Positions 1 to 64,000 of a stretch of DNA of 64,000 bases are shown one piece after another. Each line of letters begins with the position of its first letter. Positions within the stretch are counted from its first letter, which is position 1. The notes under the pieces are model-generated. The model ran no database searches, was not told the DNA's origin, and saw only the letters and a program-made list of their open reading frames with translations. The DNA is from Oceanidesulfovibrio indonesiensis (GTDB lineage: Bacteria > Desulfobacterota > Desulfovibrionia > Desulfovibrionales > Desulfovibrionaceae): the NCBI RefSeq assembly GCF_007625075.1, contig NZ_QMIE01000002.1, forward strand, positions 1-64,000, written 5' to 3'. A program made the position numbers and the translations under genes.

Positions 1-1
1 C

Positions 2-229
2 GGCAACTCGGAAAATGCGGTGCTCAGCCAAGTCTATGTGGCGATGATCGTCCACCTGCTGCTGGCGTACCTGAAGTTCCGCTCCAAGATCGGTTGGAGC
101 CTCCAGGAGATGATCCAGTTGCTCCAGCTCAATGTGTTCAAGCGTACGGACCTGGAGGCGTTCTTCAAACCGCCAGGGAAAATCTCAAAGATCGATGCCA
201 GTTATCCGCTGCTGGCAATGGCGAGTTAA
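2..229 (+). pseudogene. IS4-type transposase, C-terminal end only (cut by window edge)
   Basis: The frame is open from the first bases of the window and ends at a TAA at 227-229. The 75 visible residues include a hydrophobic stretch (LLLAYLKF) followed by SLQEMIQLLQLNVFKRTDLEAFF, a tail I recognise from IS4-superfamily transposases, which normally end with this kind of helical segment after the DDE core. The catalytic core would lie left of the window, so I cannot tell whether the element is intact. A GTG at 20 gives an internal start but is unlikely to be the true start. Family assignment is from memory of the C-terminal pattern. Confidence 0.6.
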
Positions 230-559
230 CCGGACAGCAATGATACAAAGTGAAACGCGAGTTGGTAATCTAGAGTATGTCGACAAGTCATTTCATTCGA
301 AACCCACTTTAAGGACGAGAAATGCTGCCTGGTATTAGGAGGAAAGAATAATTCGTCGAGTCAAAAACATGATGCATATTTTGTCAACATTCTATAAAGA
401 ATGACGGAATCGTGTATAAGTAAATAATGTATTGTTATTATTACACCCCTGCGCCAGTTTGGTGTTGCCTTTGTGCGGCCAATCGGTTTATGAATTAAAT
501 AGTATTCGTAAGTTTCTTGATGATCGGCAATAATATTTTGAACTTAGGGGGGAATGATT
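230..559. other. AT-rich gap between transposase end and MBL gene
   Basis: This stretch is clearly more AT-rich than most of the window, like the gene that follows. I see no convincing ORF or RNA gene. It should contain the right end of the IS element and the promoter of the downstream gene, but I could not define an IS terminal inverted repeat without the left end. A strong purine tract (AGGGGGGA, 546-553) sits just before the next gene and is its ribosome binding site. Confidence 0.4.
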
Positions 560-3184
560 ATGCTATCTGTGAACATTTCGACAAGAGAAGAGCTAAAAAA
601 CTATTGGCTAAAAAACTATTTATCTTCAACCGCAAATTATGACAAAGCCGCAACCATGAAAGTTCGGGAAGAGCTGATTCCTATTGCCGAAGGGTTGGGA
701 TTTGAAGACTGGTGGCGTTATCTAAAAGCTATGGAAGATTATACTCTTGGTAGTAATCTCAGTGAAGAACGTCTCCAGGACTTTATGGATTGGGCGCTTG
801 AGGGCGCTGCACAGGTTGATGAATGGTTATTGGCTCACGGATTGCTATGTCTCGGATCGCAAAAAGGTGAGAATGGGAATGTAGCCGGTGCATTGTTTGA
901 TTATGACATGTTGCTTTTGCGTTTTCGTGGACACAAGGATTGTAACATACAAGTAGTTGTGGCTAAAACGCTAACAAATGTTTTCTCTTATGTCTGCGAT
1001 CTGGGAGAAAGTCTTGTAATATGGAAAATGTTACAAGAAATTGATATAGATCAAGGTGTCGAAGGTTATTTAGAAGAGTTTCGCATTATGGAAAGTGATT
1101 GTGATGACTCACAGATTCAGGTCGTCCACGCAAGAATGCTTTACAATGCTATCTGTGAAGATTTCAGATTCAACTATAAATTGATAGGAGAAAATCATCT
1201 TAAAGAATTGCGTGAACTAGCACTTAAAAATGAAAAAGATGACATTTATGCTGAGCTTGCAACAGCTTTGTTTGTGGCCTGTGATGGAACATATGATGAA
1301 TTCAAAATCATCACACAAAATGTCTATCTTCAAGAATTGCGTGACCTGGCAGATGACCGTAATGAGGAAAGAATTTGGGAGGAGTTGGCCAAAGCTCTCA
1401 CAAATGCAATATACTTTACAAAACAAGATGCTTTGCCAGAAGCAGAAAAGTGTTTGGCCGAGGTGCGTAAAATTTATAAACACGTTGGAAGCGAAACGAT
1501 ACTTCAATCACTATGCTATTCTTTGGTGAATATGGCAATTATTTATGAGGCGGCCGAAGATTTATTTTTAGCTTATGATTATTTTATGGAAGCACTTGCT
1601 ATTTTAGATGAAAAACTTACTGGGGAGAAAGATTTTTACGAACAGGTATTCATCAATACAAAACGCCTCTTCAATAAGCTACGGTCACAAGTAGATAGTG
1701 ATAATGGTCAGAAAAGAAAGAGGTTAAAGTCATTTAAAAGCAGGACAAAAAGAACAACTAATTCTTTGCCGTTACGAACGGGAATTATTCGCCATCTTGA
1801 CGATTGTATTAATGATACTAATAAGACCAAGAAGACCAAAAAGACATTTCTAGATTCAATGGAAAAACGCAAAGAAAGAGTTAAGCGTTTTCTCGATCCC
1901 AATGGACGGTTTAAAAAAGATGCATCGGTCCTTATGGTGCTCCGCCAATGGAATTCCTATACCCCAATTATTGTAGATGGTGAGGAATCTGACCGTGGGG
2001 GGGGGTATTTTATACGCCACAAGAACCTGGGATTAGTAATAGATCCAGGATATAATTTTATAGAGCTATTCCATAAGGCTGGTGCTAAAATAGCGGACAT
2101 TACACATATTGCCATATCCCACGCTCATGATGATCATACGGCTCAACTCGAGCAATTGATGACTATGCTATATCAATATAATAAACAGAATAACATGGAC
2201 CACGAAAAGGATAGTACGAAAAAAATAACATTATTACTCAATCATAGCTCGCTGAAAAAGTTTTCCGGGTTTTCTTGGTATAGAGGATGTCCCTATATAA
2301 AGAAGTTAATTGCTCTCAATGCGTTTGATTCTGAGAATGCTCAAACCATTGAGCTCGAAAAGGGCTCGGGTTTTTCTCTTACTGTCTTGCCGGCCTATCA
2401 TGATGACCTGTTCACCACGGATTATGCCATTGGGATCGGTATATGCTTAGACTATGGGGACATAACCCGCCGGCTGGTGTTTACTGCAGACACTGGTCTT
2501 TACCCCACAGAGTTTGATTCAAAAGGACATTCCATAAAACATTCAAATGAGTATGGTGAAGAGAGTCGTGTGAATGACGCTGAGGATGAAGGTGTTAATA
2601 GGCGGTACCCATTAGAGTTTCAATCTAAAAAAGTTGATTTGTTAATACCGCATCTGGGATCTGTAAAAGAGTATGAATTTAGCCTTCCAAAGATGGAGCG
2701 AGAAGAGTCTAAATCCGAAAAGCTATCATCGGATAGGTACTCGATGCCATTGTTCTACTCCAACCACCTAGGATTGCGTGGAACTGCAGTCGTCATTAAG
2801 GAGATTCAGCCGAAAGCTGTCATATTGAGTGAATTCGGTGCTGAACTCAAAGGGTTGCGGATGGAAATCGTGGATCTGCTCTCTGAAGCTCTGAGTAGAG
2901 CTATAGATAATGATCAACTGCCATTCATTATTCCAGGGGACCCAGGATTGGTGTATGATATTAGAAAGTGTTCATTTCTTTGCCACGAAGATGGACAGTT
3001 TTATGATCCTGTAGAATTAGAACTGCGGGAAGGCGATGAGGAGAGAATTCTTCTCATTATGAAAGGATCTCGTTGTGCTTCGGCCAAACGACTGGATAAT
3101 ACTCTCTCTTGGCTAGTGAATGGGGATAAGCCAAGCGTATCGTTTGAACCACTAGATATACCTTACTTTGATTGCGAATTATAG
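560..3184 (+). CDS. Large protein: N-terminal helical repeats plus C-terminal metallo-beta-lactamase fold hydrolase
   Basis: An 874-residue protein. Roughly residues 60-380 are helical and TPR-like, with two related units starting HLKELRELAL and YLQELRDLAD. A basic, Lys-rich linker (about 385-450) follows. The C-terminal part from about residue 455 is a metallo-beta-lactamase fold: GGGYFIRH and IDPG lead to the metal motif HAHDDH (about residue 523), then a later LPAYHDD, TADTG and a final SNHLG. Two ATGs lie in frame at 554 and 560; the tract AGGGGGGA ends at 553, so 560 has proper spacing. Base composition is much more AT-rich than the right part of the window, and an IS remnant lies upstream, so it is probably acquired. 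Substrate is unknown. MBL proteins fused to repeat domains occur in anti-phage settings, so defence is possible but unproven. A G9 tract lies inside the gene at 1997-2005, in frame as sequenced. Confidence 0.8.
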   Translation: MLSVNISTREELKNYWLKNYLSSTANYDKAATMKVREELIPIAEGLGFEDWWRYLKAMEDYTLGSNLSEERLQDFMDWALEGAAQVDEWLLAHGLLCLGSQKGENGNVAGALFDYDMLLLRFRGHKDCNIQVVVAKTLTNVFSYVCDLGESLVIWKMLQEIDIDQGVEGYLEEFRIMESDCDDSQIQVVHARMLYNAICEDFRFNYKLIGENHLKELRELALKNEKDDIYAELATALFVACDGTYDEFKIITQNVYLQELRDLADDRNEERIWEELAKALTNAIYFTKQDALPEAEKCLAEVRKIYKHVGSETILQSLCYSLVNMAIIYEAAEDLFLAYDYFMEALAILDEKLTGEKDFYEQVFINTKRLFNKLRSQVDSDNGQKRKRLKSFKSRTKRTTNSLPLRTGIIRHLDDCINDTNKTKKTKKTFLDSMEKRKERVKRFLDPNGRFKKDASVLMVLRQWNSYTPIIVDGEESDRGGGYFIRHKNLGLVIDPGYNFIELFHKAGAKIADITHIAISHAHDDHTAQLEQLMTMLYQYNKQNNMDHEKDSTKKITLLLNHSSLKKFSGFSWYRGCPYIKKLIALNAFDSENAQTIELEKGSGFSLTVLPAYHDDLFTTDYAIGIGICLDYGDITRRLVFTADTGLYPTEFDSKGHSIKHSNEYGEESRVNDAEDEGVNRRYPLEFQSKKVDLLIPHLGSVKEYEFSLPKMEREESKSEKLSSDRYSMPLFYSNHLGLRGTAVVIKEIQPKAVILSEFGAELKGLRMEIVDLLSEALSRAIDNDQLPFIIPGDPGLVYDIRKCSFLCHEDGQFYDPVELELREGDEERILLIMKGSRCASAKRLDNTLSWLVNGDKPSVSFEPLDIPYFDCEL

Positions 3185-3254
3185 TGGTAATAAAGAGTTC
3201 AAAAGCGATCAATAAGATTGCACTTGTATCCGTTGCGATTGTTGATGAAGAGAA

Positions 3255-3282
3255 GGGGGGCAAAATAGGCACGCTGCCCCCC
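3255..3282. terminator. G/C hairpin after the MBL gene
   Basis: GGGGGGCA (3255-3262) pairs perfectly with TGCCCCCC (3275-3282) across a 12-base loop. It lies 70 bases after the MBL gene stop. No clear T-tract follows, so termination is only a guess. Confidence 0.35.
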
Positions 3283-3308
3283 CACGCGTTGACATTTCAA
3301 AATCAGTT

Positions 3309-3482
3309 ATGGCAATACTTGAAACACGGAGCGTCAGAACTCCATCCAGAGGCGGATACCGTCTCCCGTCAGCAGCGGTTTTTTTGCGTCCAGCGCAGCC
3401 GTATTGCCTTTCCGTGGGCGCCGTTCTACCGAGCACATTGCCGGGAGTGGTGAAATGTCCAGGGTCGTTTGACCTAAAATAG
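3309..3482 (+). CDS. Small phage-type ORF (Ash-like leader peptide candidate)
   Basis: A 57-codon ORF, ATG at 3309 to TAG at 3480-3482. The peptide contains RTPSRGGYRLPSAAVFLRPA and later SVGAVLPSTLPGVV. Short ORFs with this kind of Ser/Pro/Val-rich sequence occur upstream of replication or antirepressor genes in P4-like satellites and Desulfovibrio prophages, where they are annotated as Ash-like; this match is from memory. No strong ribosome binding site is seen. It is followed by a T6 run at 3517-3522 after GC-rich sequence, which could attenuate transcription into the next genes. The region may work as RNA rather than as protein. Confidence 0.35.
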   Translation: MAILETRSVRTPSRGGYRLPSAAVFLRPAQPYCLSVGAVLPSTLPGVVKCPGSFDLK

Positions 3483-3563
3483 CCAGCCCTGCCTCTGGAG
3501 GGTCTGAACTCCCGGCTTTTTTCATTAGGGAAACCAACTTCAGAAAACCAGAGGAGTCCCTTC

Positions 3564-3827
3564 ATGACCACCCCTTCGCCTTCCGGCTTGTCGGCGCAGC
3601 GACTGCGCCAGCGGCAGGAGCAACTGGCTTCGGTCAGCGTCCGTTTCACCGCCCTGCATTGGGCCATGTCCGCGTACTTCGAAGAACATACTGACGCCGT
3701 TCTGGACGGCCTCGCCGCATTCATGGGTGAGCTCGACCGGGATCTGCACCGTCTGAGTGAGGCTGCCGCGGCAGACGCGCATGCGGCCGGCTGCGACCCC
3801 CAGCAGGGGGGCGGCCGCCATGTCTAA
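3564..3827 (+). CDS. Small hypothetical phage-region protein
   Basis: An 87-residue protein with AGAGGAG eight to ten bases before the ATG, which supports real translation. It is mostly alpha-helical by composition (repeated Gln/Arg/Leu/Glu, e.g. RLRQRQEQL), with no recognisable motif. Its last codons overlap the start of the antirepressor gene by eight bases, so the two are probably translated together. Small helical proteins before BRO-type antirepressors are common in satellites and prophages of this group. Confidence 0.6.
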   Translation: MTTPSPSGLSAQRLRQRQEQLASVSVRFTALHWAMSAYFEEHTDAVLDGLAAFMGELDRDLHRLSEAAAADAHAAGCDPQQGGGRHV

Positions 3828-4614
3828 CCTCATGCCCTTCGACTTTGACGGCAACGCCGTGCGCGTGGTCTTGCACAGGGCTGCGCCGTGGTTCGTGGCC
3901 AAGGACGTATGCGATGTTTTGGAGCACTCAAACAACAGAGCCGCGCTGAATGGCTTAGATGATGACGAAAAGGGTGTAAGGATTGTTTACACCCCTGGCG
4001 GCAGACAGGAAATGCTCTGCATTTCCGAGTCCGGTCTGTACGCGCTGATCTTCGCCAGCCGCAAACCCGAGGCGAAGCGATTCCGCAAGTGGGTGACGTC
4101 GGAGGTGCTGCCGGCGATCCGGACCACCGGGCGCTATGATGCGCCTGGCCTGCGGCTTCCGGATGACCAGCAGCGGCCCTCGCTGCGGCTCAAGCCCTCC
4201 TTGCGCAGCCAGGCCATGCGCGCGGCCGTGCAGACGGCCAAGCTCTCCGGCGGCGCGGAAGAGGACGTGAAACGGCTGTTCGAGGAGTTCTGCGGTTTGT
4301 TCGCGGCCCGGCCTGGCCGCCCCGAGCTGGGGAGCGGCTACCCCCTGCCGGGCAGTTTCGGCCTGGTGGAAGAGTTCGCGGCAGAGGAGCTGACCGTGAT
4401 GGATATCGATCCGGACCGGCCTACGCCGCGCGAAGCCAAGACCCAGGCCAAGGACCTCTACGCAATGTTCTGCGCCTGGTGCCAGGACCGCGGCGTCCCG
4501 AAACACGACGTCCCGACCCACAAGGCCTTCGGCATGGCGCTCAAACACCTGCCCGGCGTCGAACGGGCCACGCCGAAGAACAAGGTTTTCTACAACCTGG
4601 TTCCGAAGTCGTAA
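3820..4614 (+). CDS. BRO-family phage antirepressor
   Basis: A 264-residue protein. Residues about 5-105 form a Bro-N domain: FDGNAVRVV, PWFVAKDVCDVLEH, then a TPGGRQEMLCISESGLYALI block and KPEAKRFRKWVTSEVLPAIR, the family signature. Bro-N domains bind DNA and, in phages, act as antirepressors or regulators of lytic growth. The C-terminal half (GLVEEFAAEEL to the end) is a separate, unassigned domain with a possible winged-helix character. The ATG at 3820 is chosen because it starts directly at the Bro-N domain after CAGGGGGGCGG; an in-frame ATG at 3757 would add 21 residues inside the previous gene. Confidence 0.85.
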   Translation: MSNLMPFDFDGNAVRVVLHRAAPWFVAKDVCDVLEHSNNRAALNGLDDDEKGVRIVYTPGGRQEMLCISESGLYALIFASRKPEAKRFRKWVTSEVLPAIRTTGRYDAPGLRLPDDQQRPSLRLKPSLRSQAMRAAVQTAKLSGGAEEDVKRLFEEFCGLFAARPGRPELGSGYPLPGSFGLVEEFAAEELTVMDIDPDRPTPREAKTQAKDLYAMFCAWCQDRGVPKHDVPTHKAFGMALKHLPGVERATPKNKVFYNLVPKS

Positions 4615-4630
4615 CAGGCTGCCCAAATTC

Positions 4631-4723
4631 CCACGCTGGCGGCGTTGCTGCGAAACGTTCAGATCCTCACGTACGCTTTTGTACGCTCCGGTCCTGAACG
4701 TTCGCGCGCCCTTGCCAGCGTGG
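4631..4723. repeat. Long imperfect inverted repeat after the antirepressor gene
   Basis: CCACGCTGG (4631-4639) is the exact reverse complement of CCAGCGTGG (4715-4723). Inside, CGAAACGTTCAG (4651-4662) pairs with CTGAACGTTCG (about 4694-4704), and GTAC pairs with GTAC around a GCTTTT loop at the centre. It could be a strong terminator-like RNA hairpin or a dispersed palindromic element. Confidence 0.55.
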
Positions 4724-5045
4724 CTCTTGAACTGCCAGAGAGGGGAGGGGCTTTGTGGCGGATTAACCTCTGAGGTAGCTCAAAAAGATGATGCCCGTCA
4801 TGTCGCGGGAATTCGTTACTACCTGGCGTGAGTGAAGTGGGGTGAGGGTGTTCATCGTTCTTGGGCTATTCGTGTTGCATGGCAATGAGTTGCCGTGTAG
4901 ATATTTCCTGAAGGCTTGCGCTTCGTGCGGATAAGCGCCAAAGATCGTTGGTGCTCTTCATTTCATGGCGTTGCCGGTCGGTGCCAGAGGCGCGACTCCG
5001 CTCTGGCTGAGAGGCATCGTACTTAACAAAATTCTGTGGCTTCCC
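4724..5045. other. Gap between inverted repeat and darT
   Basis: No supported gene. An open frame runs in from 4965 in phase with darT, but its first 27 codons do not look like the DarT family. The gap should hold the darTG promoter; I see no clear -35/-10 pair or ribosome binding site. Confidence 0.3.
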
Positions 5046-5684
5046 ATGTCAACCAGCTTTAATGCGAAAAAAGCCCTGATCTGGCGCATTGTTCACCGAG
5101 ACAATTTGCCATGGCTTCTGCAAAATGGACTACACTGCTCCAATTCGAAGGTGCTCGCGCCTGAATATACCACTATTGGCAATCCTGAACTTATCGAAAA
5201 GCGTCGTCACCGAGTTGTGCCTATTGGCCCTAAAGGTACTTTAGCAGACTATGTGCCATTTTATTTTACTCCATTTTCGGTAATGATGTACAATATTCAT
5301 ACTGGAAGAGGTGTAGAACGCAGGCACAATAAAGAAATAATAATTCTGGTTTCAAGTTTGTACAGAATAAATGAACTGGGGATTGCTTTTGTGTACACAA
5401 GTGCACATGCATATCTTAGTTGGACTGAATATTTTGATGACCTTGATGATCTTGATGTAATCGATTGGGGTTTGCTTCAGCGTCGTGATTTCAGACGGGA
5501 TGATAATGACCCACAAAAACTTGAACGATATCAGGCTGAGGCTTTGATACATAGGCATATGCCTGTAGATGGATTGCTAGGAATCATATGCTATACTGAT
5601 GAAGTGAAGGAAAGTATTAATGTGACGATCGGCAACCTTGGGTTGGAGTTACCAGTATATGTGCGAACAAGGTGGTATTTCTGA
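5046..5684 (+). CDS. darT: DarT-type DNA ADP-ribosyltransferase toxin
   Basis: A 212-residue DarT-family (DUF4433) protein. The hallmark N-terminus [22 protein letters not shown] is present, followed by [19 protein letters not shown], and the catalytic Glu region RYQAEALIH (Glu about 165) sits near the C-terminus before [10 protein letters not shown]. Characterised family members transfer ADP-ribose from NAD+ to thymidine on single-stranded DNA. ATG 5046 is chosen because it begins at the family start; an upstream in-frame ATG at 4965 adds 27 unrelated residues. Its stop codon overlaps the start of the macrodomain antitoxin gene, the usual arrangement. Composition is AT-richer than the biosynthetic region, in line with transfer. 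Likely roles are phage defence or element maintenance. Confidence 0.92.
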
Positions 5685-6757
5685 TGATCACTTATACAAC
5701 AGGTAATTTGCTAGAAGCCAAGGCTGAGGCTCTGGTTAATACGGTCAATACTGTCGGGGTGATGGGAAAAGGCATTGCGCTCATGTTCAAGGAACGCTTT
5801 GCTGAAAACTTTCGTCTCTACGCTGCTGCGTGCAAAGCCAAGGAAGTCAAAACAGGTAAAATGTTCGTCACCCAGGTGAATGAGCTTACCGGTAGCCGCT
5901 GGATCATTAATTTTCCTACGAAAGAGCATTGGCGTTCGCCTTCGAAAATGGCCTGGATTGTAGAAGGGTTGCAGGATTTACGCCGCTTTCTGATCGATAA
6001 GCAAGTGCAGTCGGTTGCAATCCCTCCCTTGGGAACAGGTAATGGTGGGTTGGAATGGTCTCTAGTAAAAGAGCAAATTGAGGCCATCCTGGGCGATTTA
6101 AATGTTGATATTCTGGTTTATGAACCTACCAAGCAATACCAAAATGTTGCCAAGCGTAAGGGGGTGGAAAAGCTTACCCCGGCTCGTGCATTAATAGCTG
6201 AACTCGTACGGCGGTATTGGGTGCTGGGCATTGAATGCAGTTTGCTGGAAATTCAGAAGCTTGCATGGTTCCTTGAACGCGCCATTGAGCGGTATAATCC
6301 CGATAATAACCCATTGGAACTGCAGTTTACGCCGCATTGGTACGGGCCTTATGCTAATCGTTTAGCCCATCTTTTGAATAACCTAGATGGGAGCTACCTG
6401 CATTGCAAAATGCGCATTAGTGATGCCGGACCTCTTGAACCAATTTGGTTTGATGAAAGCAGATTGAAGCTCGTACAAGGATATCTCAAGAGTGAGGGTA
6501 AAGACTACATGCAAGCATTAGAATCTACCGCTGCATTGATCGATGGTTTTGAGTCTCCTTTTGGCATGGAGTTGCTTGCCACAGTGGACTGGCTTCTTAC
6601 GAAAGAAGGTGTTGCGCCTACGGTCCCTGCATTGCGAGAAGGGATTCGTCAATGGCGCGGAGATCCAGGGGCCGCAGAACGCAAGGCAAAGCTTTTCGAT
6701 GATCGGGTATTGGGAATTGCCTTGGAGCGCCTGAAGACTTTTTCTCAGGCTGTTTAA
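5684..6757 (+). CDS. darG: DarG-type macrodomain antitoxin
   Basis: A 357-residue protein. Residues 1-150 are a macrodomain: [30 protein letters not shown] and [13 protein letters not shown] are the ADP-ribose-binding signatures. Family members remove ADP-ribose from thymidine in DNA. The C-terminal half ([12 protein letters not shown] onward) matches the second DarG domain, which binds and blocks DarT directly. Its ATG overlaps the darT stop as TGATG, so the two are translationally coupled. An in-frame GTG at 5672 is a less likely start. Confidence 0.92.
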
Positions 6758-6886
6758 GAATATGGCAACTTCAATCCGCAATCCGCACTAATTTCCCCAC
6801 CCACAACGACACCGGGGGCTCTCCCGCACCCTAATTCCGTGCCCAGAAAAGCCCCCAGTAGCATCCTTCTGAAGTCGCGCCGAGTA

Positions 6887-7393
6887 TCAGGAACCCAAGC
6901 CCTTGGCCCGGCGAGGCCCCCGGACTTCATGCGTTTCAGTGGTTGACGTCCGTTCTGGCGGATTTTCGTCCGGGTCTGGTTCCCTGGGGCCGCCCCTGGA
7001 CCTGATGGTCTCCAGCATGGCCTGCTGCACCATCTCGGGCGGCGCGGCCACCCGTTCAAACTCCTTGCGCACGTCTTCCAGTTCTTTCCCCAGATCCGTC
7101 TGGGGCTGCTGTTCGCCCCTGGAGCCGCCCCCGGCGCCAGGGGCGCGGACTCCTTCTTCCTGTCCCCACATATCCCCTTCGCCGGTCAGCAGCCAATCGG
7201 AGCACACGCCGATGTTCAGCACGATGTTGGCCACGGTCTCCACGTTCGGCAGCGCGCGGCCTTCCAGGTAGTTCCGCAGGGTCTGGGGCTTCGCCAGGCC
7301 GGCCTTGGCAGCCATATCCTTGAGGGACAGGCTTTGATCCTCTTTAAGCGCCCGGAGCCGGCGCGCGAATGCTTCTTCGCTAAAAATAGACAT
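6887..7393 (-). CDS. Phage-type XRE/CI-like repressor
   Basis: A 168-residue protein with an N-terminal helix-turn-helix (SLKDMAAKAGLAKPQTLRNYLEGR, about residues 24-47) followed by a CSDWLLTGEGDMW segment typical of phage repressors of this group. The C-terminus is low complexity and charged (PREPDPDENPPER) and lacks a visible LexA/CI Ser-Lys protease, so control by self-cleavage is not evident. It is divergent from the Cro-like gene at 7485, and the 91-base gap holds an operator-like palindrome. It probably keeps the element silent. Confidence 0.8.
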   Translation of the reverse strand: MSIFSEEAFARRLRALKEDQSLSLKDMAAKAGLAKPQTLRNYLEGRALPNVETVANIVLNIGVCSDWLLTGEGDMWGQEEGVRAPGAGGGSRGEQQPQTDLGKELEDVRKEFERVAAPPEMVQQAMLETIRSRGGPREPDPDENPPERTSTTETHEVRGPRRAKGLGS

Positions 7394-7450
7394 TTTCTGG
7401 CTGATCCTGGTTGACCATGGCTAAATTTCGGACTACAGGAAGAACAACAC

Positions 7451-7471
7451 GTTTTGATTAACCGTTAAAAC
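7451..7471. promoter_or_regulatory. Operator-like palindrome between divergent repressor and Cro-like genes
   Basis: A nearly symmetric 21-base site: outer arms GTTTT and AAAAC enclose TTAAC-C-GTTAA. It ends 13 bases before the ATG of the Cro-like gene, next to its ribosome binding site AAGGA (7473-7477). The position fits binding by the divergent repressor or by the Cro-like protein. Confidence 0.5.
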
Positions 7472-7484
7472 AAGGAAAACCGTT

Positions 7485-7787
7485 ATGGAATCCAACCTTC
7501 CACGTCAAGGGCGCATTGTCGGCTGGCTCAGGATGCACGGGGCTGTATTGAACGATCTGGCTGAACATCTTGGCGTTTCTCTTGGTCATACGAGTAAGCT
7601 GTGCAACTCGGAAACCGTGCCTACGGCCATCCGGGAAAAGATGGAGACCTACGAGGCTCCGACTGGCGAGAAGATCCCGGAGTTCCTGCTGCCTGAAGGC
7701 GTGGACCGCAAGCGTGGGCCGGAAAAGGGCTGGCTTGACGAGTTACGCGCCAAAGCAGCCCTTGCAGAGCGGGCCATGAGCGCCTGA
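7485..7787 (+). CDS. Cro-like small HTH regulator
   Basis: A 100-residue protein with a helix-turn-helix (LNDLAEHLGVSLGHTSKLCN, about residues 22-41). AAGGA precedes the ATG by seven bases. The position opposite the repressor, followed by a CII-like gene, is the standard phage switch layout. The C-terminal part (PEFLLPEGVDRKRGP) has no known motif. Confidence 0.7.
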   Translation: MESNLPRQGRIVGWLRMHGAVLNDLAEHLGVSLGHTSKLCNSETVPTAIREKMETYEAPTGEKIPEFLLPEGVDRKRGPEKGWLDELRAKAALAERAMSA

Positions 7788-7872
7788 TACGAGCGAAGGC
7801 CGTTTTTTAGTGTTTCTTCCTGATGCAGCATTCCTGCGCACTTTTCCACGCAAAATACGGAGCAATGTTACC

Positions 7873-8343
7873 ATGGCAATCGATCCGTCCATTTACAGGA
7901 GCCTTGTGGAGCTTCTCTACGACATCGCGCACCGCGCGCCGTCCGGCAGGTCGTTCGCGCAGATCGCGGAGCTGATGAACAAGCCGTACTCGACCCTGGC
8001 CAGCGAGCTGAACAGCGGTGTCGAGACGCACAAATTCGGAGCAGGGGACCTCCTGCTGCTCATGGAGCTGGCGGACAGCGACGCGCCGGTGGATTTCCTG
8101 GCCCAGAAGCGGGGCGGCGTGTTTGTGAAGCTGCCGCGGGTGACGGCCAACGGTCCCATGGACAAGGCCTCCATCAAGGCGGTCAAGGAGTTCGGCGAGC
8201 TGATGGGCGCGTACGGCCAGGCGCTGGAAGACGGCAAGCTCAGTCTTGCGGAGCGCAAGTCGATCCTCAAGGAAGGGTACGAGGCTGTCGCAGCGGTGAT
8301 GGCGCTGCTCCGCCACGTCGAGGACATGGAGACAACGGCATGA
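7873..8343 (+). CDS. Phage regulatory protein, CII/CP76-like
   Basis: A 156-residue protein resembling the phage CII regulator family (CP76-like): YRSLVELLYDIAH, then AQIAELMNKPYSTLASELN as a helix-turn-helix-like segment, and GDLLLLMELADSDAPVDFLA. The ATG at 7873 is preferred over one at 7810 because the family-like sequence starts there. The stop overlaps the next gene start (ATGA at 8340), so the two are coupled. Confidence 0.7.
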   Translation: MAIDPSIYRSLVELLYDIAHRAPSGRSFAQIAELMNKPYSTLASELNSGVETHKFGAGDLLLLMELADSDAPVDFLAQKRGGVFVKLPRVTANGPMDKASIKAVKEFGELMGAYGQALEDGKLSLAERKSILKEGYEAVAAVMALLRHVEDMETTA

Positions 8344-8891
8344 GCACGTGGATCCAGACATGCAGCGGCGAGCAGTTCTACCCGTTCGAGCCGTACAGGA
8401 ACGAATTCCGGATCGAGGACATTGCCCACGCGCTGGGGAACATCTGCCGGTTCGGCGGGCACACGAGGGCGTTCTACAGCGTGGCGCAGCACAGCGTCCT
8501 TGTTTCGGAAAACGTGCTGCCCGAGTACGCGCGGTGGGGCTTGCTGCACGACGCTGCCGAGGCCTTTTTCGGGGACATGCCCACGCCCATCAAAGCCGTG
8601 CTGCCGGACTACTACGCAGCGGAGCGGCAGACGCTGATGCTGATAGCGGACCATTTCGGCGTGTGTCCGGACGCAGAGACCGCGCTGGCGGTGAAAATGG
8701 TGGACCGGCTTGTTTTCCGCGACGAGGTGTTCGCGCTGATGACGCCTGTCCATCCGGAGCTGACCAGGCAGATGCGCGACATGGGGGTAGGGGGCTGCGG
8801 GCTCGGGCTGCGGATAGAGCCTCTGCCGCCGGAGCAGGCCGCGGCGTTGTTCATGGACCGTTACCGCCAGTTGTGGCCGGAAGCCGGGTAG
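8340..8891 (+). CDS. Phage-encoded HD-domain phosphohydrolase (YfbR-like)
   Basis: A 183-residue HD-family protein. His residues occur in GGHTRAFYSVAQHSVLV, the HD pair in LLHDAAEAFFGDMPTPIK, and a later Asp in VKMVDRLVFRDE. These are the metal ligands of the HD fold as used by 5'-deoxynucleotidases such as YfbR. Phages and satellites carry such enzymes to adjust nucleotide pools; the exact substrate is unknown. It overlaps the CII-like gene by four bases. Confidence 0.8.
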   Translation: MSTWIQTCSGEQFYPFEPYRNEFRIEDIAHALGNICRFGGHTRAFYSVAQHSVLVSENVLPEYARWGLLHDAAEAFFGDMPTPIKAVLPDYYAAERQTLMLIADHFGVCPDAETALAVKMVDRLVFRDEVFALMTPVHPELTRQMRDMGVGGCGLGLRIEPLPPEQAAALFMDRYRQLWPEAG

Positions 8892-8906
8892 GCGGGGAGG
8901 AAGACA

Positions 8907-9197
8907 ATGGAAAAGCAGGCATCAGCAGAGAGCGTCCTCACGGCCGGCATCGTGAAGGAGACGCTGCGCGAGCTTTTTTCGGACGCCGCACAGGTCGCGC
9001 GGCTTGGGCACAAGGAGTTGCTGACCGGTCAGGAGGTGGCGGAGTTGTACAGTTACCCTTTGTCAACACAGGAAAAGGACAGATGGGCCGGCGTAGGGCC
9101 GTCGTACATCAAGCGGGGGAAGCGGGTTCTGTATCGCCGTCGGGATCTGGATTCGTATTTTGGCGGCCTCCGAGTGAAAACCAGAGACCAGGCGTAA
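8907..9197 (+). CDS. Excisionase-like HTH protein
   Basis: A 96-residue protein whose second half fits a MerR-type helix-turn-helix (LTGQEVAELYSYPLS, then GPSYIKRGKRVLYRRRDLDSYF), the pattern of excisionase/AlpA-family DNA-binding proteins. GGAGG precedes the ATG. Its 3' end overlaps the oppositely oriented integrase gene by 89 bases, which fits a recombination directionality factor beside its integrase. The long N-terminus before the HTH (about 40 residues) is unusual for this family. Confidence 0.7.
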   Translation: MEKQASAESVLTAGIVKETLRELFSDAAQVARLGHKELLTGQEVAELYSYPLSTQEKDRWAGVGPSYIKRGKRVLYRRRDLDSYFGGLRVKTRDQA

Positions 9198-10317
9198 TGC
9201 CATGATGGAACGCTGTATCAATGCAATCAACCGCGTGCCGCTGCATGTCGGGGCACAAGTGGCTGTACCGTTCCGTGGTCTCCTGGTTGGAGTGTCCCAT
9301 AAGCCGGGCTATCCAGAACAGGGGGACGCCGGAAATGGCCAGCCAGCTGCCAAAGGTGTGGCGCAGCGTGTGGAAGACAACCTTGTGTTTCCGGTCGTCC
9401 ACCCCGTCGTTCAGCCCAAGAGCTTTGACAGCTCTGGGAAAGAGGCCCGGAACTTCTTTGTGAACACCGCCGTTGCGCGCCGGGAAGACCAGGTGGCCGG
9501 GTTGCATCGGAATATTCGTAAGCACCTGCTCCAGTTCGCCGGTGATGAACACTGTGCGGTCCCGGCCCGATTTCGTGTTTTGGGCGCGTATAGTGCCAGC
9601 CGCCAGGTTCAGCTGTTCGCCCCTGAGGTTGGCGATTTCACTGAAGCGCAGGCCGGTATACAGGGCGATCATGCACATGCGCCAGAACAGGCGTTGCGGA
9701 TCACGGCAGCGGCCTTGCACCTCCTGCAGCAGGGCTCTGGCCTCCTGAGGCGTGAGCCAGCGCTGGCGCTGGTTGTCGTAGCGCGGCCACTGGATACGGT
9801 CCGTAGGGATCTTTCCCCGGTAGAGGTCCCACAGCTCCGCCTTGCGGTAGATGCTGCGGATCAGAGCCAGGGCGGTTTCAATCGTTTTGGGGCTCTTGCC
9901 TTGCTCCTGAAGGGTTGCCTTGAGGGTCTCCAGGTCCAGGGGGGATATTTCGCTCAGCATCTTGCCGCCGAGCTCATCTTTGACCAGGCATTTCCAGCGC
10001 GAAAACATCTTTTGAGGCGTTTTGGTGTTGGTGCGGCAATGGTTCTCGTAGTACAAGATCCACGCCTCCTGCAGCGTCAGGCCTTCCTTGGGCCGGACAC
10101 GCGGCTGCTCGCCCAGCCGGACTTGATTCAGGAGCTCGGTGCGCTTTTGGGAGGCGTATGCGGCGTCCACGCCTTCGGATCGCCAGCCGATCTTATGGCG
10201 TTCTTTCTTGCCCTGGTTCTTGATGGTAACGTAGAAACAGACGTCCGGCCGGCCCTGGTGACGTTTGGTTGTGGACGTGTACGCATAGACCCCTGTGTAC
10301 TTCTTGACGCGCTCCAT
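9109..10317 (-). CDS. Tyrosine recombinase (phage integrase)
   Basis: A 402-residue integrase. Catalytic residues are visible: Arg in LYTGLRFSEIANL, HTLRHTFGSWL, and GHSNQETTERYSHL with the nucleophilic Tyr. A core-binding SAM-like domain (TLQEAWILYYENHC to GKSPKTIETALALIRSIYR) precedes the catalytic domain, and an Arm-type DNA-binding N-terminus (YTSTTKRHQGRPDVCFYVTI) comes first. The start at 10317 (MERVKKYTG) fits better than the longer frame from 10374. It marks the right side of the mobile element. I found no tRNA or clear attachment-site repeat beside it. Confidence 0.92.
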   Translation of the reverse strand: MERVKKYTGVYAYTSTTKRHQGRPDVCFYVTIKNQGKKERHKIGWRSEGVDAAYASQKRTELLNQVRLGEQPRVRPKEGLTLQEAWILYYENHCRTNTKTPQKMFSRWKCLVKDELGGKMLSEISPLDLETLKATLQEQGKSPKTIETALALIRSIYRKAELWDLYRGKIPTDRIQWPRYDNQRQRWLTPQEARALLQEVQGRCRDPQRLFWRMCMIALYTGLRFSEIANLRGEQLNLAAGTIRAQNTKSGRDRTVFITGELEQVLTNIPMQPGHLVFPARNGGVHKEVPGLFPRAVKALGLNDGVDDRKHKVVFHTLRHTFGSWLAISGVPLFWIARLMGHSNQETTERYSHLCPDMQRHAVDCIDTAFHHGITPGLWFSLGGRQNTNPDPDGDTEPASPA

Positions 10318-10750
10318 TCTTTTGCCCCTCTTTTGTCCCCTCGCTGCGGTTTTGTACCTGTTTTGCCACTGCATGCGGCAAAGTGTGGGGGCAGCAGGAA
10401 GAAAAGAAACCCTGTAATATCAGGCAGTCGAGGCGTCAAGAAACATGGCGCGGCATGCGAAGGGGGCAAGGCGTTCGAGCATTGCGCTCTTCGGCGTCTG
10501 GTTTTTGTGAAGAGCAATAAAGAACCGCCTCCGGCGGCCCGGGAGCCCTTATACCCCGGGGCTCCCTGCCGGGGGCACTGATCAACAAATCCCTGTACAG
10601 GGTTCAGGAACCTGGGTCACTGGAGGGAGTTCGAGGGCGAAACCATCGAATTGTATTGCGATTGTCCATAAAAATAGAGAGCAAAAATGCGTATTCGCAT
10701 AACGTTGCCATTTCCGGTAGAGGGGGTGGAAACCAAGCGAGAGACATTCC
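10318..10750. other. Intergenic stretch right of the integrase
   Basis: No supported gene. It should contain the integrase promoter and, by position, the right attachment site, but no direct repeat with the left side of the element could be established by eye. A GC-rich hairpin lies at 10527-10576. Confidence 0.4.
10527..10576. repeat. GC-rich intergenic hairpin element (GCCTCCGGC type)
   Basis: GCCTCCGGC (10527-10535) pairs with GCCGGGGGC (10568-10576) with one G.T wobble, and inside it GGGAGCCC (10541-10548) pairs with GGGCTCCC (10559-10566). The same opening word GCCTCCGGC occurs at the start of two other structured gaps (11177 and 21501 regions). It may be a terminator or a dispersed repeat. 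Confidence 0.55.
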
Positions 10751-11158
10751 ATGGAATTAGCCATCATCCTGTTCATCTGCTTCTTCAGTCTGCATTTCTT
10801 CCTGCGCCGGGCCAAGAAGGCCGATCCGGAAAAGGCGCTCGAAGACACGCCGAAACGCAACGCAACTTTTCAGGTTCCGAATATGGATGCGTTCCTGACC
10901 AGGTTGACCAAGCACGCCGAGCTGGAGGACTATACGCTGGAGATCGACCGGCGGAATCTCGGCCAAATGGTCTTCGGCGAGGCGCCGGACGCCATGTCGT
11001 TCGGCTTCTTCTACCCGGTCACGTGGAACCAGCAGCAAGGCGGGAACGCCACCCTCACCGTCGGCATCACTCCGCGGGCCATGAAGTCGGAATTCATGGT
11101 TAAACGAAAGTTCGAAAAATTTACGGCAGTAGTGGAAAGGTGCCTGCAAGAAGCTTGA
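10751..11158 (+). CDS. Hypothetical single-span membrane protein
   Basis: A 135-residue protein with one N-terminal membrane helix (LAIILFICFFSLHFFL, about residues 3-18) followed by a basic stop-transfer region and a soluble domain with alternating polar strands (YTLEIDRRNLGQMVFGEA, NATLTVGITPRAMKS). The ATG at 10751 follows GAGAGA. I do not recognise a family. It is convergent with the outer-membrane protein gene, with a hairpin-rich gap between them. Confidence 0.55.
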   Translation: MELAIILFICFFSLHFFLRRAKKADPEKALEDTPKRNATFQVPNMDAFLTRLTKHAELEDYTLEIDRRNLGQMVFGEAPDAMSFGFFYPVTWNQQQGGNATLTVGITPRAMKSEFMVKRKFEKFTAVVERCLQEA

Positions 11159-11176
11159 ATTGTACAGGTTATTTGT

Positions 11177-11268
11177 GCCTCCGGCGGCAAGGAAAATATA
11201 GTTTTCCTTGACCCCAGTGAGGGGTCGAGGGAGCTTAACTCCCTTGCGGGGAGTTCGAGGGGCAGCGC
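11177..11268. terminator. Multi-hairpin convergent terminator region
   Basis: Several hairpins lie between two convergent genes. AAGGAAAA (11189-11196) pairs perfectly with TTTTCCTT (11202-11209); ACCCC pairs with GGGGT at 11211-11225; AGGGAG (11228-11233) pairs with CTCCCT (11239-11244); and a GAGGGG/GCCCTC pair follows near 11256-11268. The stretch opens with GCCTCCGGC. It probably stops transcription from both sides. Confidence 0.6.
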
Positions 11269-11295
11269 CCTCTCGTCATCCTGCCCAATCAATTC

Positions 11296-12666
11296 CTAAA
11301 AATAGAAACTCAGCCAGCAGTAGACGCTGTCCGGCGGTCGCAAATCATAATCCGCCCCCGAGGGGACAATGCCGCCGTACTCGGTGTTTTTGCCGCCGGC
11401 GGTGATGTTCGCGCCCACGAGGAGTTCGAGGTTGTCGTCGATGGACCAGACAACCCGTGGCTGGAATAAGGCCGAAGGGTCGGCGGCGTTCACGATGGCG
11501 GTGACGTAGGCATTGACCAGCGGGTGCAGCTCCACGTTCACTGTGGAGGCGGCGTAGATAGGCCCCAGCGTGAAGAGTTCGCCGCGGGCAAGGCGCTCGG
11601 TATAGACGGGGTCTTCCAGGGTGGCGGCGTATTTCGTGTCGGCCAGGGTGTTCAGGTAGACCTCGGCGTAGCCATACCAGTTCTTGCCGAACCAGACCCA
11701 CGAGTAATCCATGTTCGCCACAAAGGAAAGATAGCCGTCCCGGTTGCGGCTTTGTTCATGCAGGAATGTCCAGGTGGCGCTGGTGCGCCAGGCCGCGCTG
11801 CCCAGGTAGCCGGTGGCGCCCAGGCCGAGAACGAAGTCCTCGTAGTGCTTGGCGGCCATGATATCCCATTCGATCCCGCCCAGGCGGCGATGGAGCTTGC
11901 CGCCGACCGAGGCGTCCTCCCAGCGGACCTCGCCGGAATCCGGATCCCGCCGCGGCACGCCGACGAGTTCGAGATCGGCGAAGCCGGCATCTGCATGAAC
12001 ATAAGCCATGTCGTCGCCCAGTTTGTAGTCGCGGATCACGTCCGTGGGCGCGAAGGGGTTGAGCAGGTCCATGGGGTTGAAGAGAAAGCCGTTGCCCCAC
12101 GTGACGGCCTGGCGTCCCAGGCGGACCATGCGCACTGGCCCGGACCGCGGCATGAGGCTGATGTTGAGCCGGTCGAACCGCTGCTGGATGTAGTAATCGT
12201 CGTTTTCTTCAATAAAGTATGTGAGGTCCATGAGCCGGCGGTCGTCGTTGACGGCGCCGCCCAGTCCGAGGCCGCGAGTGGCGGAACCGCCCGAGGACGA
12301 GCCCCCGCCTGTCTGCGAGCTGATGTGGCGGGTGTCACCGCCCACGAAGAATGTCTCGTGGTGGACCTCGAAGGCGGCCCAGTCTTCGTAATAGAGATTG
12401 GCCTTGAGCCGCAGTTCGGCCTGGCCGTCGAAAAGCAGGTCATCTGTTTGCTGGCCGAGGATGGAGCCAGGGTGCGCGTAGCCCATGGAGCCGTAGAGCT
12501 TGGCGTGGCCGCCCCATTCCAGCTCGAAGCCGTCGAGCCAGGAGGGGCGTTCTTCGGCAGTCTCGGTGGCGTTGGTGGACGTGGCGTCATCCGCCCGAGC
12601 CGGCGCTGCAAGAGTCGGCAACAGGCAGAGCAGCGCGGCGCAAAGCAGGCCCGCCCGCCCTCTCAT
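11296..12666 (-). CDS. Outer-membrane beta-barrel protein of the export operon
   Basis: A 456-residue protein with a clear signal peptide (AGLLCAALLCLLPTLAAPARA, cleavage near residue 25). The mature part alternates short polar and aromatic strands (e.g. FELEWGGHAKLYGSMGYAHP) and ends in ...CWLSFYF, a terminal aromatic signature recognised by the BAM machinery. The pattern resembles DUF1302/alginate-export-like porins. It is the last gene of an operon with a LolCDE-like transporter and a LolA-like carrier, so it may be the outer-membrane receiver or channel for the lipid product. It overlaps the ATPase gene by four bases. Confidence 0.75.
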   Translation of the reverse strand: MRGRAGLLCAALLCLLPTLAAPARADDATSTNATETAEERPSWLDGFELEWGGHAKLYGSMGYAHPGSILGQQTDDLLFDGQAELRLKANLYYEDWAAFEVHHETFFVGGDTRHISSQTGGGSSSGGSATRGLGLGGAVNDDRRLMDLTYFIEENDDYYIQQRFDRLNISLMPRSGPVRMVRLGRQAVTWGNGFLFNPMDLLNPFAPTDVIRDYKLGDDMAYVHADAGFADLELVGVPRRDPDSGEVRWEDASVGGKLHRRLGGIEWDIMAAKHYEDFVLGLGATGYLGSAAWRTSATWTFLHEQSRNRDGYLSFVANMDYSWVWFGKNWYGYAEVYLNTLADTKYAATLEDPVYTERLARGELFTLGPIYAASTVNVELHPLVNAYVTAIVNAADPSALFQPRVVWSIDDNLELLVGANITAGGKNTEYGGIVPSGADYDLRPPDSVYCWLSFYF

Positions 12667-13349
12667 CCGCGCACCTCGTCGCTGGCGATACGGCCGTCCT
12701 TGAGCCGCACCAGCCGGCTGGCGTGCTCCATGACCATGCTGTCGTGGGTTGAGAAGATGAAGGTGACGCCCTTGTTCTCATTCATGGCGTGCATCATGTC
12801 GAGCAGGCCTTCGCCGGTTGTGGAGTCCAGATTGGCGGTTGGTTCGTCCGCCAGCACGATGGCGGGACCTGCGACGATGGCTCGGGCTACGGCCACACGC
12901 TGCTGCTGGCCGCCGGAAAGCTCGGCCGGCCGCCGGTCGTACATGCCAGCCAGGCCGACATCGTCCAGAATGGCGCGTGCTTTGTCATGACGTTCTTTTT
13001 CCGAAACGCCCTGCAGCAGCATGACGAACTCCACGTTTTCCTGCGCGGAGAGCACGGGGATGAGGTTGTAGGCCTGGAAGATGAAGCCGATCTTGGCAAG
13101 CCGCATGTCGGCCAATTCGCTCTGCTTCAGGTCGTTCAGAGTGCGGCCGTCCACCACCACGGTGCCTGCGTCCGGTTTGTCCAACCCGCCGATCATGTTG
13201 AGCAGAGTGGTCTTGCCCGAGCCGGAAGGGCCGGCCAGGGCCACGAACCCGCCGGGGTCGATGGTCAGGCTCACATTGTCCAGGGCGCGTACTTCAGTCT
13301 GACCCTGGGTGTAGACTTTTGAAATATCAGTGCATGCAACGATGCTCAT
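12663..13349 (-). CDS. LolD/MacB-type ABC transporter ATPase
   Basis: A 228-residue ATPase with Walker A GPSGSGKTT (about residues 40-48), Q-loop FIFQAYNLIPVL, signature LSGGQQQRVAVARA, Walker B IVLADEPTANLD and switch His in FSTHD. The close match to LolD/MacB-type ATPases and the two FtsX-like permeases upstream indicate an ABC system that extracts lipids or lipoproteins from the inner membrane rather than an importer. Confidence 0.92.
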   Translation of the reverse strand: MSIVACTDISKVYTQGQTEVRALDNVSLTIDPGGFVALAGPSGSGKTTLLNMIGGLDKPDAGTVVVDGRTLNDLKQSELADMRLAKIGFIFQAYNLIPVLSAQENVEFVMLLQGVSEKERHDKARAILDDVGLAGMYDRRPAELSGGQQQRVAVARAIVAGPAIVLADEPTANLDSTTGEGLLDMMHAMNENKGVTFIFSTHDSMVMEHASRLVRLKDGRIASDEVRG

Positions 13350-13370
13350 GGCGATTCTCCGCAGACCGGA

Positions 13371-14609
13371 TCAGGTGTGGGTCAGGGCTTCAACCGGGGT
13401 GAAGCGCGCGGCCTTCACGGCCGGGTACACGCTGACGAGCGCGCCCAGCACGAAGACCAGCAGGTTGGCGGACACCACGCTGTTGATGGTGACCACGGGA
13501 TAGACCACCCGCGACATGCCGAAGTACTCCGAGCCTCGCGCGAAGGCCGAAAAGTCGATGCCCGTTTCGGCCAGGGCGGCAACGCTGGCGAATCCCAGAA
13601 TGTTGCCGCCGGCCATGCCAATGACCAGCAGAAGCAACGCCTCGGCAAGCACGAGCCGTACGATCCACCACGGCTTCATGCCCAGCGCCTTGAGCAGCCC
13701 GAACTCGCGGATGCGCTCCAGCACGGCCATGAGGATGGTGTTCACGATGCCGAACCCCATGGCGATGAAGACCACGAGGTACCAGAGGTACATGTACGTA
13801 TCCACGTTGCCGAGATAGGCGGAAATGAGCGGCAGCAGCTCCTTCCAGGTATGGACCTCGTAGTTCGTGGACGGATCCTGCCGTTGGAGAGCTTGTGAAA
13901 TGTTCGCGGCCACGGATTCGCTCTGTTCGATGTCAGGCAGGAGGATCGCGAACTCGGAGATTGCGTTCTCCAGGCCGAGCATCTCACGCGCCGCCGGGAC
14001 GGAGACGAAGACGAAGCCCTTTTCCGTGGCGTCCAGTTCCGCAACGAATACGCCGTGGATGCGGAACGCGCGGGATGCGATCTCGCCGTCGGCGTCCTGG
14101 GCCATGAGCACCATTTTCTTGCCCACATCGGTCTCGAAGTCCTCGGCCAGGGCATGGCCCACGATGATGGCGTAGGGATCGTCCGCCGCGAACATCTCGC
14201 CGGCCATCAGGGCATCCGGCTTGAAGAAGGAGACCCCGGCCTCGCGTTCCGGGTCGATGCCCACGATGGTGACGCCAGCCGTGTTACGGGCCGTATTCAC
14301 CACGCCGTCGACCCGGATGCGTTTAGTCCAGTGGCTGCCCGCCGGAAGTTCGCGTTCCAGAACCGCTTCCACCGGCTCTGCGTTCGGCATGACGTTTTCG
14401 ATGACCGGGTCGTCCCGGAAGCCCTGCGCGTGCACCTGGATGTGGCCGGTCAGGGTATTGATGGCGTTGTTCATCATGCTGTCGAGCATGCCCATCATGA
14501 AGGCGGTGAAAAAGATGAGGCTCCACACGCCGATGAGAATGGCCGCGAGCAGTACGAGCGTGCGTTTTGTATTGCGCCAGAGATTGCGCCAGGCCATGTG
14601 GAAGAACAT
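13371..14609 (-). CDS. FtsX/LolE-type ABC permease
   Basis: A 412-residue permease with one N-terminal membrane helix (LVLLAAILIGVWSLIFFTAFMM), a periplasmic MacB-type core domain (about residues 40-240) and three C-terminal helices (LWYLVVFIAMGFGIVNTILM, AEALLLLVIGMAGGNILGFA, LLVFVLGALVSVYPAVKAA). It ends with ARFTPVEALTHT, the usual family ending. It pairs with the homologous permease upstream to form a LolC/LolE-like heterodimer. Confidence 0.9.
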   Translation of the reverse strand: MFFHMAWRNLWRNTKRTLVLLAAILIGVWSLIFFTAFMMGMLDSMMNNAINTLTGHIQVHAQGFRDDPVIENVMPNAEPVEAVLERELPAGSHWTKRIRVDGVVNTARNTAGVTIVGIDPEREAGVSFFKPDALMAGEMFAADDPYAIIVGHALAEDFETDVGKKMVLMAQDADGEIASRAFRIHGVFVAELDATEKGFVFVSVPAAREMLGLENAISEFAILLPDIEQSESVAANISQALQRQDPSTNYEVHTWKELLPLISAYLGNVDTYMYLWYLVVFIAMGFGIVNTILMAVLERIREFGLLKALGMKPWWIVRLVLAEALLLLVIGMAGGNILGFASVAALAETGIDFSAFARGSEYFGMSRVVYPVVTINSVVSANLLVFVLGALVSVYPAVKAARFTPVEALTHT

Positions 14610-14626
14610 GTCTATATGCCTCGTTG

Positions 14627-15868
14627 TCAGACGGTGGGCAGGGCCTCGACGGGGTTGATGGAGCGCACCTTGAGCGCCGGGAAAAGCGCCGTGATGAAAG
14701 TGATGACCAGGACGATGCCCGGGCCGACGGTAAGCGCAACCATATTGAGCTTGGGGTAGAGCCGTTCCGGAATGCCGTACTGCTGGACCATGTCCCGGAT
14801 GCTTTCGCCCAGCGGGATGCCGTGGGATTGGAAGAACAGGGTAACGCCTACGCCGAGAGCGAGGCCGGCAACGAGGCCGGCCAGGGTGAGGAAGGTGGAT
14901 TCGATGAGCAGCAGCCGGGTGAGCCGGCCGGGCCGCGCGCCCAGGGCCATGAGCACGCCGAACTCGCGGGTGCGCTCGAACACGGCCATGAGGAAGGTGT
15001 TGAGGATGCTGAAGGCCACGACCACGGTGAGCATGAGGTACATGATGATACCGCTCACGAAGTCCAGTGTGATGGACTCCTTGAGTCCGGGCAAGAGCTC
15101 GTCCCAGCTCAGGGCGACAAGGGGCGGCTCATTTTCGATTTCGCCCAGTGTGCTGGACAATTCCTTTCGTACGTCCCCTGCCGCATCCAGGGAGTCGGCC
15201 AGCACCACAATCTCGTGCACGGCTCCGCGCATGCTGAACGTCTCCTGGAAGTGCGCAAGCGGCACCTGGATGGATGCGCGGTCGAACTCGTCCTGGCCCG
15301 AGGAATAGATGCCCTTGATAGTGTAGACCATGGCGGCGATGGAGCCGTCCCGGCCATTGCCCAGCACTACGAGTTCGTCGCCGAGGCCGATCTTGAGGTT
15401 CTTGGCCAGCAGTCGGCCCACCAACGCCTGGTTGCCGTCGTCCGGTTCCAGGTACTCGCCTTCGCGGATGAGCGTTTTCAGAGTGGAGACGCGGGCTTCG
15501 GCCTCGGGGTCTATGCCTACGACCATGCCGCCGTAGGTGCGCTCTTCAGAGGAGAGCAGGGCGAAGCCGTTGGCACGGGCGGTGTAGGCCGCCACCCGGG
15601 GGATGGAATCCAACACGTCGGCCACGGCTGCCGGGTCTTCCACCACCTGCCACATTTTGCCTTCGTCGTGGTATTTTTCCGCCTGGATCTGCATGTGGCC
15701 CGTGCGGATGGCCACGGCGTTGCCTATCATGGCGTCGTACGTGCCCATCTGAAATGCGAGCATGAATACGAGCAGCGCCACGGCAAAGGCGATTGCCGTC
15801 ATGGTGAGCACGGACCGGCGCGGGTTCCGCCAGATGTTGCGCCAGCCCATCCGCGATTCGATGGACAC
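14627..15868 (-). CDS. FtsX/LolC-type ABC permease
   Basis: A 413-residue paralogue of the permease downstream, with the same layout: N-terminal helix (VLTMTAIAFAVALLVFMLAFQMG), periplasmic core domain, three C-terminal helices and the ending RSINPVEALPTV. The N-terminal hook-like region begins GTYDAMIGNAVAIRTGHMQI. Having two different permeases and a single ATPase matches Lol-type transporters. It starts five bases after the LolA-like carrier gene. Confidence 0.9.
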   Translation of the reverse strand: MSIESRMGWRNIWRNPRRSVLTMTAIAFAVALLVFMLAFQMGTYDAMIGNAVAIRTGHMQIQAEKYHDEGKMWQVVEDPAAVADVLDSIPRVAAYTARANGFALLSSEERTYGGMVVGIDPEAEARVSTLKTLIREGEYLEPDDGNQALVGRLLAKNLKIGLGDELVVLGNGRDGSIAAMVYTIKGIYSSGQDEFDRASIQVPLAHFQETFSMRGAVHEIVVLADSLDAAGDVRKELSSTLGEIENEPPLVALSWDELLPGLKESITLDFVSGIIMYLMLTVVVAFSILNTFLMAVFERTREFGVLMALGARPGRLTRLLLIESTFLTLAGLVAGLALGVGVTLFFQSHGIPLGESIRDMVQQYGIPERLYPKLNMVALTVGPGIVLVITFITALFPALKVRSINPVEALPTV

Positions 15869-15872
15869 AGGG

Positions 15873-16631
15873 CTACCTCAATGACCGCTTGAGGGCCTGC
15901 ACGGTGAAGAGGTCGTCGTCCAGCTCCACGCCGAACTCCAGTTCCTTGTAATCGAGCAGGGTGTATTCTTCTGTCTCGTCGGTCTTGTGCATCTTCCACA
16001 CAGTGGGGTACAACCGGCCGCCCATCTCGTTTATCTCAAGCATTTCCAGAATCTTAACCGACTCCATGTCCTCGTCGAAAAATTCCTGGGAGATGTAGAT
16101 GTCGTCCTCGCGAACCTTGAGCACCTGCTTGCCCCACACCACGGGCGCACGCGGCTTGGGAATGGACTCGACGACGTACACCGTTTTGCCTTCGTGCTCC
16201 TCCTCGCCAATGATCTCGTGGGTGTAGTCCGTAAGGATTGTGTCGGACTTGGCGAGGTCGTTGTTGGAGAAGTCCGAGCCCATCCAGGACTGGGACATCA
16301 TGGACGGCGGAATCTTGATGACGCGGTTGATCTTTGGGTTGTAGGTCCACATCTCCTGGCCCAGCTTCAGGGTGCCGTTGTCCTTGTCCTTGGCCGGGGC
16401 GATGATCTTGAAGATGCTGTCCTCCACGCCCTTGGTCCAGGCCTTGATGGTCATGGTCCGTTCCCAGTTGGGACGGTGGATGGTCATGTCCACCACGGAT
16501 ACCGAGGTCTGCCCGCGCATATAGTCATGGGCGCGCTGAACAAGCTCCTCCTCGGTGACGGCACGTGCGGTTTGCGCCGAAAGTACCAGCAGAATGGCTC
16601 CAAGAAGAGCGACCATATTTCGCATCGTCAT
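15873..16631 (-). CDS. LolA-like outer-membrane lipoprotein-sorting protein (PF17131 type)
   Basis: A 252-residue periplasmic protein with a signal peptide (MVALLGAILLVLSAQTARA). The family block PPSMMSQSWMGSDFSNNDLA is present, typical of the PF17131 group, which has a LolA-like fold and usually sits beside FtsX-type ABC permeases. It probably carries a hydrophobic product across the periplasm. The ATG at 16631 follows AGGAG with nine-base spacing; an ATG at 16625 is also possible. Confidence 0.88.
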   Translation of the reverse strand: MTMRNMVALLGAILLVLSAQTARAVTEEELVQRAHDYMRGQTSVSVVDMTIHRPNWERTMTIKAWTKGVEDSIFKIIAPAKDKDNGTLKLGQEMWTYNPKINRVIKIPPSMMSQSWMGSDFSNNDLAKSDTILTDYTHEIIGEEEHEGKTVYVVESIPKPRAPVVWGKQVLKVREDDIYISQEFFDEDMESVKILEMLEINEMGGRLYPTVWKMHKTDETEEYTLLDYKELEFGVELDDDLFTVQALKRSLR

Positions 16632-16692
16632 ACAAATACACTCCTGCGTCATGTCCGTGGGGCGTGAGCCCCGTGAGCAGCGCGTCCAGTTG

Positions 16693-17230
16693 TTATGCGT
16701 TCACCGCGGCGGCGTCCATGTCCTCGAACATCCTGGCTTGCAGTCCGAGGGCGCCCCACATGCCCACGAGGGAGGCGGCAACTGCCTCGGGGTTGAGTTC
16801 CGGGCGTATTTCGCCGCGTGCCTGCCTCTCGCGGAGGATGTCCGGTACTCCAGATACACCCGCCGGAACGCATTCCGGAGCCGTTCCCGCATGGGAGAGG
16901 CGCCGGCCGCGGTCCAGAACTCCAGCAACAGGCTGTACATTGTACTGGATTTCTCGATCCACGCCATCACTGCTTCCGAAAGTCCCAGCAACCGCTCCAC
17001 GGCCGATGCGCCGGCTGTCGCCCGGGTCTGCACTGCATCGGCCAGCTGCCCCATGAGCCATTCGAAGACCGCAAAGAACAGATCGCATAATACTCGTAGA
17101 CCGAGCACTTGTCCACCCCGGCGCGCGCAGCGGTCTCTGCCACGGTGGTGCCGGCGAACACTGCGGCTGCGGCCTCGGCAATGGCTTCGCGCTGTGCGCT
17201 TTTCTTGTCTTTGGTTGTCATGGAAACCAT
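16693..17230 (-). pseudogene. TetR-family regulator, broken by two frame disruptions
   Basis: Three reading frames are needed to recover a TetR protein. Frame 1 gives the HTH (AEAAAAVFAGTTVAETAARAGVDKCSVYEYY). The text then jumps to DLFFAVFEWLMGQLADAV in a second frame. The residues normally between YY and DLFF are missing, consistent with a 10-base deletion near 17084. The second frame runs to FRRVYLEYR near 16843, where one lost G would restore ...DILRERQARGEIRPELNP in the third frame to a stop at 16693. ATG 17230 follows AGGGA. Unless both breaks are sequence errors, the regulator is inactive and its operon may be unregulated. Confidence 0.8.
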
Positions 17231-17265
17231 TGCAGCGATTCCCTTGTTCTTCCCGCCAACCGGAC

Positions 17266-17284
17266 GTTCAGTGTTACACTGAAC
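17266..17284. promoter_or_regulatory. Perfect 19-bp palindrome, probable TetR operator
   Basis: GTTCAGTGTTACACTGAAC is a perfect 9+1+9 inverted repeat. It lies 36 bases upstream of the TetR start, in the only gap between that gene and the upstream radical SAM gene (stop at 17339). Size and position are those of a TetR-family autoregulatory operator. Confidence 0.75.
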
Positions 17285-17338
17285 TCGCATGCATGTGGTG
17301 TCAATTGGCGCTCGGGAAACAGATGGCCGACGCGCCGA

Positions 17339-18742
17339 TCACCCGGCAGGCGGCTGCCAGATTGAATCGGACACGATGAGCCGCAGGCATTTGCGGAAGC
17401 CCAGGTTGATGGGCAAAAAGAAGAAGGGCCGGACGAATGGCCTGCGCAGGATGCGCCGCCGTATGCCGCGCAAGGAGTAGATGCGTTTCCAGCAGGAGCG
17501 CATGCCCCAGTGGAGCTGGCTCGGCGTCATGTTGCGGGGGGTGAACGCGACGGAGCCGTGGTCGTAGTCCTGCCAGTCGCGGCTGGTGATGCGGCCCTCG
17601 GCCTCCATCCTTTCGTATACGCGCGTGCCGGGCAATGGCGTGAGGATGAGCGTAAACGCCGTTTCCAGCTGGTTTTCCAAGGCAAAATCTGCAATACGGT
17701 CGAAGACTTCCGGCCCGTCCTCGTCGAATCCCACGATGAACGTGCCCATCACGCCGATACCGCGTTCGTGCAGCTTGCGGACGCATTCAGCGTATTCCGT
17801 CACCCGGTTGGTGTGCTTGCCCACGGCGTTTATGGTCGCCTGATTCAGCGACTCGAACCCGATATTCACACTCATGCAGCCGGATTCGGCGAGCAGGTCG
17901 AGCATCTCGTCGTTCCTGGCCACATTGAAGCTCACGTGGCCGTACCAGCGCAGGTCGACACGCCTGAACACCTCGCAGACCTTACGGGCATGCGCAGGCT
18001 CGGACATGAGGTTCGAGTCCATCACGTAGAGCAGCCGTTTCTCGATGAAGTAGGGGATGTCTGCGTGCCAGTGGCGGGCTATCCACTCCTTCCAGCGCGC
18101 CTGGGGCGGACGCGGCCCGAAGACCTCCATGAGCTCCGCCTCGATCTGTTCCGGCGGCCGTGTGCGGAACCGCGCCCCGTAGAAGTTCTGGACGTTGCAG
18201 AATCCGCAGCCCACCGGGCAGCCGCGCGTGGTCTCGATGACCTCGCCGGGGTGGTAGAACTTCCGGTTCACGAGATCGCGCCGGGGAAGGGGCAGGGAGC
18301 CCAGGTCGGCGGGGCGGCCCTCATAGCGAGGGTGCAGTGACCCATGCAGATAATCGTCCAGCACCTCGGGCCAGACCGCTTCCACTTCGCCTGCGATGAC
18401 CGCATCCGCATGATCCAGTGCTTCTTCGGGCAGGGCGGTCACGTGCATGCCGCAGAGCACCACGCGGGTGCCCTCGGCTCGCAGCCTGTCCGCGATGCGA
18501 TAGACGTTGGGCATGTGGTGGGTCAGCCCGGTGATGAGCGCGATATCTCCCTGGCCGTATGGTACGGGCTCGAAGCACTCGTCCACTATGCTGATGTCGA
18601 AGGACTCCGGCGTCACGGCGGCGACCAGCGCCAGATTGGTGGCCGGGTACCCCAGCAGCGGCAGTTTCATGCCGAAAGCTCTGTTGCGAAGTCTGGAGCC
18701 CGTGGATGCGGCGATGAGCAGGACGCGGGGTTTGTCGGACAT
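17339..18742 (-). CDS. B12-binding-domain radical SAM enzyme (1)
   Basis: A 467-residue protein. Residues 1-140 have the Rossmann-like cobalamin-binding fold of class B radical SAM enzymes, with the pattern VVLCGMHVTALPEEALDHADAVIAGEVE. The [4Fe-4S] motif is TTRGCPVGCGFC (Cys 175, 179, 182). Later blocks NIGFESLNQATIN and ILTPLPGTRVYERMEAEGRI are typical of this subfamily. Such enzymes methylate or rearrange unactivated carbons. It belongs with the genes at 20526, 47099 and 56056 in one paralogous group. Substrate unknown, probably a lipid chain. Confidence 0.88.
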   Translation of the reverse strand: MSDKPRVLLIAASTGSRLRNRAFGMKLPLLGYPATNLALVAAVTPESFDISIVDECFEPVPYGQGDIALITGLTHHMPNVYRIADRLRAEGTRVVLCGMHVTALPEEALDHADAVIAGEVEAVWPEVLDDYLHGSLHPRYEGRPADLGSLPLPRRDLVNRKFYHPGEVIETTRGCPVGCGFCNVQNFYGARFRTRPPEQIEAELMEVFGPRPPQARWKEWIARHWHADIPYFIEKRLLYVMDSNLMSEPAHARKVCEVFRRVDLRWYGHVSFNVARNDEMLDLLAESGCMSVNIGFESLNQATINAVGKHTNRVTEYAECVRKLHERGIGVMGTFIVGFDEDGPEVFDRIADFALENQLETAFTLILTPLPGTRVYERMEAEGRITSRDWQDYDHGSVAFTPRNMTPSQLHWGMRSCWKRIYSLRGIRRRILRRPFVRPFFFLPINLGFRKCLRLIVSDSIWQPPAG

Positions 18743-18766
18743 GGAGCAGGAATGAGGTCGGTGCGG

Positions 18767-19204
18767 CTATTTGGGAATACTGGTGGAGATGGTGACGTCC
18801 GCCTCGACGACCTTCACGTCGTCCGCAAATACAACGCCGGAGATCATGGCCAGGGGGCCCCAGTTTTTGGTGATTTCCACCTCGGCGCGCAACTCTGCCG
18901 GCAGGTGGATGGAGCCGTGGCTTTTCGCGTTGAACCCGGCAAGGTAACCAGGAGCGCGGACGGACGGCGTGTCCGGCACAGGATCAATTAGCTTTGCCAC
19001 TATGGCCGCTGTCTGCGCGATCATCTCAATGGCCTGCAGCCAGGGGAGGAAGGTTCCGCCCGGCGCCGCCATGGGATCGTCCGCCGGCACCGCGCGAAAA
19101 CCTACGCCACGCACGCCGGGGGCGATGTCTTCCACCCGTTCCACAAAGAGCATGGGCGGCCGGTGCGGCAGTACGAGTTCAATGGTCCGGTCGTCGGCGC
19201 GCAT
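18767..19204 (-). CDS. FabZ-like 3-hydroxyacyl-ACP dehydratase (hotdog fold)
   Basis: A 145-residue hotdog protein. It has the LPHRPPMLFVERV block with the active-site His of the FabZ family and the Glu-containing helix LQAIEMIAQTAAIV. FabZ enzymes remove water from 3-hydroxyacyl-ACP to give trans-2-enoyl-ACP. The sequence is closer to the divergent dehydratases of aryl polyene clusters than to housekeeping FabZ (the FPG-xP segment is replaced by PMAAPGGTFLPW). It starts two bases after the upstream radical SAM gene stop. Confidence 0.8.
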   Translation of the reverse strand: MRADDRTIELVLPHRPPMLFVERVEDIAPGVRGVGFRAVPADDPMAAPGGTFLPWLQAIEMIAQTAAIVAKLIDPVPDTPSVRAPGYLAGFNAKSHGSIHLPAELRAEVEITKNWGPLAMISGVVFADDVKVVEADVTISTSIPK

Positions 19205-19206
19205 GG

Positions 19207-20526
19207 CTATATTCCTGTCACCGCCGGCTTGAAAGATTTGTGCGCCTTGCGCAGCGCCGGCACGTGGCCGAAGTTCATGGGCATGAAGATGATGTTGCTG
19301 CGCCGCTTGATGGACGAGGGCCGGAACAGTCGCCTGACCGTGGAGCCGATGGAGTAGAAGCCCTTGTTCACCTTCCAGAAACCTTCCTGCAGCTCGTCCA
19401 CGCTCATCTGTTTGGGTCTGTAGACCACGGTGGCCATGTCGTAGTGCCGCCAGTCCGTGGTGAGGATTCGGCCTTCGGCTTCCAGCCGTTTGTGGATGCG
19501 CGTGCCAGGAAACGGCGTGAGCACCGGCAGGAATGCGCCGTCGATGGCGTTTTTGTCTGCGAACTCCAGGAACGTGTCGAACACGGCCGGAGTGTCGAAA
19601 TCATAGCCGAACACGAAAGAGCCGTACACGCCGATGCCGTGGTCGTGGATTCGCTTGATGGCTTCTTCGTAGAATGCGACCGAGTTCGTCACCTTGCCCA
19701 TCACCTCGATATTCTTGGTGTTCAGGCTCTCGAATCCGATGAAGATGCCGTGGCAGCCGGCCTCGGCCAGCAGTTGCAGCATTTCCGGGTCCTTGGCAAC
19801 GGTGATGGGCGCCTGGCAGACCCAGCGCAGCCGCGTCTTTTTCAGATCATGCAGCAGCGTTTCGGCGTGGCGGCGGTTGGCAAGCAGGTTGTCGTCCCCG
19901 AAAAAGATGTACCCCCGCGACTTGCTCAGGGATTCCACTTCCTGCCGCACTGTTTCCACTGGTCTGGTGCGGTAGGTGCCTCCGAAAAATGCAGTGACCG
20001 TGCAGAACTCGCATTTGAATGGGCAGCCCCGTGTGGTCTGGATGATATTCTCGAAGAAGTACCCTTTTTTCGGGTAGATGGAACGCCGCGCCGGTCGAAT
20101 AGCCTCCATGTCCGTGTAGCTGTCCTGCTTGTAGACGGGCTTCAGTTCTCCGCGTTCGGCGTCGCGCACGATGTCCGCCCAGATCATGTCCGCCTCGCCG
20201 ATAACCACGGCGTCGGCGTGCTCCGCCGCCTCGTCCGGCATGTTGGAGGCATGGATGCCGCCCATTATCACCGGCACGCCCTTGGCGCGGAACATGTCGG
20301 CTATCTCGTAGCCCCGCGGGGCGAGCGGCGTCATGGCGGTAATGGCAACGAGGTCCGGCGTCATGTCCGGATCAAGCGGCGAGACGTTCTCGTCCACATA
20401 GGAGACTTCGTGCTCTGGCGGGGTGAGCGCGGCCAGCGTGGCCGGAGCCAGGGGCGGGAATTTGAAGAACAAGACATCCCAGAAGCTGCCCTTGGGCCAC
20501 CCCGGGACGACGAAGAGGATATGCAT
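19207..20526 (-). CDS. B12-binding-domain radical SAM enzyme (2)
   Basis: A 439-residue enzyme, first gene of its operon. An N-terminal cobalamin-binding-type fold contains VPVIMGGIHASNMPDEAAEHADAVVIGEAD, followed by TTRGCPFKCEFC (Cys 168, 172, 175). FIGFESLNTKNIEVMGK and PVLTPFPGTRIHKRLEAEGRI follow. It is divergent from the fabG-like gene, with 226 bases between them that should carry both promoters. Same paralogous group as the enzymes at 18742, 47099 and 56056. Confidence 0.88.
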   Translation of the reverse strand: MHILFVVPGWPKGSFWDVLFFKFPPLAPATLAALTPPEHEVSYVDENVSPLDPDMTPDLVAITAMTPLAPRGYEIADMFRAKGVPVIMGGIHASNMPDEAAEHADAVVIGEADMIWADIVRDAERGELKPVYKQDSYTDMEAIRPARRSIYPKKGYFFENIIQTTRGCPFKCEFCTVTAFFGGTYRTRPVETVRQEVESLSKSRGYIFFGDDNLLANRRHAETLLHDLKKTRLRWVCQAPITVAKDPEMLQLLAEAGCHGIFIGFESLNTKNIEVMGKVTNSVAFYEEAIKRIHDHGIGVYGSFVFGYDFDTPAVFDTFLEFADKNAIDGAFLPVLTPFPGTRIHKRLEAEGRILTTDWRHYDMATVVYRPKQMSVDELQEGFWKVNKGFYSIGSTVRRLFRPSSIKRRSNIIFMPMNFGHVPALRKAHKSFKPAVTGI

Positions 20527-20752
20527 GCGGGGTATCGTGGGTTGGGAAGCTGTGACGGATGAACTGTGGTGGATGAATCAGGATTGATGGATATGTCTGA
20601 CGCTTTGTAGCTAGCTGATTTTTTTGCTTTGTTCAAGGAAATAGCGTAGGCCGCGAGAGAGGGCGATACGGCTCCGCCACCATCGAAGTGTTTTTTTGAA
20701 CCGGACCCTGCGGACGATGCATATTCCTGAGACAGCGCGCAAGGAGACTGCC

Positions 20753-21481
20753 ATGAGCACCAAACCGCTCGCCATCGTGACCGGCGGGTCGCGCGGCATC
20801 GGCGCGGCCATTGTTCTGGATCTGGCCGACGCCGGTTACGATATCGTTCTGAACTACCGTTCCAAGGACGCCGAGGCCGAAGCCGTGGCCGACAAGGCCA
20901 GCAGCCTGGGCAGCGCGGTAACCCTGGCCAAGTTCGACGTGGCCGATCGGGAAGCCATGCAGTGTGCGCTCGGCCCGATCATCGAGAAAACGCCGCCGTA
21001 TGCGTTGATCCACAACGCGGGCATGACCCGTGACAGCCTTGCCTTGAAGATGAAGGCCGAGGACTGGGACGACGTCATTGCCGTGCATCTCAGCGCCTTT
21101 TTTCATCTTTCGCGCATGGTCATCAAACCCATGATGCTGGCCCGCGGCGGCCGCATCGTGGCCATGGGCTCGGTTTCCGGACAGAGCGGACAGGTGGGCC
21201 AGGTCAACTACTCGGCAGCCAAGGCCGGCTTGTTCGGCGCGGTGAAAAGCCTGGCGCGGGAAACGGCCCGCAGCAACATCACCGTAAACGCCGTGGCGCC
21301 CGGGCTCATCCGGACCGAGATGGCCGACGCTGCCGACGCGTCCGCCATCAAACAGATGATCCCCATGCGCCGGCTGGGTGACCCGGCCGAGGTGGCATCG
21401 GTGGTGCGCTTCCTGCTCAGCCCAGGCGCATCCTACATGACCGGCCAGGTCCTCGCCGTGAACGGCGGGTTGTATATGTAA
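20753..21481 (+). CDS. FabG-like 3-oxoacyl-ACP reductase
   Basis: A 242-residue SDR. The NADP-binding motif TGGSRGIGAAI is at residues about 9-19, the NAG motif in LIHNAGMTRD, catalytic Ser in AMGSVSGQSG and YSAAKAG with the Tyr-x3-Lys pair. It ends TGQVLAVNGGLYM, a FabG-like ending. It reduces 3-oxoacyl-ACP in a type II system. The start at 20753 follows AAGGAG; an earlier in-frame ATG at 20696 has no such site. It stands alone on the plus strand between two minus-strand operons. Confidence 0.9.
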   Translation: MSTKPLAIVTGGSRGIGAAIVLDLADAGYDIVLNYRSKDAEAEAVADKASSLGSAVTLAKFDVADREAMQCALGPIIEKTPPYALIHNAGMTRDSLALKMKAEDWDDVIAVHLSAFFHLSRMVIKPMMLARGGRIVAMGSVSGQSGQVGQVNYSAAKAGLFGAVKSLARETARSNITVNAVAPGLIRTEMADAADASAIKQMIPMRRLGDPAEVASVVRFLLSPGASYMTGQVLAVNGGLYM

Positions 21482-21550
21482 TAGACTTGTTCCCTCAGGA
21501 AGCCTCCGGCATATGGGGGATGTTGTCCCCACACGCTCCCTGGTGGGAGT

Positions 21551-21569
21551 GCGAGGGCAAAGCCCTCGC
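21551..21569. terminator. Perfect hairpin between convergent genes
   Basis: GCGAGGGC and GCCCTCGC form an 8-bp stem with an AAA loop between the convergent fabG-like gene and the lipoprotein gene. The surrounding gap (21500-21583) also starts with GCCTCCGGC and holds a GGGGAT/GTCCCC pair. Likely a two-way terminator. Confidence 0.6.
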
Positions 21570-21583
21570 GTGCTGACGCTGGG

Positions 21584-22390
21584 CTATCTCTTTTCCAGTT
21601 CCTCGATAGGCCGCGTCTGTTTCGGTTCGTAACCGCTCAGATCAAAGGCGCTGATAAGGTCCGGGTTCGCCTCCACGTCCTCGAGCCGGAACGAGGCTGT
21701 GAGGTCCCGGGTTCGCGAATGCATGCGGATGCGTGAGGGCATGGGCGGTCCGCCGGCCGGCTGGGTGTAGCGCTCGAACTTCATGCGAACTTCGGCGTCC
21801 TCGAAGGCTGTGACAAGACCGGACTTCCGATCCACGAATAATGCGCCCCCGTGCAACGGAATGCGCCAGGTGTCGTTATCGAGTGTTATGGGGTGGGAAT
21901 CGTTGGCCTCCATGGCCAGTGGGTCGCGCAGCACGGCGGAGAAGACCTCGTTCATGGGGTTGGCTTCGTTGCGCGCCTGTGTAGCGTTGCCCTCAAAAGT
22001 ACCCTGGTAGAGGGTGTTCTGCGAGGGCACGTAGACCTGAACCATGTCCCCACTGCGCACCATGTCGAACAGTGTGGAGCCGAGAGGGCCAAAGGCCGTG
22101 ATCCGCGCGCGCGGCGAGTCCGAGCCCATGTCCATGAGCAACGCCCCGCGCAGGGAGGAAAACCCCCGCTTCGGCGGCGGCTCGATGGAGAGTTCGAAGT
22201 ATGCGCTCAGACCTCGCAACTCCTCGCGGCTCCGCCGCATTGCTTCCAGGGCCTGGCTCGGCGTTTTGCCGGCAATGTCCGGACCGGTGATGTCGAGCGC
22301 CGGCGGCTCCTGATGCGGGACACACGCTGCGACGAACAAAATCAACACGGCCAGCGTGGCGAGGGGTGCGTGTCGGATCACCGGGCGCAT
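21584..22390 (-). CDS. LolB/DUF4292-like lipoprotein
   Basis: A 268-residue protein with a lipoprotein signal peptide (LATLAVLILFVAACVP; lipobox Cys near residue 23). The mature part has the LolA/LolB-like half-barrel pattern: FSSLRGALLMDMG, RARITAFGPLGSTLFDMV, GDMVQVYVPSQNTLYQG. Such lipoproteins accept lipids at the outer membrane. It is the last gene of the long minus-strand operon and overlaps the deacetylase gene by 13 bases. A likely partner for the LolA-type proteins at 16631 and 53580. Confidence 0.7.
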   Translation of the reverse strand: MRPVIRHAPLATLAVLILFVAACVPHQEPPALDITGPDIAGKTPSQALEAMRRSREELRGLSAYFELSIEPPPKRGFSSLRGALLMDMGSDSPRARITAFGPLGSTLFDMVRSGDMVQVYVPSQNTLYQGTFEGNATQARNEANPMNEVFSAVLRDPLAMEANDSHPITLDNDTWRIPLHGGALFVDRKSGLVTAFEDAEVRMKFERYTQPAGGPPMPSRIRMHSRTRDLTASFRLEDVEANPDLISAFDLSGYEPKQTRPIEELEKR

Positions 22391-23220
22391 TGCGTCCTCA
22401 GTGCTGCTGCGGCCTCACCCATGGTTCCGAACTCCAGGGTGTCGAACAAGGCGTCCCATGCCGTGGCGGCCGAACGCAGCCTGAACGAGCAGACAAATCG
22501 CTTGATGGGCGAGAGATTGGCCGGCAGTTTGCGTTCCACAAACTCAGCCGGGTGGAAGTAGAATGTGGCGGGCGATCCGGTCGCGTTGAGCCGGCGGACC
22601 TTGCCGATGATGCGGCGCATGGGCCAGGTGCGCAGACCCCACCCGCCGCCTGCCGGGAGGTTGCCCGCGGGAGTCTCCAGAACGAGTGGCGGAAATTCCG
22701 TAATGGAGTTCTCGTCGTCCACCTCGACGCACCGGGCGTGGAGCGGTCCGCGCTGGTCGCCGATGAAGGAGAGAGGCGCGGCGCTGGAGTCGTACTCGAA
22801 CCCGTGCGCGGCCAGGGTCTCGTACACCCATCGCGGATTCCGGCCCAGGGACCATTGCGGTGCGCGGAATCCCAGGATCGTCTGGGCGGTCAACTCCTGG
22901 AGCAACGCCTTGCCGGTGTCCAGATCATGAGACAGCGAGCGGGAGTTCATTTCGTAGACCAGCGAGTGCTCCATGGTGTGGAAAGCGATTTCATGGCCGG
23001 CGTCACTAATGCGTTTCACGGCCTCGGGTAGCCGCCGGGCCGAGTAGCCTACTATGAAGAATGTGGCCCGGGCGCGGCGCTGGTCCAGTCTGTCCAGGAT
23101 GACGTCAGTGGCTTCGTCCAGGATGGAGTCGTACGAATCCCACGCCTTGCGCGGCAACACGCGCTCCTGCCCACAGATGTGGAACCAGTCTTCCCAGTCT
23201 ATGCTGATGACATTCTTCAT
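22378..23220 (-). CDS. Polysaccharide deacetylase family protein (NodB-like)
   Basis: A 280-residue protein starting VISIDWEDWFHI, the opening of NodB-type deacetylases seen in exopolysaccharide and PEP-CTERM/XrtA contexts. TFFIVGYSARRLPEAVKRI, GHEIAFHTMEHSLV (metal-binding His residues) and ILGFRAPQWSLG follow the family order. These enzymes remove N-acetyl groups from amino sugars. Here a glycosylated lipid headgroup is a plausible substrate (inference). No signal peptide, so it acts in the cytoplasm. Its ATG overlaps the ATP-grasp stop. Confidence 0.85.
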   Translation of the reverse strand: MKNVISIDWEDWFHICGQERVLPRKAWDSYDSILDEATDVILDRLDQRRARATFFIVGYSARRLPEAVKRISDAGHEIAFHTMEHSLVYEMNSRSLSHDLDTGKALLQELTAQTILGFRAPQWSLGRNPRWVYETLAAHGFEYDSSAAPLSFIGDQRGPLHARCVEVDDENSITEFPPLVLETPAGNLPAGGGWGLRTWPMRRIIGKVRRLNATGSPATFYFHPAEFVERKLPANLSPIKRFVCSFRLRSAATAWDALFDTLEFGTMGEAAAALRTQCAR

Positions 23221-24447
23221 TTTTTACGGCGATCAGGGTCCTGGCGTTTTTTGAGCACGGCGCGCAACTGCGGATCGAACAGCAGGCCGGCGGCGGAGGC
23301 GATGCGGCCCAGCACCGGCCCGGGGTCCCGAACGCTGAGAAGCTCGTCCTGCGCATGAAACGGGTCGAAAAAGTCGATACCAACACGGCCGCGTTTGGCG
23401 ATGAAATGGAGAAGATCCCCCGGCAGCAGGTTCCGCACGCGCACGCCTTCTGTTTGCACCGGAGCCGGACGGGCCGGCAAGCCGAGGGCCGCTTTGTACA
23501 GGAGATATGGAAAATCCACACCAGCGGCAATGGCCAGCGGCAGCGAGCCCCAGAACCTGGGGTTGATCTCCAGCAGCTTGGCGGTGTTGTCGCGCGGGTC
23601 TATTCGAAATTCAAGCATGGCAACCCCCTGCCAGTTCAATGCGGCGGCTATGTTCCGCGCGGCCTGTTCCGCCTGAGGGTGCCGAACGGACTCACGTAGG
23701 GTGCTGGGCCCGCCGGAGGGGGGGGTGCTCGCGCAGCCGCTTGTGGGTGAACATGGCATCCACACGACCGGGTTGCACGCAGAAGATGGAGACGCCGAAA
23801 GCGCCGCCGTGAGGAACCATTGCTTGGGCCACATGATCCTCGCCTGTGGCGGCAATGCAATCGAGCGAGGAGCGCAACTCGTCTTCATCATGGCATATAT
23901 AAAGGCCGCGGCCGCCTTCGCCCAAATCCGGCTTGAGCACCAGGGGCAGGCCGAGCCGCTCCGCGAGGCCCCAATCCGCGCGGCCAGCCGGGAGGAATAC
24001 GGTGTCCGGAACCGGCGCGCCGGCAGTGCTCGCTGCCTCGTATGCGCCCCATTTGCGCGCGGCGCGCAGCAAGACATCGTGAGGAGCGAAAGGAAACGCC
24101 GCGCGGTTGCCGATCATTCTCCGGTGCTCGCTCAAGAGCAGCAGCGTGGTGAGCTCCATGGGGATGAGCGCGTCGTACGTGTACTGCGAGAGCCGGCGGT
24201 CCACGGCGGCCAGGAAATCATCCGGGCGCAGCAAAGGTGAGGGGTAGGTAAACCGTCTGGAGACATAGCGCGAGAATATTCCGGCCGCGAGCCAGGTCGT
24301 CTCGCCGGCGTGCACCTCCAGGCCGCGCCGGCGTAAAGAACGGATGGCGGCCACGCTCTTGTTCCACTGCGCGTCCAGCAGCAGAACACGGCCCTGCGGC
24401 GTGCGGCCCTGCGCGAGGGTGAAGCCCGAGGAGGCAGCAACGTTCAC
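23217..24447 (-). pseudogene. ATP-grasp carboxylate-amine ligase, frame broken at a C8 tract
   Basis: The first frame (GTG 24447, overlapping the FabD-like stop as GTGA) encodes the pre-ATP and ATP-binding parts: RVLLLDAQWNKSVAAIRSL, PLVLKPDLGEGGRGLYI. It breaks after ...FTHKRLREHPP, at eight Cs on the coding strand (plus-strand G8, 23718-23725). The second frame continues the family with ALNWQGVAMLEFRID and LLEINPRFWGSLPLA (the metal-binding Asn/Glu) to the stop at 23217. One C fewer (C7) joins both frames exactly. Either a sequencing error, phase variation or a recent mutation. ATP-grasp ligases join a carboxylate to an amine or thiol; the substrate here is unknown. Confidence 0.8.
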
Positions 24448-25376
24448 AGTTGCTCCGCGTTGCAAAATTCATGGGTCAGGGAGTCGATATCCCGACTGGA
24501 TGTCACGCCCACGACCTCCACCTTGCGGCTGATCCACAGGACGATGCGCGCCAGGGTCATGGTGGGATCCAGGCAGACGAATCGCTCGGCTCCGGCCAGG
24601 ATCAAGCGGTTCACGGTCCCCAGCCAGTCGAGCGGCCGGCTCAACTGCCAGGATACGACGTCAGCTATGTCCGCAGGTTCATGCAAGGGCTCGGGGCGGA
24701 GCGAGGAGTACAGGGGCATGCGCGTTGGGGCGATGTCCAGTCCATCCAGCATGGCGCGCAGGGATGTGGTGGCGGCCTCATGCGGTGGCACGTGGCAGGC
24801 GCGTTCAAAGGGCAGGCGCATGGTGCGCAACGCGCCGGCAGCTGTGCAGTTGTCCATAAACTTAGACACATGGGGGCGCGGCAGGCTTACCAAAAGCTGG
24901 CGGCGGTTGTTGATGACCGAGACCCATGCGGGCGGGGTCATATCACCCAGCAGTGTTCCAATTTCATCGCGAGAGAGACCTATGACAGCGAGAACCGCAT
25001 ATTCGTCTTCCATGGGACAGGCGGCGATGGCGTCATACGCATGGCGGACCACGCGCGCTCCATCGTGCGGGGCCAGCCCGCCCCCACCGGCCCAGGCCGC
25101 ATACACCCCCAGGCTGTGGCCGCCCAATGCGTCCGGCGTCAGGCCGCGGCGCATCAACGCGTTGCTCATGGCCAGGGTCAGAGCGTAGACGCCGCGTTGC
25201 GCAGTGTAATCGTCCATGGGCGCAGCCTGGTGGAAATCCGCGAGATCGCCCAGATCCGGCGCATAGGCGGAAAAGTCCTCGGCGATCTCCGGGTGGCCCT
25301 CAAAAAGCTCGGCCGGGTTCGTCTCCGGCACGGCCCCCTGGCCTGGATACAGAAACACAGTGCGTGGCGCGGGCAT
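24444..25376 (-). CDS. FabD-like acyltransferase (malonyl-CoA:ACP transacylase family)
   Basis: A 310-residue acyltransferase. It has FLYPGQGAVP (residues 8-17) and the catalytic GHSLG (Ser 88), plus a His in RACHVPPHEA at the place of the usual FHSPLM segment. It would load malonyl or another acyl group on the ACP of this locus. The His region and the middle are divergent, so the extender may not be malonyl. It sits three bases from the radical SAM gene upstream and overlaps the ATP-grasp gene. Confidence 0.82.
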   Translation of the reverse strand: MPAPRTVFLYPGQGAVPETNPAELFEGHPEIAEDFSAYAPDLGDLADFHQAAPMDDYTAQRGVYALTLAMSNALMRRGLTPDALGGHSLGVYAAWAGGGGLAPHDGARVVRHAYDAIAACPMEDEYAVLAVIGLSRDEIGTLLGDMTPPAWVSVINNRRQLLVSLPRPHVSKFMDNCTAAGALRTMRLPFERACHVPPHEAATTSLRAMLDGLDIAPTRMPLYSSLRPEPLHEPADIADVVSWQLSRPLDWLGTVNRLILAGAERFVCLDPTMTLARIVLWISRKVEVVGVTSSRDIDSLTHEFCNAEQL

Positions 25377-25379
25377 GAC

Positions 25380-26852
25380 TCAGGCTTTCTGCGTCCCTAT
25401 GACGGTTAAATGCTCGGGTGTTTCCTCATAATGATTCTGCACCCACTCCTTCTGCCGCGCCTCATACCAGGCATGGCGCATGATGAGCCGGTAGGACATG
25501 CGAATGAAGGGGTTGGGGGAAAACAACATTTTGAAAAAAATACGCGGGTGTGTGTAGTATTTCTTCAGGTATTTTTTCTGCAGCTGCAAAATGGTGTCCC
25601 GATTGTACGCGGTGTTGGACATGATCGGGTGCATGAAGTCGTACCTGGAGTAGTCGTCTTCCTCGATGCGGCCGTCCTGCCGGGCTTTGGCGTAATATGG
25701 CGTGCCGGGCAGGGGGGTAGTGATGGTCATCACCATGAAGTCGCCTATCCGCGAGGCGAAGCGGTAGATCTCACGCAGGGTTTCCTCCGTGTCGTCCAGG
25801 TCCCCAAACATCACGTTGGTCATGACCATGATGCCGTTCTCACGCAGCAGGGCGGCGGCTTCTCGAATCTGCTCCATGGACTGGCTCTTGCTGTAATTCT
25901 TCAGCGCCGCAGGGGAGATGGACTCCACCCCGAGCATGACTTCATAGAGCCCGAGCCGCTTGAATTCGGGGATGAGATCGCGGTCCCGCAGTATGTCCTT
26001 GACGCGCGACTGGAACCAGTAATCGCATTTGAGGTTTGACCCCCCCAGGCTTTCCAGGAACGCTTCGTTGCGCTCACGGCTCTGGTTGAAGGAGTTTTCG
26101 TTGAATACGAACAGGGACTTGCCGTAGCGCTCGTGGAGCATCTCCATTTCATTGACGACAAGCGGTCCGCTGCGGCCCCGCCAGTTGGCGCGCCAGAGCC
26201 GGGATTCGGAACAGTAGGTGCAGGTGTCGCCGCAGCCTCGGCTGGTGGAAATTCCCACGGCGCGGCGGCCCATGCCGTGCATATAGTAGGTGAAGTTGTC
26301 GAAATCGATGAGGTGGTAGCCGGGCGTGGGCAGGACGTCGAGGTCCGGGATCTGCGGTCGCGGCGCGTTCTGAACGATTGCGCCGGAGCTGTCGCGCCAG
26401 GCGGCCCCGGCTACTGGGCAGGCAGCGCCGGCTGCGGGCTTTTGCCCAAGCCATTCGATCAGCTCGTGGAACGTTATCTCGCCTTCGCCTGAAACCACGT
26501 AATTCAGCTCGGGCAACAGTTCGAACAGGTGGCGGAAGTTGAGGCTGAAATGGCCGCCGCCACCGATGACCGGGATGTCCGGGTTGGTTCGCGCGGCAAG
26601 GCGGACGGCGTGCACGGCGTCCCAGTGGAAGGTGGCGGCCTGGCAGGTGACGCCCACGCAGTCGAAATCGCGCCGTGAGAGCCGTTCCGTCAATCGGGTC
26701 CATGGCGCATCCAGCGTGGTGGCGTCCACGATCTCAACTTCGTGGCCTTTTTCTTCCAGGTACGCGCCCAGGCACATGAGCCCGGGCGAGGGCATCCACA
26801 TGCGCAAGGCGCCGAAAATTTTGTGCGGTGGATCAATAAGCAGTATTTTCAA
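25380..26852 (-). CDS. B12-binding-domain radical SAM enzyme (3)
   Basis: A 490-residue enzyme. It starts KILLIDPPHKIFGALRMWMP and has VIGGGGHFSLNFRHLFELLPELNYVVSGEGE in the cobalamin-type domain. The cluster motif is STSRGCGDTCTYC (Cys 207, 211, 214), followed by W-R-ANWRGRS. The same start (LLIDPPHKIW), the RGCG motif and WRGRS occur in the enzyme at 49158, so these two form a second paralogous pair. Its first 20 bases overlap the acyltransferase gene. Confidence 0.88.
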   Translation of the reverse strand: MKILLIDPPHKIFGALRMWMPSPGLMCLGAYLEEKGHEVEIVDATTLDAPWTRLTERLSRRDFDCVGVTCQAATFHWDAVHAVRLAARTNPDIPVIGGGGHFSLNFRHLFELLPELNYVVSGEGEITFHELIEWLGQKPAAGAACPVAGAAWRDSSGAIVQNAPRPQIPDLDVLPTPGYHLIDFDNFTYYMHGMGRRAVGISTSRGCGDTCTYCSESRLWRANWRGRSGPLVVNEMEMLHERYGKSLFVFNENSFNQSRERNEAFLESLGGSNLKCDYWFQSRVKDILRDRDLIPEFKRLGLYEVMLGVESISPAALKNYSKSQSMEQIREAAALLRENGIMVMTNVMFGDLDDTEETLREIYRFASRIGDFMVMTITTPLPGTPYYAKARQDGRIEEDDYSRYDFMHPIMSNTAYNRDTILQLQKKYLKKYYTHPRIFFKMLFSPNPFIRMSYRLIMRHAWYEARQKEWVQNHYEETPEHLTVIGTQKA

Positions 26853-27744
26853 CGTCGTACCGTTCCCAATAATTGAAGAATTGGTACCACTGGTCCGGAT
26901 GCTGCGCGATGTTCTTTTCGAATATCCGGGCCAATTCCTGAGTCATGCTGGTGATTTTCGCCTCGTTGTTCTCGCCGTGTGCGTTTTCCGGATAAAGCGG
27001 TTCTTCCATCCAGGCACGATATGCGCCACGCGGACCCAGCACCACGAAGGCCGGCACAATGGCCGCGCCAGTGGCCATGGCGAGCGTTGCCGCGCCGCAA
27101 CTGAATACCGTGCGCCTGCCGAAGAACTCCACCACGCACTTCTTTCCGCCTTCGTAACGATCTCCCAGCATGGCCAGGACTTCGTTTTGTCTGAGGAGCC
27201 GCGCCATCTTGAACACGTTCCCAGGATCGTCCGGGTCGATATGCAAGGTGGAGATGCCGAAGTACTTGCGCATGGAGTCGCGAAATTCCTGCACGTCGGC
27301 CTGTTCGTCTTTGAGGGTGAGCGCATGGATGGCATGGCCCCGGCGTGCGAAGGTGACGCCGCCGAGTTCCCAGTTGCCCAGATGCGGCGTGACGAGGATG
27401 GCGCCGTTGCCGCGATCAAGAGCCGCGCGCATATGGCGATATCCGTCCTCTTCCTGCACGCGTTTGTTCGTCAGCTTGCGCGCCAGGATGTCGATGGACA
27501 CGTAGTCCGTGAGGTAGAGGCCGTAGTTCTCGAAGGCCTTGCGGGTTAGGCGTTTCACTTCCGGATGGGTGGGCGGCAGATTGCGGATGACGCCGATGTT
27601 TTGCGCAATGATCCGGCGCTTGCTGCCCCATGCAAGGTAGTAGATGTATGACACTGCACGATTCTGGATAAGCTGCCAGAAACGCGGTGTGGTCCTCACG
27701 AAAATATAGCAGAGGACGAGGTAGACTCTGCGGGGCAGGTTCAT
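26833..27744 (-). CDS. HtrB/LpxL-type lipid acyltransferase
   Basis: A 303-residue membrane-associated protein. TPHLGNWELGG gives the HX4E active site of the HtrB/LpxL family. RYEGGKKCVVEFFGRRTVF and ATGAAIVPAFVV are the other family blocks. A hydrophobic N-terminus (YLVLCYIFV) anchors it to the inner membrane. Known members move an acyl chain from acyl-ACP to lipid A; related enzymes occur in aryl polyene clusters. Here it may attach the finished chain to a headgroup. ATG 27744 overlaps the upstream stop by four bases. Confidence 0.85.
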   Translation of the reverse strand: MNLPRRVYLVLCYIFVRTTPRFWQLIQNRAVSYIYYLAWGSKRRIIAQNIGVIRNLPPTHPEVKRLTRKAFENYGLYLTDYVSIDILARKLTNKRVQEEDGYRHMRAALDRGNGAILVTPHLGNWELGGVTFARRGHAIHALTLKDEQADVQEFRDSMRKYFGISTLHIDPDDPGNVFKMARLLRQNEVLAMLGDRYEGGKKCVVEFFGRRTVFSCGAATLAMATGAAIVPAFVVLGPRGAYRAWMEEPLYPENAHGENNEAKITSMTQELARIFEKNIAQHPDQWYQFFNYWERYDVENTAY

Positions 27745-29201
27745 GCGGTTTTCCGTGCGATGGTGTCGGCGGCGAACTTTCCGGACAAGGCGCTGCCCAC
27801 GATGCCGTGGGAAGGACGCACATAGTGTCCGCACCAAAATAGATTGTCAAGCCGGGTGGTTATCGGCGGACGCCAGGGCCCGACCTGCCCCACGGCGGCG
27901 TCCAGGCCGTACATGGCGCCGTGCTCGTTGGCAGTGATGCGCTCCAGAGTTTCGGGCATGGCTTTTTCCAGGAGCTGGCCATGCGCGTCCAGGTCCGGAC
28001 CGCCGGCAGCAGCCACGGCGGCGAAGATTTCCCGGCGGAATCGCTCGCGGGATTCAACGTCCGGATACTCGTTGGCGAACTTATCGGCTCCGGGCAGATG
28101 GACCATGACCTTGAGACTGTGCGAGCCGGCCGGAGCCATGGTCGGATCCAGAAGCGTGGGCGTGGTGACCACGATATGGCGGTTTGCCGGCGTGCCCGTG
28201 GCCTCGGGATCGCGGCCCGTGTGGATTGACACGAAGTACGGCCAGTCCGCAGGTATGGCGGAGTCGGGCACGCTGCAGTAATAGAGCGCGGCTGAACCGG
28301 ATGGGGTGTAGCGGGCAAGATCGAAACGATTATTGTACAACGATCCCGAAGGTTCAATCCGTTTTTGCAGATGGTAGGGATTGGCCGCGCCCACGAACCA
28401 GTCGGCGGCAATGGTCTCGCCATTGGATAATTCCACTTCGCAGATGCGGTCTTCATTGATCTTGATGGATTCGACCTCTGCGGCCGTCAAAACTTGGCCG
28501 CCGTTCTGTTTGATGGAGCGGACCAGGGCAGAAGAGATGGAGGCCATGCCGCCCTTGGGATAAAATACGCCGCCGTCCAAAACTTTGGACCAAAGCACGC
28601 CCACGAAGGCGTAGGAAAGCCTGCTGGGCGGCAGAGTGGATGGCAGGGCGGAGAGTCCTTGCACGATGCGAGGATCGTCGAAGAATTTGCTGAGCACCTG
28701 GCCGTGGGAGAGCCGCGCGCAACGGAACATGGTGGGAAAAAGCACGGGCATGAGCAGCTTTTTCCACAGAGGCGCATCGTCAAAGTCGAGTATTTCCCGT
28801 CCCATTTTCGCGGTGAAGCCGGCGTAACTGTTCAGTTGGTTTGCGTGTTCCGGGAATGCCGACACCATGGCGTCCAGGTGTGCGGAGGGGCTTGTGTAAT
28901 TCACATCCAGCACGAAATCAGGGTACGCGTTGCGCACTTGACCGATGGGCAGGAACTCGAGTTCGTCGGCAAGACCAAGTTCGGCAAGAAGGGCATGGAA
29001 CGCGCCGCCCGGCGTGCAGGCGGAAAGGAACGCGCAGCAGGAGTCGAAGGTGTGGCCGGCGCGCATGAAGCCGGTGACGTAGCCTCCGGGCTGGCGTTCC
29101 TTCTCCACGAGCGTGACCCGGAACCCGCGGCGCGCGAGCAACGCCGCCGCGGTAAGGCCGGCCATGCCGCCGCCTATGACGATGACGGTCGGTGTCGTCA
29201 T
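27741..29201 (-). CDS. CrtI-like (phytoene desaturase family) flavoprotein (1)
   Basis: A 486-residue FAD enzyme with the dinucleotide motif VIGGGMAGLTAAALLARRG and VEKERQPGGY at the N-terminus, an internal YPKGGMASISSALV block and a C-terminal FWCGHYVRPSHGIVGSALSG matching the FAD-closing segment of CrtI/CrtN desaturases and isomerases. Start at 29201 (MTTPT) or 29213. With no phytoene synthase or isoprenoid genes nearby, it probably works on an acyl or polyene chain, as proposed for similar genes in ladderane candidate loci. Confidence 0.85.
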   Translation of the reverse strand: MTTPTVIVIGGGMAGLTAAALLARRGFRVTLVEKERQPGGYVTGFMRAGHTFDSCCAFLSACTPGGAFHALLAELGLADELEFLPIGQVRNAYPDFVLDVNYTSPSAHLDAMVSAFPEHANQLNSYAGFTAKMGREILDFDDAPLWKKLLMPVLFPTMFRCARLSHGQVLSKFFDDPRIVQGLSALPSTLPPSRLSYAFVGVLWSKVLDGGVFYPKGGMASISSALVRSIKQNGGQVLTAAEVESIKINEDRICEVELSNGETIAADWFVGAANPYHLQKRIEPSGSLYNNRFDLARYTPSGSAALYYCSVPDSAIPADWPYFVSIHTGRDPEATGTPANRHIVVTTPTLLDPTMAPAGSHSLKVMVHLPGADKFANEYPDVESRERFRREIFAAVAAAGGPDLDAHGQLLEKAMPETLERITANEHGAMYGLDAAVGQVGPWRPPITTRLDNLFWCGHYVRPSHGIVGSALSGKFAADTIARKTA

Positions 29202-29202
29202 T

Positions 29203-30171
29203 TCAACGCGCATCTCCAGCCGGCGTCTTCCCGGAGTACTTGCCGCAGCGGTCGTTCCAGTGGGTGGGCGTCTTGCCCTCGCTATGCAGGGTCAGCACGG
29301 TGCACGCCTCTTCGCAGGAGCCGCAGACAAAGGTGTCGATGCGATACTCGCGCTCCAGTATCTCGAAGCCTGTGAAGGATTTTCCCGGGCCGGCGCGGCG
29401 GGCCAGCAGGGCCACGCCCAGGGCGCCGGTCACGCCGTAATGCGGGGAGACTTCCACATCCAGGCCGGTCTGCCGGCGGAACTCCTGCACGATGGCCGGG
29501 TTGGCGGCCACTCCGCCCTGGAAGACAACCGGCGCTTCCAGCGGTTTGCCGCGCGCCACAGTGCCCAGATAGTTGCGCACCAGGGAAGCGCACAATCCGG
29601 CAATGATGTCCGGTCGTGGAATGCCGATCTGCTGTTTGTGTATCATGTCCGTTTCCGCGAAAACGGTGCAGCGGCCGGAGATGGCGGCCGGGCTATCGGA
29701 TGTGAGGGCGATGCGGCCCATTTCCTCCACGCTGATGCCGAGGCGGCCGGCCTGTTGATCCAGGAAGGAACCTGTACCGGCGGCGCAGACCGAGTTCATG
29801 GCGAAATCCACGGCAATGCCGTCCTGGACGATGATGATCTTGGCGTCCTGCCCGCCGATTTCCAGGATGGTGCGCACCTCGGGTTGTATGGCGATTGCCG
29901 CGGCGGTGTGAGCGGTGATCTCGTTCTTGATGAGTCCTGCGCCCACCAGCTTGGCTGCCAGGGTGCGACCGCTGCCGGTTGTTCCGGCTCCCAGGACTCT
30001 GATGCCCGGCAGGGCTTCGCGGATGCGGGCCAGAGCATCCCGGATGGAGCCCACGGGATCGCCACAGGTGCGGATATAGAGCGATTCCAGCATGGCGCCG
30101 GTGTCGGCGTCCACGGCCACGGCCTTTGTGGTTACGGAGCCGACGTCAATTCCAAGATAGGTACTTGTCAT
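29203..30171 (-). CDS. 2-hydroxyacyl-CoA dehydratase-type activase (HgdC/BadF family)
   Basis: A 322-residue ASKHA-fold ATPase. YLGIDVGSVTTKAV is the phosphate-binding start. The two iron-sulfur Cys sit in SVCAAGTGSFLDQQ (Cys 129) and GRCTVFAETDM (Cys 168), the family signature. Activases use ATP to inject a low-potential electron into a dehydratase or reductase. The C-terminus adds an unusual Cys-rich tail (FVCGSCEEACTVL and DRCGKY). No classical HgdA/B dehydratase is present; its partners are the two genes just upstream. Confidence 0.88.
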   Translation of the reverse strand: MTSTYLGIDVGSVTTKAVAVDADTGAMLESLYIRTCGDPVGSIRDALARIREALPGIRVLGAGTTGSGRTLAAKLVGAGLIKNEITAHTAAAIAIQPEVRTILEIGGQDAKIIIVQDGIAVDFAMNSVCAAGTGSFLDQQAGRLGISVEEMGRIALTSDSPAAISGRCTVFAETDMIHKQQIGIPRPDIIAGLCASLVRNYLGTVARGKPLEAPVVFQGGVAANPAIVQEFRRQTGLDVEVSPHYGVTGALGVALLARRAGPGKSFTGFEILEREYRIDTFVCGSCEEACTVLTLHSEGKTPTHWNDRCGKYSGKTPAGDAR

Positions 30172-31112
30172 GATTGCGCTTCCACTATGTCCAGGAATGC
30201 TTCCAGCCGCGTGGCCACATGCTCGTGCTGGATGTTCTCATCGCCCACCAGGGTCATGAACGGCAGCCGCCGGCCTGACGATTTCTGCAACGTCTTGTGC
30301 AGGCTGGCGAGCTCCACGCGCATCAGGGCGTCCACGCCGCAATTGAATGATATGAGGTAGATGACGCCGTCGATGCGCGGGTCTTTCATGAAGTGCAGGA
30401 ACGCGCCCAGGCATTCTCGTGCGCCGCGCCAGTACAGCGTTTTGGCGTAGTAGTCGCGCGAGCTTGCCAGGCGGTCCAGTTCGGCAAATGGGATATGCTC
30501 GGCCGTGACCGGCTCGTAGCCATGGTCGCGCAGGCGACGGGGGACATCCAGGTTCAGGGCCGGGTCGGCCAGGATGTATGGATGGCCGATGAGTGCGATG
30601 CGACCGCGCTCCTCCGGTATGTGGCTGATGCGATGCACCTGTTGCGGCGAGGGATGCGAGGCGTGCTGGGCCGATGCGTTGCCCAGCTTTTCCTGGTCGA
30701 ACTCGATGCCGATTCCCACTGCGATTCGTTCCAGCGCGGCGCGGGTGTCCTCGTGGGTGGCGATTTCCACGACCGTATCGATGATTTTTGGCCGTTTCGC
30801 ACCCAAGGCGTGGTCCAGATTGAGCCGCACAAGATCCGGCAACGCGCGGAAGTTCGGGCACATGAGGTGGCCGTCCAGGGCCACGAGCCTGGGGATGAAG
30901 AGCGCGTCCACATCCGGGGCAAGGGCCAGGGCTGTGCGAATGGTCTTCTTGTACGGATGGCAGGCGTCACCCTCACTGAGGGACGGGGCATGCGCGGCGG
31001 AGCGTTCCGGGTGACTGACCCATTCCAGCCCGGGCATTGCCGACTGCAGACAAGCCATGCACTGGCGGACCCATTCAAAGGCCGTCAATTCGTGCGGAAC
31101 GCCGATCTTCAT
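30168..31112 (-). CDS. Activase-associated protein, DUF2229/HgdB-like (A)
   Basis: A 314-residue protein resembling the HgdB/DUF2229 group normally found fused to, or beside, BadF-type activases. It has GDACHPYKKTIRTALALAPDVDALFIPRL, MCPNFRALPDLVR and a C-terminal SFNCGVDALMRVEL block, each with a Cys that could bind an iron-sulfur (double-cubane-type) cluster. It overlaps both neighbours by four bases. With its neighbours it is likely an ATP-driven reductase for a difficult substrate (inference). Confidence 0.7.
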   Translation of the reverse strand: MKIGVPHELTAFEWVRQCMACLQSAMPGLEWVSHPERSAAHAPSLSEGDACHPYKKTIRTALALAPDVDALFIPRLVALDGHLMCPNFRALPDLVRLNLDHALGAKRPKIIDTVVEIATHEDTRAALERIAVGIGIEFDQEKLGNASAQHASHPSPQQVHRISHIPEERGRIALIGHPYILADPALNLDVPRRLRDHGYEPVTAEHIPFAELDRLASSRDYYAKTLYWRGARECLGAFLHFMKDPRIDGVIYLISFNCGVDALMRVELASLHKTLQKSSGRRLPFMTLVGDENIQHEHVATRLEAFLDIVEAQS

Positions 31113-32218
31113 GCCCGGCCTCCCTTGATGCGCTCACGTTTGGCCTGCATGATGTCCACAAAGGCCTCCACCTGTGTGTCGATGCGCAGGCCCATGTCCT
31201 TGCGGTCCAGGGCCAGGCCCATCACAGGCAGGTCCAGCTCCCTGCATACGGCGGCCAGCACCGTGGCGGCGTTGGTCTCCGGCATGCATGAGAAGGGATA
31301 GACGTGAACCACGCCGTCGAACCCTTTGTGGGCGGCCTCCACGGCCTCGGCCACGGAGACGTTGCACTCGGCGCCCACATCGTAAGTGAGGTGGGGTTCA
31401 GCCAGCTGCATGAGTTCGGCGCGCTGGCGCAGGAGCCTGCGGTCCAGCCGGGACCCGCGGCGGATGTGCGTGCTGAAGTACGAGGAGCGATGGATCTCCA
31501 CGCCGAGCAGGCCGAGGCGGCGTTCGATATCCAGATTTATGGACGGCTCCATCACCGTGTAGACCTCGCCGACCAGGGCGATGCGGAGCGGTTCGCGATC
31601 CGTTCGTTTCACGGCGTTCAGCTCGGCCACACCCTGCTTGCCGGCGCGGGAAACCGAGCCGAAGCCCTGCGCCTCGTCCAGCGCAGCAAGTGTTTTGGCG
31701 TAGATGCGGTCCACCTCCAGCGGATTCCTGGCGCGAGCGCGCATCTTCAGGACGAGTTCTTCCAGGTGCTCGCACCAGCGCATCTTGCGCCAGCCCATGG
31801 CGATGGCCGCCGGGAAGCGCGCGATGTTGCCGGCCGTGAGCTCTTTTTTCAGCTCCCTGGTCTCGTCGCGGTTCTGCAGCAGCGCCTGGAAGTTGAACAA
31901 CCCGGGGATGGTGAGCCAGCGGTACTCGTAGCCCAGGTCATCCAGCACCACTTTGATGACGCGGTCGTACAGACCGAGACGGCAGGGCGGGCCGCTGCCG
32001 ATCATCACGATGGTGTCGGCGCCGGCGTCCAGGGCCTCGATGAAGTTGCCCAGAATGACTTTGAGCGGCAGGCACACGGATTCATTCGTGTGGTAGTCGC
32101 CCAGTTCCCGCGTGCGGTCCGTGGTCTTGGGCGGCAGCACGTAATCGATACCGGCCGTCTGCGCGATGGCCTTGCAGAAGATGTACATGCTGCCCAGATG
32201 GGGGAAGGTCACCTTCAT
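31109..32218 (-). CDS. Activase-associated protein, DUF2229/HgdB-like (B)
   Basis: A 369-residue protein starting KVTFPHLGSMYIF, the typical DUF2229 opening. NESVCLPLKVILGNFIEALDAGADTIVMIG, GSGPPCRLGLYDRV and later VHVYPFSCMPETNAA hold the conserved Cys residues. In many anaerobes this domain is fused with two activase domains in a protein of about 1400 residues; here the parts are separate genes. ATG 32218 overlaps the exporter stop by four bases. Confidence 0.75.
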   Translation of the reverse strand: MKVTFPHLGSMYIFCKAIAQTAGIDYVLPPKTTDRTRELGDYHTNESVCLPLKVILGNFIEALDAGADTIVMIGSGPPCRLGLYDRVIKVVLDDLGYEYRWLTIPGLFNFQALLQNRDETRELKKELTAGNIARFPAAIAMGWRKMRWCEHLEELVLKMRARARNPLEVDRIYAKTLAALDEAQGFGSVSRAGKQGVAELNAVKRTDREPLRIALVGEVYTVMEPSINLDIERRLGLLGVEIHRSSYFSTHIRRGSRLDRRLLRQRAELMQLAEPHLTYDVGAECNVSVAEAVEAAHKGFDGVVHVYPFSCMPETNAATVLAAVCRELDLPVMGLALDRKDMGLRIDTQVEAFVDIMQAKRERIKGGRA

Positions 32219-34668
32219 GCGGCGGCCCTCGCAGCGCGGTTCTCCAGCAGGGCGAGCACTGCGCCAAGGCCGCAGACCGAGAAGAACAGACAGGCCAGCA
32301 CTCCGGCGATGGTGAGCAGGCCCATGCCCGCGAGCACGTGATACTGCGCCAGGGCCAGAGAACCAAAGCCGAGGCTCGTGGTCAGGGATGTCATGCATAT
32401 GGAACGGCCGGTGGTGGCTATGGTTCCGTGGACATTCTTCAATTCCGACTGGCGATGCAGCAGCAGGATTCCGTCATCCAGGCCTATCCCCAGGAGGATG
32501 GGGATGACGATGAAGTTGATCATGTTCAGGGAGACGCCAGCGTATCCCATGAGCCCCAGGGCCGTGGCCAGTCCGAGCAGCGTGGGCGCGAGGGCCAAAG
32601 CGGCGCGGGCCGGCCGGCGAAAGTACACGGCCAGAATGACCAGCGCGATGATGGCGGCGAAAGACGCCGTGGTGACTACGTCGCCGATCACGCGGTCCAT
32701 CAGGGAGTCCATGGCTCCTTCGATGGTATAGGCGCGGGGTGCGAAGTCCAGCGGAGCGATGGATTGGGACACGGCGGCGAGACACGCCTCGCCCGGGCAG
32801 TTCACCCAGGTGACGCCGGTGGTTGCCGGCGCACAGTAGAAATAGCGTTGGAACACGTCGGGCCGGCCAGCCAGACTCATGCAGCCGGGTTGCGATTCGG
32901 GAGAGGTTTGCAGCGCCTCGATAAAGCTGGCGGTCTGCGGGAAATCGGCAAGGGAGAAGCCGTACGCTTGCAGCGCATTTTCCGCAGGGGAAGCGTCAAC
33001 GCCGGGCAGGGTCAGCCCGGGCAGGGAGCCCAGCTGACTCAGGCTGGTGAAGCCTTTCACCAGTGTAGATTCCGCAAGCGGGGCCAATCGGGCGTCGATT
33101 TGCCGGGAACGCTCCCAGAGTTCGTCCAGGTCATCAGCCTCGAAAGGAATGAAGACGCGGCCGGATGGATTGCCGAAGTGGGCGTAGAGCACGTCCCGCG
33201 CTTCCACGGCCTCCAGGCCTTCGGGGCTCACAGCGTCCAGGTCTCTGGCCACGTCCAGGCGAGTCAGTCCCGGCAGCGCGAAAAGGAGCACGGCGACGCA
33301 GACGAGGAGCGTGGTCCGCGGCCTGGACTGCACCCATTGGCCCAGCGTCTCCACACCGAAACGTCGGAGCGGTCGGATCTCGCCGCTCCAGCCGAAGCGC
33401 TCGGCCCACACCAACCATGCCGGCAGCGCCCAGAGCGTGGTGATCAGGCAAAAGAACAGTCCGAGCGCCACGAGCAGACCGATTTGCGTAAGCACAGGGC
33501 TGCCCGTGAGGGTGAGCGCCAGAAACGCTGTCATGCTGGTCAGGCCGCCCACGGCCACGGCCCTGCCGGTGGAGGCCACCGCGGCTGCAACGGCTTCCTC
33601 GGCAGCGTTGCCGCGCAACCGTTCCTCGGCGTAGCGATCGTACACGTGGATGGCGAAATCGATGCCCAGGCCGAGGATGACGGCTGCGAACGCCACGGCC
33701 AGCATATGCACCTGGCCGAACAGAAGGTAGAGCGCGCCCAGCGCCAGTTGCATGCCTACACCCAACGGAATGGCCACGAAGAGAAGCACCAGCGGCCGGC
33801 GATAGGCAAAGAGGAACAAGGCCATGACGCCGAGGAACGAGCCGGCCAGGCAGGTGAGCAGATCATCCTGCAGCAGGGAGCGTTGCTGTTCGGCCAGGGC
33901 CAGCCCGCCGGTTACGAGAATAGTGTGTTCGGGAAAATCCGCCTTGAGTTCGTCGATGGCTGCCAAAGCCTGGGCAGGGGAAACCGAAGAACCGTTAGCG
34001 GACGGCGTCAGCGCTGTGAGCATGATGGCGCGGCCGTCCGGAGCGAGCATGTGCGGCCCCTCAGCGAACTTCAGCCCACCCTGCATGCGCGCCAGCTTGT
34101 CGAACATGAAGCGCCGAAGGCCAAGCGGATCCTGGGAAACGATGCGCACCATGCGCTCGTCGCCGCCAGGCGCGGCCATGAGGGCGAGATTGCGGGCCAC
34201 CTCCATGCGCATCCGCTCTTCATCGTCGAGGAACGCGGCAAGTTCCTCCACGTCTTCAGCGGCTATAAACGTCTCTGGGTGCTCCAGGAAATGAAGCAGG
34301 GTTTCTTCTATCCGACCAGGGTCCACGGCTTCTGCCTTGCGCGTGGTGGGACCGAGAAAGGCGCGGCGGCCGTCGATGGTCGTGTGGCGCAGGGCATCAG
34401 CCAGACGGGCCCCGGTCTTGAGCAGACCATCCGAATCGCTACGGCCGTCATTGCGCTGTACAATAAGATAGATGCGGGACTGGTCGTCCGTGGCCTGGGC
34501 CAGGCGCTTGACGACCCGGCTCGCCGCGCTGTCGGTGGGCAGGACGTCGAAGATGTCCTGGTTGAATCGCAAAAATCCCGTGACCAGTACGGCCAGAAGC
34601 AGGGCCAGACCGAAGGAGAGCAGGACCCGGCCCGGTCTGCGGGTGATCAGGGCCAGGACACCGTGCAT
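32215..34668 (-). CDS. MMPL/RND-family lipid exporter
   Basis: An 817-residue membrane protein with the two-fold RND layout: a first helix (VLLSFGLALLLAVLVTGFL), a periplasmic domain of about 180 residues, five or six helices (e.g. LTCLAGSFLGVMALFLFAY), then the same pattern repeated (TTLLVCVAVLLFALPGL and later FAAIIALVILAVYF). GLGIDFAIHVYDRYAEERL and GIGLDDGILLLHRQSE are the paired MMPL motifs with transmembrane Asp residues. This MMPL/hopanoid-type family moves lipids to the outer leaflet or periplasm. ATG 34668 touches the upstream stop. Confidence 0.88.
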   Translation of the reverse strand: MHGVLALITRRPGRVLLSFGLALLLAVLVTGFLRFNQDIFDVLPTDSAASRVVKRLAQATDDQSRIYLIVQRNDGRSDSDGLLKTGARLADALRHTTIDGRRAFLGPTTRKAEAVDPGRIEETLLHFLEHPETFIAAEDVEELAAFLDDEERMRMEVARNLALMAAPGGDERMVRIVSQDPLGLRRFMFDKLARMQGGLKFAEGPHMLAPDGRAIMLTALTPSANGSSVSPAQALAAIDELKADFPEHTILVTGGLALAEQQRSLLQDDLLTCLAGSFLGVMALFLFAYRRPLVLLFVAIPLGVGMQLALGALYLLFGQVHMLAVAFAAVILGLGIDFAIHVYDRYAEERLRGNAAEEAVAAAVASTGRAVAVGGLTSMTAFLALTLTGSPVLTQIGLLVALGLFFCLITTLWALPAWLVWAERFGWSGEIRPLRRFGVETLGQWVQSRPRTTLLVCVAVLLFALPGLTRLDVARDLDAVSPEGLEAVEARDVLYAHFGNPSGRVFIPFEADDLDELWERSRQIDARLAPLAESTLVKGFTSLSQLGSLPGLTLPGVDASPAENALQAYGFSLADFPQTASFIEALQTSPESQPGCMSLAGRPDVFQRYFYCAPATTGVTWVNCPGEACLAAVSQSIAPLDFAPRAYTIEGAMDSLMDRVIGDVVTTASFAAIIALVILAVYFRRPARAALALAPTLLGLATALGLMGYAGVSLNMINFIVIPILLGIGLDDGILLLHRQSELKNVHGTIATTGRSICMTSLTTSLGFGSLALAQYHVLAGMGLLTIAGVLACLFFSVCGLGAVLALLENRAARAAA

Positions 34669-36257
34669 CAGTACGGGATATCCTGACAGCGCGGCTTGAG
34701 CTTGATGAGCCTGGAGGCGACGCCGCACATGAGCCTGCCTTGCCAGGGCTTGCCGTATTTCTTGGGATTCGGATGCAAAAAGCACATCTTCCTGCACTTG
34801 ATGGCCTGCATCCTGTCCTCGAAGTCCTGATAGGGGCGTGCGGCATCAAGCGGTTTCCTGAAGTAGTCCGGGATGTAATAGCCGAAGGTGGTGTACGTGC
34901 TCGAATACTTGCCGGAGTGGGCCTTGTAGAAGTCGGCGAAGGTCTTGCGGTCCGTAACGATCCCGAACTTATCCGGGTCGATCTGCCAGGGCGCGCCGGG
35001 CTCCATTTCAATGGACAGGGTGCGCAGTCCGCGCACGCCCTTGTAACGCTTGATGACCTGCTTGCGCATGTCCAGCGTGTCCTGGAGGATATCCTCGTTC
35101 TCGCCGGGCAGGCCGTAAGTGAAGAATATTTCGGTGGAGATCCCTTCGGCGTCGATCATGTCCATTTTGTCGAAGAATGCTTCCGTGGTGAAGGCCGGCC
35201 CCTTGTGCTGCATGCGCAATGCTTCGTTGCCGGACTCCGGCGAAAGGGCGATGATGGAGTCCGGGCTCGGAAAAGTCTTCTTGAACTCGCGCACGAACTC
35301 GTCCGTGGGCAGGCCGTTGCACTCGAACATCCAGTTCGTCTCGATGCCCTCGGCGCGGATGCGCTTCCACAACTCCACGAAGTACTCTTGCGTATTGGGC
35401 TCCGGGTCCGTGGCCGTATGCATGGTCCGGTAACCGGCGGCGATGCCTTCCTTGATGGACTGAATCACGGCGTCCTGGCTGCGGTAAATGAACCCGGCGC
35501 GGCCGCTGATGTACTTCTTCTGCGGAACGTTGGAGCCGCCGCACCACGTGCAGTTGAACGGACAGCCCCGGCCGATGGCCACAGGCATGAGCGGCGAGCG
35601 GATGGTGAACATCTTGAAGTTCTTCTCCTTGGTGAAACCCTTGGCGAAGAAGAACGGCAGGCCGATGTAGTCCACGTAGGTGCGGGCGTTCCTGAGGAGC
35701 GAGAAGTTCGTGTAGTTGAGTGAGCTGGTCAGTTCGGAATCGCCCAGATAAAATTCTTCGTTCACCCGGGTCGCGGTGCCGTCGCGCCAGGTGAGGTTGG
35801 GCACGCTGGAGAGCCCGCCGTTGTCCAGGGCTTCCAGCAACCGCACTGACGGTATCTCGCCGTCGCCGCGGATGACGGCGTCTACGCTGGGATGGTCCTC
35901 GATGATCTGGTCGTGGAAGTAGGAGGCCGTGAAGCCGCCGAGGAAGACGAAAGTGTCCGGCCGGATTTCCTTGATGCGGTTCGCGACCTGGATGACGTCG
36001 TACGCCTGGTAGTGCCAGTGCAGGCTCATGCCCACGGCGTCCACATCCGGGTAGTCTTTGAGAATGTCCTCGACTTTGACCTTGCGGTTCTCCACCCACT
36101 CCACACCCAGATGGACCACCTGCACTTCATGGCCGTGGCGCTGGAGGTAATCCGCTATGCCCAGGAGTCCCATGGGCATGTAGTTTATCCAGATGAAATC
36201 CCCGATGGGCTTGTAGTAGTTGTTGAACTTGGGGACGTGCAGGAAAAGGACCTTCAT
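34668..36257 (-). CDS. B12-binding-domain radical SAM enzyme (4)
   Basis: A 529-residue enzyme, longest of the group. The cobalamin-type domain has TFVFLGGFTASYFHDQIIEDHPSVDAVIRGDGE; the cluster motif is IGRGCPFNCTWC (Cys 232, 236, 239). SLSPESGN-like text (IIALSPESGNEALRMQHKG) and ETFFTYGLPGENE-like text follow. The C-terminus has a Cys-containing tail (KCRKMCFLHPN, RLMCGVASRL). It does not group closely with the other seven. It lies between the U32 gene and the exporter, all overlapping. Confidence 0.87.
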   Translation of the reverse strand: MKVLFLHVPKFNNYYKPIGDFIWINYMPMGLLGIADYLQRHGHEVQVVHLGVEWVENRKVKVEDILKDYPDVDAVGMSLHWHYQAYDVIQVANRIKEIRPDTFVFLGGFTASYFHDQIIEDHPSVDAVIRGDGEIPSVRLLEALDNGGLSSVPNLTWRDGTATRVNEEFYLGDSELTSSLNYTNFSLLRNARTYVDYIGLPFFFAKGFTKEKNFKMFTIRSPLMPVAIGRGCPFNCTWCGGSNVPQKKYISGRAGFIYRSQDAVIQSIKEGIAAGYRTMHTATDPEPNTQEYFVELWKRIRAEGIETNWMFECNGLPTDEFVREFKKTFPSPDSIIALSPESGNEALRMQHKGPAFTTEAFFDKMDMIDAEGISTEIFFTYGLPGENEDILQDTLDMRKQVIKRYKGVRGLRTLSIEMEPGAPWQIDPDKFGIVTDRKTFADFYKAHSGKYSSTYTTFGYYIPDYFRKPLDAARPYQDFEDRMQAIKCRKMCFLHPNPKKYGKPWQGRLMCGVASRLIKLKPRCQDIPY

Positions 36258-37420
36258 CCGAACAGCGCTCCCGAAAGCAGGATGTGGGCGAATTCTTCAA
36301 GCTTGGCGGCCTGCCGCCTGGCCTGCTCTTCGTTCCAGTCCGCGCATTCGTCCAGAATGCGGTCGCAATAGCCGCAGGCGTCGCAGGAGGTGCGGCGGCA
36401 GTCGTGTTCCTTGAAAAAGTCAATGAAGCCGTCCAGGTCCTTGTTGCGCACGTTGAGCGCATCGGAGAAGGAGAAGTTCATGAGGTCGGCCACCAGAGCC
36501 ACCTTTGACATGTCCGCCTTGTCCGGCTTGTTGAAATACTCGAAATTAGGCGGCAGGAACGAGCCCTGATTGGGCAGGGTGAGCAGATCGCACAGGTTGC
36601 CCTCGTAGTGGCGGTTGGCGTATGCTTTCACAGCGCTGAGCAGCGCGCCCGAGGTCTTGAAGCGCTCCACCACCTTGAAGCGGGTAATGCCGATATCCTC
36701 GTAGTGTGTCATGTCCTCGGGGCGTATCCAGCGGGCGCGGATGATGTTCACCGGGTCCAGGAGTTTTTGCCGGGTGCACATCACGTATGGGTATTGCAGG
36801 TAGATGTAGTTGTTGTGGCTGTGCGTCTGCGAGGCATGGCCGTCGTGATTCACGTGCTCCTGCTGCTGGGCGCATTCCCACACGCAGCAGGGATTGGCGA
36901 TGACCTCCAGCGGCACGTCCACGGCCTCGTTGATGGCCTGCAAAGTGTCGAAATCGCGGTTCAGCATTTCATCCACGATGAGCTCATCCACCCCCAGGTC
37001 CTCGAACTGCCTGGCCCGGGTCACGGTGTTGATCCGCGCCACGGAGGAAACCTTGACCTCGAACTGCGGGTAATGGGTCTTCACCAACTGGATGAGGTAG
37101 GGGAAGGCGATGGTGAGCCGGTCCACGCCGGTTGTTGCGAGCCAGTCCAGAAGCTCGCGGATCTGGCCGTAGCCCTCACGCGTGTAATGGACGTTGTTCA
37201 GGCAGTTCGTGTTGATGAGGTAGGAGAACTTGATGCCCGCCTCATGACACGCGGCTACGTGGTTATGCACATCGTCGCGGGTGATCTGCGGCAGCAGAAA
37301 CGAGGGTCGGCACCCGCCGATCACATCGTCGGCCAGTTTGCCGTAAACTTCGCCCACAGGGTAGTTCGCGAGCATTCCCGGCAGAGCCGGGTCCCAGTTC
37401 GTGGAGACTCTGAGTTCCAT
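36254..37420 (-). CDS. U32-family protein with iron-sulfur cysteines (UbiU/UbiV-like)
   Basis: A 388-residue TIM-barrel-type protein of the peptidase U32 group. The family cysteines lie in ANPCCVWEC (Cys 178, 179, 183) and YVMCTRQK (Cys 215). A C-terminal extension adds CRRTSCDACGYCDRILDEC, a second possible cluster. UbiU/UbiV use a [4Fe-4S] cluster for oxygen-independent hydroxylation in quinone synthesis; RlhA hydroxylates rRNA. So this could be an anaerobic hydroxylase acting on the lipid, though family membership alone does not prove it. First gene of the long operon; the start at 37420 begins at the conserved N-terminus (MELRVSTNW). Confidence 0.75.
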   Translation of the reverse strand: MELRVSTNWDPALPGMLANYPVGEVYGKLADDVIGGCRPSFLLPQITRDDVHNHVAACHEAGIKFSYLINTNCLNNVHYTREGYGQIRELLDWLATTGVDRLTIAFPYLIQLVKTHYPQFEVKVSSVARINTVTRARQFEDLGVDELIVDEMLNRDFDTLQAINEAVDVPLEVIANPCCVWECAQQQEHVNHDGHASQTHSHNNYIYLQYPYVMCTRQKLLDPVNIIRARWIRPEDMTHYEDIGITRFKVVERFKTSGALLSAVKAYANRHYEGNLCDLLTLPNQGSFLPPNFEYFNKPDKADMSKVALVADLMNFSFSDALNVRNKDLDGFIDFFKEHDCRRTSCDACGYCDRILDECADWNEEQARRQAAKLEEFAHILLSGALFG

Positions 37421-37661
37421 GTTTGATCCGTGGTGTTGAGGATGGTTGCGGCTTGTGGATCGGCTTCCAGAGGCGTGCATTTTTTATCCCCAATATCTGT
37501 GGATGTAAACCGCTTGAGCCTGTGTGAAGCATTTGTGAAGGTGCTCCTAAACGCGTTGCATGAATCTCAGATTCCGGCTAACAAAGCAACGTTCAGTTCA
37601 ATATACATTCCAGGCGGATATATATCGACTTTCCGAATGAACCGATGAAGTATGAGAAGCC
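37421..37661. promoter_or_regulatory. Divergent promoter region between the two biosynthetic operons
   Basis: A 241-base gap between divergent operons. It is AT-richer than its surroundings on the right side, with GATATATATC at about 37617-37626 as a candidate -10 region of the plus-strand operon. GTTCAGT (37591-37597) equals the half-site of the palindrome at 17266. No full palindrome is seen. Confidence 0.4.
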
Positions 37662-38843
37662 ATGCACAGTAGCATTCGTATTTGGGATCTGACCTTACGC
37701 GACGGCGAGCAGACTCCGGGAGTGGCGTTTTCTCCACAGGACAAGCTGGATATCGCAGCCAAGCTGGACTCCGTGGGCGTGCACCATGCGGACATCTCGT
37801 TTCCATCGAGCTCTGCCCAGGAATGCGAGGCCACAAAGAAGATTCTCGCTGCCGGCTTTGCGATGGGCGTCAACGTGACGGCCATGATGCGGCCCGAGGA
37901 CGTGGTGTTGGCCGCCGAGCTGGGGGCGGACGAAATCAATATGATGGCCCCGCTCAGCGATGTGCACATCGAGAAGAAGTTCGGACAGGACAGAAAGACC
38001 ATCACCCGGCGCATAGTCGAGGTCTTCCGCTACGCCGCCTCCAGGAATGTGCGAGTCAACTTCATTGGCGAGGACACAAGCCGCGCCGACCAGGGTTTTG
38101 CCCGGGACGTGTTTCAGCTCGCCCTCGACAATGGCGCGGACAAGCTCGTGATCTGCGATACCGTGGGCGTGATGGAGCCGGCGGGAATGGGCGAGATGAC
38201 CCACGCGCTGATTGCGGGCGTGGATCCAGCCGCTGTATTCGCCATCCACTGCCACAACGATTATGGGCTGGCCACGGCCAACACACTGGCAGCTTTGGAA
38301 GCTGGCGTGCATATCGCCACCGTGACGGTGAACGGGATCGGCGAACGGGCCGGCAACGCTTCGTTGGAACAGGTTGTACTGGCACTGGAGAAACTGCATA
38401 AAGTGGACACCGGCATCGACATGCGTGGACTGTACGATCTCTCCCGCCTCGTGGAGGAGCGTTCCGGCATGCTCATCGGAATCCATCAGCCCGTGGTGGG
38501 CGACAACGCCTTCACCCACGAATCCGGCATTCACGTGGCGGCCATGCTCAAGGATACGAGCACCTACGAATCGCTTTCGCCGGAATATGTGGGCCGCCGG
38601 CACCGCTTTGTGCTCGGCAAGCATTCCGGCAAGAACAACGTGCGCAGGCAGCTTGAGTTGCTGGGACTGGATTTTGATGAGCAGCATGTGGCGGCCATAA
38701 CCAACGAGATCAAACAATTGTTTGCGCAGGGCTCCGGCAGAGCCGCCTCTGTTGTTGAACAGGAGCGAACAGAGCCGGCGCGTTTTGGTCTATCTGAAGA
38801 GAAATTCACCGAGATCGCGCGGCGCATCATCGGCGAGTCCTGA
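37662..38843 (+). CDS. Homocitrate synthase/isopropylmalate synthase-family enzyme (NifV/AksA-like)
   Basis: A 393-residue DRE-TIM enzyme. TLRDGEQTPGV (about residues 11-21) carries the Arg-Asp pair, CDTVGVMEP and AIHCHNDYGLATANTLAAL the metal site, and VNGIGERAGNASLEQV and DNAFTHESGIH the remaining family blocks. It lacks the C-terminal LeuA regulatory domain, as in NifV/AksA-type homocitrate synthases. These condense acetyl-CoA with a 2-oxoacid. The QTPG variant fits this subgroup better than LeuA (QSPG). It starts a four-gene operon with LeuC- and LeuD-like genes but no dehydrogenase. Confidence 0.88.
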   Translation: MHSSIRIWDLTLRDGEQTPGVAFSPQDKLDIAAKLDSVGVHHADISFPSSSAQECEATKKILAAGFAMGVNVTAMMRPEDVVLAAELGADEINMMAPLSDVHIEKKFGQDRKTITRRIVEVFRYAASRNVRVNFIGEDTSRADQGFARDVFQLALDNGADKLVICDTVGVMEPAGMGEMTHALIAGVDPAAVFAIHCHNDYGLATANTLAALEAGVHIATVTVNGIGERAGNASLEQVVLALEKLHKVDTGIDMRGLYDLSRLVEERSGMLIGIHQPVVGDNAFTHESGIHVAAMLKDTSTYESLSPEYVGRRHRFVLGKHSGKNNVRRQLELLGLDFDEQHVAAITNEIKQLFAQGSGRAASVVEQERTEPARFGLSEEKFTEIARRIIGES

Positions 38844-38854
38844 GAGGCGATTGA

Positions 38855-40132
38855 TTGTATTCTTCCAACGACGGCAGCGGAATGTCGCTTGCGGCGCAGA
38901 TCTTGGCGCATAAGGCCGGACGCGAGGTTTCGGTGGGCGAGGTGGTCGAAGTATGCGTAGACCTCTGCATGGGCCACGACGGCACTGCCTCTCTGGTGGT
39001 CGACGAGATGGATGCTTCCGGATGCGAGATTGCAGCCCCGGAAACGCTGCTTCTGGTCTGCGACCACTTCAGTCCGCCGGCCACGCAGGAACGCGCCGCG
39101 ATACAAAAGAAACTCATTGATTTCGCTGAGAAGCGCTGTCTGCCAATCGCCCTGAACCGTGGTATCTGCCACCAGCTCATTCTCGAAGACTCCCGCTGTG
39201 TCCCCGGCGGCGTGGTTATTGGCGCGGATTCGCATACCGTGACCGGCGGCGCCGTGGGCGCATTGGCCACAGGCGTGGGCGCCACGGATTTCATGCGCGT
39301 GCTGCAGACCGGCTCCATCTGGCTGCGCGTGCCTGAAGCAATACGCATCGTCTTCACCGGCCGGCTTGATTGGCCCATCACCGGCCGCGACCTGATGCTG
39401 GAGGTGTTGCGCCACCTCGGTAGCGACGGAGCCATCTACAAGTCCCTGGAATTTTTCGATGAGACAGAGGCAGGCATCTCCATGGACCAGCGCGCGGCGC
39501 TCAGTAACATGAGCGTGGAAACCGGCGCCAAATGCGGCATTTTTGTGCCGGATTGCACCACGAACGCCTTTCTGCGGGACCGCGATGGAGGCTATGAATC
39601 AAATGGTCTGTTCGAGAAGCCCGGCGTGGATGCGTATGAAAATGAAATCCGCATAAATTGCGACGCGCTGGAGCCGCTTGTTGCGGCGCCGGCCGATCCG
39701 GGCAACGTCCATCCGGTGGTCGATTTTGCGGGCACGAAAGTGGATCAGGTGTTCATCGGCTCCTGTTCTTGCGGCCGGCTGGAAGATCTGGCGGAAACAG
39801 CGCGGCTCCTCGCTGGGCGACAGGTTCATCCGCGGGTCAAAGTCATTGTCATACCGGCGTCGCAGTCCATTTTTCTGGACGCAATCGAGCGCGGCTGCAT
39901 TGCCGAGATCATCCGTGCGGGCGCGGCTGTGAGTAACCCGAGCTGCGGACCATGCTGCGCCATAGACAAGGGCGCGCTCTCGGCCGGCGAGGTCTGCGTC
40001 TCCACCTCCAACCGCAACTTTCCGGGCCGCATGGGGCATCCGGACAGTCATGTGTTTCTGGCTTCGGTGCCGGTCGCCGTAGCCGCGGCGCTGGCCGGGG
40101 AGATACGTGATCCCAGAGAGGTGCGTGCATGA
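38855..40132 (+). CDS. LeuC-like aconitase-family large subunit
   Basis: A 425-residue dehydratase subunit. [22 protein letters not shown], the cluster Cys in [13 protein letters not shown] and [11 protein letters not shown] are family marks of isopropylmalate/homoaconitate isomerases. It isomerises the citrate-like acid made by the preceding enzyme. The TTG at 38855 follows GAGAGG with seven-base spacing; an ATG at 38882 (MSLAAQIL) begins where LeuC proteins usually start but has a weaker site. The last four bases overlap the LeuD-like gene. Confidence 0.9.
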
Positions 40133-40653
40133 GTTACGCGCGGTTCTTTGCGGAAGGTCGTCACACCGGGCGGGTGCTGCGGTTCGGCGAGTCCGTGAGC
40201 GTGGACCAGATTCATCCGGCCGAATACTTCAGCCTGAATCGTGAACGCGTGGAGGCCGGGCTCTTCGCCGGCATCGATCCAGAACTGTCCGAGGCGATCA
40301 GACCCGGAGACATCGTTGTTGCCGGCAAGAACTTCGGCTGCGGTTCAAGCCGGGAAGTCTATGCCCAGGCCATGGCCTGGAAAGGCATAGCCGCCGTTGT
40401 GGCGGTAAGTGTTGCGCGGATATTCTTCCGCAATATGGTGAATTACGGAATTCTGGTGCTGGACGGCCAGGACGCCGCCGTGCACGCGCTGGCGAACGGA
40501 GACGATGCCACCATCGATTTGCAAGCCGGAATAATTTGTTCGCAGCAAGGTGCTGTGCCAATTGCAAATCCTCCAGGCGAAGAGGTTCAGCGCATGCTCC
40601 GCGAAAACAGCGCGCGCATAGAGAGGGTGGGATGCGGTACGACTTCGACATAG
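40129..40653 (+). CDS. LeuD-like aconitase-family small subunit
   Basis: A 174-residue swivel-domain subunit. The family signature GKNFGCGSSRE is at about residues 66-76, and VARIFFRNMVNYGILVL follows. It forms the active isomerase with the LeuC-like subunit. It overlaps the upstream gene as ATGA and the flavoprotein downstream by 22 bases. Confidence 0.9.
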   Translation: MSYARFFAEGRHTGRVLRFGESVSVDQIHPAEYFSLNRERVEAGLFAGIDPELSEAIRPGDIVVAGKNFGCGSSREVYAQAMAWKGIAAVVAVSVARIFFRNMVNYGILVLDGQDAAVHALANGDDATIDLQAGIICSQQGAVPIANPPGEEVQRMLRENSARIERVGCGTTST

Positions 40654-41822
40654 CGGTGGTGGGGGCCGGGCCTGCCGGATTGGCGGCAGCGCTACGAGCC
40701 CGATGGCTGCGCACATACAAGGCGCTGCCTGCCAGTGTGGCGGTCATCGATTCTGCAGGCAAGGGAGGACTCGCAAACTGGCGCACCGTGCTCATGACCG
40801 GACCATCGTTCGCACTCGATCTGTCCAATATTTTGGACGATTTTGAAACGTACCCGGTGGAGTTCATTCAAAGCGCGGCGACCGGGGCGGAACTCGATGG
40901 CCCCATCAAGACCGTGTTTACCGAATTCGGCGAACTGACTTGCCGCGCCGTGATCGTTTGCACCGGGCTCAAAACCCTGGCCAACGAACGCGACTACGTG
41001 GACCGTGGGCTGCTGATGACCCTGAAAGACCACAATTTCATGGCCGACGTCCTGGAGCGGTTCTGCGAGGAACACCGCGGCAAGCGTCTGCTCGTGTGGG
41101 GAACGCAACGCGCGGCCAAAACCATTCGGTTCGTGGAGGCGATCAGTCGCGGCCGGCTCCAAATCGCATCATTCCTGGAAAGTGAGGACGCCGGCCCTAT
41201 GTGTGGGGTGCTGCGACGCATCAACGGAAAGGACTGGGTCGAGTCTGTTACTGTGACGGACGAGCACGGTCTCGAACGCGAGATACCGACGGATTTCCTG
41301 CTGCTGGATTTCGAATCGCACATGCTGCGAACCAACTCGGCAGCGGCGTTTCCGGAGTTGCAGCGCAAGGAGGGCTTTATCGAGGTCGATCATTTTCTGC
41401 GCACGAGCATTCCAGGCGTATACGCGGCTGGCGATATCACCGGCGGGCCGTTCTGCGGCGCCAAGGCCATTGGTGAAGGCGTCTCGGCCGGATTCTACGC
41501 TTACCAGCAGGTTTACCAGGACAAATTCGGAACCGATCCGTCGTTGTACGCCTTCTTTCCGCATCGGGGAGAAGAGATCGTGGCGGGCGAGACCGGATTC
41601 CGCATCCCGCCGCTCGCCAACGAGATGCGCCCGAAGATTCTCATGTCTGCCGATGCGTTGGAGCCATTGCTTGACGGTGCGGACATGGCGACGGTCCTGG
41701 ACATGATGGACGGGTCAGCCACGATCCATGAGATTCAGGTCGGCACCGGACTGACCGTTGACGCTGTATCCTGGATGGTGGAAGCACTGGTGGAGCGTAA
41801 GGCCCTGGCGCTGCACGTCTAG
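40632..41822 (+). CDS. Thioredoxin-reductase-like FAD/NAD(P) oxidoreductase
   Basis: A 396-residue flavoprotein. The FAD motif IAVVGAGPAGLAAALRA is at residues 7-23, and a TrxR-like C-terminal FAD segment reads SIPGVYAAGDITGGPFCGAKAIGEG. The CxxC redox pair of thioredoxin reductases is absent, so it uses another acceptor. About 80 extra residues follow (ADALEPLLDGADMATVLDMM and a small helical domain). It replaces the LeuB-type dehydrogenase position in the operon and may oxidise the product of LeuCD, but this is a guess. Confidence 0.8.
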   Translation: MRYDFDIAVVGAGPAGLAAALRARWLRTYKALPASVAVIDSAGKGGLANWRTVLMTGPSFALDLSNILDDFETYPVEFIQSAATGAELDGPIKTVFTEFGELTCRAVIVCTGLKTLANERDYVDRGLLMTLKDHNFMADVLERFCEEHRGKRLLVWGTQRAAKTIRFVEAISRGRLQIASFLESEDAGPMCGVLRRINGKDWVESVTVTDEHGLEREIPTDFLLLDFESHMLRTNSAAAFPELQRKEGFIEVDHFLRTSIPGVYAAGDITGGPFCGAKAIGEGVSAGFYAYQQVYQDKFGTDPSLYAFFPHRGEEIVAGETGFRIPPLANEMRPKILMSADALEPLLDGADMATVLDMMDGSATIHEIQVGTGLTVDAVSWMVEALVERKALALHV

Positions 41823-41861
41823 AATGCTAGACGATCTTCATGGTTCGGCTCCGTTTTTCTC

Positions 41862-42593
41862 CTACATATAGTAGCCGCAGCAGACGTTGAACGCCTGGCC
41901 GGTGATGGCGCCGGCTTTGTCCGAGGCCAGGAATACACTGAGTTCGGCCACGTCCCGCGCTGTGACGAGCTTGCCCTGCGGCAGGAGTGAAAGCATCTGC
42001 GCTTGCACGTCATCGGGCTGGCAGCCGACCACAGAGGATGCTTCTGCAAGGGCGTTGTCCAGAAGCGCACCGCCTACCGGGCCGGGGGTAACGGCGTTGG
42101 CGCGCACGCCGTGCGCCGCGTATTCCAGGGCAATGCTCCGGGTGATGCTGTCGATGGCCGCCTTGGAGGCGCTGTACGCCGTGGAAAGCGGGATAGGCCG
42201 CTTGCCCAGTGCCGAGGAGACGTTGACAATGGCCGCGTCCTTGGTTCGCCGCAGCAGACCGCGGCAGGTAAGGAAGTAGGAAAGAGCGTTGGTATTCATC
42301 ACCTTCTGGAAATCCTCCGCGCTCAGGGCCTCGAAAGGCAGGAGCGCGGTGAACACGCCTACTGCGTTGATGAGCGCATGGGGCAGTGCGCCCTGCATTG
42401 CCATGTCGTCAAAAGCGGCTTCCACGGAGGCTTCTTCGGAAGCATCCACTCGAATGGTGACATCTCTCAGTTCGGATGGGGGCTCGGCGATGTCCCAGAT
42501 TGCGACCTGTGCGCCCTGTTCATGCGCGACCTCCACAATTGCACGACCAATGCCGCCGAGCCCGCCTGTTACCAGTATCCTTTTGTTTTGCAT
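41862..42593 (-). CDS. Short-chain dehydrogenase/reductase
   Basis: A 243-residue SDR: VTGGLGGIGRAIVEVA as cofactor motif, LINAVGVF as the NAG-type motif, catalytic Ser in VNVSSALGK and YSASKAAID. It ends TGQAFNVCCGYYM. It follows the LuxC-like gene by two bases, so a role in reducing an aldehyde or ketone from that cassette is likely, though 3-oxoacyl reduction cannot be excluded. Convergent with the flavoprotein gene, 39 bases away. Confidence 0.88.
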   Translation of the reverse strand: MQNKRILVTGGLGGIGRAIVEVAHEQGAQVAIWDIAEPPSELRDVTIRVDASEEASVEAAFDDMAMQGALPHALINAVGVFTALLPFEALSAEDFQKVMNTNALSYFLTCRGLLRRTKDAAIVNVSSALGKRPIPLSTAYSASKAAIDSITRSIALEYAAHGVRANAVTPGPVGGALLDNALAEASSVVGCQPDDVQAQMLSLLPQGKLVTARDVAELSVFLASDKAGAITGQAFNVCCGYYM

Positions 42594-42595
42594 GG

Positions 42596-44002
42596 CTATT
42601 CCTCTGTGAAATTGTCGAACATCTCGATGTCGGTGTATCGCACCAGGTCGGCGAAGCAGGCCATGCCGTCGTGTTTCCAACGCATGGATGGTTTATGCAT
42701 GGATCCGGGCGAGGTGATGTGCGAGACGCCGGCGCGAGCGAGCATTTCCGCCAGCGGCACAGCGCGTTTCCTGGAGCAGGCCAGCCCCACGTTCTGCAGG
42801 AATTCGCCTTTGCCGCGGCAGAGCTCTATCACTTCCTTGAGGTCCGCCACCGGGCAGACGCGCAGGTACCGCGCCGGTAATACGCCTGTGAAGGACGGAG
42901 TGGACTCGTGCACCACGGTATGAGAAGGGCCGGCAAAAACGTGCATCCCGTCGTCCTGCGCGGCCTGGAAGGCGGCGATGTTGCGTTCCATGCCCAGACT
43001 TGCCGCGGCGTCCAGATTTGTGGACGAAGCGGGCAGAATGCTTTCCAGTGCAGCGAGCTCCTGCCCTGCGAGTTCTGCGAAGTGTTCCGTTGAGACGTTT
43101 CCGCCGGTCTCGACGTAACAAATTTGCGGGGAGACGCAGGCGCGCTGGTCGAACATGACCACGTCCAGGGCGAGCCGGGCGGCGAGTCGCCGTGCGGATT
43201 TCTCGTCGGCCAGAGCCTCCCGGCCCACCATGGCGAGGCTGATCTTGTGGCCGTGCACCACAATACGCTTGCTCGCGCCCCAGGTCTCACGGAAATGGGC
43301 CACGCTCTGGACGCCGCCGTATACGATGAGGGTGTCGCTCGGCGCGATCATGGCCTGCTCAAGCGCAGCGTCCGAGCTGGACCAGAAAAGCAGGGCGGCG
43401 GTTTCGGCGAGGGGTGGTTCGATCGCGGCCACGCTTTGCATCCACGCCGGACCGAAGACCGGCTCGCGGCTGGAAAGCTTGGCGGCAAGAGGGCTCTTGA
43501 CCATCATTGCGCGGACCAGGGGAAGATACGCCAGGCCGGGCACGTTGGAAGTAAGGATGGCAGCGACCAGCTCCGAGCCGAAGGCGCGGGTCATTCCCTT
43601 CAAATTCGGATCGTCCACGAAGCCGTCCAGGCAGTGACGGTTTCCCAACTCGCGGTCGAGTGCGGCAAGGATGTCCGCGGCGCTGCTGTTGCCCTGCTCC
43701 ACGGTGATGGACGCTTCCACCACAGGCACGGAGAGACCGGTGAGCGCGCTGACGGCTGTGGCTACCCGGGATTTGACATCAGAGGCTTTTTGCCAGAACG
43801 CGGCTGCGCGGCCGAATATTTCCGCGAGCTGGTCCACGCTGTACATGGCCAGAGTTTCGCGGCCCCTGGCCAGACGCTCGATCTGCGCGCGCACATCGTC
43901 TGGTGTGAGGATGGGGACCTCAAGCTCCAGCGGGCCGATGTCGATGCGTTCGAGCCGGCCTTTGTAGCCTGGCAGATGGTATCCGCGAAGCACGTTGCTC
44001 AT
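42596..44002 (-). CDS. LuxC-like acyl reductase
   Basis: A 468-residue LuxC-family (PF05893) protein of the aldehyde dehydrogenase superfamily. The active Cys is in MFDQRACVSPQ (Cys 289); ILTSNVPGLAYLPLVRAMMVKSPLAAK and FAGPSHTVVHES are family blocks. LuxC reduces an acyl group to an aldehyde using NADPH. The gene overlaps the LuxE-like gene by four bases. Its presence predicts an aldehyde intermediate in the pathway. Confidence 0.88.
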   Translation of the reverse strand: MSNVLRGYHLPGYKGRLERIDIGPLELEVPILTPDDVRAQIERLARGRETLAMYSVDQLAEIFGRAAAFWQKASDVKSRVATAVSALTGLSVPVVEASITVEQGNSSAADILAALDRELGNRHCLDGFVDDPNLKGMTRAFGSELVAAILTSNVPGLAYLPLVRAMMVKSPLAAKLSSREPVFGPAWMQSVAAIEPPLAETAALLFWSSSDAALEQAMIAPSDTLIVYGGVQSVAHFRETWGASKRIVVHGHKISLAMVGREALADEKSARRLAARLALDVVMFDQRACVSPQICYVETGGNVSTEHFAELAGQELAALESILPASSTNLDAAASLGMERNIAAFQAAQDDGMHVFAGPSHTVVHESTPSFTGVLPARYLRVCPVADLKEVIELCRGKGEFLQNVGLACSRKRAVPLAEMLARAGVSHITSPGSMHKPSMRWKHDGMACFADLVRYTDIEMFDNFTEE

Positions 44003-45042
44003 CGCACGTCCTCCAGATTCAAGCTGCACCCACGCGGGGCGGATCCCGAAGCGCGGCCGATGATTTCGAAGCAGAAGTCATCGCAGGCCTGGGCGAGATC
44101 GTCGGTGAGAATGGCCATGGGCCGGGCCACGTTGGCGAGGTCGTACAGCACCGGCACGCCTTGCCCACCAGGGGATGTTTCTTCCAATGTGAGAGGGTTG
44201 CAGACCCGTACGCGCGTCCAATGAGCCGGCGTCTTGGGCTGGAGGCCGCGGCTGTAGAACTGGCTGGCCAGTTCCGTCAGGCCATAGAGGTTGATGCACA
44301 TATCTTTGGGGATGGCGAAAAAATCCGCGCATATGCGCACGAATTCCCCGCGGGTGAGCTCGCGGCTGCGGCCTTTGAAGCCCCCAGCGTCCAAAATGCG
44401 GCTGCCGGCTGGCAGTGCAACGGCGTTGTCCTTGCCGAGGCCTTCTACGAAGTTCACGATGCCGAAAGAGCCGCCGATGATGGTGACGGGCACGTTCTCG
44501 TCCGCCCATTGCCGCAATCTTTGGATGCCCTCGTCCAGCAGCAGTCGGCCCGGACCAACGGCGCAGAATGGTTCGGCCAAGGCCCATGTCCTGCTGATGT
44601 GGTCCATGCCGTAGGCCATGATGACGTCCGGCGCCATGGCCGGCGGGGGGACGAGCATGAAGAAGCGAGTCTTCTGCCCGTCCGGAAAAAAGTGTTGCGC
44701 TGCGTTGGCCAGGATGGATGCATTCATCAGTTCAAGGTCTGCTGCATCGAAGATGGAGGCGCCGCGGCCTTTGCCGCTGGTGCCGGACGTGCGGAATGTT
44801 TTGACGACATCGCCGCCTGCGAAGAATTCGAACTTCTTGAACACGCCGAGGCCAACGGCGGGGATGTCGGCGTACGTGTCGATGGAATCCGGAGACCAGC
44901 CGAGGCTGTCCCAGAACGCGGCCAGGGTCGGGAGGTTGGCGTACTGCCAGCGGCAGATGGCGCGGGCCAGGGCATCGAAGTCATCAGTCGTTTCATCCGC
45001 GATGAATCGGCGAATCCGTTGGATTATTGAGTGTTTGTCCAT
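43999..45042 (-). CDS. LuxE-like acyl-protein synthetase
   Basis: A 347-residue acyl-adenylating enzyme of the LuxE family (PF04443). The ATP-binding loop is TFRTSGTSGKGRGA (about residues 83-96), and INLYGLTELASQFY is the second family motif. LuxE activates a fatty acid as acyl-AMP and passes it to LuxC for reduction. First gene of a three-gene operon with LuxC and an SDR. No luxAB luciferase genes are near. Confidence 0.88.
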   Translation of the reverse strand: MDKHSIIQRIRRFIADETTDDFDALARAICRWQYANLPTLAAFWDSLGWSPDSIDTYADIPAVGLGVFKKFEFFAGGDVVKTFRTSGTSGKGRGASIFDAADLELMNASILANAAQHFFPDGQKTRFFMLVPPPAMAPDVIMAYGMDHISRTWALAEPFCAVGPGRLLLDEGIQRLRQWADENVPVTIIGGSFGIVNFVEGLGKDNAVALPAGSRILDAGGFKGRSRELTRGEFVRICADFFAIPKDMCINLYGLTELASQFYSRGLQPKTPAHWTRVRVCNPLTLEETSPGGQGVPVLYDLANVARPMAILTDDLAQACDDFCFEIIGRASGSAPRGCSLNLEDVR

Positions 45043-45221
45043 AGTTCGTCAGTTCTGCTGCAAAATGAAATACTTGCCAGTCCCGGGAAAGTTGCACGTA
45101 GGCATGATGTTATAGCGAATCTGTGCTATGCTTCGGCAGTCTGCGCCGTATCGACACATGCTTCGTCAAAGCGCATACCTGAAAACACCGGTAATTCAAA
45201 ACAGGGGGACGAGGGGTGACT

Positions 45222-45542
45222 ATGCGACTGATATGGATAGGGCTTTTGTGCTGCCTTGCGGCCGTGCTGGCCGCCTGCGCCACGGTAGAGGTGGACAAGA
45301 CCGGCATGACCACAGGCGACGACTATGTCCAGGGTGTGTGCAATCAATGCCATACGCACGAACGTATCTGCGAGAAACTGGGCAAGGATTCGGATTACTG
45401 GTCCGGCACGGTAGGGTTCATGCGCATGATGGGCGCACCGCTCGACGATTCTGAAAAGGAACTCGTGGTCAACCATCTGGCGTCCCTTGATGCCGGCGAT
45501 CCGTCAATTTGCCAGGCAACTTATGAACAGCCCCCGGAATGA
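45222..45542 (+). CDS. Small c-type heme lipoprotein
   Basis: A 106-residue protein with a lipoprotein signal (WIGLLCCLAAVLAACAT; lipobox Cys about residue 19) and one heme-binding motif, CNQCH. The rest is short and helical (SEKELVVNHLASLD), typical of a mini cytochrome c anchored to a membrane. ATG 45222 follows GAGGGG. It could pass electrons to or from the periplasmic side; a link to lipid synthesis is only positional. Confidence 0.75.
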   Translation: MRLIWIGLLCCLAAVLAACATVEVDKTGMTTGDDYVQGVCNQCHTHERICEKLGKDSDYWSGTVGFMRMMGAPLDDSEKELVVNHLASLDAGDPSICQATYEQPPE

Positions 45543-45707
45543 TTGAAGGGGCGGTCCTGATTTCGCCCCATCCAGAACTCACCCAGGGACGGTTCTCTTT
45601 GCTCGGCGGTCCGATTCTCCTATCCTGGAATTGGCCCCCATTGTCAGAGGTCCGGGAAGCATTGACTCCGGTCGCCGAAAGCATGCTGTTGCAAGACGCC
45701 GTAGACT

Positions 45708-47099
45708 TTATTCTTTCTCAGGGTGCAGCACCGGATCGATCGTTGGTTGCCATTTTCTGGTCATCTGGAAGAACTGCATGTTCATGCCAAGGTAGAACAT
45801 TGGATGCACTCGCGGGCCCTTGATGATGCGGCGGAAGATGGAGGACAGGGAGAACGTATACTTCCACAGGGCGCGCAGGCCTTGTTCCAGCTCTTCCACG
45901 CTCATGCCCACGGGCTCATACACGCAGTTCAGCGTGTCGTATCTGGTCCAGTCGCGGGTGCGGATGCGGCCTTGCTCTTCCATCTCCTTGAACAGCCGCG
46001 TGCCGGGGTAGGGCGTGCGGATGAAGGTGAGCGCCCAGTCCAACTGATTTTCGATGGCGAAGTCGTAGATGCGGCGGAAGATAGTGCGGTCCTCGTTGTC
46101 GAACCCTACGACGAAGGTGCCCATGATGCCGATATTGTGTTGGTGCAGTGTCTTGATGGCTGCCACGTAGTCGTGCCCGGCTGCGTACGACTTGTGCATG
46201 GTCCTGAGGTGCTCCGGGTCCAGGGACTCGAACCCAACGTTCACGGCGATGCAGCCACTCCGCCGCATCATCTCCAGAAATTCTAAATCGTTGGCGATGT
46301 CCACCGTGGCGTGGCACCACCATTTCACATCCATGAGTTCGAGCCCGCGCATGATCTCCATGGCGTGGGAACGGTTGGCCGCGAAGTTGCTGTCGATAAA
46401 GTAGATAAGCCGGCGTTCGATGAAGTAGGGCAAGTCCAGCCCTGTCCTGGCGAGAAGTTGGCTGACGCCGTGGCGGAAGCCGCCGCCGAACATGGAGCCG
46501 AGCTCGCCCAGGACCTCGGAGGGAGGACGGGTGCGGTAGCGGTGTCCGAAGAAGCTGGACACGCCGCAGAAATCGCACTTGTGGGGGCAACCGCGGGTGG
46601 TCTCCACCAGGGTCAGCGGCAGGTAGCGGCGCAGGGGCAGAAGCTCCCGCCTGGGTGGCGCGATGCCGGCGAGGTCCTGCGTGGTGTCGGCCTGGTAGCG
46701 TTTCTGCAACCGGCCGTTCTCGAAATCGCTCAGCAATTGCGGCCAGATGAACTCGCCTTCACCCAGGATGACGGTGTCCACGTGTTCCAGCGCTTCGTCC
46801 GGCAGGGTGGAGGCGTGCACCCCGCCCATGACCACCGGCACGCCGCGTTTGCGGAAAGCGTCGGCAATCTGGTATGCCCGTGGCGCAACAGGCGTTTGCG
46901 CCGTAAGGGCCACGAGGTCCGCCTCGGCCGCGAAGTCCACGGGGGTTACGTCTTCGTCGATGATCGCAACGTCCCAGTCATCCGGCGTGGCCGCGGCGAG
47001 GTAGGGCAGGTTCAGAAATCCCAGCTTGAAGACAAAGTCCTCGCCGGGCATGCGTTCCCGGGCCGGGGAAATCATCAGCAGCTTTTTCGATGAGGGCAT
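45708..47099 (-). CDS. B12-binding-domain radical SAM enzyme (5)
   Basis: A 463-residue enzyme. Cobalamin-type domain with VPVVMGGVHASTLPDEALEHVDTVILGEGE; cluster motif TTRGCPHKCDFC (Cys 171, 175, 178); then NVGFESLDPEHLRTMHK and TPYPGTRLFKEMEEQGRI. Same group as the enzymes at 18742, 20526 and 56056. It is the only one of the eight not inside a multi-gene operon. The start codon at 47099 overlaps that proposed for the plus-strand gene; a start at 47114 is also possible. Confidence 0.87.
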   Translation of the reverse strand: MPSSKKLLMISPARERMPGEDFVFKLGFLNLPYLAAATPDDWDVAIIDEDVTPVDFAAEADLVALTAQTPVAPRAYQIADAFRKRGVPVVMGGVHASTLPDEALEHVDTVILGEGEFIWPQLLSDFENGRLQKRYQADTTQDLAGIAPPRRELLPLRRYLPLTLVETTRGCPHKCDFCGVSSFFGHRYRTRPPSEVLGELGSMFGGGFRHGVSQLLARTGLDLPYFIERRLIYFIDSNFAANRSHAMEIMRGLELMDVKWWCHATVDIANDLEFLEMMRRSGCIAVNVGFESLDPEHLRTMHKSYAAGHDYVAAIKTLHQHNIGIMGTFVVGFDNEDRTIFRRIYDFAIENQLDWALTFIRTPYPGTRLFKEMEEQGRIRTRDWTRYDTLNCVYEPVGMSVEELEQGLRALWKYTFSLSSIFRRIIKGPRVHPMFYLGMNMQFFQMTRKWQPTIDPVLHPEKE

Positions 47100-47547
47100 G
47101 GATGTGGGTTCCAAAATCAGAAAAAAGATTAAGTCGCGGGTTATCTACCATTCCAGCACGCTGGGCATAGCCGAGGTCCAGCAGATGGGCGTTGCGTCGC
47201 TGGACAGCGAGGCGTTCAGAGTCCAGCTCAATCCGTCCGGCGCGGGTCCCGGTCTCGATCTCGGCGTGGCGTTCGATCGTCTCCAGTCGGTCAAGGCATT
47301 CCAGAAAAAGTCCTACAGCTCCACGTCTTATCTGGTCGAGGTCTCGTACGTGGACAACAGCGGCAACCTTCAGTCCATCACCCTGGAACTGCGCGTATTC
47401 TTCCGCCGTGGCCAGGCGCTTCAGGCGGCCAAAGCATGGAAAGAGGTTTTCGCCAACCTCAGTGGCGATGCTCCTGCCGAAGAGCAGCCACCCAGGCAGC
47501 ACCCGGAGCAGGCCGCGGTGTCCGAAGCATCCCAGCCGGACGAATAG
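47098..47547 (+). CDS. Small hypothetical protein (possibly PilZ-like)
   Basis: About 150 residues with beta-rich text (SLDSEAFRVQLNPSGAGPGLDL, SYLVEVSYVDNSGNLQSITLELRVFF) and an acidic, Pro/Gln-rich tail. No firm family; the length and strand pattern recall PilZ-like or PH-like domains, but no motif supports either. Two starts are possible: ATG 47098, overlapping the divergent radical SAM start, or ATG 47185, which has GAGG eight bases upstream. It is convergent with the operon ending at 47620. Confidence 0.5.
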   Translation: MDVGSKIRKKIKSRVIYHSSTLGIAEVQQMGVASLDSEAFRVQLNPSGAGPGLDLGVAFDRLQSVKAFQKKSYSSTSYLVEVSYVDNSGNLQSITLELRVFFRRGQALQAAKAWKEVFANLSGDAPAEEQPPRQHPEQAAVSEASQPDE

Positions 47548-47619
47548 CTCGCGCGCCCCAGAAAAATATAAAGGAGGCTCTCGAGCCTACCACTCAATTC
47601 TGGTGCAAATCAGGCCCCG

Positions 47620-49158
47620 TTAAATCTCCACCGTCTCATCCGGTTCGTAGCCCTTGAATTCGCCTTTGAGCGGCCGCCCGCGTTCGCGCAGGTAGCTCTC
47701 GAAGGTCTGGTAGTTGTCCTGCGTCCACAGCGGCTTGCCGAACACCTCGTGCTGCATCACCTCGAAGCCGTACTTCATGAAATAGCGGTGGTGGTGGCGC
47801 AGGATGGGGTTCTTGGAAAAAAACATCCGCCACAGCTCGATGGGGCGCCAGTAAAACTTACGGATCATGCCCAGATGGATCTCGGTGATCTTGTTCAGGT
47901 CGTCGATCTCCTTTGTGGGCATGGTGGCCTGGATGTAGTCGAATTTGCGGTAGTCGTTCGTCTTGATGCGGCCCAAGGCCTTCATCTCGTCGTAGAAACC
48001 GGTGCCGGGCAGCGGCGTCACCACGTTGAGGCCGAAGTGGTTCACGTACTTCGCGCAGAAGTCGAAGAGCTTCTGTCGGTCCTCTTTGGTCTCGTCCCAG
48101 TGGCCTATCATCAGCGTGGCCATGATCATGAAGTCGTGCTTTTTCAGTATCTCCATGGCCTTTTCCAGGGTCTCCATGCTGATGCCCTTGTCCAGGCCGT
48201 CCAGGACTTCCTGATTGGTGTACTCCACGCCGATCATGAACTGGTAGACGCCGGCCTCCTTGTATCCCTGCATCAGGTCCTCGTCGCGCACTACAAGGTC
48301 CGCGCGTGACTGAAGCCAGAAATGCTGGTCCAGCTTGCGCTTTTTCATCTGCTCGATGAAGCCGGTGGCGCGCTTCCGGGTGAAGTTGAAGATGTTGTCG
48401 CCTACGTAGAAGGTGTCGCGGTTGTATTTTTTCTTGAGCAGTTCCAGTTCCTCGCCAATGAGCTCAGGCGAGCGGCCGCGCCAGGATCGCTCCCAGAACA
48501 CGGACTCCGAGCAGAATTTGCAGCGGAAGCCGCAGCCCCGCGCGAAGTTGACGAGGAAGGCGCGTTTGCCCTCGGAAGGCAGCCCTACATAGGGATGCTC
48601 CATGTCCACCATATGGTAAGCGGGCATGGGCAGGGCATCGAGGTCCTGGATGAGCTCGCGTTTGCCCGTGTAAACGGGTTTGCCGTCCGGGCCGCGGTAG
48701 CACAGGCCCGCGATGTGCGAGAAGTCCGGGTTGCCGTCCTCCACGTTGGCCAGAAATTCCTTGGCTGTCAGCTCGCCCTCGCCCATGCAGATGTAGTCGA
48801 TCTCCGGACACTCGCGCAGGGTTTCCTCGGACATCAGCGTAGGGTGCGCGCCGCCAACCAGGACAATGGATTCCGGCAGCACTTCCTTCACCAGCGCGGC
48901 GGCGTTGTAACCGTCGTAGGTAAAGTAGGTGCAGCCTATGGAGATGCCCACCACGTCCGGCCGCGATTCCTTGAGCTTGGCTTCGAGATCGTGCCAGGGA
49001 CGCTGGTTCAGCGTGCAGTCCATGAACTCCACGTCAAAGTAGTCTTCCAGGTAAGCGGCCAATTGCAGGCAGGCCGGACTGGGGATCCAGGCCTTGAGGA
49101 TGTCCCAGATCTTGTGCGGCGGGTCGATGAGCAGGAATTTGAGTTTCGATTGTTTCAT
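47620..49158 (-). CDS. B12-binding-domain radical SAM enzyme (6)
   Basis: A 512-residue enzyme, last gene of the core operon. It starts LKFLLIDPPHKIWDILKAWIP and has VLVGGAHPTLMSEETLRECPEIDYICMGEGE; cluster motif NFARGCGFRCKFC (Cys 209, 213, 216) followed by WERSWRGRSPE. It pairs with the enzyme at 26852 as a second subfamily. The ATG at 49158 overlaps the upstream stop; the longer open frame to 49749 is an overlap with the flavoprotein gene, not coding. Confidence 0.88.
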   Translation of the reverse strand: MKQSKLKFLLIDPPHKIWDILKAWIPSPACLQLAAYLEDYFDVEFMDCTLNQRPWHDLEAKLKESRPDVVGISIGCTYFTYDGYNAAALVKEVLPESIVLVGGAHPTLMSEETLRECPEIDYICMGEGELTAKEFLANVEDGNPDFSHIAGLCYRGPDGKPVYTGKRELIQDLDALPMPAYHMVDMEHPYVGLPSEGKRAFLVNFARGCGFRCKFCSESVFWERSWRGRSPELIGEELELLKKKYNRDTFYVGDNIFNFTRKRATGFIEQMKKRKLDQHFWLQSRADLVVRDEDLMQGYKEAGVYQFMIGVEYTNQEVLDGLDKGISMETLEKAMEILKKHDFMIMATLMIGHWDETKEDRQKLFDFCAKYVNHFGLNVVTPLPGTGFYDEMKALGRIKTNDYRKFDYIQATMPTKEIDDLNKITEIHLGMIRKFYWRPIELWRMFFSKNPILRHHHRYFMKYGFEVMQHEVFGKPLWTQDNYQTFESYLRERGRPLKGEFKGYEPDETVEI

Positions 49159-50597
49159 GGGCGTGAGTCCTTGAGTATCGTGTGAACGCACAAGCGCCCG
49201 GAAATCATTGCGGCGGCCAGGCCGCCTCCGGGCATGCTCCAATGGCCCGCGAGGTACAGGCCGCGTTTCGGTGTCGTGGTGCTCAGCCGGCGGAATCCAG
49301 ACTGGGCGGGAATCTGCGTCCAACCGTAGGCCGAGCCGCCGGGATTGCCCGTCATGGCTTCCAGGCTGGAGGGGGTCAGGGAAAACAGCGGGTCCAACTG
49401 TCCGGCCAGTTCGGGAACTGCCGACGCGAGCGCGTCCAACAGGCGTGAGTGCAACTCGCGACAATTCGTACGATCTGGCCGCCTTCCGGGAGCGAGCGGT
49501 ACGCTGAGGCACACGCAGTGCGAGTCTGCCCGGGCCATTTCCCTGTCCACCAGCGACGGAATGAGCAGGTACCACGGCCGGCCGTCCGAGTCGACGTACT
49601 CCATATTGGGGAATACGGCGCCGCGGCGGTGCAGCTCGTCCACCACATTGGCAGGCGCGCTGCAATAGAGAATATAGTACGAACCGCTCATGCGTAGAGA
49701 ACTGATGCGGTTCCAGAAGGTTTCCGGGAGCATGGAGGAGCCGTGGCATGCGCGTTCCAGCTGGGCGATGCTGGCCGCCCAGACCAGCGCGTCGGCGTAG
49801 TGCGTTTTGTAATCGGTCCGGACCGTGAAACTATCGCCAGCTGCTTGTACCTCCCGAACGCCGCGGCCACGCAGAATGGTCCCGCCGCTTGACTCGATGC
49901 AGCGCACCAGCGCGTCCACCAGGCGGGCAACGCCGCCGCGGATCATGTATGCGCCGTTCCCGAAGGTCATCTCGTTACAGGCGAAACCCACCAGGGAAAT
50001 CTCGTCCGCGGCAAGCAACTGGTAGCCTGCGCGGGCGGCAAAGAGCCGGGCAAGCTCCGGTGGAAAGCCGAGTTCGTCCATGAACGCTTGCAGTGTCTGA
50101 TCATGCCGGGCAGCCAGAGTGGGGCAGCGCCGCACGAAGGAGAATCTGGCATGCGAAGAATCATTCGAGAGGGCGAGAAGTTCTTCGAAAATGGCGCGGA
50201 GGGTGTCAAAGGCTGCGGCCACGGCGTCGGCGTGGTCAGGAAATCGCGCGGCCAGCTCGTCGCGCTGCTTTTTCCAGGAACCGTGCTGCACGTAGGGGGC
50301 GTCCATTCCAGGGAAATGGTAGACACGCGCCGGCTCGCAGGGCAGGGCCTGCACGCGGTCAGCAATACCGAGGTCGTCGAGAATGTTCATGATCTCGCCG
50401 TCCGGACCGAGGCCACCCAGCGCCTGGGTGGCGATGTCGAAATGGTGGCCGTTTTTTTTGAACGTGGCGGCGTAGCCCCCGACGCGGCGGTTCTTATCCA
50501 GCACCAGCACGTCGCGACCGGCAGCGGCCAGGTATGCCGCGGCAGTGAGGCCGGCCACGCCAGCGCCGGCCACGATGATTTCGTGCTGCGAAGCCAC
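49155..50597 (-). CDS. CrtI-like flavoprotein (2)
   Basis: A 480-residue FAD enzyme of the phytoene desaturase family: IIVAGAGVAGLTAAAYLAAAG, VLDKNRRVGGYAATF, then MIRGGVARLVDALV and a C-terminal LYLAGHWSMPGGGLAAAMISG. It starts with GTG at 50597, six bases after the fused ketosynthase gene. It is a distant paralogue of the flavoprotein at 29201. A desaturase, saturase or isomerase role on the acyl chain is likely; direction of the redox step cannot be told from sequence. Confidence 0.85.
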   Translation of the reverse strand: MASQHEIIVAGAGVAGLTAAAYLAAAGRDVLVLDKNRRVGGYAATFKKNGHHFDIATQALGGLGPDGEIMNILDDLGIADRVQALPCEPARVYHFPGMDAPYVQHGSWKKQRDELAARFPDHADAVAAAFDTLRAIFEELLALSNDSSHARFSFVRRCPTLAARHDQTLQAFMDELGFPPELARLFAARAGYQLLAADEISLVGFACNEMTFGNGAYMIRGGVARLVDALVRCIESSGGTILRGRGVREVQAAGDSFTVRTDYKTHYADALVWAASIAQLERACHGSSMLPETFWNRISSLRMSGSYYILYCSAPANVVDELHRRGAVFPNMEYVDSDGRPWYLLIPSLVDREMARADSHCVCLSVPLAPGRRPDRTNCRELHSRLLDALASAVPELAGQLDPLFSLTPSSLEAMTGNPGGSAYGWTQIPAQSGFRRLSTTTPKRGLYLAGHWSMPGGGLAAAMISGRLCVHTILKDSRP

Positions 50598-50602
50598 GAT
50601 GT

Positions 50603-52912
50603 TCAACCAATTTTCTCCACAAGCGAAGCGGCCATAAGCCCGCCTCGGGAGGAGGTGCAGTTCAGAATCATGCCCGGTGCGATCCGAGAGGACAGCAGCC
50701 CGTACGCCAGACACAAGCCGCTTGCTGTACCGGACTCGCCGAGCATGGCGCGGGGATTCGCCCGCGACGTAGTTTTCAGCGAATTCCGTAGAACAGGGAC
50801 ATCAGGGCCGAATATGGCGAGCGGTTTTTCAGCGATATCGACTCCATTCAGCGTGCTGTGGGCCGCCTGCGCCAACGAGCCGTAATCCTGCGCATACTCC
50901 TGCGGTCCGCATCCGGAGCTGGCCTGTTGCGCGGCGGCGAGAATCCGGCCAATGATTGGCGCGCCGCGCTCCCGTGCATTGTCCTCGTTTTCCAGCACCA
51001 TGCAGACGGCCCCTTCCCCGAGGCGCAGGGGATTTTCGCCGTCAAAGAAGCCGAGGGCATGGTGGATGTCCAGGATGGCCGGACTGATTTCCTCCGCCGC
51101 TGCGACCAGCACCGTGTCGGCCTGGCCATCGCGGATCATGTCCGCTCCCCAGGCGAGGCAGGCGTCGAAAGAGCATTCGTCGGCCACGAAGACCCAGACC
51201 GGCCCAGATAGTCCGAGTTGCTGCGCCTCCAGCGCGGCCGGCGCGTTGGTCACCGAAAGGATGAAGTGGGGCGGCAGTACGTTGCGGGGGCCGTCCGTGA
51301 GTATGGCGTTGTAGAAATGGTGCACGCTGCCGGAGCAACCATAGGCCGTGCCGAAGGCCATGGCTGCATCGCGCAGGTCGTCCGGCGTCAGGTCGGCGTG
51401 GTCCAGGGCCTCGCGCACAGCCAGATGCAAAAACATGGCCGGCCGGTTGAGATGCCGACGCCGCGCCGGAGGGATGGCCGCGCGGACCGGCCCCATGTCC
51501 ACCAGGCCGCCGCAGAGGCTTACGAAACGTGAATCGACGGTTTCCAGTGAGTTGAGTCCGCTCTTACCGCTATCAACACCATGAATCAGCGCTTCGCCCC
51601 CCATGCCGTAAGGCGAGACCACCCCTATGCCGGTGACGGCCACGCCAGAGGCGGGAATCCCGGTGGACGCGTCGTCACGCAGGGAATCCGTGAACGCCAC
51701 GCTGATGTCGCTGCCGCCGAAGGCGAAGGAGTTGGAGAGCGCGCAGCGTACGGGTTTGCTGTGGGCTTTTGGCGCGAGGTCCAGACCCAGGTCCGGGGCA
51801 GGCGATTCCAGGTGCGCGGTGGGTGGGCACACGCTGTTGTTCATGGTGAGCACTGTGGCCACTGCCTCCACAATGCTGGCCGCCCCGAGCAGGTGGCCGA
51901 GCATGGATTTGCTGGACGAAATAGTCAGGTGCGCAGGCTCCGGACCGAAGAGCGCCACCACGCCGTGGGCTTCGGCCGCGTCGTTGAGCGGCGTGCCGGT
52001 GCCGTGGGCGTTCAGGTAGTCGATGTCCGTGGAGGTTCTGCCGGCGTCTCCCAAGGCCAGGCGCATGGCCGTGGCGGCGGCGCCGCCTGTGGGCTCCGGG
52101 GCAGTGAAGTGGTGCACGTCCGTGACCAGGCCGTAGCCGGCGAGGTACGCGAGCGTCCTGTGTGGCTGGGCGTCGGCCGTGTCCGGTCGTTCCAGCACGA
52201 TGGCTCCGGCGCCTTCGCCCAGGACGAGTCCTTTACGCGCGGCATCGAACGGCCGACATAATTCCGGGTCGATGGAGCGCAAGGAATTGAAACCGGCGTG
52301 CGTGACCTGGCATAGAGACTCCGCACCGACCACGAGCACGCGGTCCGCCTGCCCGCGGCGCAGCACGTCCAGCCCGGCGGCCAGAGCCAATCCGCTGGAT
52401 GAGCAGACCGTGGCCACGGTGGTGCGGTAGCCGGCAATGCCGAATTCCAGCGCAATGTTCGTTGCCAGCGCCGAGAGCGTGAAGGAGGTGAGCAGATCCG
52501 CGGCGTCGTACTCCGTGCCCTCGAATTTGTGTCTGAAGAAGGTTTCCAGTCCGAGGATGCCGCCAGCTGAAGTGGCGCAGATCAGGGCGGTGCGCTGGCT
52601 ATCCTGCACGCAGCCGTCGGCGTCCAGCAAATTTGACTGGGAGAGCGCCTGTCTCGCGGCGTCCAGCGCGAAGATATCGCCGCGGGAGAGCACGGCTTTA
52701 TTCAGTCGGAGGGGATCGTATCCGGGAGAATCCTTCACCTCGGCGGCGCGCTGGGTGCGGTGGCCGGAGGCGTCGAAGACGGTGATGGCGCCGAAACCGT
52801 CCACGCCGGCCACGAGGTTTTTCCAGAACGCGTCCGCACCTGTTCCGACGGAAGAGACCACGCCAAGGCCGGTGATGGCGGCGTCCATGTATTTTGGACC
52901 AGGGCGGATCAT
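50603..52912 (-). CDS. Fused ketosynthase-chain length factor-like protein
   Basis: A 769-residue protein with two thiolase-fold ketosynthase units. The N-terminal unit is complete: active Cys in TVATVCSSSG (Cys 170), NAHGTGTPLND (His 303), SMLGHLLGA (His 340) and SNSFAFGGSD. The second unit starts near residue 421 (ASGVAVTGIGVVSPYG). It has no HGTGT and no second catalytic His, and FVADECSFDA stands at the active-site place, so it looks like a chain-length-factor partner. Such pairs are normally two polypeptides; here they are one. It overlaps the LolA-like gene by four bases. Confidence 0.88.
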   Translation of the reverse strand: MIRPGPKYMDAAITGLGVVSSVGTGADAFWKNLVAGVDGFGAITVFDASGHRTQRAAEVKDSPGYDPLRLNKAVLSRGDIFALDAARQALSQSNLLDADGCVQDSQRTALICATSAGGILGLETFFRHKFEGTEYDAADLLTSFTLSALATNIALEFGIAGYRTTVATVCSSSGLALAAGLDVLRRGQADRVLVVGAESLCQVTHAGFNSLRSIDPELCRPFDAARKGLVLGEGAGAIVLERPDTADAQPHRTLAYLAGYGLVTDVHHFTAPEPTGGAAATAMRLALGDAGRTSTDIDYLNAHGTGTPLNDAAEAHGVVALFGPEPAHLTISSSKSMLGHLLGAASIVEAVATVLTMNNSVCPPTAHLESPAPDLGLDLAPKAHSKPVRCALSNSFAFGGSDISVAFTDSLRDDASTGIPASGVAVTGIGVVSPYGMGGEALIHGVDSGKSGLNSLETVDSRFVSLCGGLVDMGPVRAAIPPARRRHLNRPAMFLHLAVREALDHADLTPDDLRDAAMAFGTAYGCSGSVHHFYNAILTDGPRNVLPPHFILSVTNAPAALEAQQLGLSGPVWVFVADECSFDACLAWGADMIRDGQADTVLVAAAEEISPAILDIHHALGFFDGENPLRLGEGAVCMVLENEDNARERGAPIIGRILAAAQQASSGCGPQEYAQDYGSLAQAAHSTLNGVDIAEKPLAIFGPDVPVLRNSLKTTSRANPRAMLGESGTASGLCLAYGLLSSRIAPGMILNCTSSRGGLMAASLVEKIG

Positions 52913-53580
52913 GGCCGGTTCATCTCGTTGATTTCCGTGCCTGCCGGCAAGGTGAAGTCTATAACGACATCCGGCAGGGGCTCGTTGATGCGCACGTCGT
53001 GCAGTTCAATGACTGTAGCGCCGCCGCCTTTGGGCGTGATGCGGATGGAGGTGGCGTACAGGCCTTCCGGGTCCAGGACAACCTCGATACGCTGGGGGCC
53101 GTTCTCGCCGCCGGCGGAGACAAGGTGGTAGCCGTCGTCTTCCCTGGAGATTGCGCCCGAGAAGTCCTGCGGCCGCCAGTCGAAGAGATTTGGATTGGAA
53201 CCAGCTTGTCCGGAGGCAGACGTGTCGTCCATCTGCATCACATCGGCCGTGGGGCTATCCTGTACCCAGAACAGCACTTCCCCCTCTTGCACGCGCAAAA
53301 TGTGCTGCGTGGGCTTTTCGTAACGCAGGAAAATGAGCGAGTCCCCGCGCTGCACGTAAAGCGTGCCTGTAAACACGAGGGGCCGCGGCAGGGTGGATAT
53401 GGTGCGAGTCTCGGTAAACCGGGCCTGCACGGTGCGGATGTCCTGCTGCGCGGTCTGGAGCCGCTGCAGGAAGGCGTCGCGCTCGGCGTCGTCGAGTTCG
53501 TTTGCGGACGCGCTACCTGCGACGAACGCCATGAGGCAGATGAGGAGCAACGAGGCAAAGAGGTGATGGCGGATCGACAT
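52909..53580 (-). CDS. LolA-family periplasmic lipid/lipoprotein carrier
   Basis: A 223-residue protein with a signal peptide (LFASLLLICLMAFVAGSASA) and a LolA-like half-barrel: IRTVQARFTETRTISTLPRPLVFTGTL, LIFLRYEKPTQHILRV, then ENGPQRIEVVLDPEGLYATSIRI. LolA proteins carry acyl chains in a hydrophobic cavity; aryl polyene clusters carry a similar one. Five bases after the methyltransferase stop. Together with the carrier at 16631 and the lipoprotein at 22390, this is the third Lol-fold protein of the locus. Confidence 0.85.
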   Translation of the reverse strand: MSIRHHLFASLLLICLMAFVAGSASANELDDAERDAFLQRLQTAQQDIRTVQARFTETRTISTLPRPLVFTGTLYVQRGDSLIFLRYEKPTQHILRVQEGEVLFWVQDSPTADVMQMDDTSASGQAGSNPNLFDWRPQDFSGAISREDDGYHLVSAGGENGPQRIEVVLDPEGLYATSIRITPKGGGATVIELHDVRINEPLPDVVIDFTLPAGTEINEMNRP

Positions 53581-53584
53581 GGCG

Positions 53585-54253
53585 TTATCCCTGCAAACCT
53601 GCTGTAATCCAAAGTTCCGAGCCCCCGGCGCGTATTGTAAAACGCCGTATGGAACGGGTTCCGAGGATGCCTCGAATTTCGTCGGTGGTCCAGGCTGAAC
53701 GCACGGACTCCTCAAGCCCGTTGCGGCCTGGGCTCAGGAGGAATGCCGTTTTCCACAACGCGTTCATGGCGCGAAACCGGGCGCGGGCCATGTCGCGCCG
53801 GAAGTCGATGAGCAGGAACACGCCGCCCGGGGTGAGCACGCGGTCCACCTCGGCCAGCATGGCGCCAGGATCGTCCATGTGGTGCATGGCGTAGAAGGAC
53901 GTGACCACGTCGAAGCTCGCATCGGCAAAGGGCATCCGCTCGCCCTCGGCCTGTATGAAGAAGGCGTGGCGGTCGAGCCTGTTCGCGAGGTTCTGCGCCT
54001 TCGTGAGCATGGGCAGTGCCACATCCAACCCGGTGAGGGTCACTTTTGGCCGGAACGCCTTGAAATGCAGCGGGATAGCGCCAGGACCGGTGCCGATATC
54101 CAGCAAGCGAAGCGGGGCGTCGGGATCGAGCCGGAGGATGCGGTTCACGCGCCACGCCGCTGCCTTGCCGGTCCAGGCGGAGACCTTGGCGAACACGCCG
54201 AGGGTGTCTGTTTCCAGCTCGCGGCCTTCGGGGATGCGCTGCTCAAAGACCAT
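53585..54253 (-). CDS. SAM-dependent methyltransferase (class I) (1)
   Basis: A 222-residue Rossmann methyltransferase: motif I LLDIGTGPGAIPLHF, acidic loop in LTGLDVALPMLTKA, then FADASFDVVTSFYAMHHMDD and VLTPGGVFLLIDF. The UbiE-like pattern suggests a lipid or quinone-like acceptor for C- or O-methylation. It overlaps the small membrane protein by eleven bases. Confidence 0.85.
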   Translation of the reverse strand: MVFEQRIPEGRELETDTLGVFAKVSAWTGKAAAWRVNRILRLDPDAPLRLLDIGTGPGAIPLHFKAFRPKVTLTGLDVALPMLTKAQNLANRLDRHAFFIQAEGERMPFADASFDVVTSFYAMHHMDDPGAMLAEVDRVLTPGGVFLLIDFRRDMARARFRAMNALWKTAFLLSPGRNGLEESVRSAWTTDEIRGILGTRSIRRFTIRAGGSELWITAGLQG

Positions 54254-54704
54254 GGGCAATCTCCACGCCGCCGTAGTACAGCGCCAGGGTGGCAGCCCCC
54301 CCCACCAGGGCTCCGGACAGTATGGCGAGCGTGCCGCGCGCTGGACTGAATCCGAGCATGAAGGCGAGGATGGTGGCGGAAAGAACGCCGAACCCACGTA
54401 CCGGCACAGTGGCTACGGTCATGACGAGCAGCGGTTTGGTCCGCGCCAATCGGGACCACCAACCGTCTCTGGCCAGGCGTTCCTGCCAACGTCCGCGGCG
54501 TTTTTCGATCCAGCGGGCAAAGCGATTTCGCGTCTTCCTGGGGTTGCAGAAACGGTCCAGCACCAAGCCGTAGGCGGTGAGCTGCCCCCAATCCAGGGCC
54601 AGGGAAACCGCAAGAGCAACCGCCGGGTGCACTCCAAGAGCGAGGCTGGAGATTATGAAACCGGTCCTCCCCAGAATGACGTAGGCCGGGAAAGACGCGG
54701 CCAT
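54243..54704 (-). CDS. Small multi-span membrane protein
   Basis: A 153-residue protein with about four membrane segments (AYVILGRTGFIISSLALGV, AVALAVSLALDWGQLTAYGLV, LLVMTVATVPVRGFGVLSATI, GALVGGAATLALYYGGV) and a basic loop (RKTRNRFARWIEKRRGRW) that should face the cytoplasm. I do not recognise the family with confidence; it is similar in size and layout to small multidrug-export-like proteins. Start at 54704, just past the upstream stop. Confidence 0.65.
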   Translation of the reverse strand: MAASFPAYVILGRTGFIISSLALGVHPAVALAVSLALDWGQLTAYGLVLDRFCNPRKTRNRFARWIEKRRGRWQERLARDGWWSRLARTKPLLVMTVATVPVRGFGVLSATILAFMLGFSPARGTLAILSGALVGGAATLALYYGGVEIAHGL

Positions 54705-54709
54705 GGCTG

Positions 54710-56056
54710 CTACGGCGTGCAAAAGCCTCGTGCCTCCAGGGATCGTTGCACCGGCGCGTTCCACATGGTGTTGGCCAGCCTGGTCTGGGCGCGGTGCAGG
54801 GCGAAGTTCGCCATCAGGAAAAACGGATACTGACGCCGCCTGAGAGAGAGTCGCTTGAAGATGACGGATGGCGAAGCCAGGTACTTGAGAGCCCAGGCGA
54901 ATCCCTGCTGCAACTCCTCGGGCTCCATGCCGGCTGGCCGGTAGACGACGTGGCTCATGTCGTAATCGTCCCAGGGCATGTCCAGCAGGCGTCCCTGTTC
55001 CTTCATCTCGCGGTACAGCGGGGTGCCGGGCAGGGGGGTGAGGATGTTCAGGTTGGGAATCTCGATGCCCGTTTCCATGACGAACGAGACCACATCGGAA
55101 AAGACCTCGGGAGTGTCTTCATCGAATCCGAAGATGAACGAGCCCTGGATGCCGATGCCGTAGGAGCGGATGCGGTCCACGGCATCCGCCAGCGCCGCGC
55201 GGGAGGGGTAGCGCCGGTTCTTGTGGTAGAGGGCCTGGTCGTTGAGGGATTCGAACCCGATGAACAGCGAGGTGCAGCCGCTTTTCCTGAGCGCCTCCAG
55301 AAATTCCGGCTCGTCGGCGATGGCGAGGTTGGAGAAGCCCATCCAGGTCATGCCGTATTTTTTGAGCAGCCCGAATATCTCGATGGCGCGGGCGCGGTCC
55401 GCCGTGAAGTTGTCGTCCACCACGAAGACGCGCTTCATGCCCTTGGCGCGTATGCCCTTGAGCTCTTCATCCAGCGTCTCGATGGATTTGACCCGCAGCT
55501 TGCGACCGAAGGTGGCGGGCACGGAGCAGAAGTCGCAGGCCAGCGGGCAGCCGCGGCTGGTCTGGATGGACGCCATGAAAAAGCGGTGTCGCCAGCTCAG
55601 GGCCTCCATGGCCGGGAAGGGGATGGCGTTCAGGTCGGCTGGGGAGTCGCTGGTGTACCGTGGGGCGAGTTGCCCGGCTTCGAAGTCCGCGAGAATCTGC
55701 GGCAGGAGGTTCTCGGCCTCGCCGATGACCACGCTGTCCGCATGGTGGGCGACTTCGTCCGGACAGGCCGTGGCGTGCGCGCCGCCCATGATGACCGGTA
55801 CGCCGCGGCTTCGGAAGTCGTCGGCAATTTCGTATGCCCGGCTGACCAGGGTGGTCATGGCGGTAAGCATCACGAGATCGGCCTGCGCCGATCCGTTGAG
55901 CGGACGCAGATTCTCGTCGTGGACCACGGTCTCGAACCGCTCCGGCATGGACGCGGCCAGCTGGGTAAGCCCCTGCAAGGGAAAGGGGAAGATGGCGTCG
56001 GCTGTCTTGTTGGCGCCGCCGCGGGGATAGATCAGCAGGACCCGCTTCTTAGACAT
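54710..56056 (-). CDS. B12-binding-domain radical SAM enzyme (7)
   Basis: A 448-residue enzyme. VPVIMGGAHATACPDEVAHHADSVVIGEAE marks the cobalamin-type domain; cluster motif QTSRGCPLACDFC (Cys 170, 174, 177); FIGFESLNDQALYHKNR and NILTPLPGTPLYREMKEQGRL follow. Same paralogous group as those at 18742, 20526 and 47099. It overlaps the next radical SAM gene by eight bases. Confidence 0.88.
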   Translation of the reverse strand: MSKKRVLLIYPRGGANKTADAIFPFPLQGLTQLAASMPERFETVVHDENLRPLNGSAQADLVMLTAMTTLVSRAYEIADDFRSRGVPVIMGGAHATACPDEVAHHADSVVIGEAENLLPQILADFEAGQLAPRYTSDSPADLNAIPFPAMEALSWRHRFFMASIQTSRGCPLACDFCSVPATFGRKLRVKSIETLDEELKGIRAKGMKRVFVVDDNFTADRARAIEIFGLLKKYGMTWMGFSNLAIADEPEFLEALRKSGCTSLFIGFESLNDQALYHKNRRYPSRAALADAVDRIRSYGIGIQGSFIFGFDEDTPEVFSDVVSFVMETGIEIPNLNILTPLPGTPLYREMKEQGRLLDMPWDDYDMSHVVYRPAGMEPEELQQGFAWALKYLASPSVIFKRLSLRRRQYPFFLMANFALHRAQTRLANTMWNAPVQRSLEARGFCTP

Positions 56057-57326
56057 CGCCGCGTTTGATCAGGGATTCCAGCCGTTCCAGGGTGCCATGC
56101 GACGTCTCCCGCGCATTGCAGCGCTTCACGGCGTCCACCACCTGCACAGGACGGCAGCGCATCATGCAGGTCTGCTTGTCGAAGGGGTGCTCCTCGCGAA
56201 TCTTGCGGATGGCCTGGAAGAAGTCCGATTTGAGGATGTCGCTGTAGGGTTTCTCGCGGATGTTGTCCACGGCGAAGGGAAAAAGGATGCACGGTTCCAC
56301 GTCGCCGTCCGGGTTGATATGGACCACGAGCCTTGCCGCGCTGCACCCTTCAGTGATGTAGGCGTCGGTGTAGAAGTCCAGGAGCAGGATTTCCTTGCGC
56401 CTGCGCAGATCTTTCAGCTTTTCGCGTAGGGTGGCCTTCTGCTGCGGCGTGGGCAACAGCTCGGTGTCGGTAATGGCCTTGCCCTGCGGAACGACCATGG
56501 GGATCCAGCCGTAAAGCGCGCCGTTCTCGATCATAGCGTCCATGAACTCGTCGGAGAATATTTCCTCGAAGTTGTGGCGGCAGAGCATGGCCGAGAAACC
56601 GACGAAGACGCCGGCCTTGTTGAGCTTGCGCATGATGGCCGTGATCTTGTCGAAGGTGCCTTCGCCGCGGCGCTTGTCCGTGTTTTCCTTGAGGCCGTCC
56701 ACGGACAGGGCGATGGAGACATGGCCCATCCTGGCGATGCGCTCGATCTTTTCGTCGGTAAGCAGCAGGCCGTTGGAGAAGACCAGGAACGCGACCTTGG
56801 GGAACTTCTCCATGACGTCGATGAGCCACGGGTTGATGAGGGGCTCGCCGCCGAGGAACATGATGAGGTTGGTGCCGGAGTGGGCTGCATCGGAGACGAG
56901 TTTTTCCACTTCCTCCCGTGTCAGGCTGTTGCCGGCGTCGTGCGTGCCGATGGCGCAGCCGTAGCACTTCATGTTGCAGCGGAATGTGGGGCTTATCTGC
57001 ATCACGCCGGGCGGCGCCACGTTGAACTCGTTGTAGAATTTGAGCCGCTTCTTGTAACCGGTGAGCAGACCGCCGAGCACCAGGTTGTTCAGCACGGCGG
57101 AGCGCGCTCTGGGATTCAGCGTCTTGAGAGCGCGCTTGGCGGCGCGGATGCCGTGGTGATCCTCGCGGATCATGGTCTTGATGTTCTCGATGCCCTTCTT
57201 CTGCCACTCGATGGAGGCCAGGGGTTCCAGCAGGCTGATAATCCGCAGCAGGTTTTCGTTGGACACGGAGCCCATGAACCGCATGGCCTGGCTGGAGATG
57301 GCGGTGGGAATGGAAAGATCGAACAT
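56049..57326 (-). CDS. Radical SAM enzyme without B12 domain, SPASM-like tail
   Basis: A 425-residue enzyme. An unusual helical N-terminus of about 110 residues precedes the cluster motif SPTFRCNMKCYGC (Cys 117, 121, 124). LIMFLGGEPLINPWLIDVMEKFP is the GGEP-type SAM-binding block. A C-terminal Cys set (EGCSAARLVVHINPDGDVEPC, then QTCMMRCRP) suggests one or more auxiliary clusters. It belongs to the broad HpnH/MoaA-like side of the superfamily, not with the other eight. Substrate unknown. Confidence 0.85.
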   Translation of the reverse strand: MFDLSIPTAISSQAMRFMGSVSNENLLRIISLLEPLASIEWQKKGIENIKTMIREDHHGIRAAKRALKTLNPRARSAVLNNLVLGGLLTGYKKRLKFYNEFNVAPPGVMQISPTFRCNMKCYGCAIGTHDAGNSLTREEVEKLVSDAAHSGTNLIMFLGGEPLINPWLIDVMEKFPKVAFLVFSNGLLLTDEKIERIARMGHVSIALSVDGLKENTDKRRGEGTFDKITAIMRKLNKAGVFVGFSAMLCRHNFEEIFSDEFMDAMIENGALYGWIPMVVPQGKAITDTELLPTPQQKATLREKLKDLRRRKEILLLDFYTDAYITEGCSAARLVVHINPDGDVEPCILFPFAVDNIREKPYSDILKSDFFQAIRKIREEHPFDKQTCMMRCRPVQVVDAVKRCNARETSHGTLERLESLIKRGDV

Positions 57327-57406
57327 GCAGCCTCCGGAGATGAATCACGCGCTCAATTGATGGGCCGGACAGAATTGATCTGAAGACAATCGCGTCTGTC
57401 GGGCGC

Positions 57407-58246
57407 TCATTGTCGAGCCGGGTTCGCGGCAAAGGTCGTTCTGCTCACACCGGGCAGCAGAACGCGCCCCCGGCTGAGTGTTGCGAGTGTATTGGACAGG
57501 AGCGTCGTATACGTCGATATCCCGCGTTTGACAAGATTCCGCGGCCGTGTGGCGGCCATGGTGACAGTTGAAAAATCAGCAAATCCGGCCTGCTCCAGCA
57601 GCAGGTCCATGGAGCGGCCGGCAAAGTCGTGGATGTGCGATGGCGCCTGCATCACCGTGAGTTTTCTCGCCAGCGGGGTACACAACCGGATGATGGGCGT
57701 GGTGTTGGGATAACGCAGCACGAGCAATCCGCCGGTGCGCAGCATGCTGCGCACCGTGCGCAGCACACCGAGCGGGTCGGTGACGTGTTCGATGACGTAG
57801 AACATGGTGACGGCGTCGAACTGCTCCTCCGGTTCGATATCCTCGATGGCCTTGCCGTGGATGGTGGCGCCGGTCTTCTGGCGGGCGATGGCTGCGGCCG
57901 GCTTGGAAAGCTCCACCCCTTCCACCGCGTAGCCACGGCGGACCATTTCCTCCAGAAAGAAGCCGTATCCGCAGCCGATATCCAGCACGTTGCCGACCGG
58001 GCCGATGCGCGCCGCGACCTGGTCCGCCGTCTGCCGCACAACGTGGCGCATTTCCAGCCCCCAATCGCGCACGGCGTCCGGCTCGGGATCGAGATACTCC
58101 TGATAATGATCGGCCAGGAATGCGGCGTCCGGTCTGGGCCACATGAAGAGCAGGCCGCAGGAATCGCAGCGGCGATAGTCGTGGCCGGATTCGTTGTAAA
58201 AGGGGCGGGTTCGGGCGCTGTCGCAGAGGGGGCAGGGAGTTGTCAT
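57407..58246 (-). CDS. SAM-dependent methyltransferase with N-terminal zinc ribbon (2)
   Basis: A 279-residue protein. The N-terminus has paired Cys (CPLCDSARTRPFYNESGHDYRRCDSCGLLF), a zinc-ribbon seen in methyltransferases of nucleotide-sugar and lipid pathways. Motif I is NVLDIGCGYGFFLEEMV, then FDAVTMFYVIEHVTDP and LRTGGLLVLRYPN. It overlaps the radical SAM gene upstream by four bases. Acceptor unknown. Confidence 0.85.
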   Translation of the reverse strand: MTTPCPLCDSARTRPFYNESGHDYRRCDSCGLLFMWPRPDAAFLADHYQEYLDPEPDAVRDWGLEMRHVVRQTADQVAARIGPVGNVLDIGCGYGFFLEEMVRRGYAVEGVELSKPAAAIARQKTGATIHGKAIEDIEPEEQFDAVTMFYVIEHVTDPLGVLRTVRSMLRTGGLLVLRYPNTTPIIRLCTPLARKLTVMQAPSHIHDFAGRSMDLLLEQAGFADFSTVTMAATRPRNLVKRGISTYTTLLSNTLATLSRGRVLLPGVSRTTFAANPARQ

Positions 58247-59616
58247 CGTCTGTTCGGGTCCAGGTGCAGCCACAGGGGGATGCGCGAGCCGCTCCGGCGG
58301 ATGCGCCGCGCCAGCTCCGGCGAACAACGAATGCCATGACCGGGAAAAATCCAGGTTCGGTGCTCGCGGGCGAGGCGGCGGATGGTTGTATCGAGATCGG
58401 CCTTGATAGCTTCGGAAAGGTAAAACACGGGTTCGAGCATGTCCGTATCACCATCGATGACGCCTTCCTGGCGAGCGATGCGCTCCAGCTCCGTATTGGG
58501 GATGATGCGGATGCCGGTCATGAAGATGACGGCTGTGGGGTCCATGGCGGCGATGCGTTCAGCCGTGGCGGCCAGGGTCTGCGGGGTCTCGCCCGGACCG
58601 CCCGCCAGGATGGCGTGGCAGAAGGGCAGCTCCGCCTTCGAGCACAGGCTGGAGGCTTCAACCGCATCCGCATGAGTGAAGGATTTACCCATACTCCGCA
58701 GCATTGCATCGTCCAGGGTGTCCGTGCCGAACTCCACTCCGACGCACCCGCTCTGGACGAAAAGTTCCACGGCCTCGGCGTCCAGCTTTGGCATGGCGTA
58801 GCATGTCCAGCGCAGTTCCAGTTTGCGGTCGATTATTTCCCTGCAGATGGACTTGGCGTTCTCCAGCGGGAAGTTGAACACGCTGTCCACGAAGAATACG
58901 TCGCGGCAACCGGCGCGGGTGAGCGCTTCCAGCTCGTCCACCACCTCATCCACCGGCCGCAGCATGGCGCGCGGGCCTTCTATGACCGGGTAGCTGCAGT
59001 AGATGCATTTCAGTGGGCAGCCGCGCTTGGTCTGCACGTTGGCCATGCCGCCCAGCTCCAGATAGCGGTCCAGGGGCAGGGACTCGCGCCGGGGCAATGC
59101 CGCTGGAAGAGGCATGCGCTCCTCGCGGGTGAAGGTGATGCTCTTGTCGCGGCGGATGAAGAGGTTGGGTACATCGAAGACGGCGTCTTGCGAAGCCGCG
59201 TTTTCCAGCGCATGGAGAAGGCTGATGAGCGGCCCCTCGCCGCTGCCCACGATGCCATAATCCGCTCCCAGTTCCTGCATAATGCGCTCCGGATAGAGCG
59301 AAAATCCGGAACCGCCCAGGATGACTGGGCAATCGATGGCTTTCGTGAGGCCGCGGCAGATATCCCGGAATTCGGTCAGATAGCTGCGGCTCTGGGGGTA
59401 GGCCACGTTGTCCACGTTGCGCAGGGAAAGAGCGATGGCGTCCGGTACAAAGGACAGCGCCAGGGCGTACAGTTCTTCCGGTGCGCCAAAATTGAGGTCG
59501 AAGGCTCGGTACTCATGGCCGGCATCGTGCAGCGCGCCGGCCAGGCAGGCGAGGCCCAGCGGGAAGACCGGGTCCGGCAGCAGCTCTTCGTTCAGAGTGA
59601 CGAGCAGGACGCGCAT
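58243..59616 (-). CDS. B12-binding-domain radical SAM enzyme (8)
   Basis: A 457-residue enzyme starting RVLLVTLNEELLPDPVFPLGL. VILGGSGFSLYPERIMQELGADYGIVGSGEG belongs to the cobalamin-type domain; cluster motif QTKRGCPLKCIYC (Cys 200, 204, 207). VGVEFGTDTLDDAMLRSMGK and ILAGGPGETPQTLAATAE are typical of the B12-radical SAM superfamily. It is distinct from the other two paralogous groups. It starts directly after the stop of the CLF-like gene. Confidence 0.88.
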   Translation of the reverse strand: MRVLLVTLNEELLPDPVFPLGLACLAGALHDAGHEYRAFDLNFGAPEELYALALSFVPDAIALSLRNVDNVAYPQSRSYLTEFRDICRGLTKAIDCPVILGGSGFSLYPERIMQELGADYGIVGSGEGPLISLLHALENAASQDAVFDVPNLFIRRDKSITFTREERMPLPAALPRRESLPLDRYLELGGMANVQTKRGCPLKCIYCSYPVIEGPRAMLRPVDEVVDELEALTRAGCRDVFFVDSVFNFPLENAKSICREIIDRKLELRWTCYAMPKLDAEAVELFVQSGCVGVEFGTDTLDDAMLRSMGKSFTHADAVEASSLCSKAELPFCHAILAGGPGETPQTLAATAERIAAMDPTAVIFMTGIRIIPNTELERIARQEGVIDGDTDMLEPVFYLSEAIKADLDTTIRRLAREHRTWIFPGHGIRCSPELARRIRRSGSRIPLWLHLDPNRR

Positions 59617-60828
59617 TTACCCCTCCCTGCCCAGAAGCACCGCGGCGGCGCCGTCTCCGGTTGCGGGCGAGGCGACAAGTACTGTTTCCGGCGTTGCGGC
59701 GCGGTCATCGAAGAACGTGGCGAGATTGAAGGAGGAAGACAGGTCGTCTCCAAGACGGGCAACTCGCGGTTGAGCCCCGTCGAGCCAGAGCGTCGCGGCG
59801 ATGGTGCGTACGAGGCCCGCGCCAAGAGGGTTGCCGGAGCAATAATCCGGTATGATCGCGGGTGTTGCGGGCTCCAGAATGTTGGAAATGGAGCGCCACG
59901 CCGGCAGGTCGTAGCGGAGGATGAAGCTGCCACCGAGTACCATGCCGTCCGGATGTGGGAGGTCGCGCAGTATATCCCCGATCACGTTCGCCATGGCCGA
60001 TGCGACCTGGGGGGAAAGAGCGTCGAACGTTCCCGGGCCGTGCACCTCCGCCTCATGAATGCGGGCGTGGATGGGCGCGCCGCGGCCTAGCGCGTGGGAC
60101 TCCTCCTCCAGGACCATGGCGCAGGCGCCTTCGGCCGGTATGATGGTGTTGTCGATGGTTATGTGTCCGGACTCGCTGGATTCGTGCCGGAGCAGATCCA
60201 CCGATTGCATTCCGAAGAGCAGGGCAGGGGAGAGCTCCTCTGCCGTGACGACCACCACTGCAGGGGCCATGCCGGCGTCCAGGATGTCCAGCGCGGCGAT
60301 GATTGCGGCCTCGGCCGAGATGTCCTGGCAGCAGATGGTGGCGTTCGGGCCGTGCAGGCCGTAGAGGATGGACACCTGCCCGGCCGGAGCGTTAGGCACG
60401 GTCTCCAGGAACCGCGCCGGGTTCACCAGCCGGGGGCCCTTGTCCAGAAAATCGTCGAAAAACGCGCCGCACTGGCCGGTGCTGCCGAGCGCCGTGCCGT
60501 AGATCACCCCGGCTTCTGACACGAGTGATTCGCCGGACTCGGCCAATAGGCCGGCGTGGCGCAGTGCCTGTCCCGAAGCCACACAGGCCATGCGTGAGTG
60601 CCTGCTCATGCGTCTGCGCACAGCAAGGGGAAGATAGCGTGCGGCCTCTACGTCGAAATTCGGGACCAGACCGAGCACGGCTCGGCGCGGCGGCTCACAC
60701 ATGGCCGGCAGATCGTACAGCCGGTGCGCGACGGCTGGTTCGGCCAATCCGCGACGCAACGCCTCCACAGAAGTGCCGAAGGGACCCAGGTAACCGAGCC
60801 CGGTTATGCAGGCGCGGGATCGGGTCAT
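59617..60828 (-). CDS. Chain length factor-like ketosynthase partner
   Basis: A 403-residue ketosynthase-fold protein. It starts RACITGLGYLGPFG and has NATICCQDISAEAAII at the nucleophile position. HGTGT is missing, and IIPAEGACAMVLEEE is kept. The loss of catalytic His residues suggests a chain-length-factor role next to the complete ketosynthase upstream, as in ApeC-type and type II PKS partners. A Cys is kept (Cys 167/168), so some activity cannot be excluded. Its ATG overlaps the ketosynthase stop. Confidence 0.85.
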   Translation of the reverse strand: MTRSRACITGLGYLGPFGTSVEALRRGLAEPAVAHRLYDLPAMCEPPRRAVLGLVPNFDVEAARYLPLAVRRRMSRHSRMACVASGQALRHAGLLAESGESLVSEAGVIYGTALGSTGQCGAFFDDFLDKGPRLVNPARFLETVPNAPAGQVSILYGLHGPNATICCQDISAEAAIIAALDILDAGMAPAVVVVTAEELSPALLFGMQSVDLLRHESSESGHITIDNTIIPAEGACAMVLEEESHALGRGAPIHARIHEAEVHGPGTFDALSPQVASAMANVIGDILRDLPHPDGMVLGGSFILRYDLPAWRSISNILEPATPAIIPDYCSGNPLGAGLVRTIAATLWLDGAQPRVARLGDDLSSSFNLATFFDDRAATPETVLVASPATGDGAAAVLLGREG

Positions 60829-62033
60829 GACTCGTGGGGAGTGAAGGCCAGGGCGACCACGTTGCCGCCGAAGGCCATGACGTTGTTCACGGCGCAGGTC
60901 AGGTCCGGGGCGGATCTGGCTGTGCCAGGCGCATAGTCCAGGTCGCACTCGGGGTCGGGATGTTCGAGATTGGCTGTGGGCGGGATCATCCCATGCTTCA
61001 GGGCCATGAGAGTGAGAACAGACTCCACGGCCCCGGCAGCGCCCAAACAGTGGCCGGTCATGGATTTGGTGGAGGAAAAGAGCATGCGGTCCGCGTATTC
61101 GCCGAACACTGTTTTCATGGCTTTGGTCTCGGCCGCGTCGTTGAGCCTGGTGCCGGTGCCGTGCATGTTCACATAGCCCACACGCTCCGGCGGCAGGCCG
61201 GAGGATTCCAGGGCCTGGCGTATGGCGCGCACGGCGCCGCGGCCTTCCGGATGGGGGGCGCTCATGTGATGGCAATCCGCAGCCCAGCCCCAGCCGGCCA
61301 GGCAACCCCATACGGTCGCGCCGCGCTCTTGTGCCGTGGTCTCGCCCTCCAGGAACAGGGCGCCGGCGCCCTCGCCAAGCACAATGCCCTTGCGGTCCCG
61401 GTCGAACGGTCGGCAGCGTTGGGGATCGATAGATTTGAGCGAGGCGAAACCGGCCATGGTCAGAAGGTTCAGGGCCTCGCTGCCCACCACGAGGGCGGCT
61501 TTGCAGCGGCCCCTTCTGATGGCCTGGGCCGCCAGACCCAAAGCCGCGCTGCCCGAGGAGCACGCTGTGGCCACGGAACTGCGGACCGAGGCAAAACCGG
61601 TCCGTTCCGCCACAGTGTCCGCCAAAGAGGATGCCGGGTAGCCGCGCAGGCTCTCCCACGCGCCGGAGAAATCGCCGTTGCAGCGTGCCTTGCGGTACCA
61701 TTGCTCGGCCTCCAGCATTCCGGCCGCGCCCACGCCGGCAAAAACGCCGACCTCGTCAGCCGGCAGCCCGGATTCGCGCCAGCCGGCCTCGGCCAAGGCC
61801 TCGTCCACGGCAGTGAGGCCGATGACCTCGTGCCGGGTCAGCCTCTCGAACGCGGAGTCCGCCAGACATGGGTCCGGGATCTGGGCTACGGGGCTTTCGG
61901 GGAAAGATTCGAACTCGGGCAGTGTGCATGGGCTGAAGCTGGACTCAGCGTTCAGCATACGGGTCCATATCGGCTGTTTGCCGCGGCCCAGGGAGCACGT
62001 TAACCCCAGCCCTGTCACCAAGACTTTTTGCAT
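60825..62033 (-). CDS. FabF-like ketosynthase
   Basis: A 402-residue 3-oxoacyl-ACP synthase with a full catalytic set: SSVATACSSGSAALG (Cys 158), NMHGTGTRLND (His 291), SMTGHCLGAAGA (His 328) and NNVMAFGGN. It elongates acyl-ACP with decarboxylated malonyl-ACP. The start at 62033 (QKVLVTGLGLTCSLG) is family-typical but lies 89 bases inside the glycosyltransferase gene, a longer overlap than elsewhere in this operon. Confidence 0.92.
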   Translation of the reverse strand: MQKVLVTGLGLTCSLGRGKQPIWTRMLNAESSFSPCTLPEFESFPESPVAQIPDPCLADSAFERLTRHEVIGLTAVDEALAEAGWRESGLPADEVGVFAGVGAAGMLEAEQWYRKARCNGDFSGAWESLRGYPASSLADTVAERTGFASVRSSVATACSSGSAALGLAAQAIRRGRCKAALVVGSEALNLLTMAGFASLKSIDPQRCRPFDRDRKGIVLGEGAGALFLEGETTAQERGATVWGCLAGWGWAADCHHMSAPHPEGRGAVRAIRQALESSGLPPERVGYVNMHGTGTRLNDAAETKAMKTVFGEYADRMLFSSTKSMTGHCLGAAGAVESVLTLMALKHGMIPPTANLEHPDPECDLDYAPGTARSAPDLTCAVNNVMAFGGNVVALAFTPHES

Positions 62034-62760
62034 ACAGTCTGGCCTCTCTGGCCGCTTTTCGGCCGCGGGGTGTGCACAGTCGGCGCATCAGTTCCATGAT
62101 GTAGAAAAGCACGATCCGTGTCGTATCGCAAAACGGTTTGTAATTGCTTCGGTGCGCGGGATCGTCGGGATAAATCACCTGTATGGGAGCGGACAAGATC
62201 AGCAGCTTGGCCAGGGCGATTTTGAGCAAAACCTCGCTTTCCGATGCGAAGCGCTCCATCCTGAGGTTCTGCAACACATCCTTGCAGGCGTGGAGGTCGT
62301 AAACCCGGAATCCGCATTGGGAGTCCTGGATGTTCTGGTGGCAGAAGGCTGAGGCCACGCTGCTGGATAAACGGTTGCCGAAGCGGCGGGCTGGAGGCAT
62401 GTCCGTCAGATCGTGCATGCGGGAGCCCATAAGCAAGGCAGGGCGTTTGCGCGCGAAAAAATCCAGAAGCCTGGACAGGTCGTTTGGATCATGCTGCAGG
62501 TCGCTGTCCATCGTGACGGCGGCGTCGTAGCCCTGGTCGATGGCCCATTTGAACCCGGCGCGCAAGGCTGCGCTCTTGCCTCTGTTCTCAGGAAAGCGAA
62601 TGGTGTGGACCTCAGGAAACGCCCGGGCTACAGCCAGTGTTTCGTCTTGTGAACCATCGTCCACTACGAGGATGTCGAGGGAGTGCGCTCGGAGTGCCCG
62701 GAGCAGGAAATCCAGAGTCGACGAGGCGTTGTAGGCGGGGATGATGACACAGGTGCGCAT
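61945..62760 (-). CDS. GT2-family glycosyltransferase
   Basis: A 271-residue GT-A enzyme. It has CVIIPAYNASSTLDFLLRAL, VVDDGSQDETLAVA, NRGKSAALRAGF and the metal-binding segment AVTMDSDLQHDP, the classical GT2 (DPM1-like) order. SQCGFRVYDL follows. It would transfer a sugar to a lipid carrier or product. It has no clear C-terminal membrane anchor. ATG 62760 begins at the family start. Aryl polyene clusters carry a GT2 at a similar place. Confidence 0.88.
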   Translation of the reverse strand: MRTCVIIPAYNASSTLDFLLRALRAHSLDILVVDDGSQDETLAVARAFPEVHTIRFPENRGKSAALRAGFKWAIDQGYDAAVTMDSDLQHDPNDLSRLLDFFARKRPALLMGSRMHDLTDMPPARRFGNRLSSSVASAFCHQNIQDSQCGFRVYDLHACKDVLQNLRMERFASESEVLLKIALAKLLILSAPIQVIYPDDPAHRSNYKPFCDTTRIVLFYIMELMRRLCTPRGRKAAREARLYAKSLGDRAGVNVLPGPRQTADMDPYAER

Positions 62761-62788
62761 GTCCCAGGCCGTGCCGCGTATGTTCGAG

Positions 62789-63223
62789 TCAGTGCATTGT
62801 TCCGACTTCAAAGTACCGCGCCAGTCTGTGGATTCTTTTTTCGAGTTCGCCTTTGAGTTTGTAGACCATGGTTCCGTTGCTTTTCAGAAGGACCTGGTGG
62901 GTGCTGCCGCGGACCATGCACGTGCGGTCTTCGGCATCGACGATTTCGAAGGCGAAAACCAGCCTGGCTACGTCCTGAGGCAGCAATGTCAGGCGGACCG
63001 TTAGTTTTTGGTTGTATCGCGCCGGTGCTTTGTAATCGCATTCCAGATGGATGATCGGAGCGATGAACCCCAGATCGACCAGCTGGTTCGGCAAGAGGTC
63101 CACGGATTCCAGGACCTCGGTGCGCGCCACCTCGACATAGGCGAAGTAGTTTGCGTACCAGACCATTCCCCACTGGTCGGCTTCGTTAAACCGCACTGTG
63201 ACGTTGGTCTCGTGCCAGTGCAT
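62789..63223 (-). CDS. YbgC/4HBT-type acyl thioesterase
   Basis: A 144-residue hotdog thioesterase: VRFNEADQWGMVWYANYFAYVEVART holds the active Asp (about residue 16) and the family's YANY segment. It hydrolyses acyl-CoA or acyl-ACP. It lies between the ACP and glycosyltransferase genes and may release or proofread chains. Confidence 0.88.
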   Translation of the reverse strand: MHWHETNVTVRFNEADQWGMVWYANYFAYVEVARTEVLESVDLLPNQLVDLGFIAPIIHLECDYKAPARYNQKLTVRLTLLPQDVARLVFAFEIVDAEDRTCMVRGSTHQVLLKSNGTMVYKLKGELEKRIHRLARYFEVGTMH

Positions 63224-63237
63224 GCACGTGCCGTTCT

Positions 63238-63510
63238 TCAGTTTTTTTTCGATTCGATGAAATCGGCCAGCGCGCTGATGGACGCGAAAGCCTGGCGGCC
63301 AACTTCTTCATCTTCGATTTCAACGCCATAGTCCCTTTCGATCTGCACGACCAGAGTGAGGGCGTCTACTGAGTCAAGCCCGAGCCCATCATCGCCGAAA
63401 AGCGGAGCGTCATCCTGAATGTCGTGAGCCGCAACATCCTCGAGGTTGAGGCAGCTTATGACCATCTCTTTGAGTTCGTTCTTAAAACTGGTTTGCGTCA
63501 TCGTAACCAT
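63238..63510 (-). CDS. Acyl carrier protein
   Basis: A 90-residue ACP with the phosphopantetheine site GLGLDSVDALTL (Ser 47), an acidic surface (IERDYGVEIEDEEV) and the normal four-helix length. It is the only ACP visible in the window and no phosphopantetheinyl transferase is seen, so that function must come from elsewhere. Fourteen bases before the thioesterase gene. Confidence 0.92.
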   Translation of the reverse strand: MVTMTQTSFKNELKEMVISCLNLEDVAAHDIQDDAPLFGDDGLGLDSVDALTLVVQIERDYGVEIEDEEVGRQAFASISALADFIESKKN

Positions 63511-63520
63511 CGGGCTGTCT

Positions 63521-64000
63521 CTACTTGCCGAGCGCCTGGAGTAAGAAGTTGCCTGTCCTGTTGGCCACGGTCTGGAAGATATGGTCCAGCAGGGAGAAGG
63601 AATCGGCCGGGCTCCATGAAGCGGTTTCGCGGCAGTAGATGCGCATGGAGGGCTCGCTCTTGCCCGGTTCGTATATCTCGACCACAGCGGCGCCGGCAGC
63701 TTTGCCCGCGCCGAAGCCGACTATGAACCGCGCGCCGCGATTGCCTGGGGTGCATTCCACCACGTAGGAAACCACGCGCAGGCCGTTGGGATCCTTGGGG
63801 ACGGAGGACAGATAATTTTCAATCCCGTTCACATAGGTCTTGATGAACGGTGTGGGAGAAAAGCCCTGAATAACCGGGACGTACCGCGGAGAATCGCTGG
63901 CCTGCAGGTCTATGGTGTTGTAGCTGCGCAGGTTGGCGGCCGGGTCCTGCCAGACCAGCAGGTTGGGCGCGCCCTTGACCATGCCCTGGATATAGGCGTC
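63521..64000 (-). CDS. Envelope protein fragment (DUF4410-like), cut by window edge
   Basis: The frame is open to the right edge; 159 residues are visible. They include FIKTYVNGIENYLSS and GARFIVGFGAGKAAGAAVVEIYE, then IFQTVANRTGNFLLQALGK at the end. GFGAG with the flanking strands resembles DUF4410-type lipoproteins; the N-terminus, including any signal, lies outside. It ends eleven bases before the ACP start, so the operon continues to the right. Confidence 0.55.
   Translation of the reverse strand, partial: DAYIQGMVKGAPNLLVWQDPAANLRSYNTIDLQASDSPRYVPVIQGFSPTPFIKTYVNGIENYLSSVPKDPNGLRVVSYVVECTPGNRGARFIVGFGAGKAAGAAVVEIYEPGKSEPSMRIYCRETASWSPADSFSLLDHIFQTVANRTGNFLLQALGK

Follow-up and report, generated by a model that had tools for sequence, protein, structure and literature searches.

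A ketosynthase and a chain-length-factor-like unit joined in one protein within a gene cluster that resembles those for ladderanes and polyunsaturated hydrocarbons

Results

The window, by which we mean the whole 64,000-nucleotide stretch of Oceanidesulfovibrio indonesiensis DNA that was analyzed, encodes a protein in which a FabF-type ketosynthase (KS) is followed by a second unit of KS fold that resembles chain length factors (CLF) (Table 1). The first-pass annotation had given the interval but no strand; one open reading frame occupies exactly that interval on the minus strand, while the plus strand over it contains several stops; a 4-nt overlap joins the ATG of the fusion to the stop of the LolA-like gene. 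The Pfam ketoacyl-synt domain was matched in two stretches of the protein and Ketoacyl-synt_C in the N half only, and the Pfam scan gave no domain beyond these KS ones. Residues 12-407 match the NCBIfam fabF model along its whole length; this was the best NCBIfam model (384 bits), although the score does not reach the cut-off of 493.75 of the fabF equivalog (TIGR03150). In ketosynthases the active-site cysteine takes the acyl chain, and two histidines and a lysine decarboxylate malonyl-ACP. Cys170, His303 and His340 lie where they had been annotated, Lys335 is present as well, and a linker at approximately residues 409-422 leads into the C half. There the KS fold begins at about residue 421-423, close to the start of about 421 first proposed, and, as also proposed, HGTGT and the second histidine are missing; Glu579 replaces the cysteine and Glu726 the second histidine.

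Table 1. Coordinates of the fusion, its parts and neighboring genes in the window.
Feature	Coordinates	Strand	Remarks
Fused KS-CLF protein	50603..52912	minus	769 aa, ATG start, single open frame
N half (residues 1-411), FabF-type ketosynthase	51680..52912	minus	Cys170, His303, Lys335, His340
C half (residues 412-769), CLF-like, KS fold without triad	50606..51679	minus	Glu579, Glu726
Codon of catalytic Cys170	52403..52405	minus	
Codon of Glu579 (Cys position of C half)	51176..51178	minus	
LuxC-like acyl reductase and LuxE-like acyl-protein synthetase, two ORFs	42596..45042	minus	
B12-binding radical SAM protein	45708..47114	minus	homologue near fusion in 4/4 other genomes, 61-70% identity
B12-binding radical SAM protein, BchE-like	47620..49749	minus	below cut-off
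CrtI/phytoene-desaturase-like FAD oxidoreductase	49155..50714	minus	ORF as listed; start probably further in
LolA-like protein, upstream neighbor	52909..53715	minus	weak match to flexirubin LolA2, below cut-off
SAM methyltransferase	53585..54397	minus	
B12-binding radical SAM protein	54710..56056	minus	
Radical SAM/SPASM protein	56049..57326	minus	
SAM methyltransferase	57407..58327	minus	
B12-binding radical SAM protein, adjoins split pair	58243..59616	minus	rSAM_ladder_B12 (TIGR04072), 366.3 vs cut-off 360
Split paralogue, stand-alone CLF-like protein	59617..60828	minus	403 aa; 36% identity over residues 422-660
Split paralogue, stand-alone KS with triad motifs	60825..62033	minus	39% identity to N half
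Family 2 glycosyltransferase	61945..62811	minus	
4HBT-type thioesterase	62789..63223	minus	
Acyl carrier protein	63256..63447	minus	PP-binding, 40.8 bits, over cut-off

A structure prediction of the full protein, which the first-pass annotation had asked for, bore out one half of it. In the full-length AlphaFold model (pLDDT 70.8, pTM 0.69) only the N half is confident, with a TMt of 0.92 to FabF in the best rows, whereas the C half is poor, residues 437-484, 514-569 and 659-764 being mostly below a pLDDT of 50; we attribute this to the small number of CLF-like rows in the alignment. Modeled alone, the C half reached a pLDDT of 81.5 and a pTM of 0.85 and adopted a full KS/thiolase fold. Residues 8-358 of this lone model gave a best Z of 38.0 (rmsd 2.8, 328 aligned residues) among the 50 matches listed, and in Foldseek 6kxd_A came first by E-value, with 6kxd_B also listed (TMt 0.74).

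About 8 kb from the fusion, the same cluster holds a split, paralogous KS-CLF pair, whose two genes overlap by 4 nt and whose CLF-like member has Asp at the Cys position. The cluster also holds an MMPL gene. Nine radical SAM proteins are encoded in 17339-59616, eight with a B12-binding match and seven of these over the Pfam cut-off. Amid the lipid-like genes, 29203-32398 (minus strand) encodes a BadF/BcrA-type activase ATPase and two DUF2229 proteins, one of which has a weak, below-cut-off HGD-D match (2-hydroxyacyl-CoA dehydratase or benzoyl-CoA reductase type). Genes for a homocitrate-synthase-like protein and for both aconitase subunits, large and small, lie mid-cluster on the opposite strand (37662-40653, plus), within the 37-45 kb stretch, which has the least typical tetranucleotide profile among the cluster pieces. 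Positions 1-17000 have a G+C content of 0.556, against 0.61-0.63 elsewhere, and encode macro-domain and metallo-beta-lactamase-fold proteins.

The same fusion was found as one open frame in five genomes of three families: that of the window (G000), G167, G227, G224 and G521, the last with a run of 16 unknown residues within the N half. Between the protein of the window and those of the four other genomes, the N halves are 50-56% identical and the C halves about 40-45%. The KS triad of the N half is kept in all five, as are, in the C half, D578, E579, S581, G725, S727, G728, CGPQ (668-671) and RGG (756-758). The CrtI-like gene lies directly downstream in all five genomes, as two frames in G521. 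G224 keeps the gene order of the window throughout from 63521 to 45708: split KS and CLF, three radical SAM proteins, two methyltransferases, LolA, fusion, CrtI-like protein and two radical SAM proteins. LolA, fusion, CrtI-like and radical SAM genes are kept in G167, where a split-type CLF is on a different contig and no KS was seen next to it; fusion, CrtI-like and radical SAM genes are kept in both G227, which has a split pair elsewhere in its genome, and G521. The radical SAM protein at 47620..49749 has a homologue of 77% identity in G224, while next to the fusions of the remaining three genomes none was seen.

Genome sets, which overlap, were searched with the C half. In the phylum sample (n=395) the fusion was present in G000, G167, G227 and G224; fused matches extended to 7.2e-75, and the next match was far weaker, at 1.6e-32. 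The fusion occurred in one of two genomes of the genus, one of 348 of the window's class, 3/46 of the family of G167 (which added G521), 1/46 of the order of G224 and 3/85 of the class of G167, these being the same three as in its family. The matches listed in these searches included no split gene that came near the fused ones in identity. A whole-protein scan of genome contigs, in which exact peptide patterns can miss distant orthologues, gave the fusion in none of the best 80 of 310 relatives, and among 33 matching plasmid records none had 80% of the C half. This rare and patchy distribution suggests transfer between lineages.

Two maximum-likelihood trees were built, the first with 44 rows and the second with 48, after removal of eight rows (three long-branch CLF-like proteins with their KSs, and two fabFs) and addition of twelve. 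The N halves and the C halves of the fused proteins each formed a single clade (support 100/99 in the first tree, 100/100 in the second). The C halves fell outside the whole KS clade, across branches supported at 100/100 and 96/93 in the first tree and at 100/99 and 97/95 in the second, and among CLF-like proteins, on a long stem (1.51 and 2.08). Their nearest CLF relatives were CLF-like proteins of G105, G428 and G263, a weakly supported grouping (84/77) in the second tree; the N halves were nearest to the split KSs of G000 and G224, and the KS and CLF subtrees were incompletely congruent. Because each half forms one clade, and because the C half lies outside the ketosynthases and among CLF-like proteins, the protein arose from a pre-existing pair of KS and CLF-like genes, which most simply fused once. 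Pfam, active-site residues, trees and the lone C-half model thus agree with the annotation of a KS and a CLF-like unit within one protein. The suggestion that such a protein may define a new KS class fared less well: in the trees the N half, itself FabF-like, is nested within the ordinary split KSs of like clusters.

The best C-half matches in other genomes of the phylum sample were 16 split CLF-like loci (L029-L044). In nine, an intact KS gene precedes the CLF-like gene by at most 400 nt, the two standing as they do in the fusion; directly upstream of the other seven, one of which is at a contig edge, no intact KS is present. In pairwise BLAST alignments, ten of these 16 proteins have Glu at the Cys position, five Phe and one Asn, and the split CLF-like proteins of fusion-bearing genomes have Asp (G000), Ser (G224), Gly (G227) or Ala (G167) there. 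In G105, KS and CLF-like genes are followed by a 2-kb gap and then by CrtI-like and radical SAM genes, all separate; this locus is a possible split counterpart of the fusion within the same phylum.

Long frames or tandem KS matches drew attention to six regions, of which five proved to hold single or split KS genes, several of the KSs lying in long frames that are apparently non-coding ahead of the KS. The sixth, on contig C268 of G303 (L159:3888-6347, plus strand), holds a true second KS-CLF fusion of 820 aa, apparently independent, in which inspection by eye found an intact KS and a KS fold without the triad that reads GDASG near the Cys position. In the tree, the halves of this fusion lie outside both clades of fused halves. 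At two Tannerella loci (L093:1875-4133 and L121:2707-4947, plus strand) a frame of approximately 750 aa with a partial KS match directly precedes a separate KS and a CLF-like gene.

Discussion

We consider it likely that the fused protein is a single-chain KS-CLF condensing enzyme, derived from an adjacent KS-then-CLF pair of a fatty acid synthase II system of the ladderane/polyunsaturated-hydrocarbon type and standing beside a split pair. The N half would perform decarboxylative elongation on ACP, from malonyl-ACP and an acyl chain. The C half is incapable of this and, by homology, is predicted to pack on the KS as a pseudo-dimer partner, where it may shape the acyl tunnel and so set chain length or unsaturation. 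The fusion would work beside the second, split KS-CLF pair of the same cluster, and a fixed 1:1 ratio may prevent cross-pairing with it; the earlier proposal that a built-in pair fixes the ratio is plausible. The CrtI-like protein and the B12 radical SAM enzymes might then turn the chain into an unsaturated lipid or hydrocarbon.

A passive partner is not the only role that the C half could have. Asp578-Glu579-x-Ser581 and the Gly-Glu/Asp-Ser-Gly motif at the position of the second histidine could indicate acyl-ACP chemistry of its own, for instance hydration, isomerisation or recruitment of an unusual starter. The residues and motifs invariant in all five C halves fit such a role, as does Glu at the Cys position in ten of the 16 split CLF-like matches, and Rattray 2009 proposed that odd FabFs may recruit products from outside FASII (PMC2649909). 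We nevertheless judge this unlikely: both histidines of decarboxylation are gone, neither the Pfam nor the NCBIfam scan points to an enzyme of this kind, split relatives differ from one another at the Cys position, and a CLF, too, would conserve residues of its surface or tunnel. It is far less probable still that internal duplication of the ketosynthase within this protein produced the C half, as a decayed copy with no partner role. The fold common to both halves is what such a duplication would leave, yet the C halves stand outside the entire KS clade in both trees, and their identity of about 40-45% across families, together with the invariant motifs, argues that they are under selection.

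Least probable of all is an artefact of assembly or binning, be it a foreign contig or an error that removed a frameshift or a stop. The fusion is indeed confined to one genome among the 348 of its class, the assembly is in 330 contigs, and the tetranucleotide profile of the 8-kb piece of the cluster at 37-45 kb is less typical (correlations of 0.58-0.68 with seven stretches of the same genome); against this, the fusion recurs in four further genomes and the contig is 455 kb long. In the same tetranucleotide comparison, which is a modest test, the correlations of the 17-37 and 45-64 kb pieces are 0.67-0.86 with the seven own stretches, 0.65-0.67 with a stretch of G224 and 0.39-0.40 with one of G227; with the short low-GC contig C30 the values were 0.60-0.62. 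The composition of the cluster mostly fits the host, in whose genome dsrA scored over cut-off and which is therefore probably a dissimilatory sulfite reducer. Sequencing error was dismissed because four other genomes in two further families carry the same one-frame fusion. The first-pass annotation had allowed that relatives might have two separate genes and that the fusion might be such an error; instead all five orthologues found are fused, and the split pairs, one of them in the window, are more distant relatives.

The surrounding genes also speak for the single-chain KS-CLF reading. The window contains a radical SAM protein over the rSAM_ladder_B12 cut-off, and a FabF plus an odd FabF beside phytoene-desaturase-like and SAM radical genes. 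Rattray 2009 (PMC2649909) describes clusters in Kuenenia that combine genes for radical SAM and phytoene-desaturase-like proteins with FabF paralogues without active-site residues, and synteny of these clusters in Desulfotalea, which makes C31:8 and C31:9 hydrocarbons and in which ladderanes were undetected; it also proposes that the odd FabFs may recruit non-FASII products, and reports two R. baltica FabF paralogues with Asp and Glu at Cys163; the C half described here likewise has an acidic residue in place of the cysteine. According to Javidpour 2016 (PMC4790861, Table 2), kuste3605 is a FabF, kuste3606 a non-canonical FabF, kuste3607 a phytoene desaturase and kuste3608 a SAM radical protein; this order equals that of N half, C half, CrtI-like protein and radical SAM protein here. 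Likewise kuste2803 (SAM radical), kuste2804 (FabF) and kuste2805 (non-canonical FabB) equal in composition our split pair with rSAM_ladder_B12; both matches are positional only. The pairs of Kuenenia and Desulfotalea psychrophila are two genes where the fusion is one, and heterologous expression of the Kuenenia candidates left ladderanes undetected (PMC4790861). In its genes, the cluster resembles those for ladderanes and polyunsaturated hydrocarbons in Kuenenia and Desulfotalea.

The route by which anaerobes make ladderanes and C31 polyenes is an unsolved problem, and the fusion shows which FabF pairs with which odd FabF. It offers a new hint, that in such clusters the odd FabFs act as CLF partners. 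Tentatively, we would go further and entertain the possibility that the fusion is a Rosetta stone: were the non-canonical FabFs of ladderane and polyunsaturated-hydrocarbon clusters CLF subunits, these lipids would start from a polyene made by two KS-CLF machines, one of them single-chain here, and not from a saturated chain desaturated later. As a one-gene KS-CLF of fixed 1:1 ratio, the fused protein is directly expressible and testable.

In the type II KS-CLF systems of actinorhodin (1tqy), ishigamide (6kxd) and aryl polyenes (ApeO-ApeC) an active KS likewise has a partner of KS fold, but in two chains where the fused protein has one. The C half is approximately 20% identical to either chain of 6kxd, both of which are among its listed fold matches and of which 6kxd_B is presumably the CLF of the ishigamide KS/CLF. 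Classical CLFs have Gln at the Cys position; the C half does not match this, Glu579 being Glu in all five fused proteins. Of solved proteins, chain B of 9s5h is the best sequence match of the fused protein (to the N half) and chain C the second-best match of the C half, and these again are two distinct chains where here there is one; no paper naming 9s5h was found in open-licence PMC. In the PDB, 152 sequences matched the fused profile; the best 60 of these, all of at most 451 residues, included no linked KS-CLF chain. Among the papers listed from open-licence PMC, no title or start of an abstract describes a free-standing fused KS-CLF, anammox, FabF and heterodimer were not found together, and ladderane together with chain length factor returned only a study of a Streptomyces strain; the words fused, fusion and didomain do not occur in a paper cataloguing type II PKS clusters (PMC10132072).

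The premise of the first-pass annotation, that KS and CLF are normally separate chains, holds for the type II systems and fails for PfaC of PUFA synthases, which has a KS-CLF didomain in one chain (PMC12895367). The fused protein and PfaC share this linkage, and a linked KS-CLF being already known in PfaC, the fusion represents no new KS class. An origin from PfaC was considered and rejected, the N half scoring 384 bits with the FabF model against 80 bits with the PfaA model. PfaC is part of a multi-domain megasynthase, whereas the fusion is a free-standing FabF-like protein; what is new here is thus the free-standing FAS-II form of the linked KS-CLF, the linkage itself being already known.
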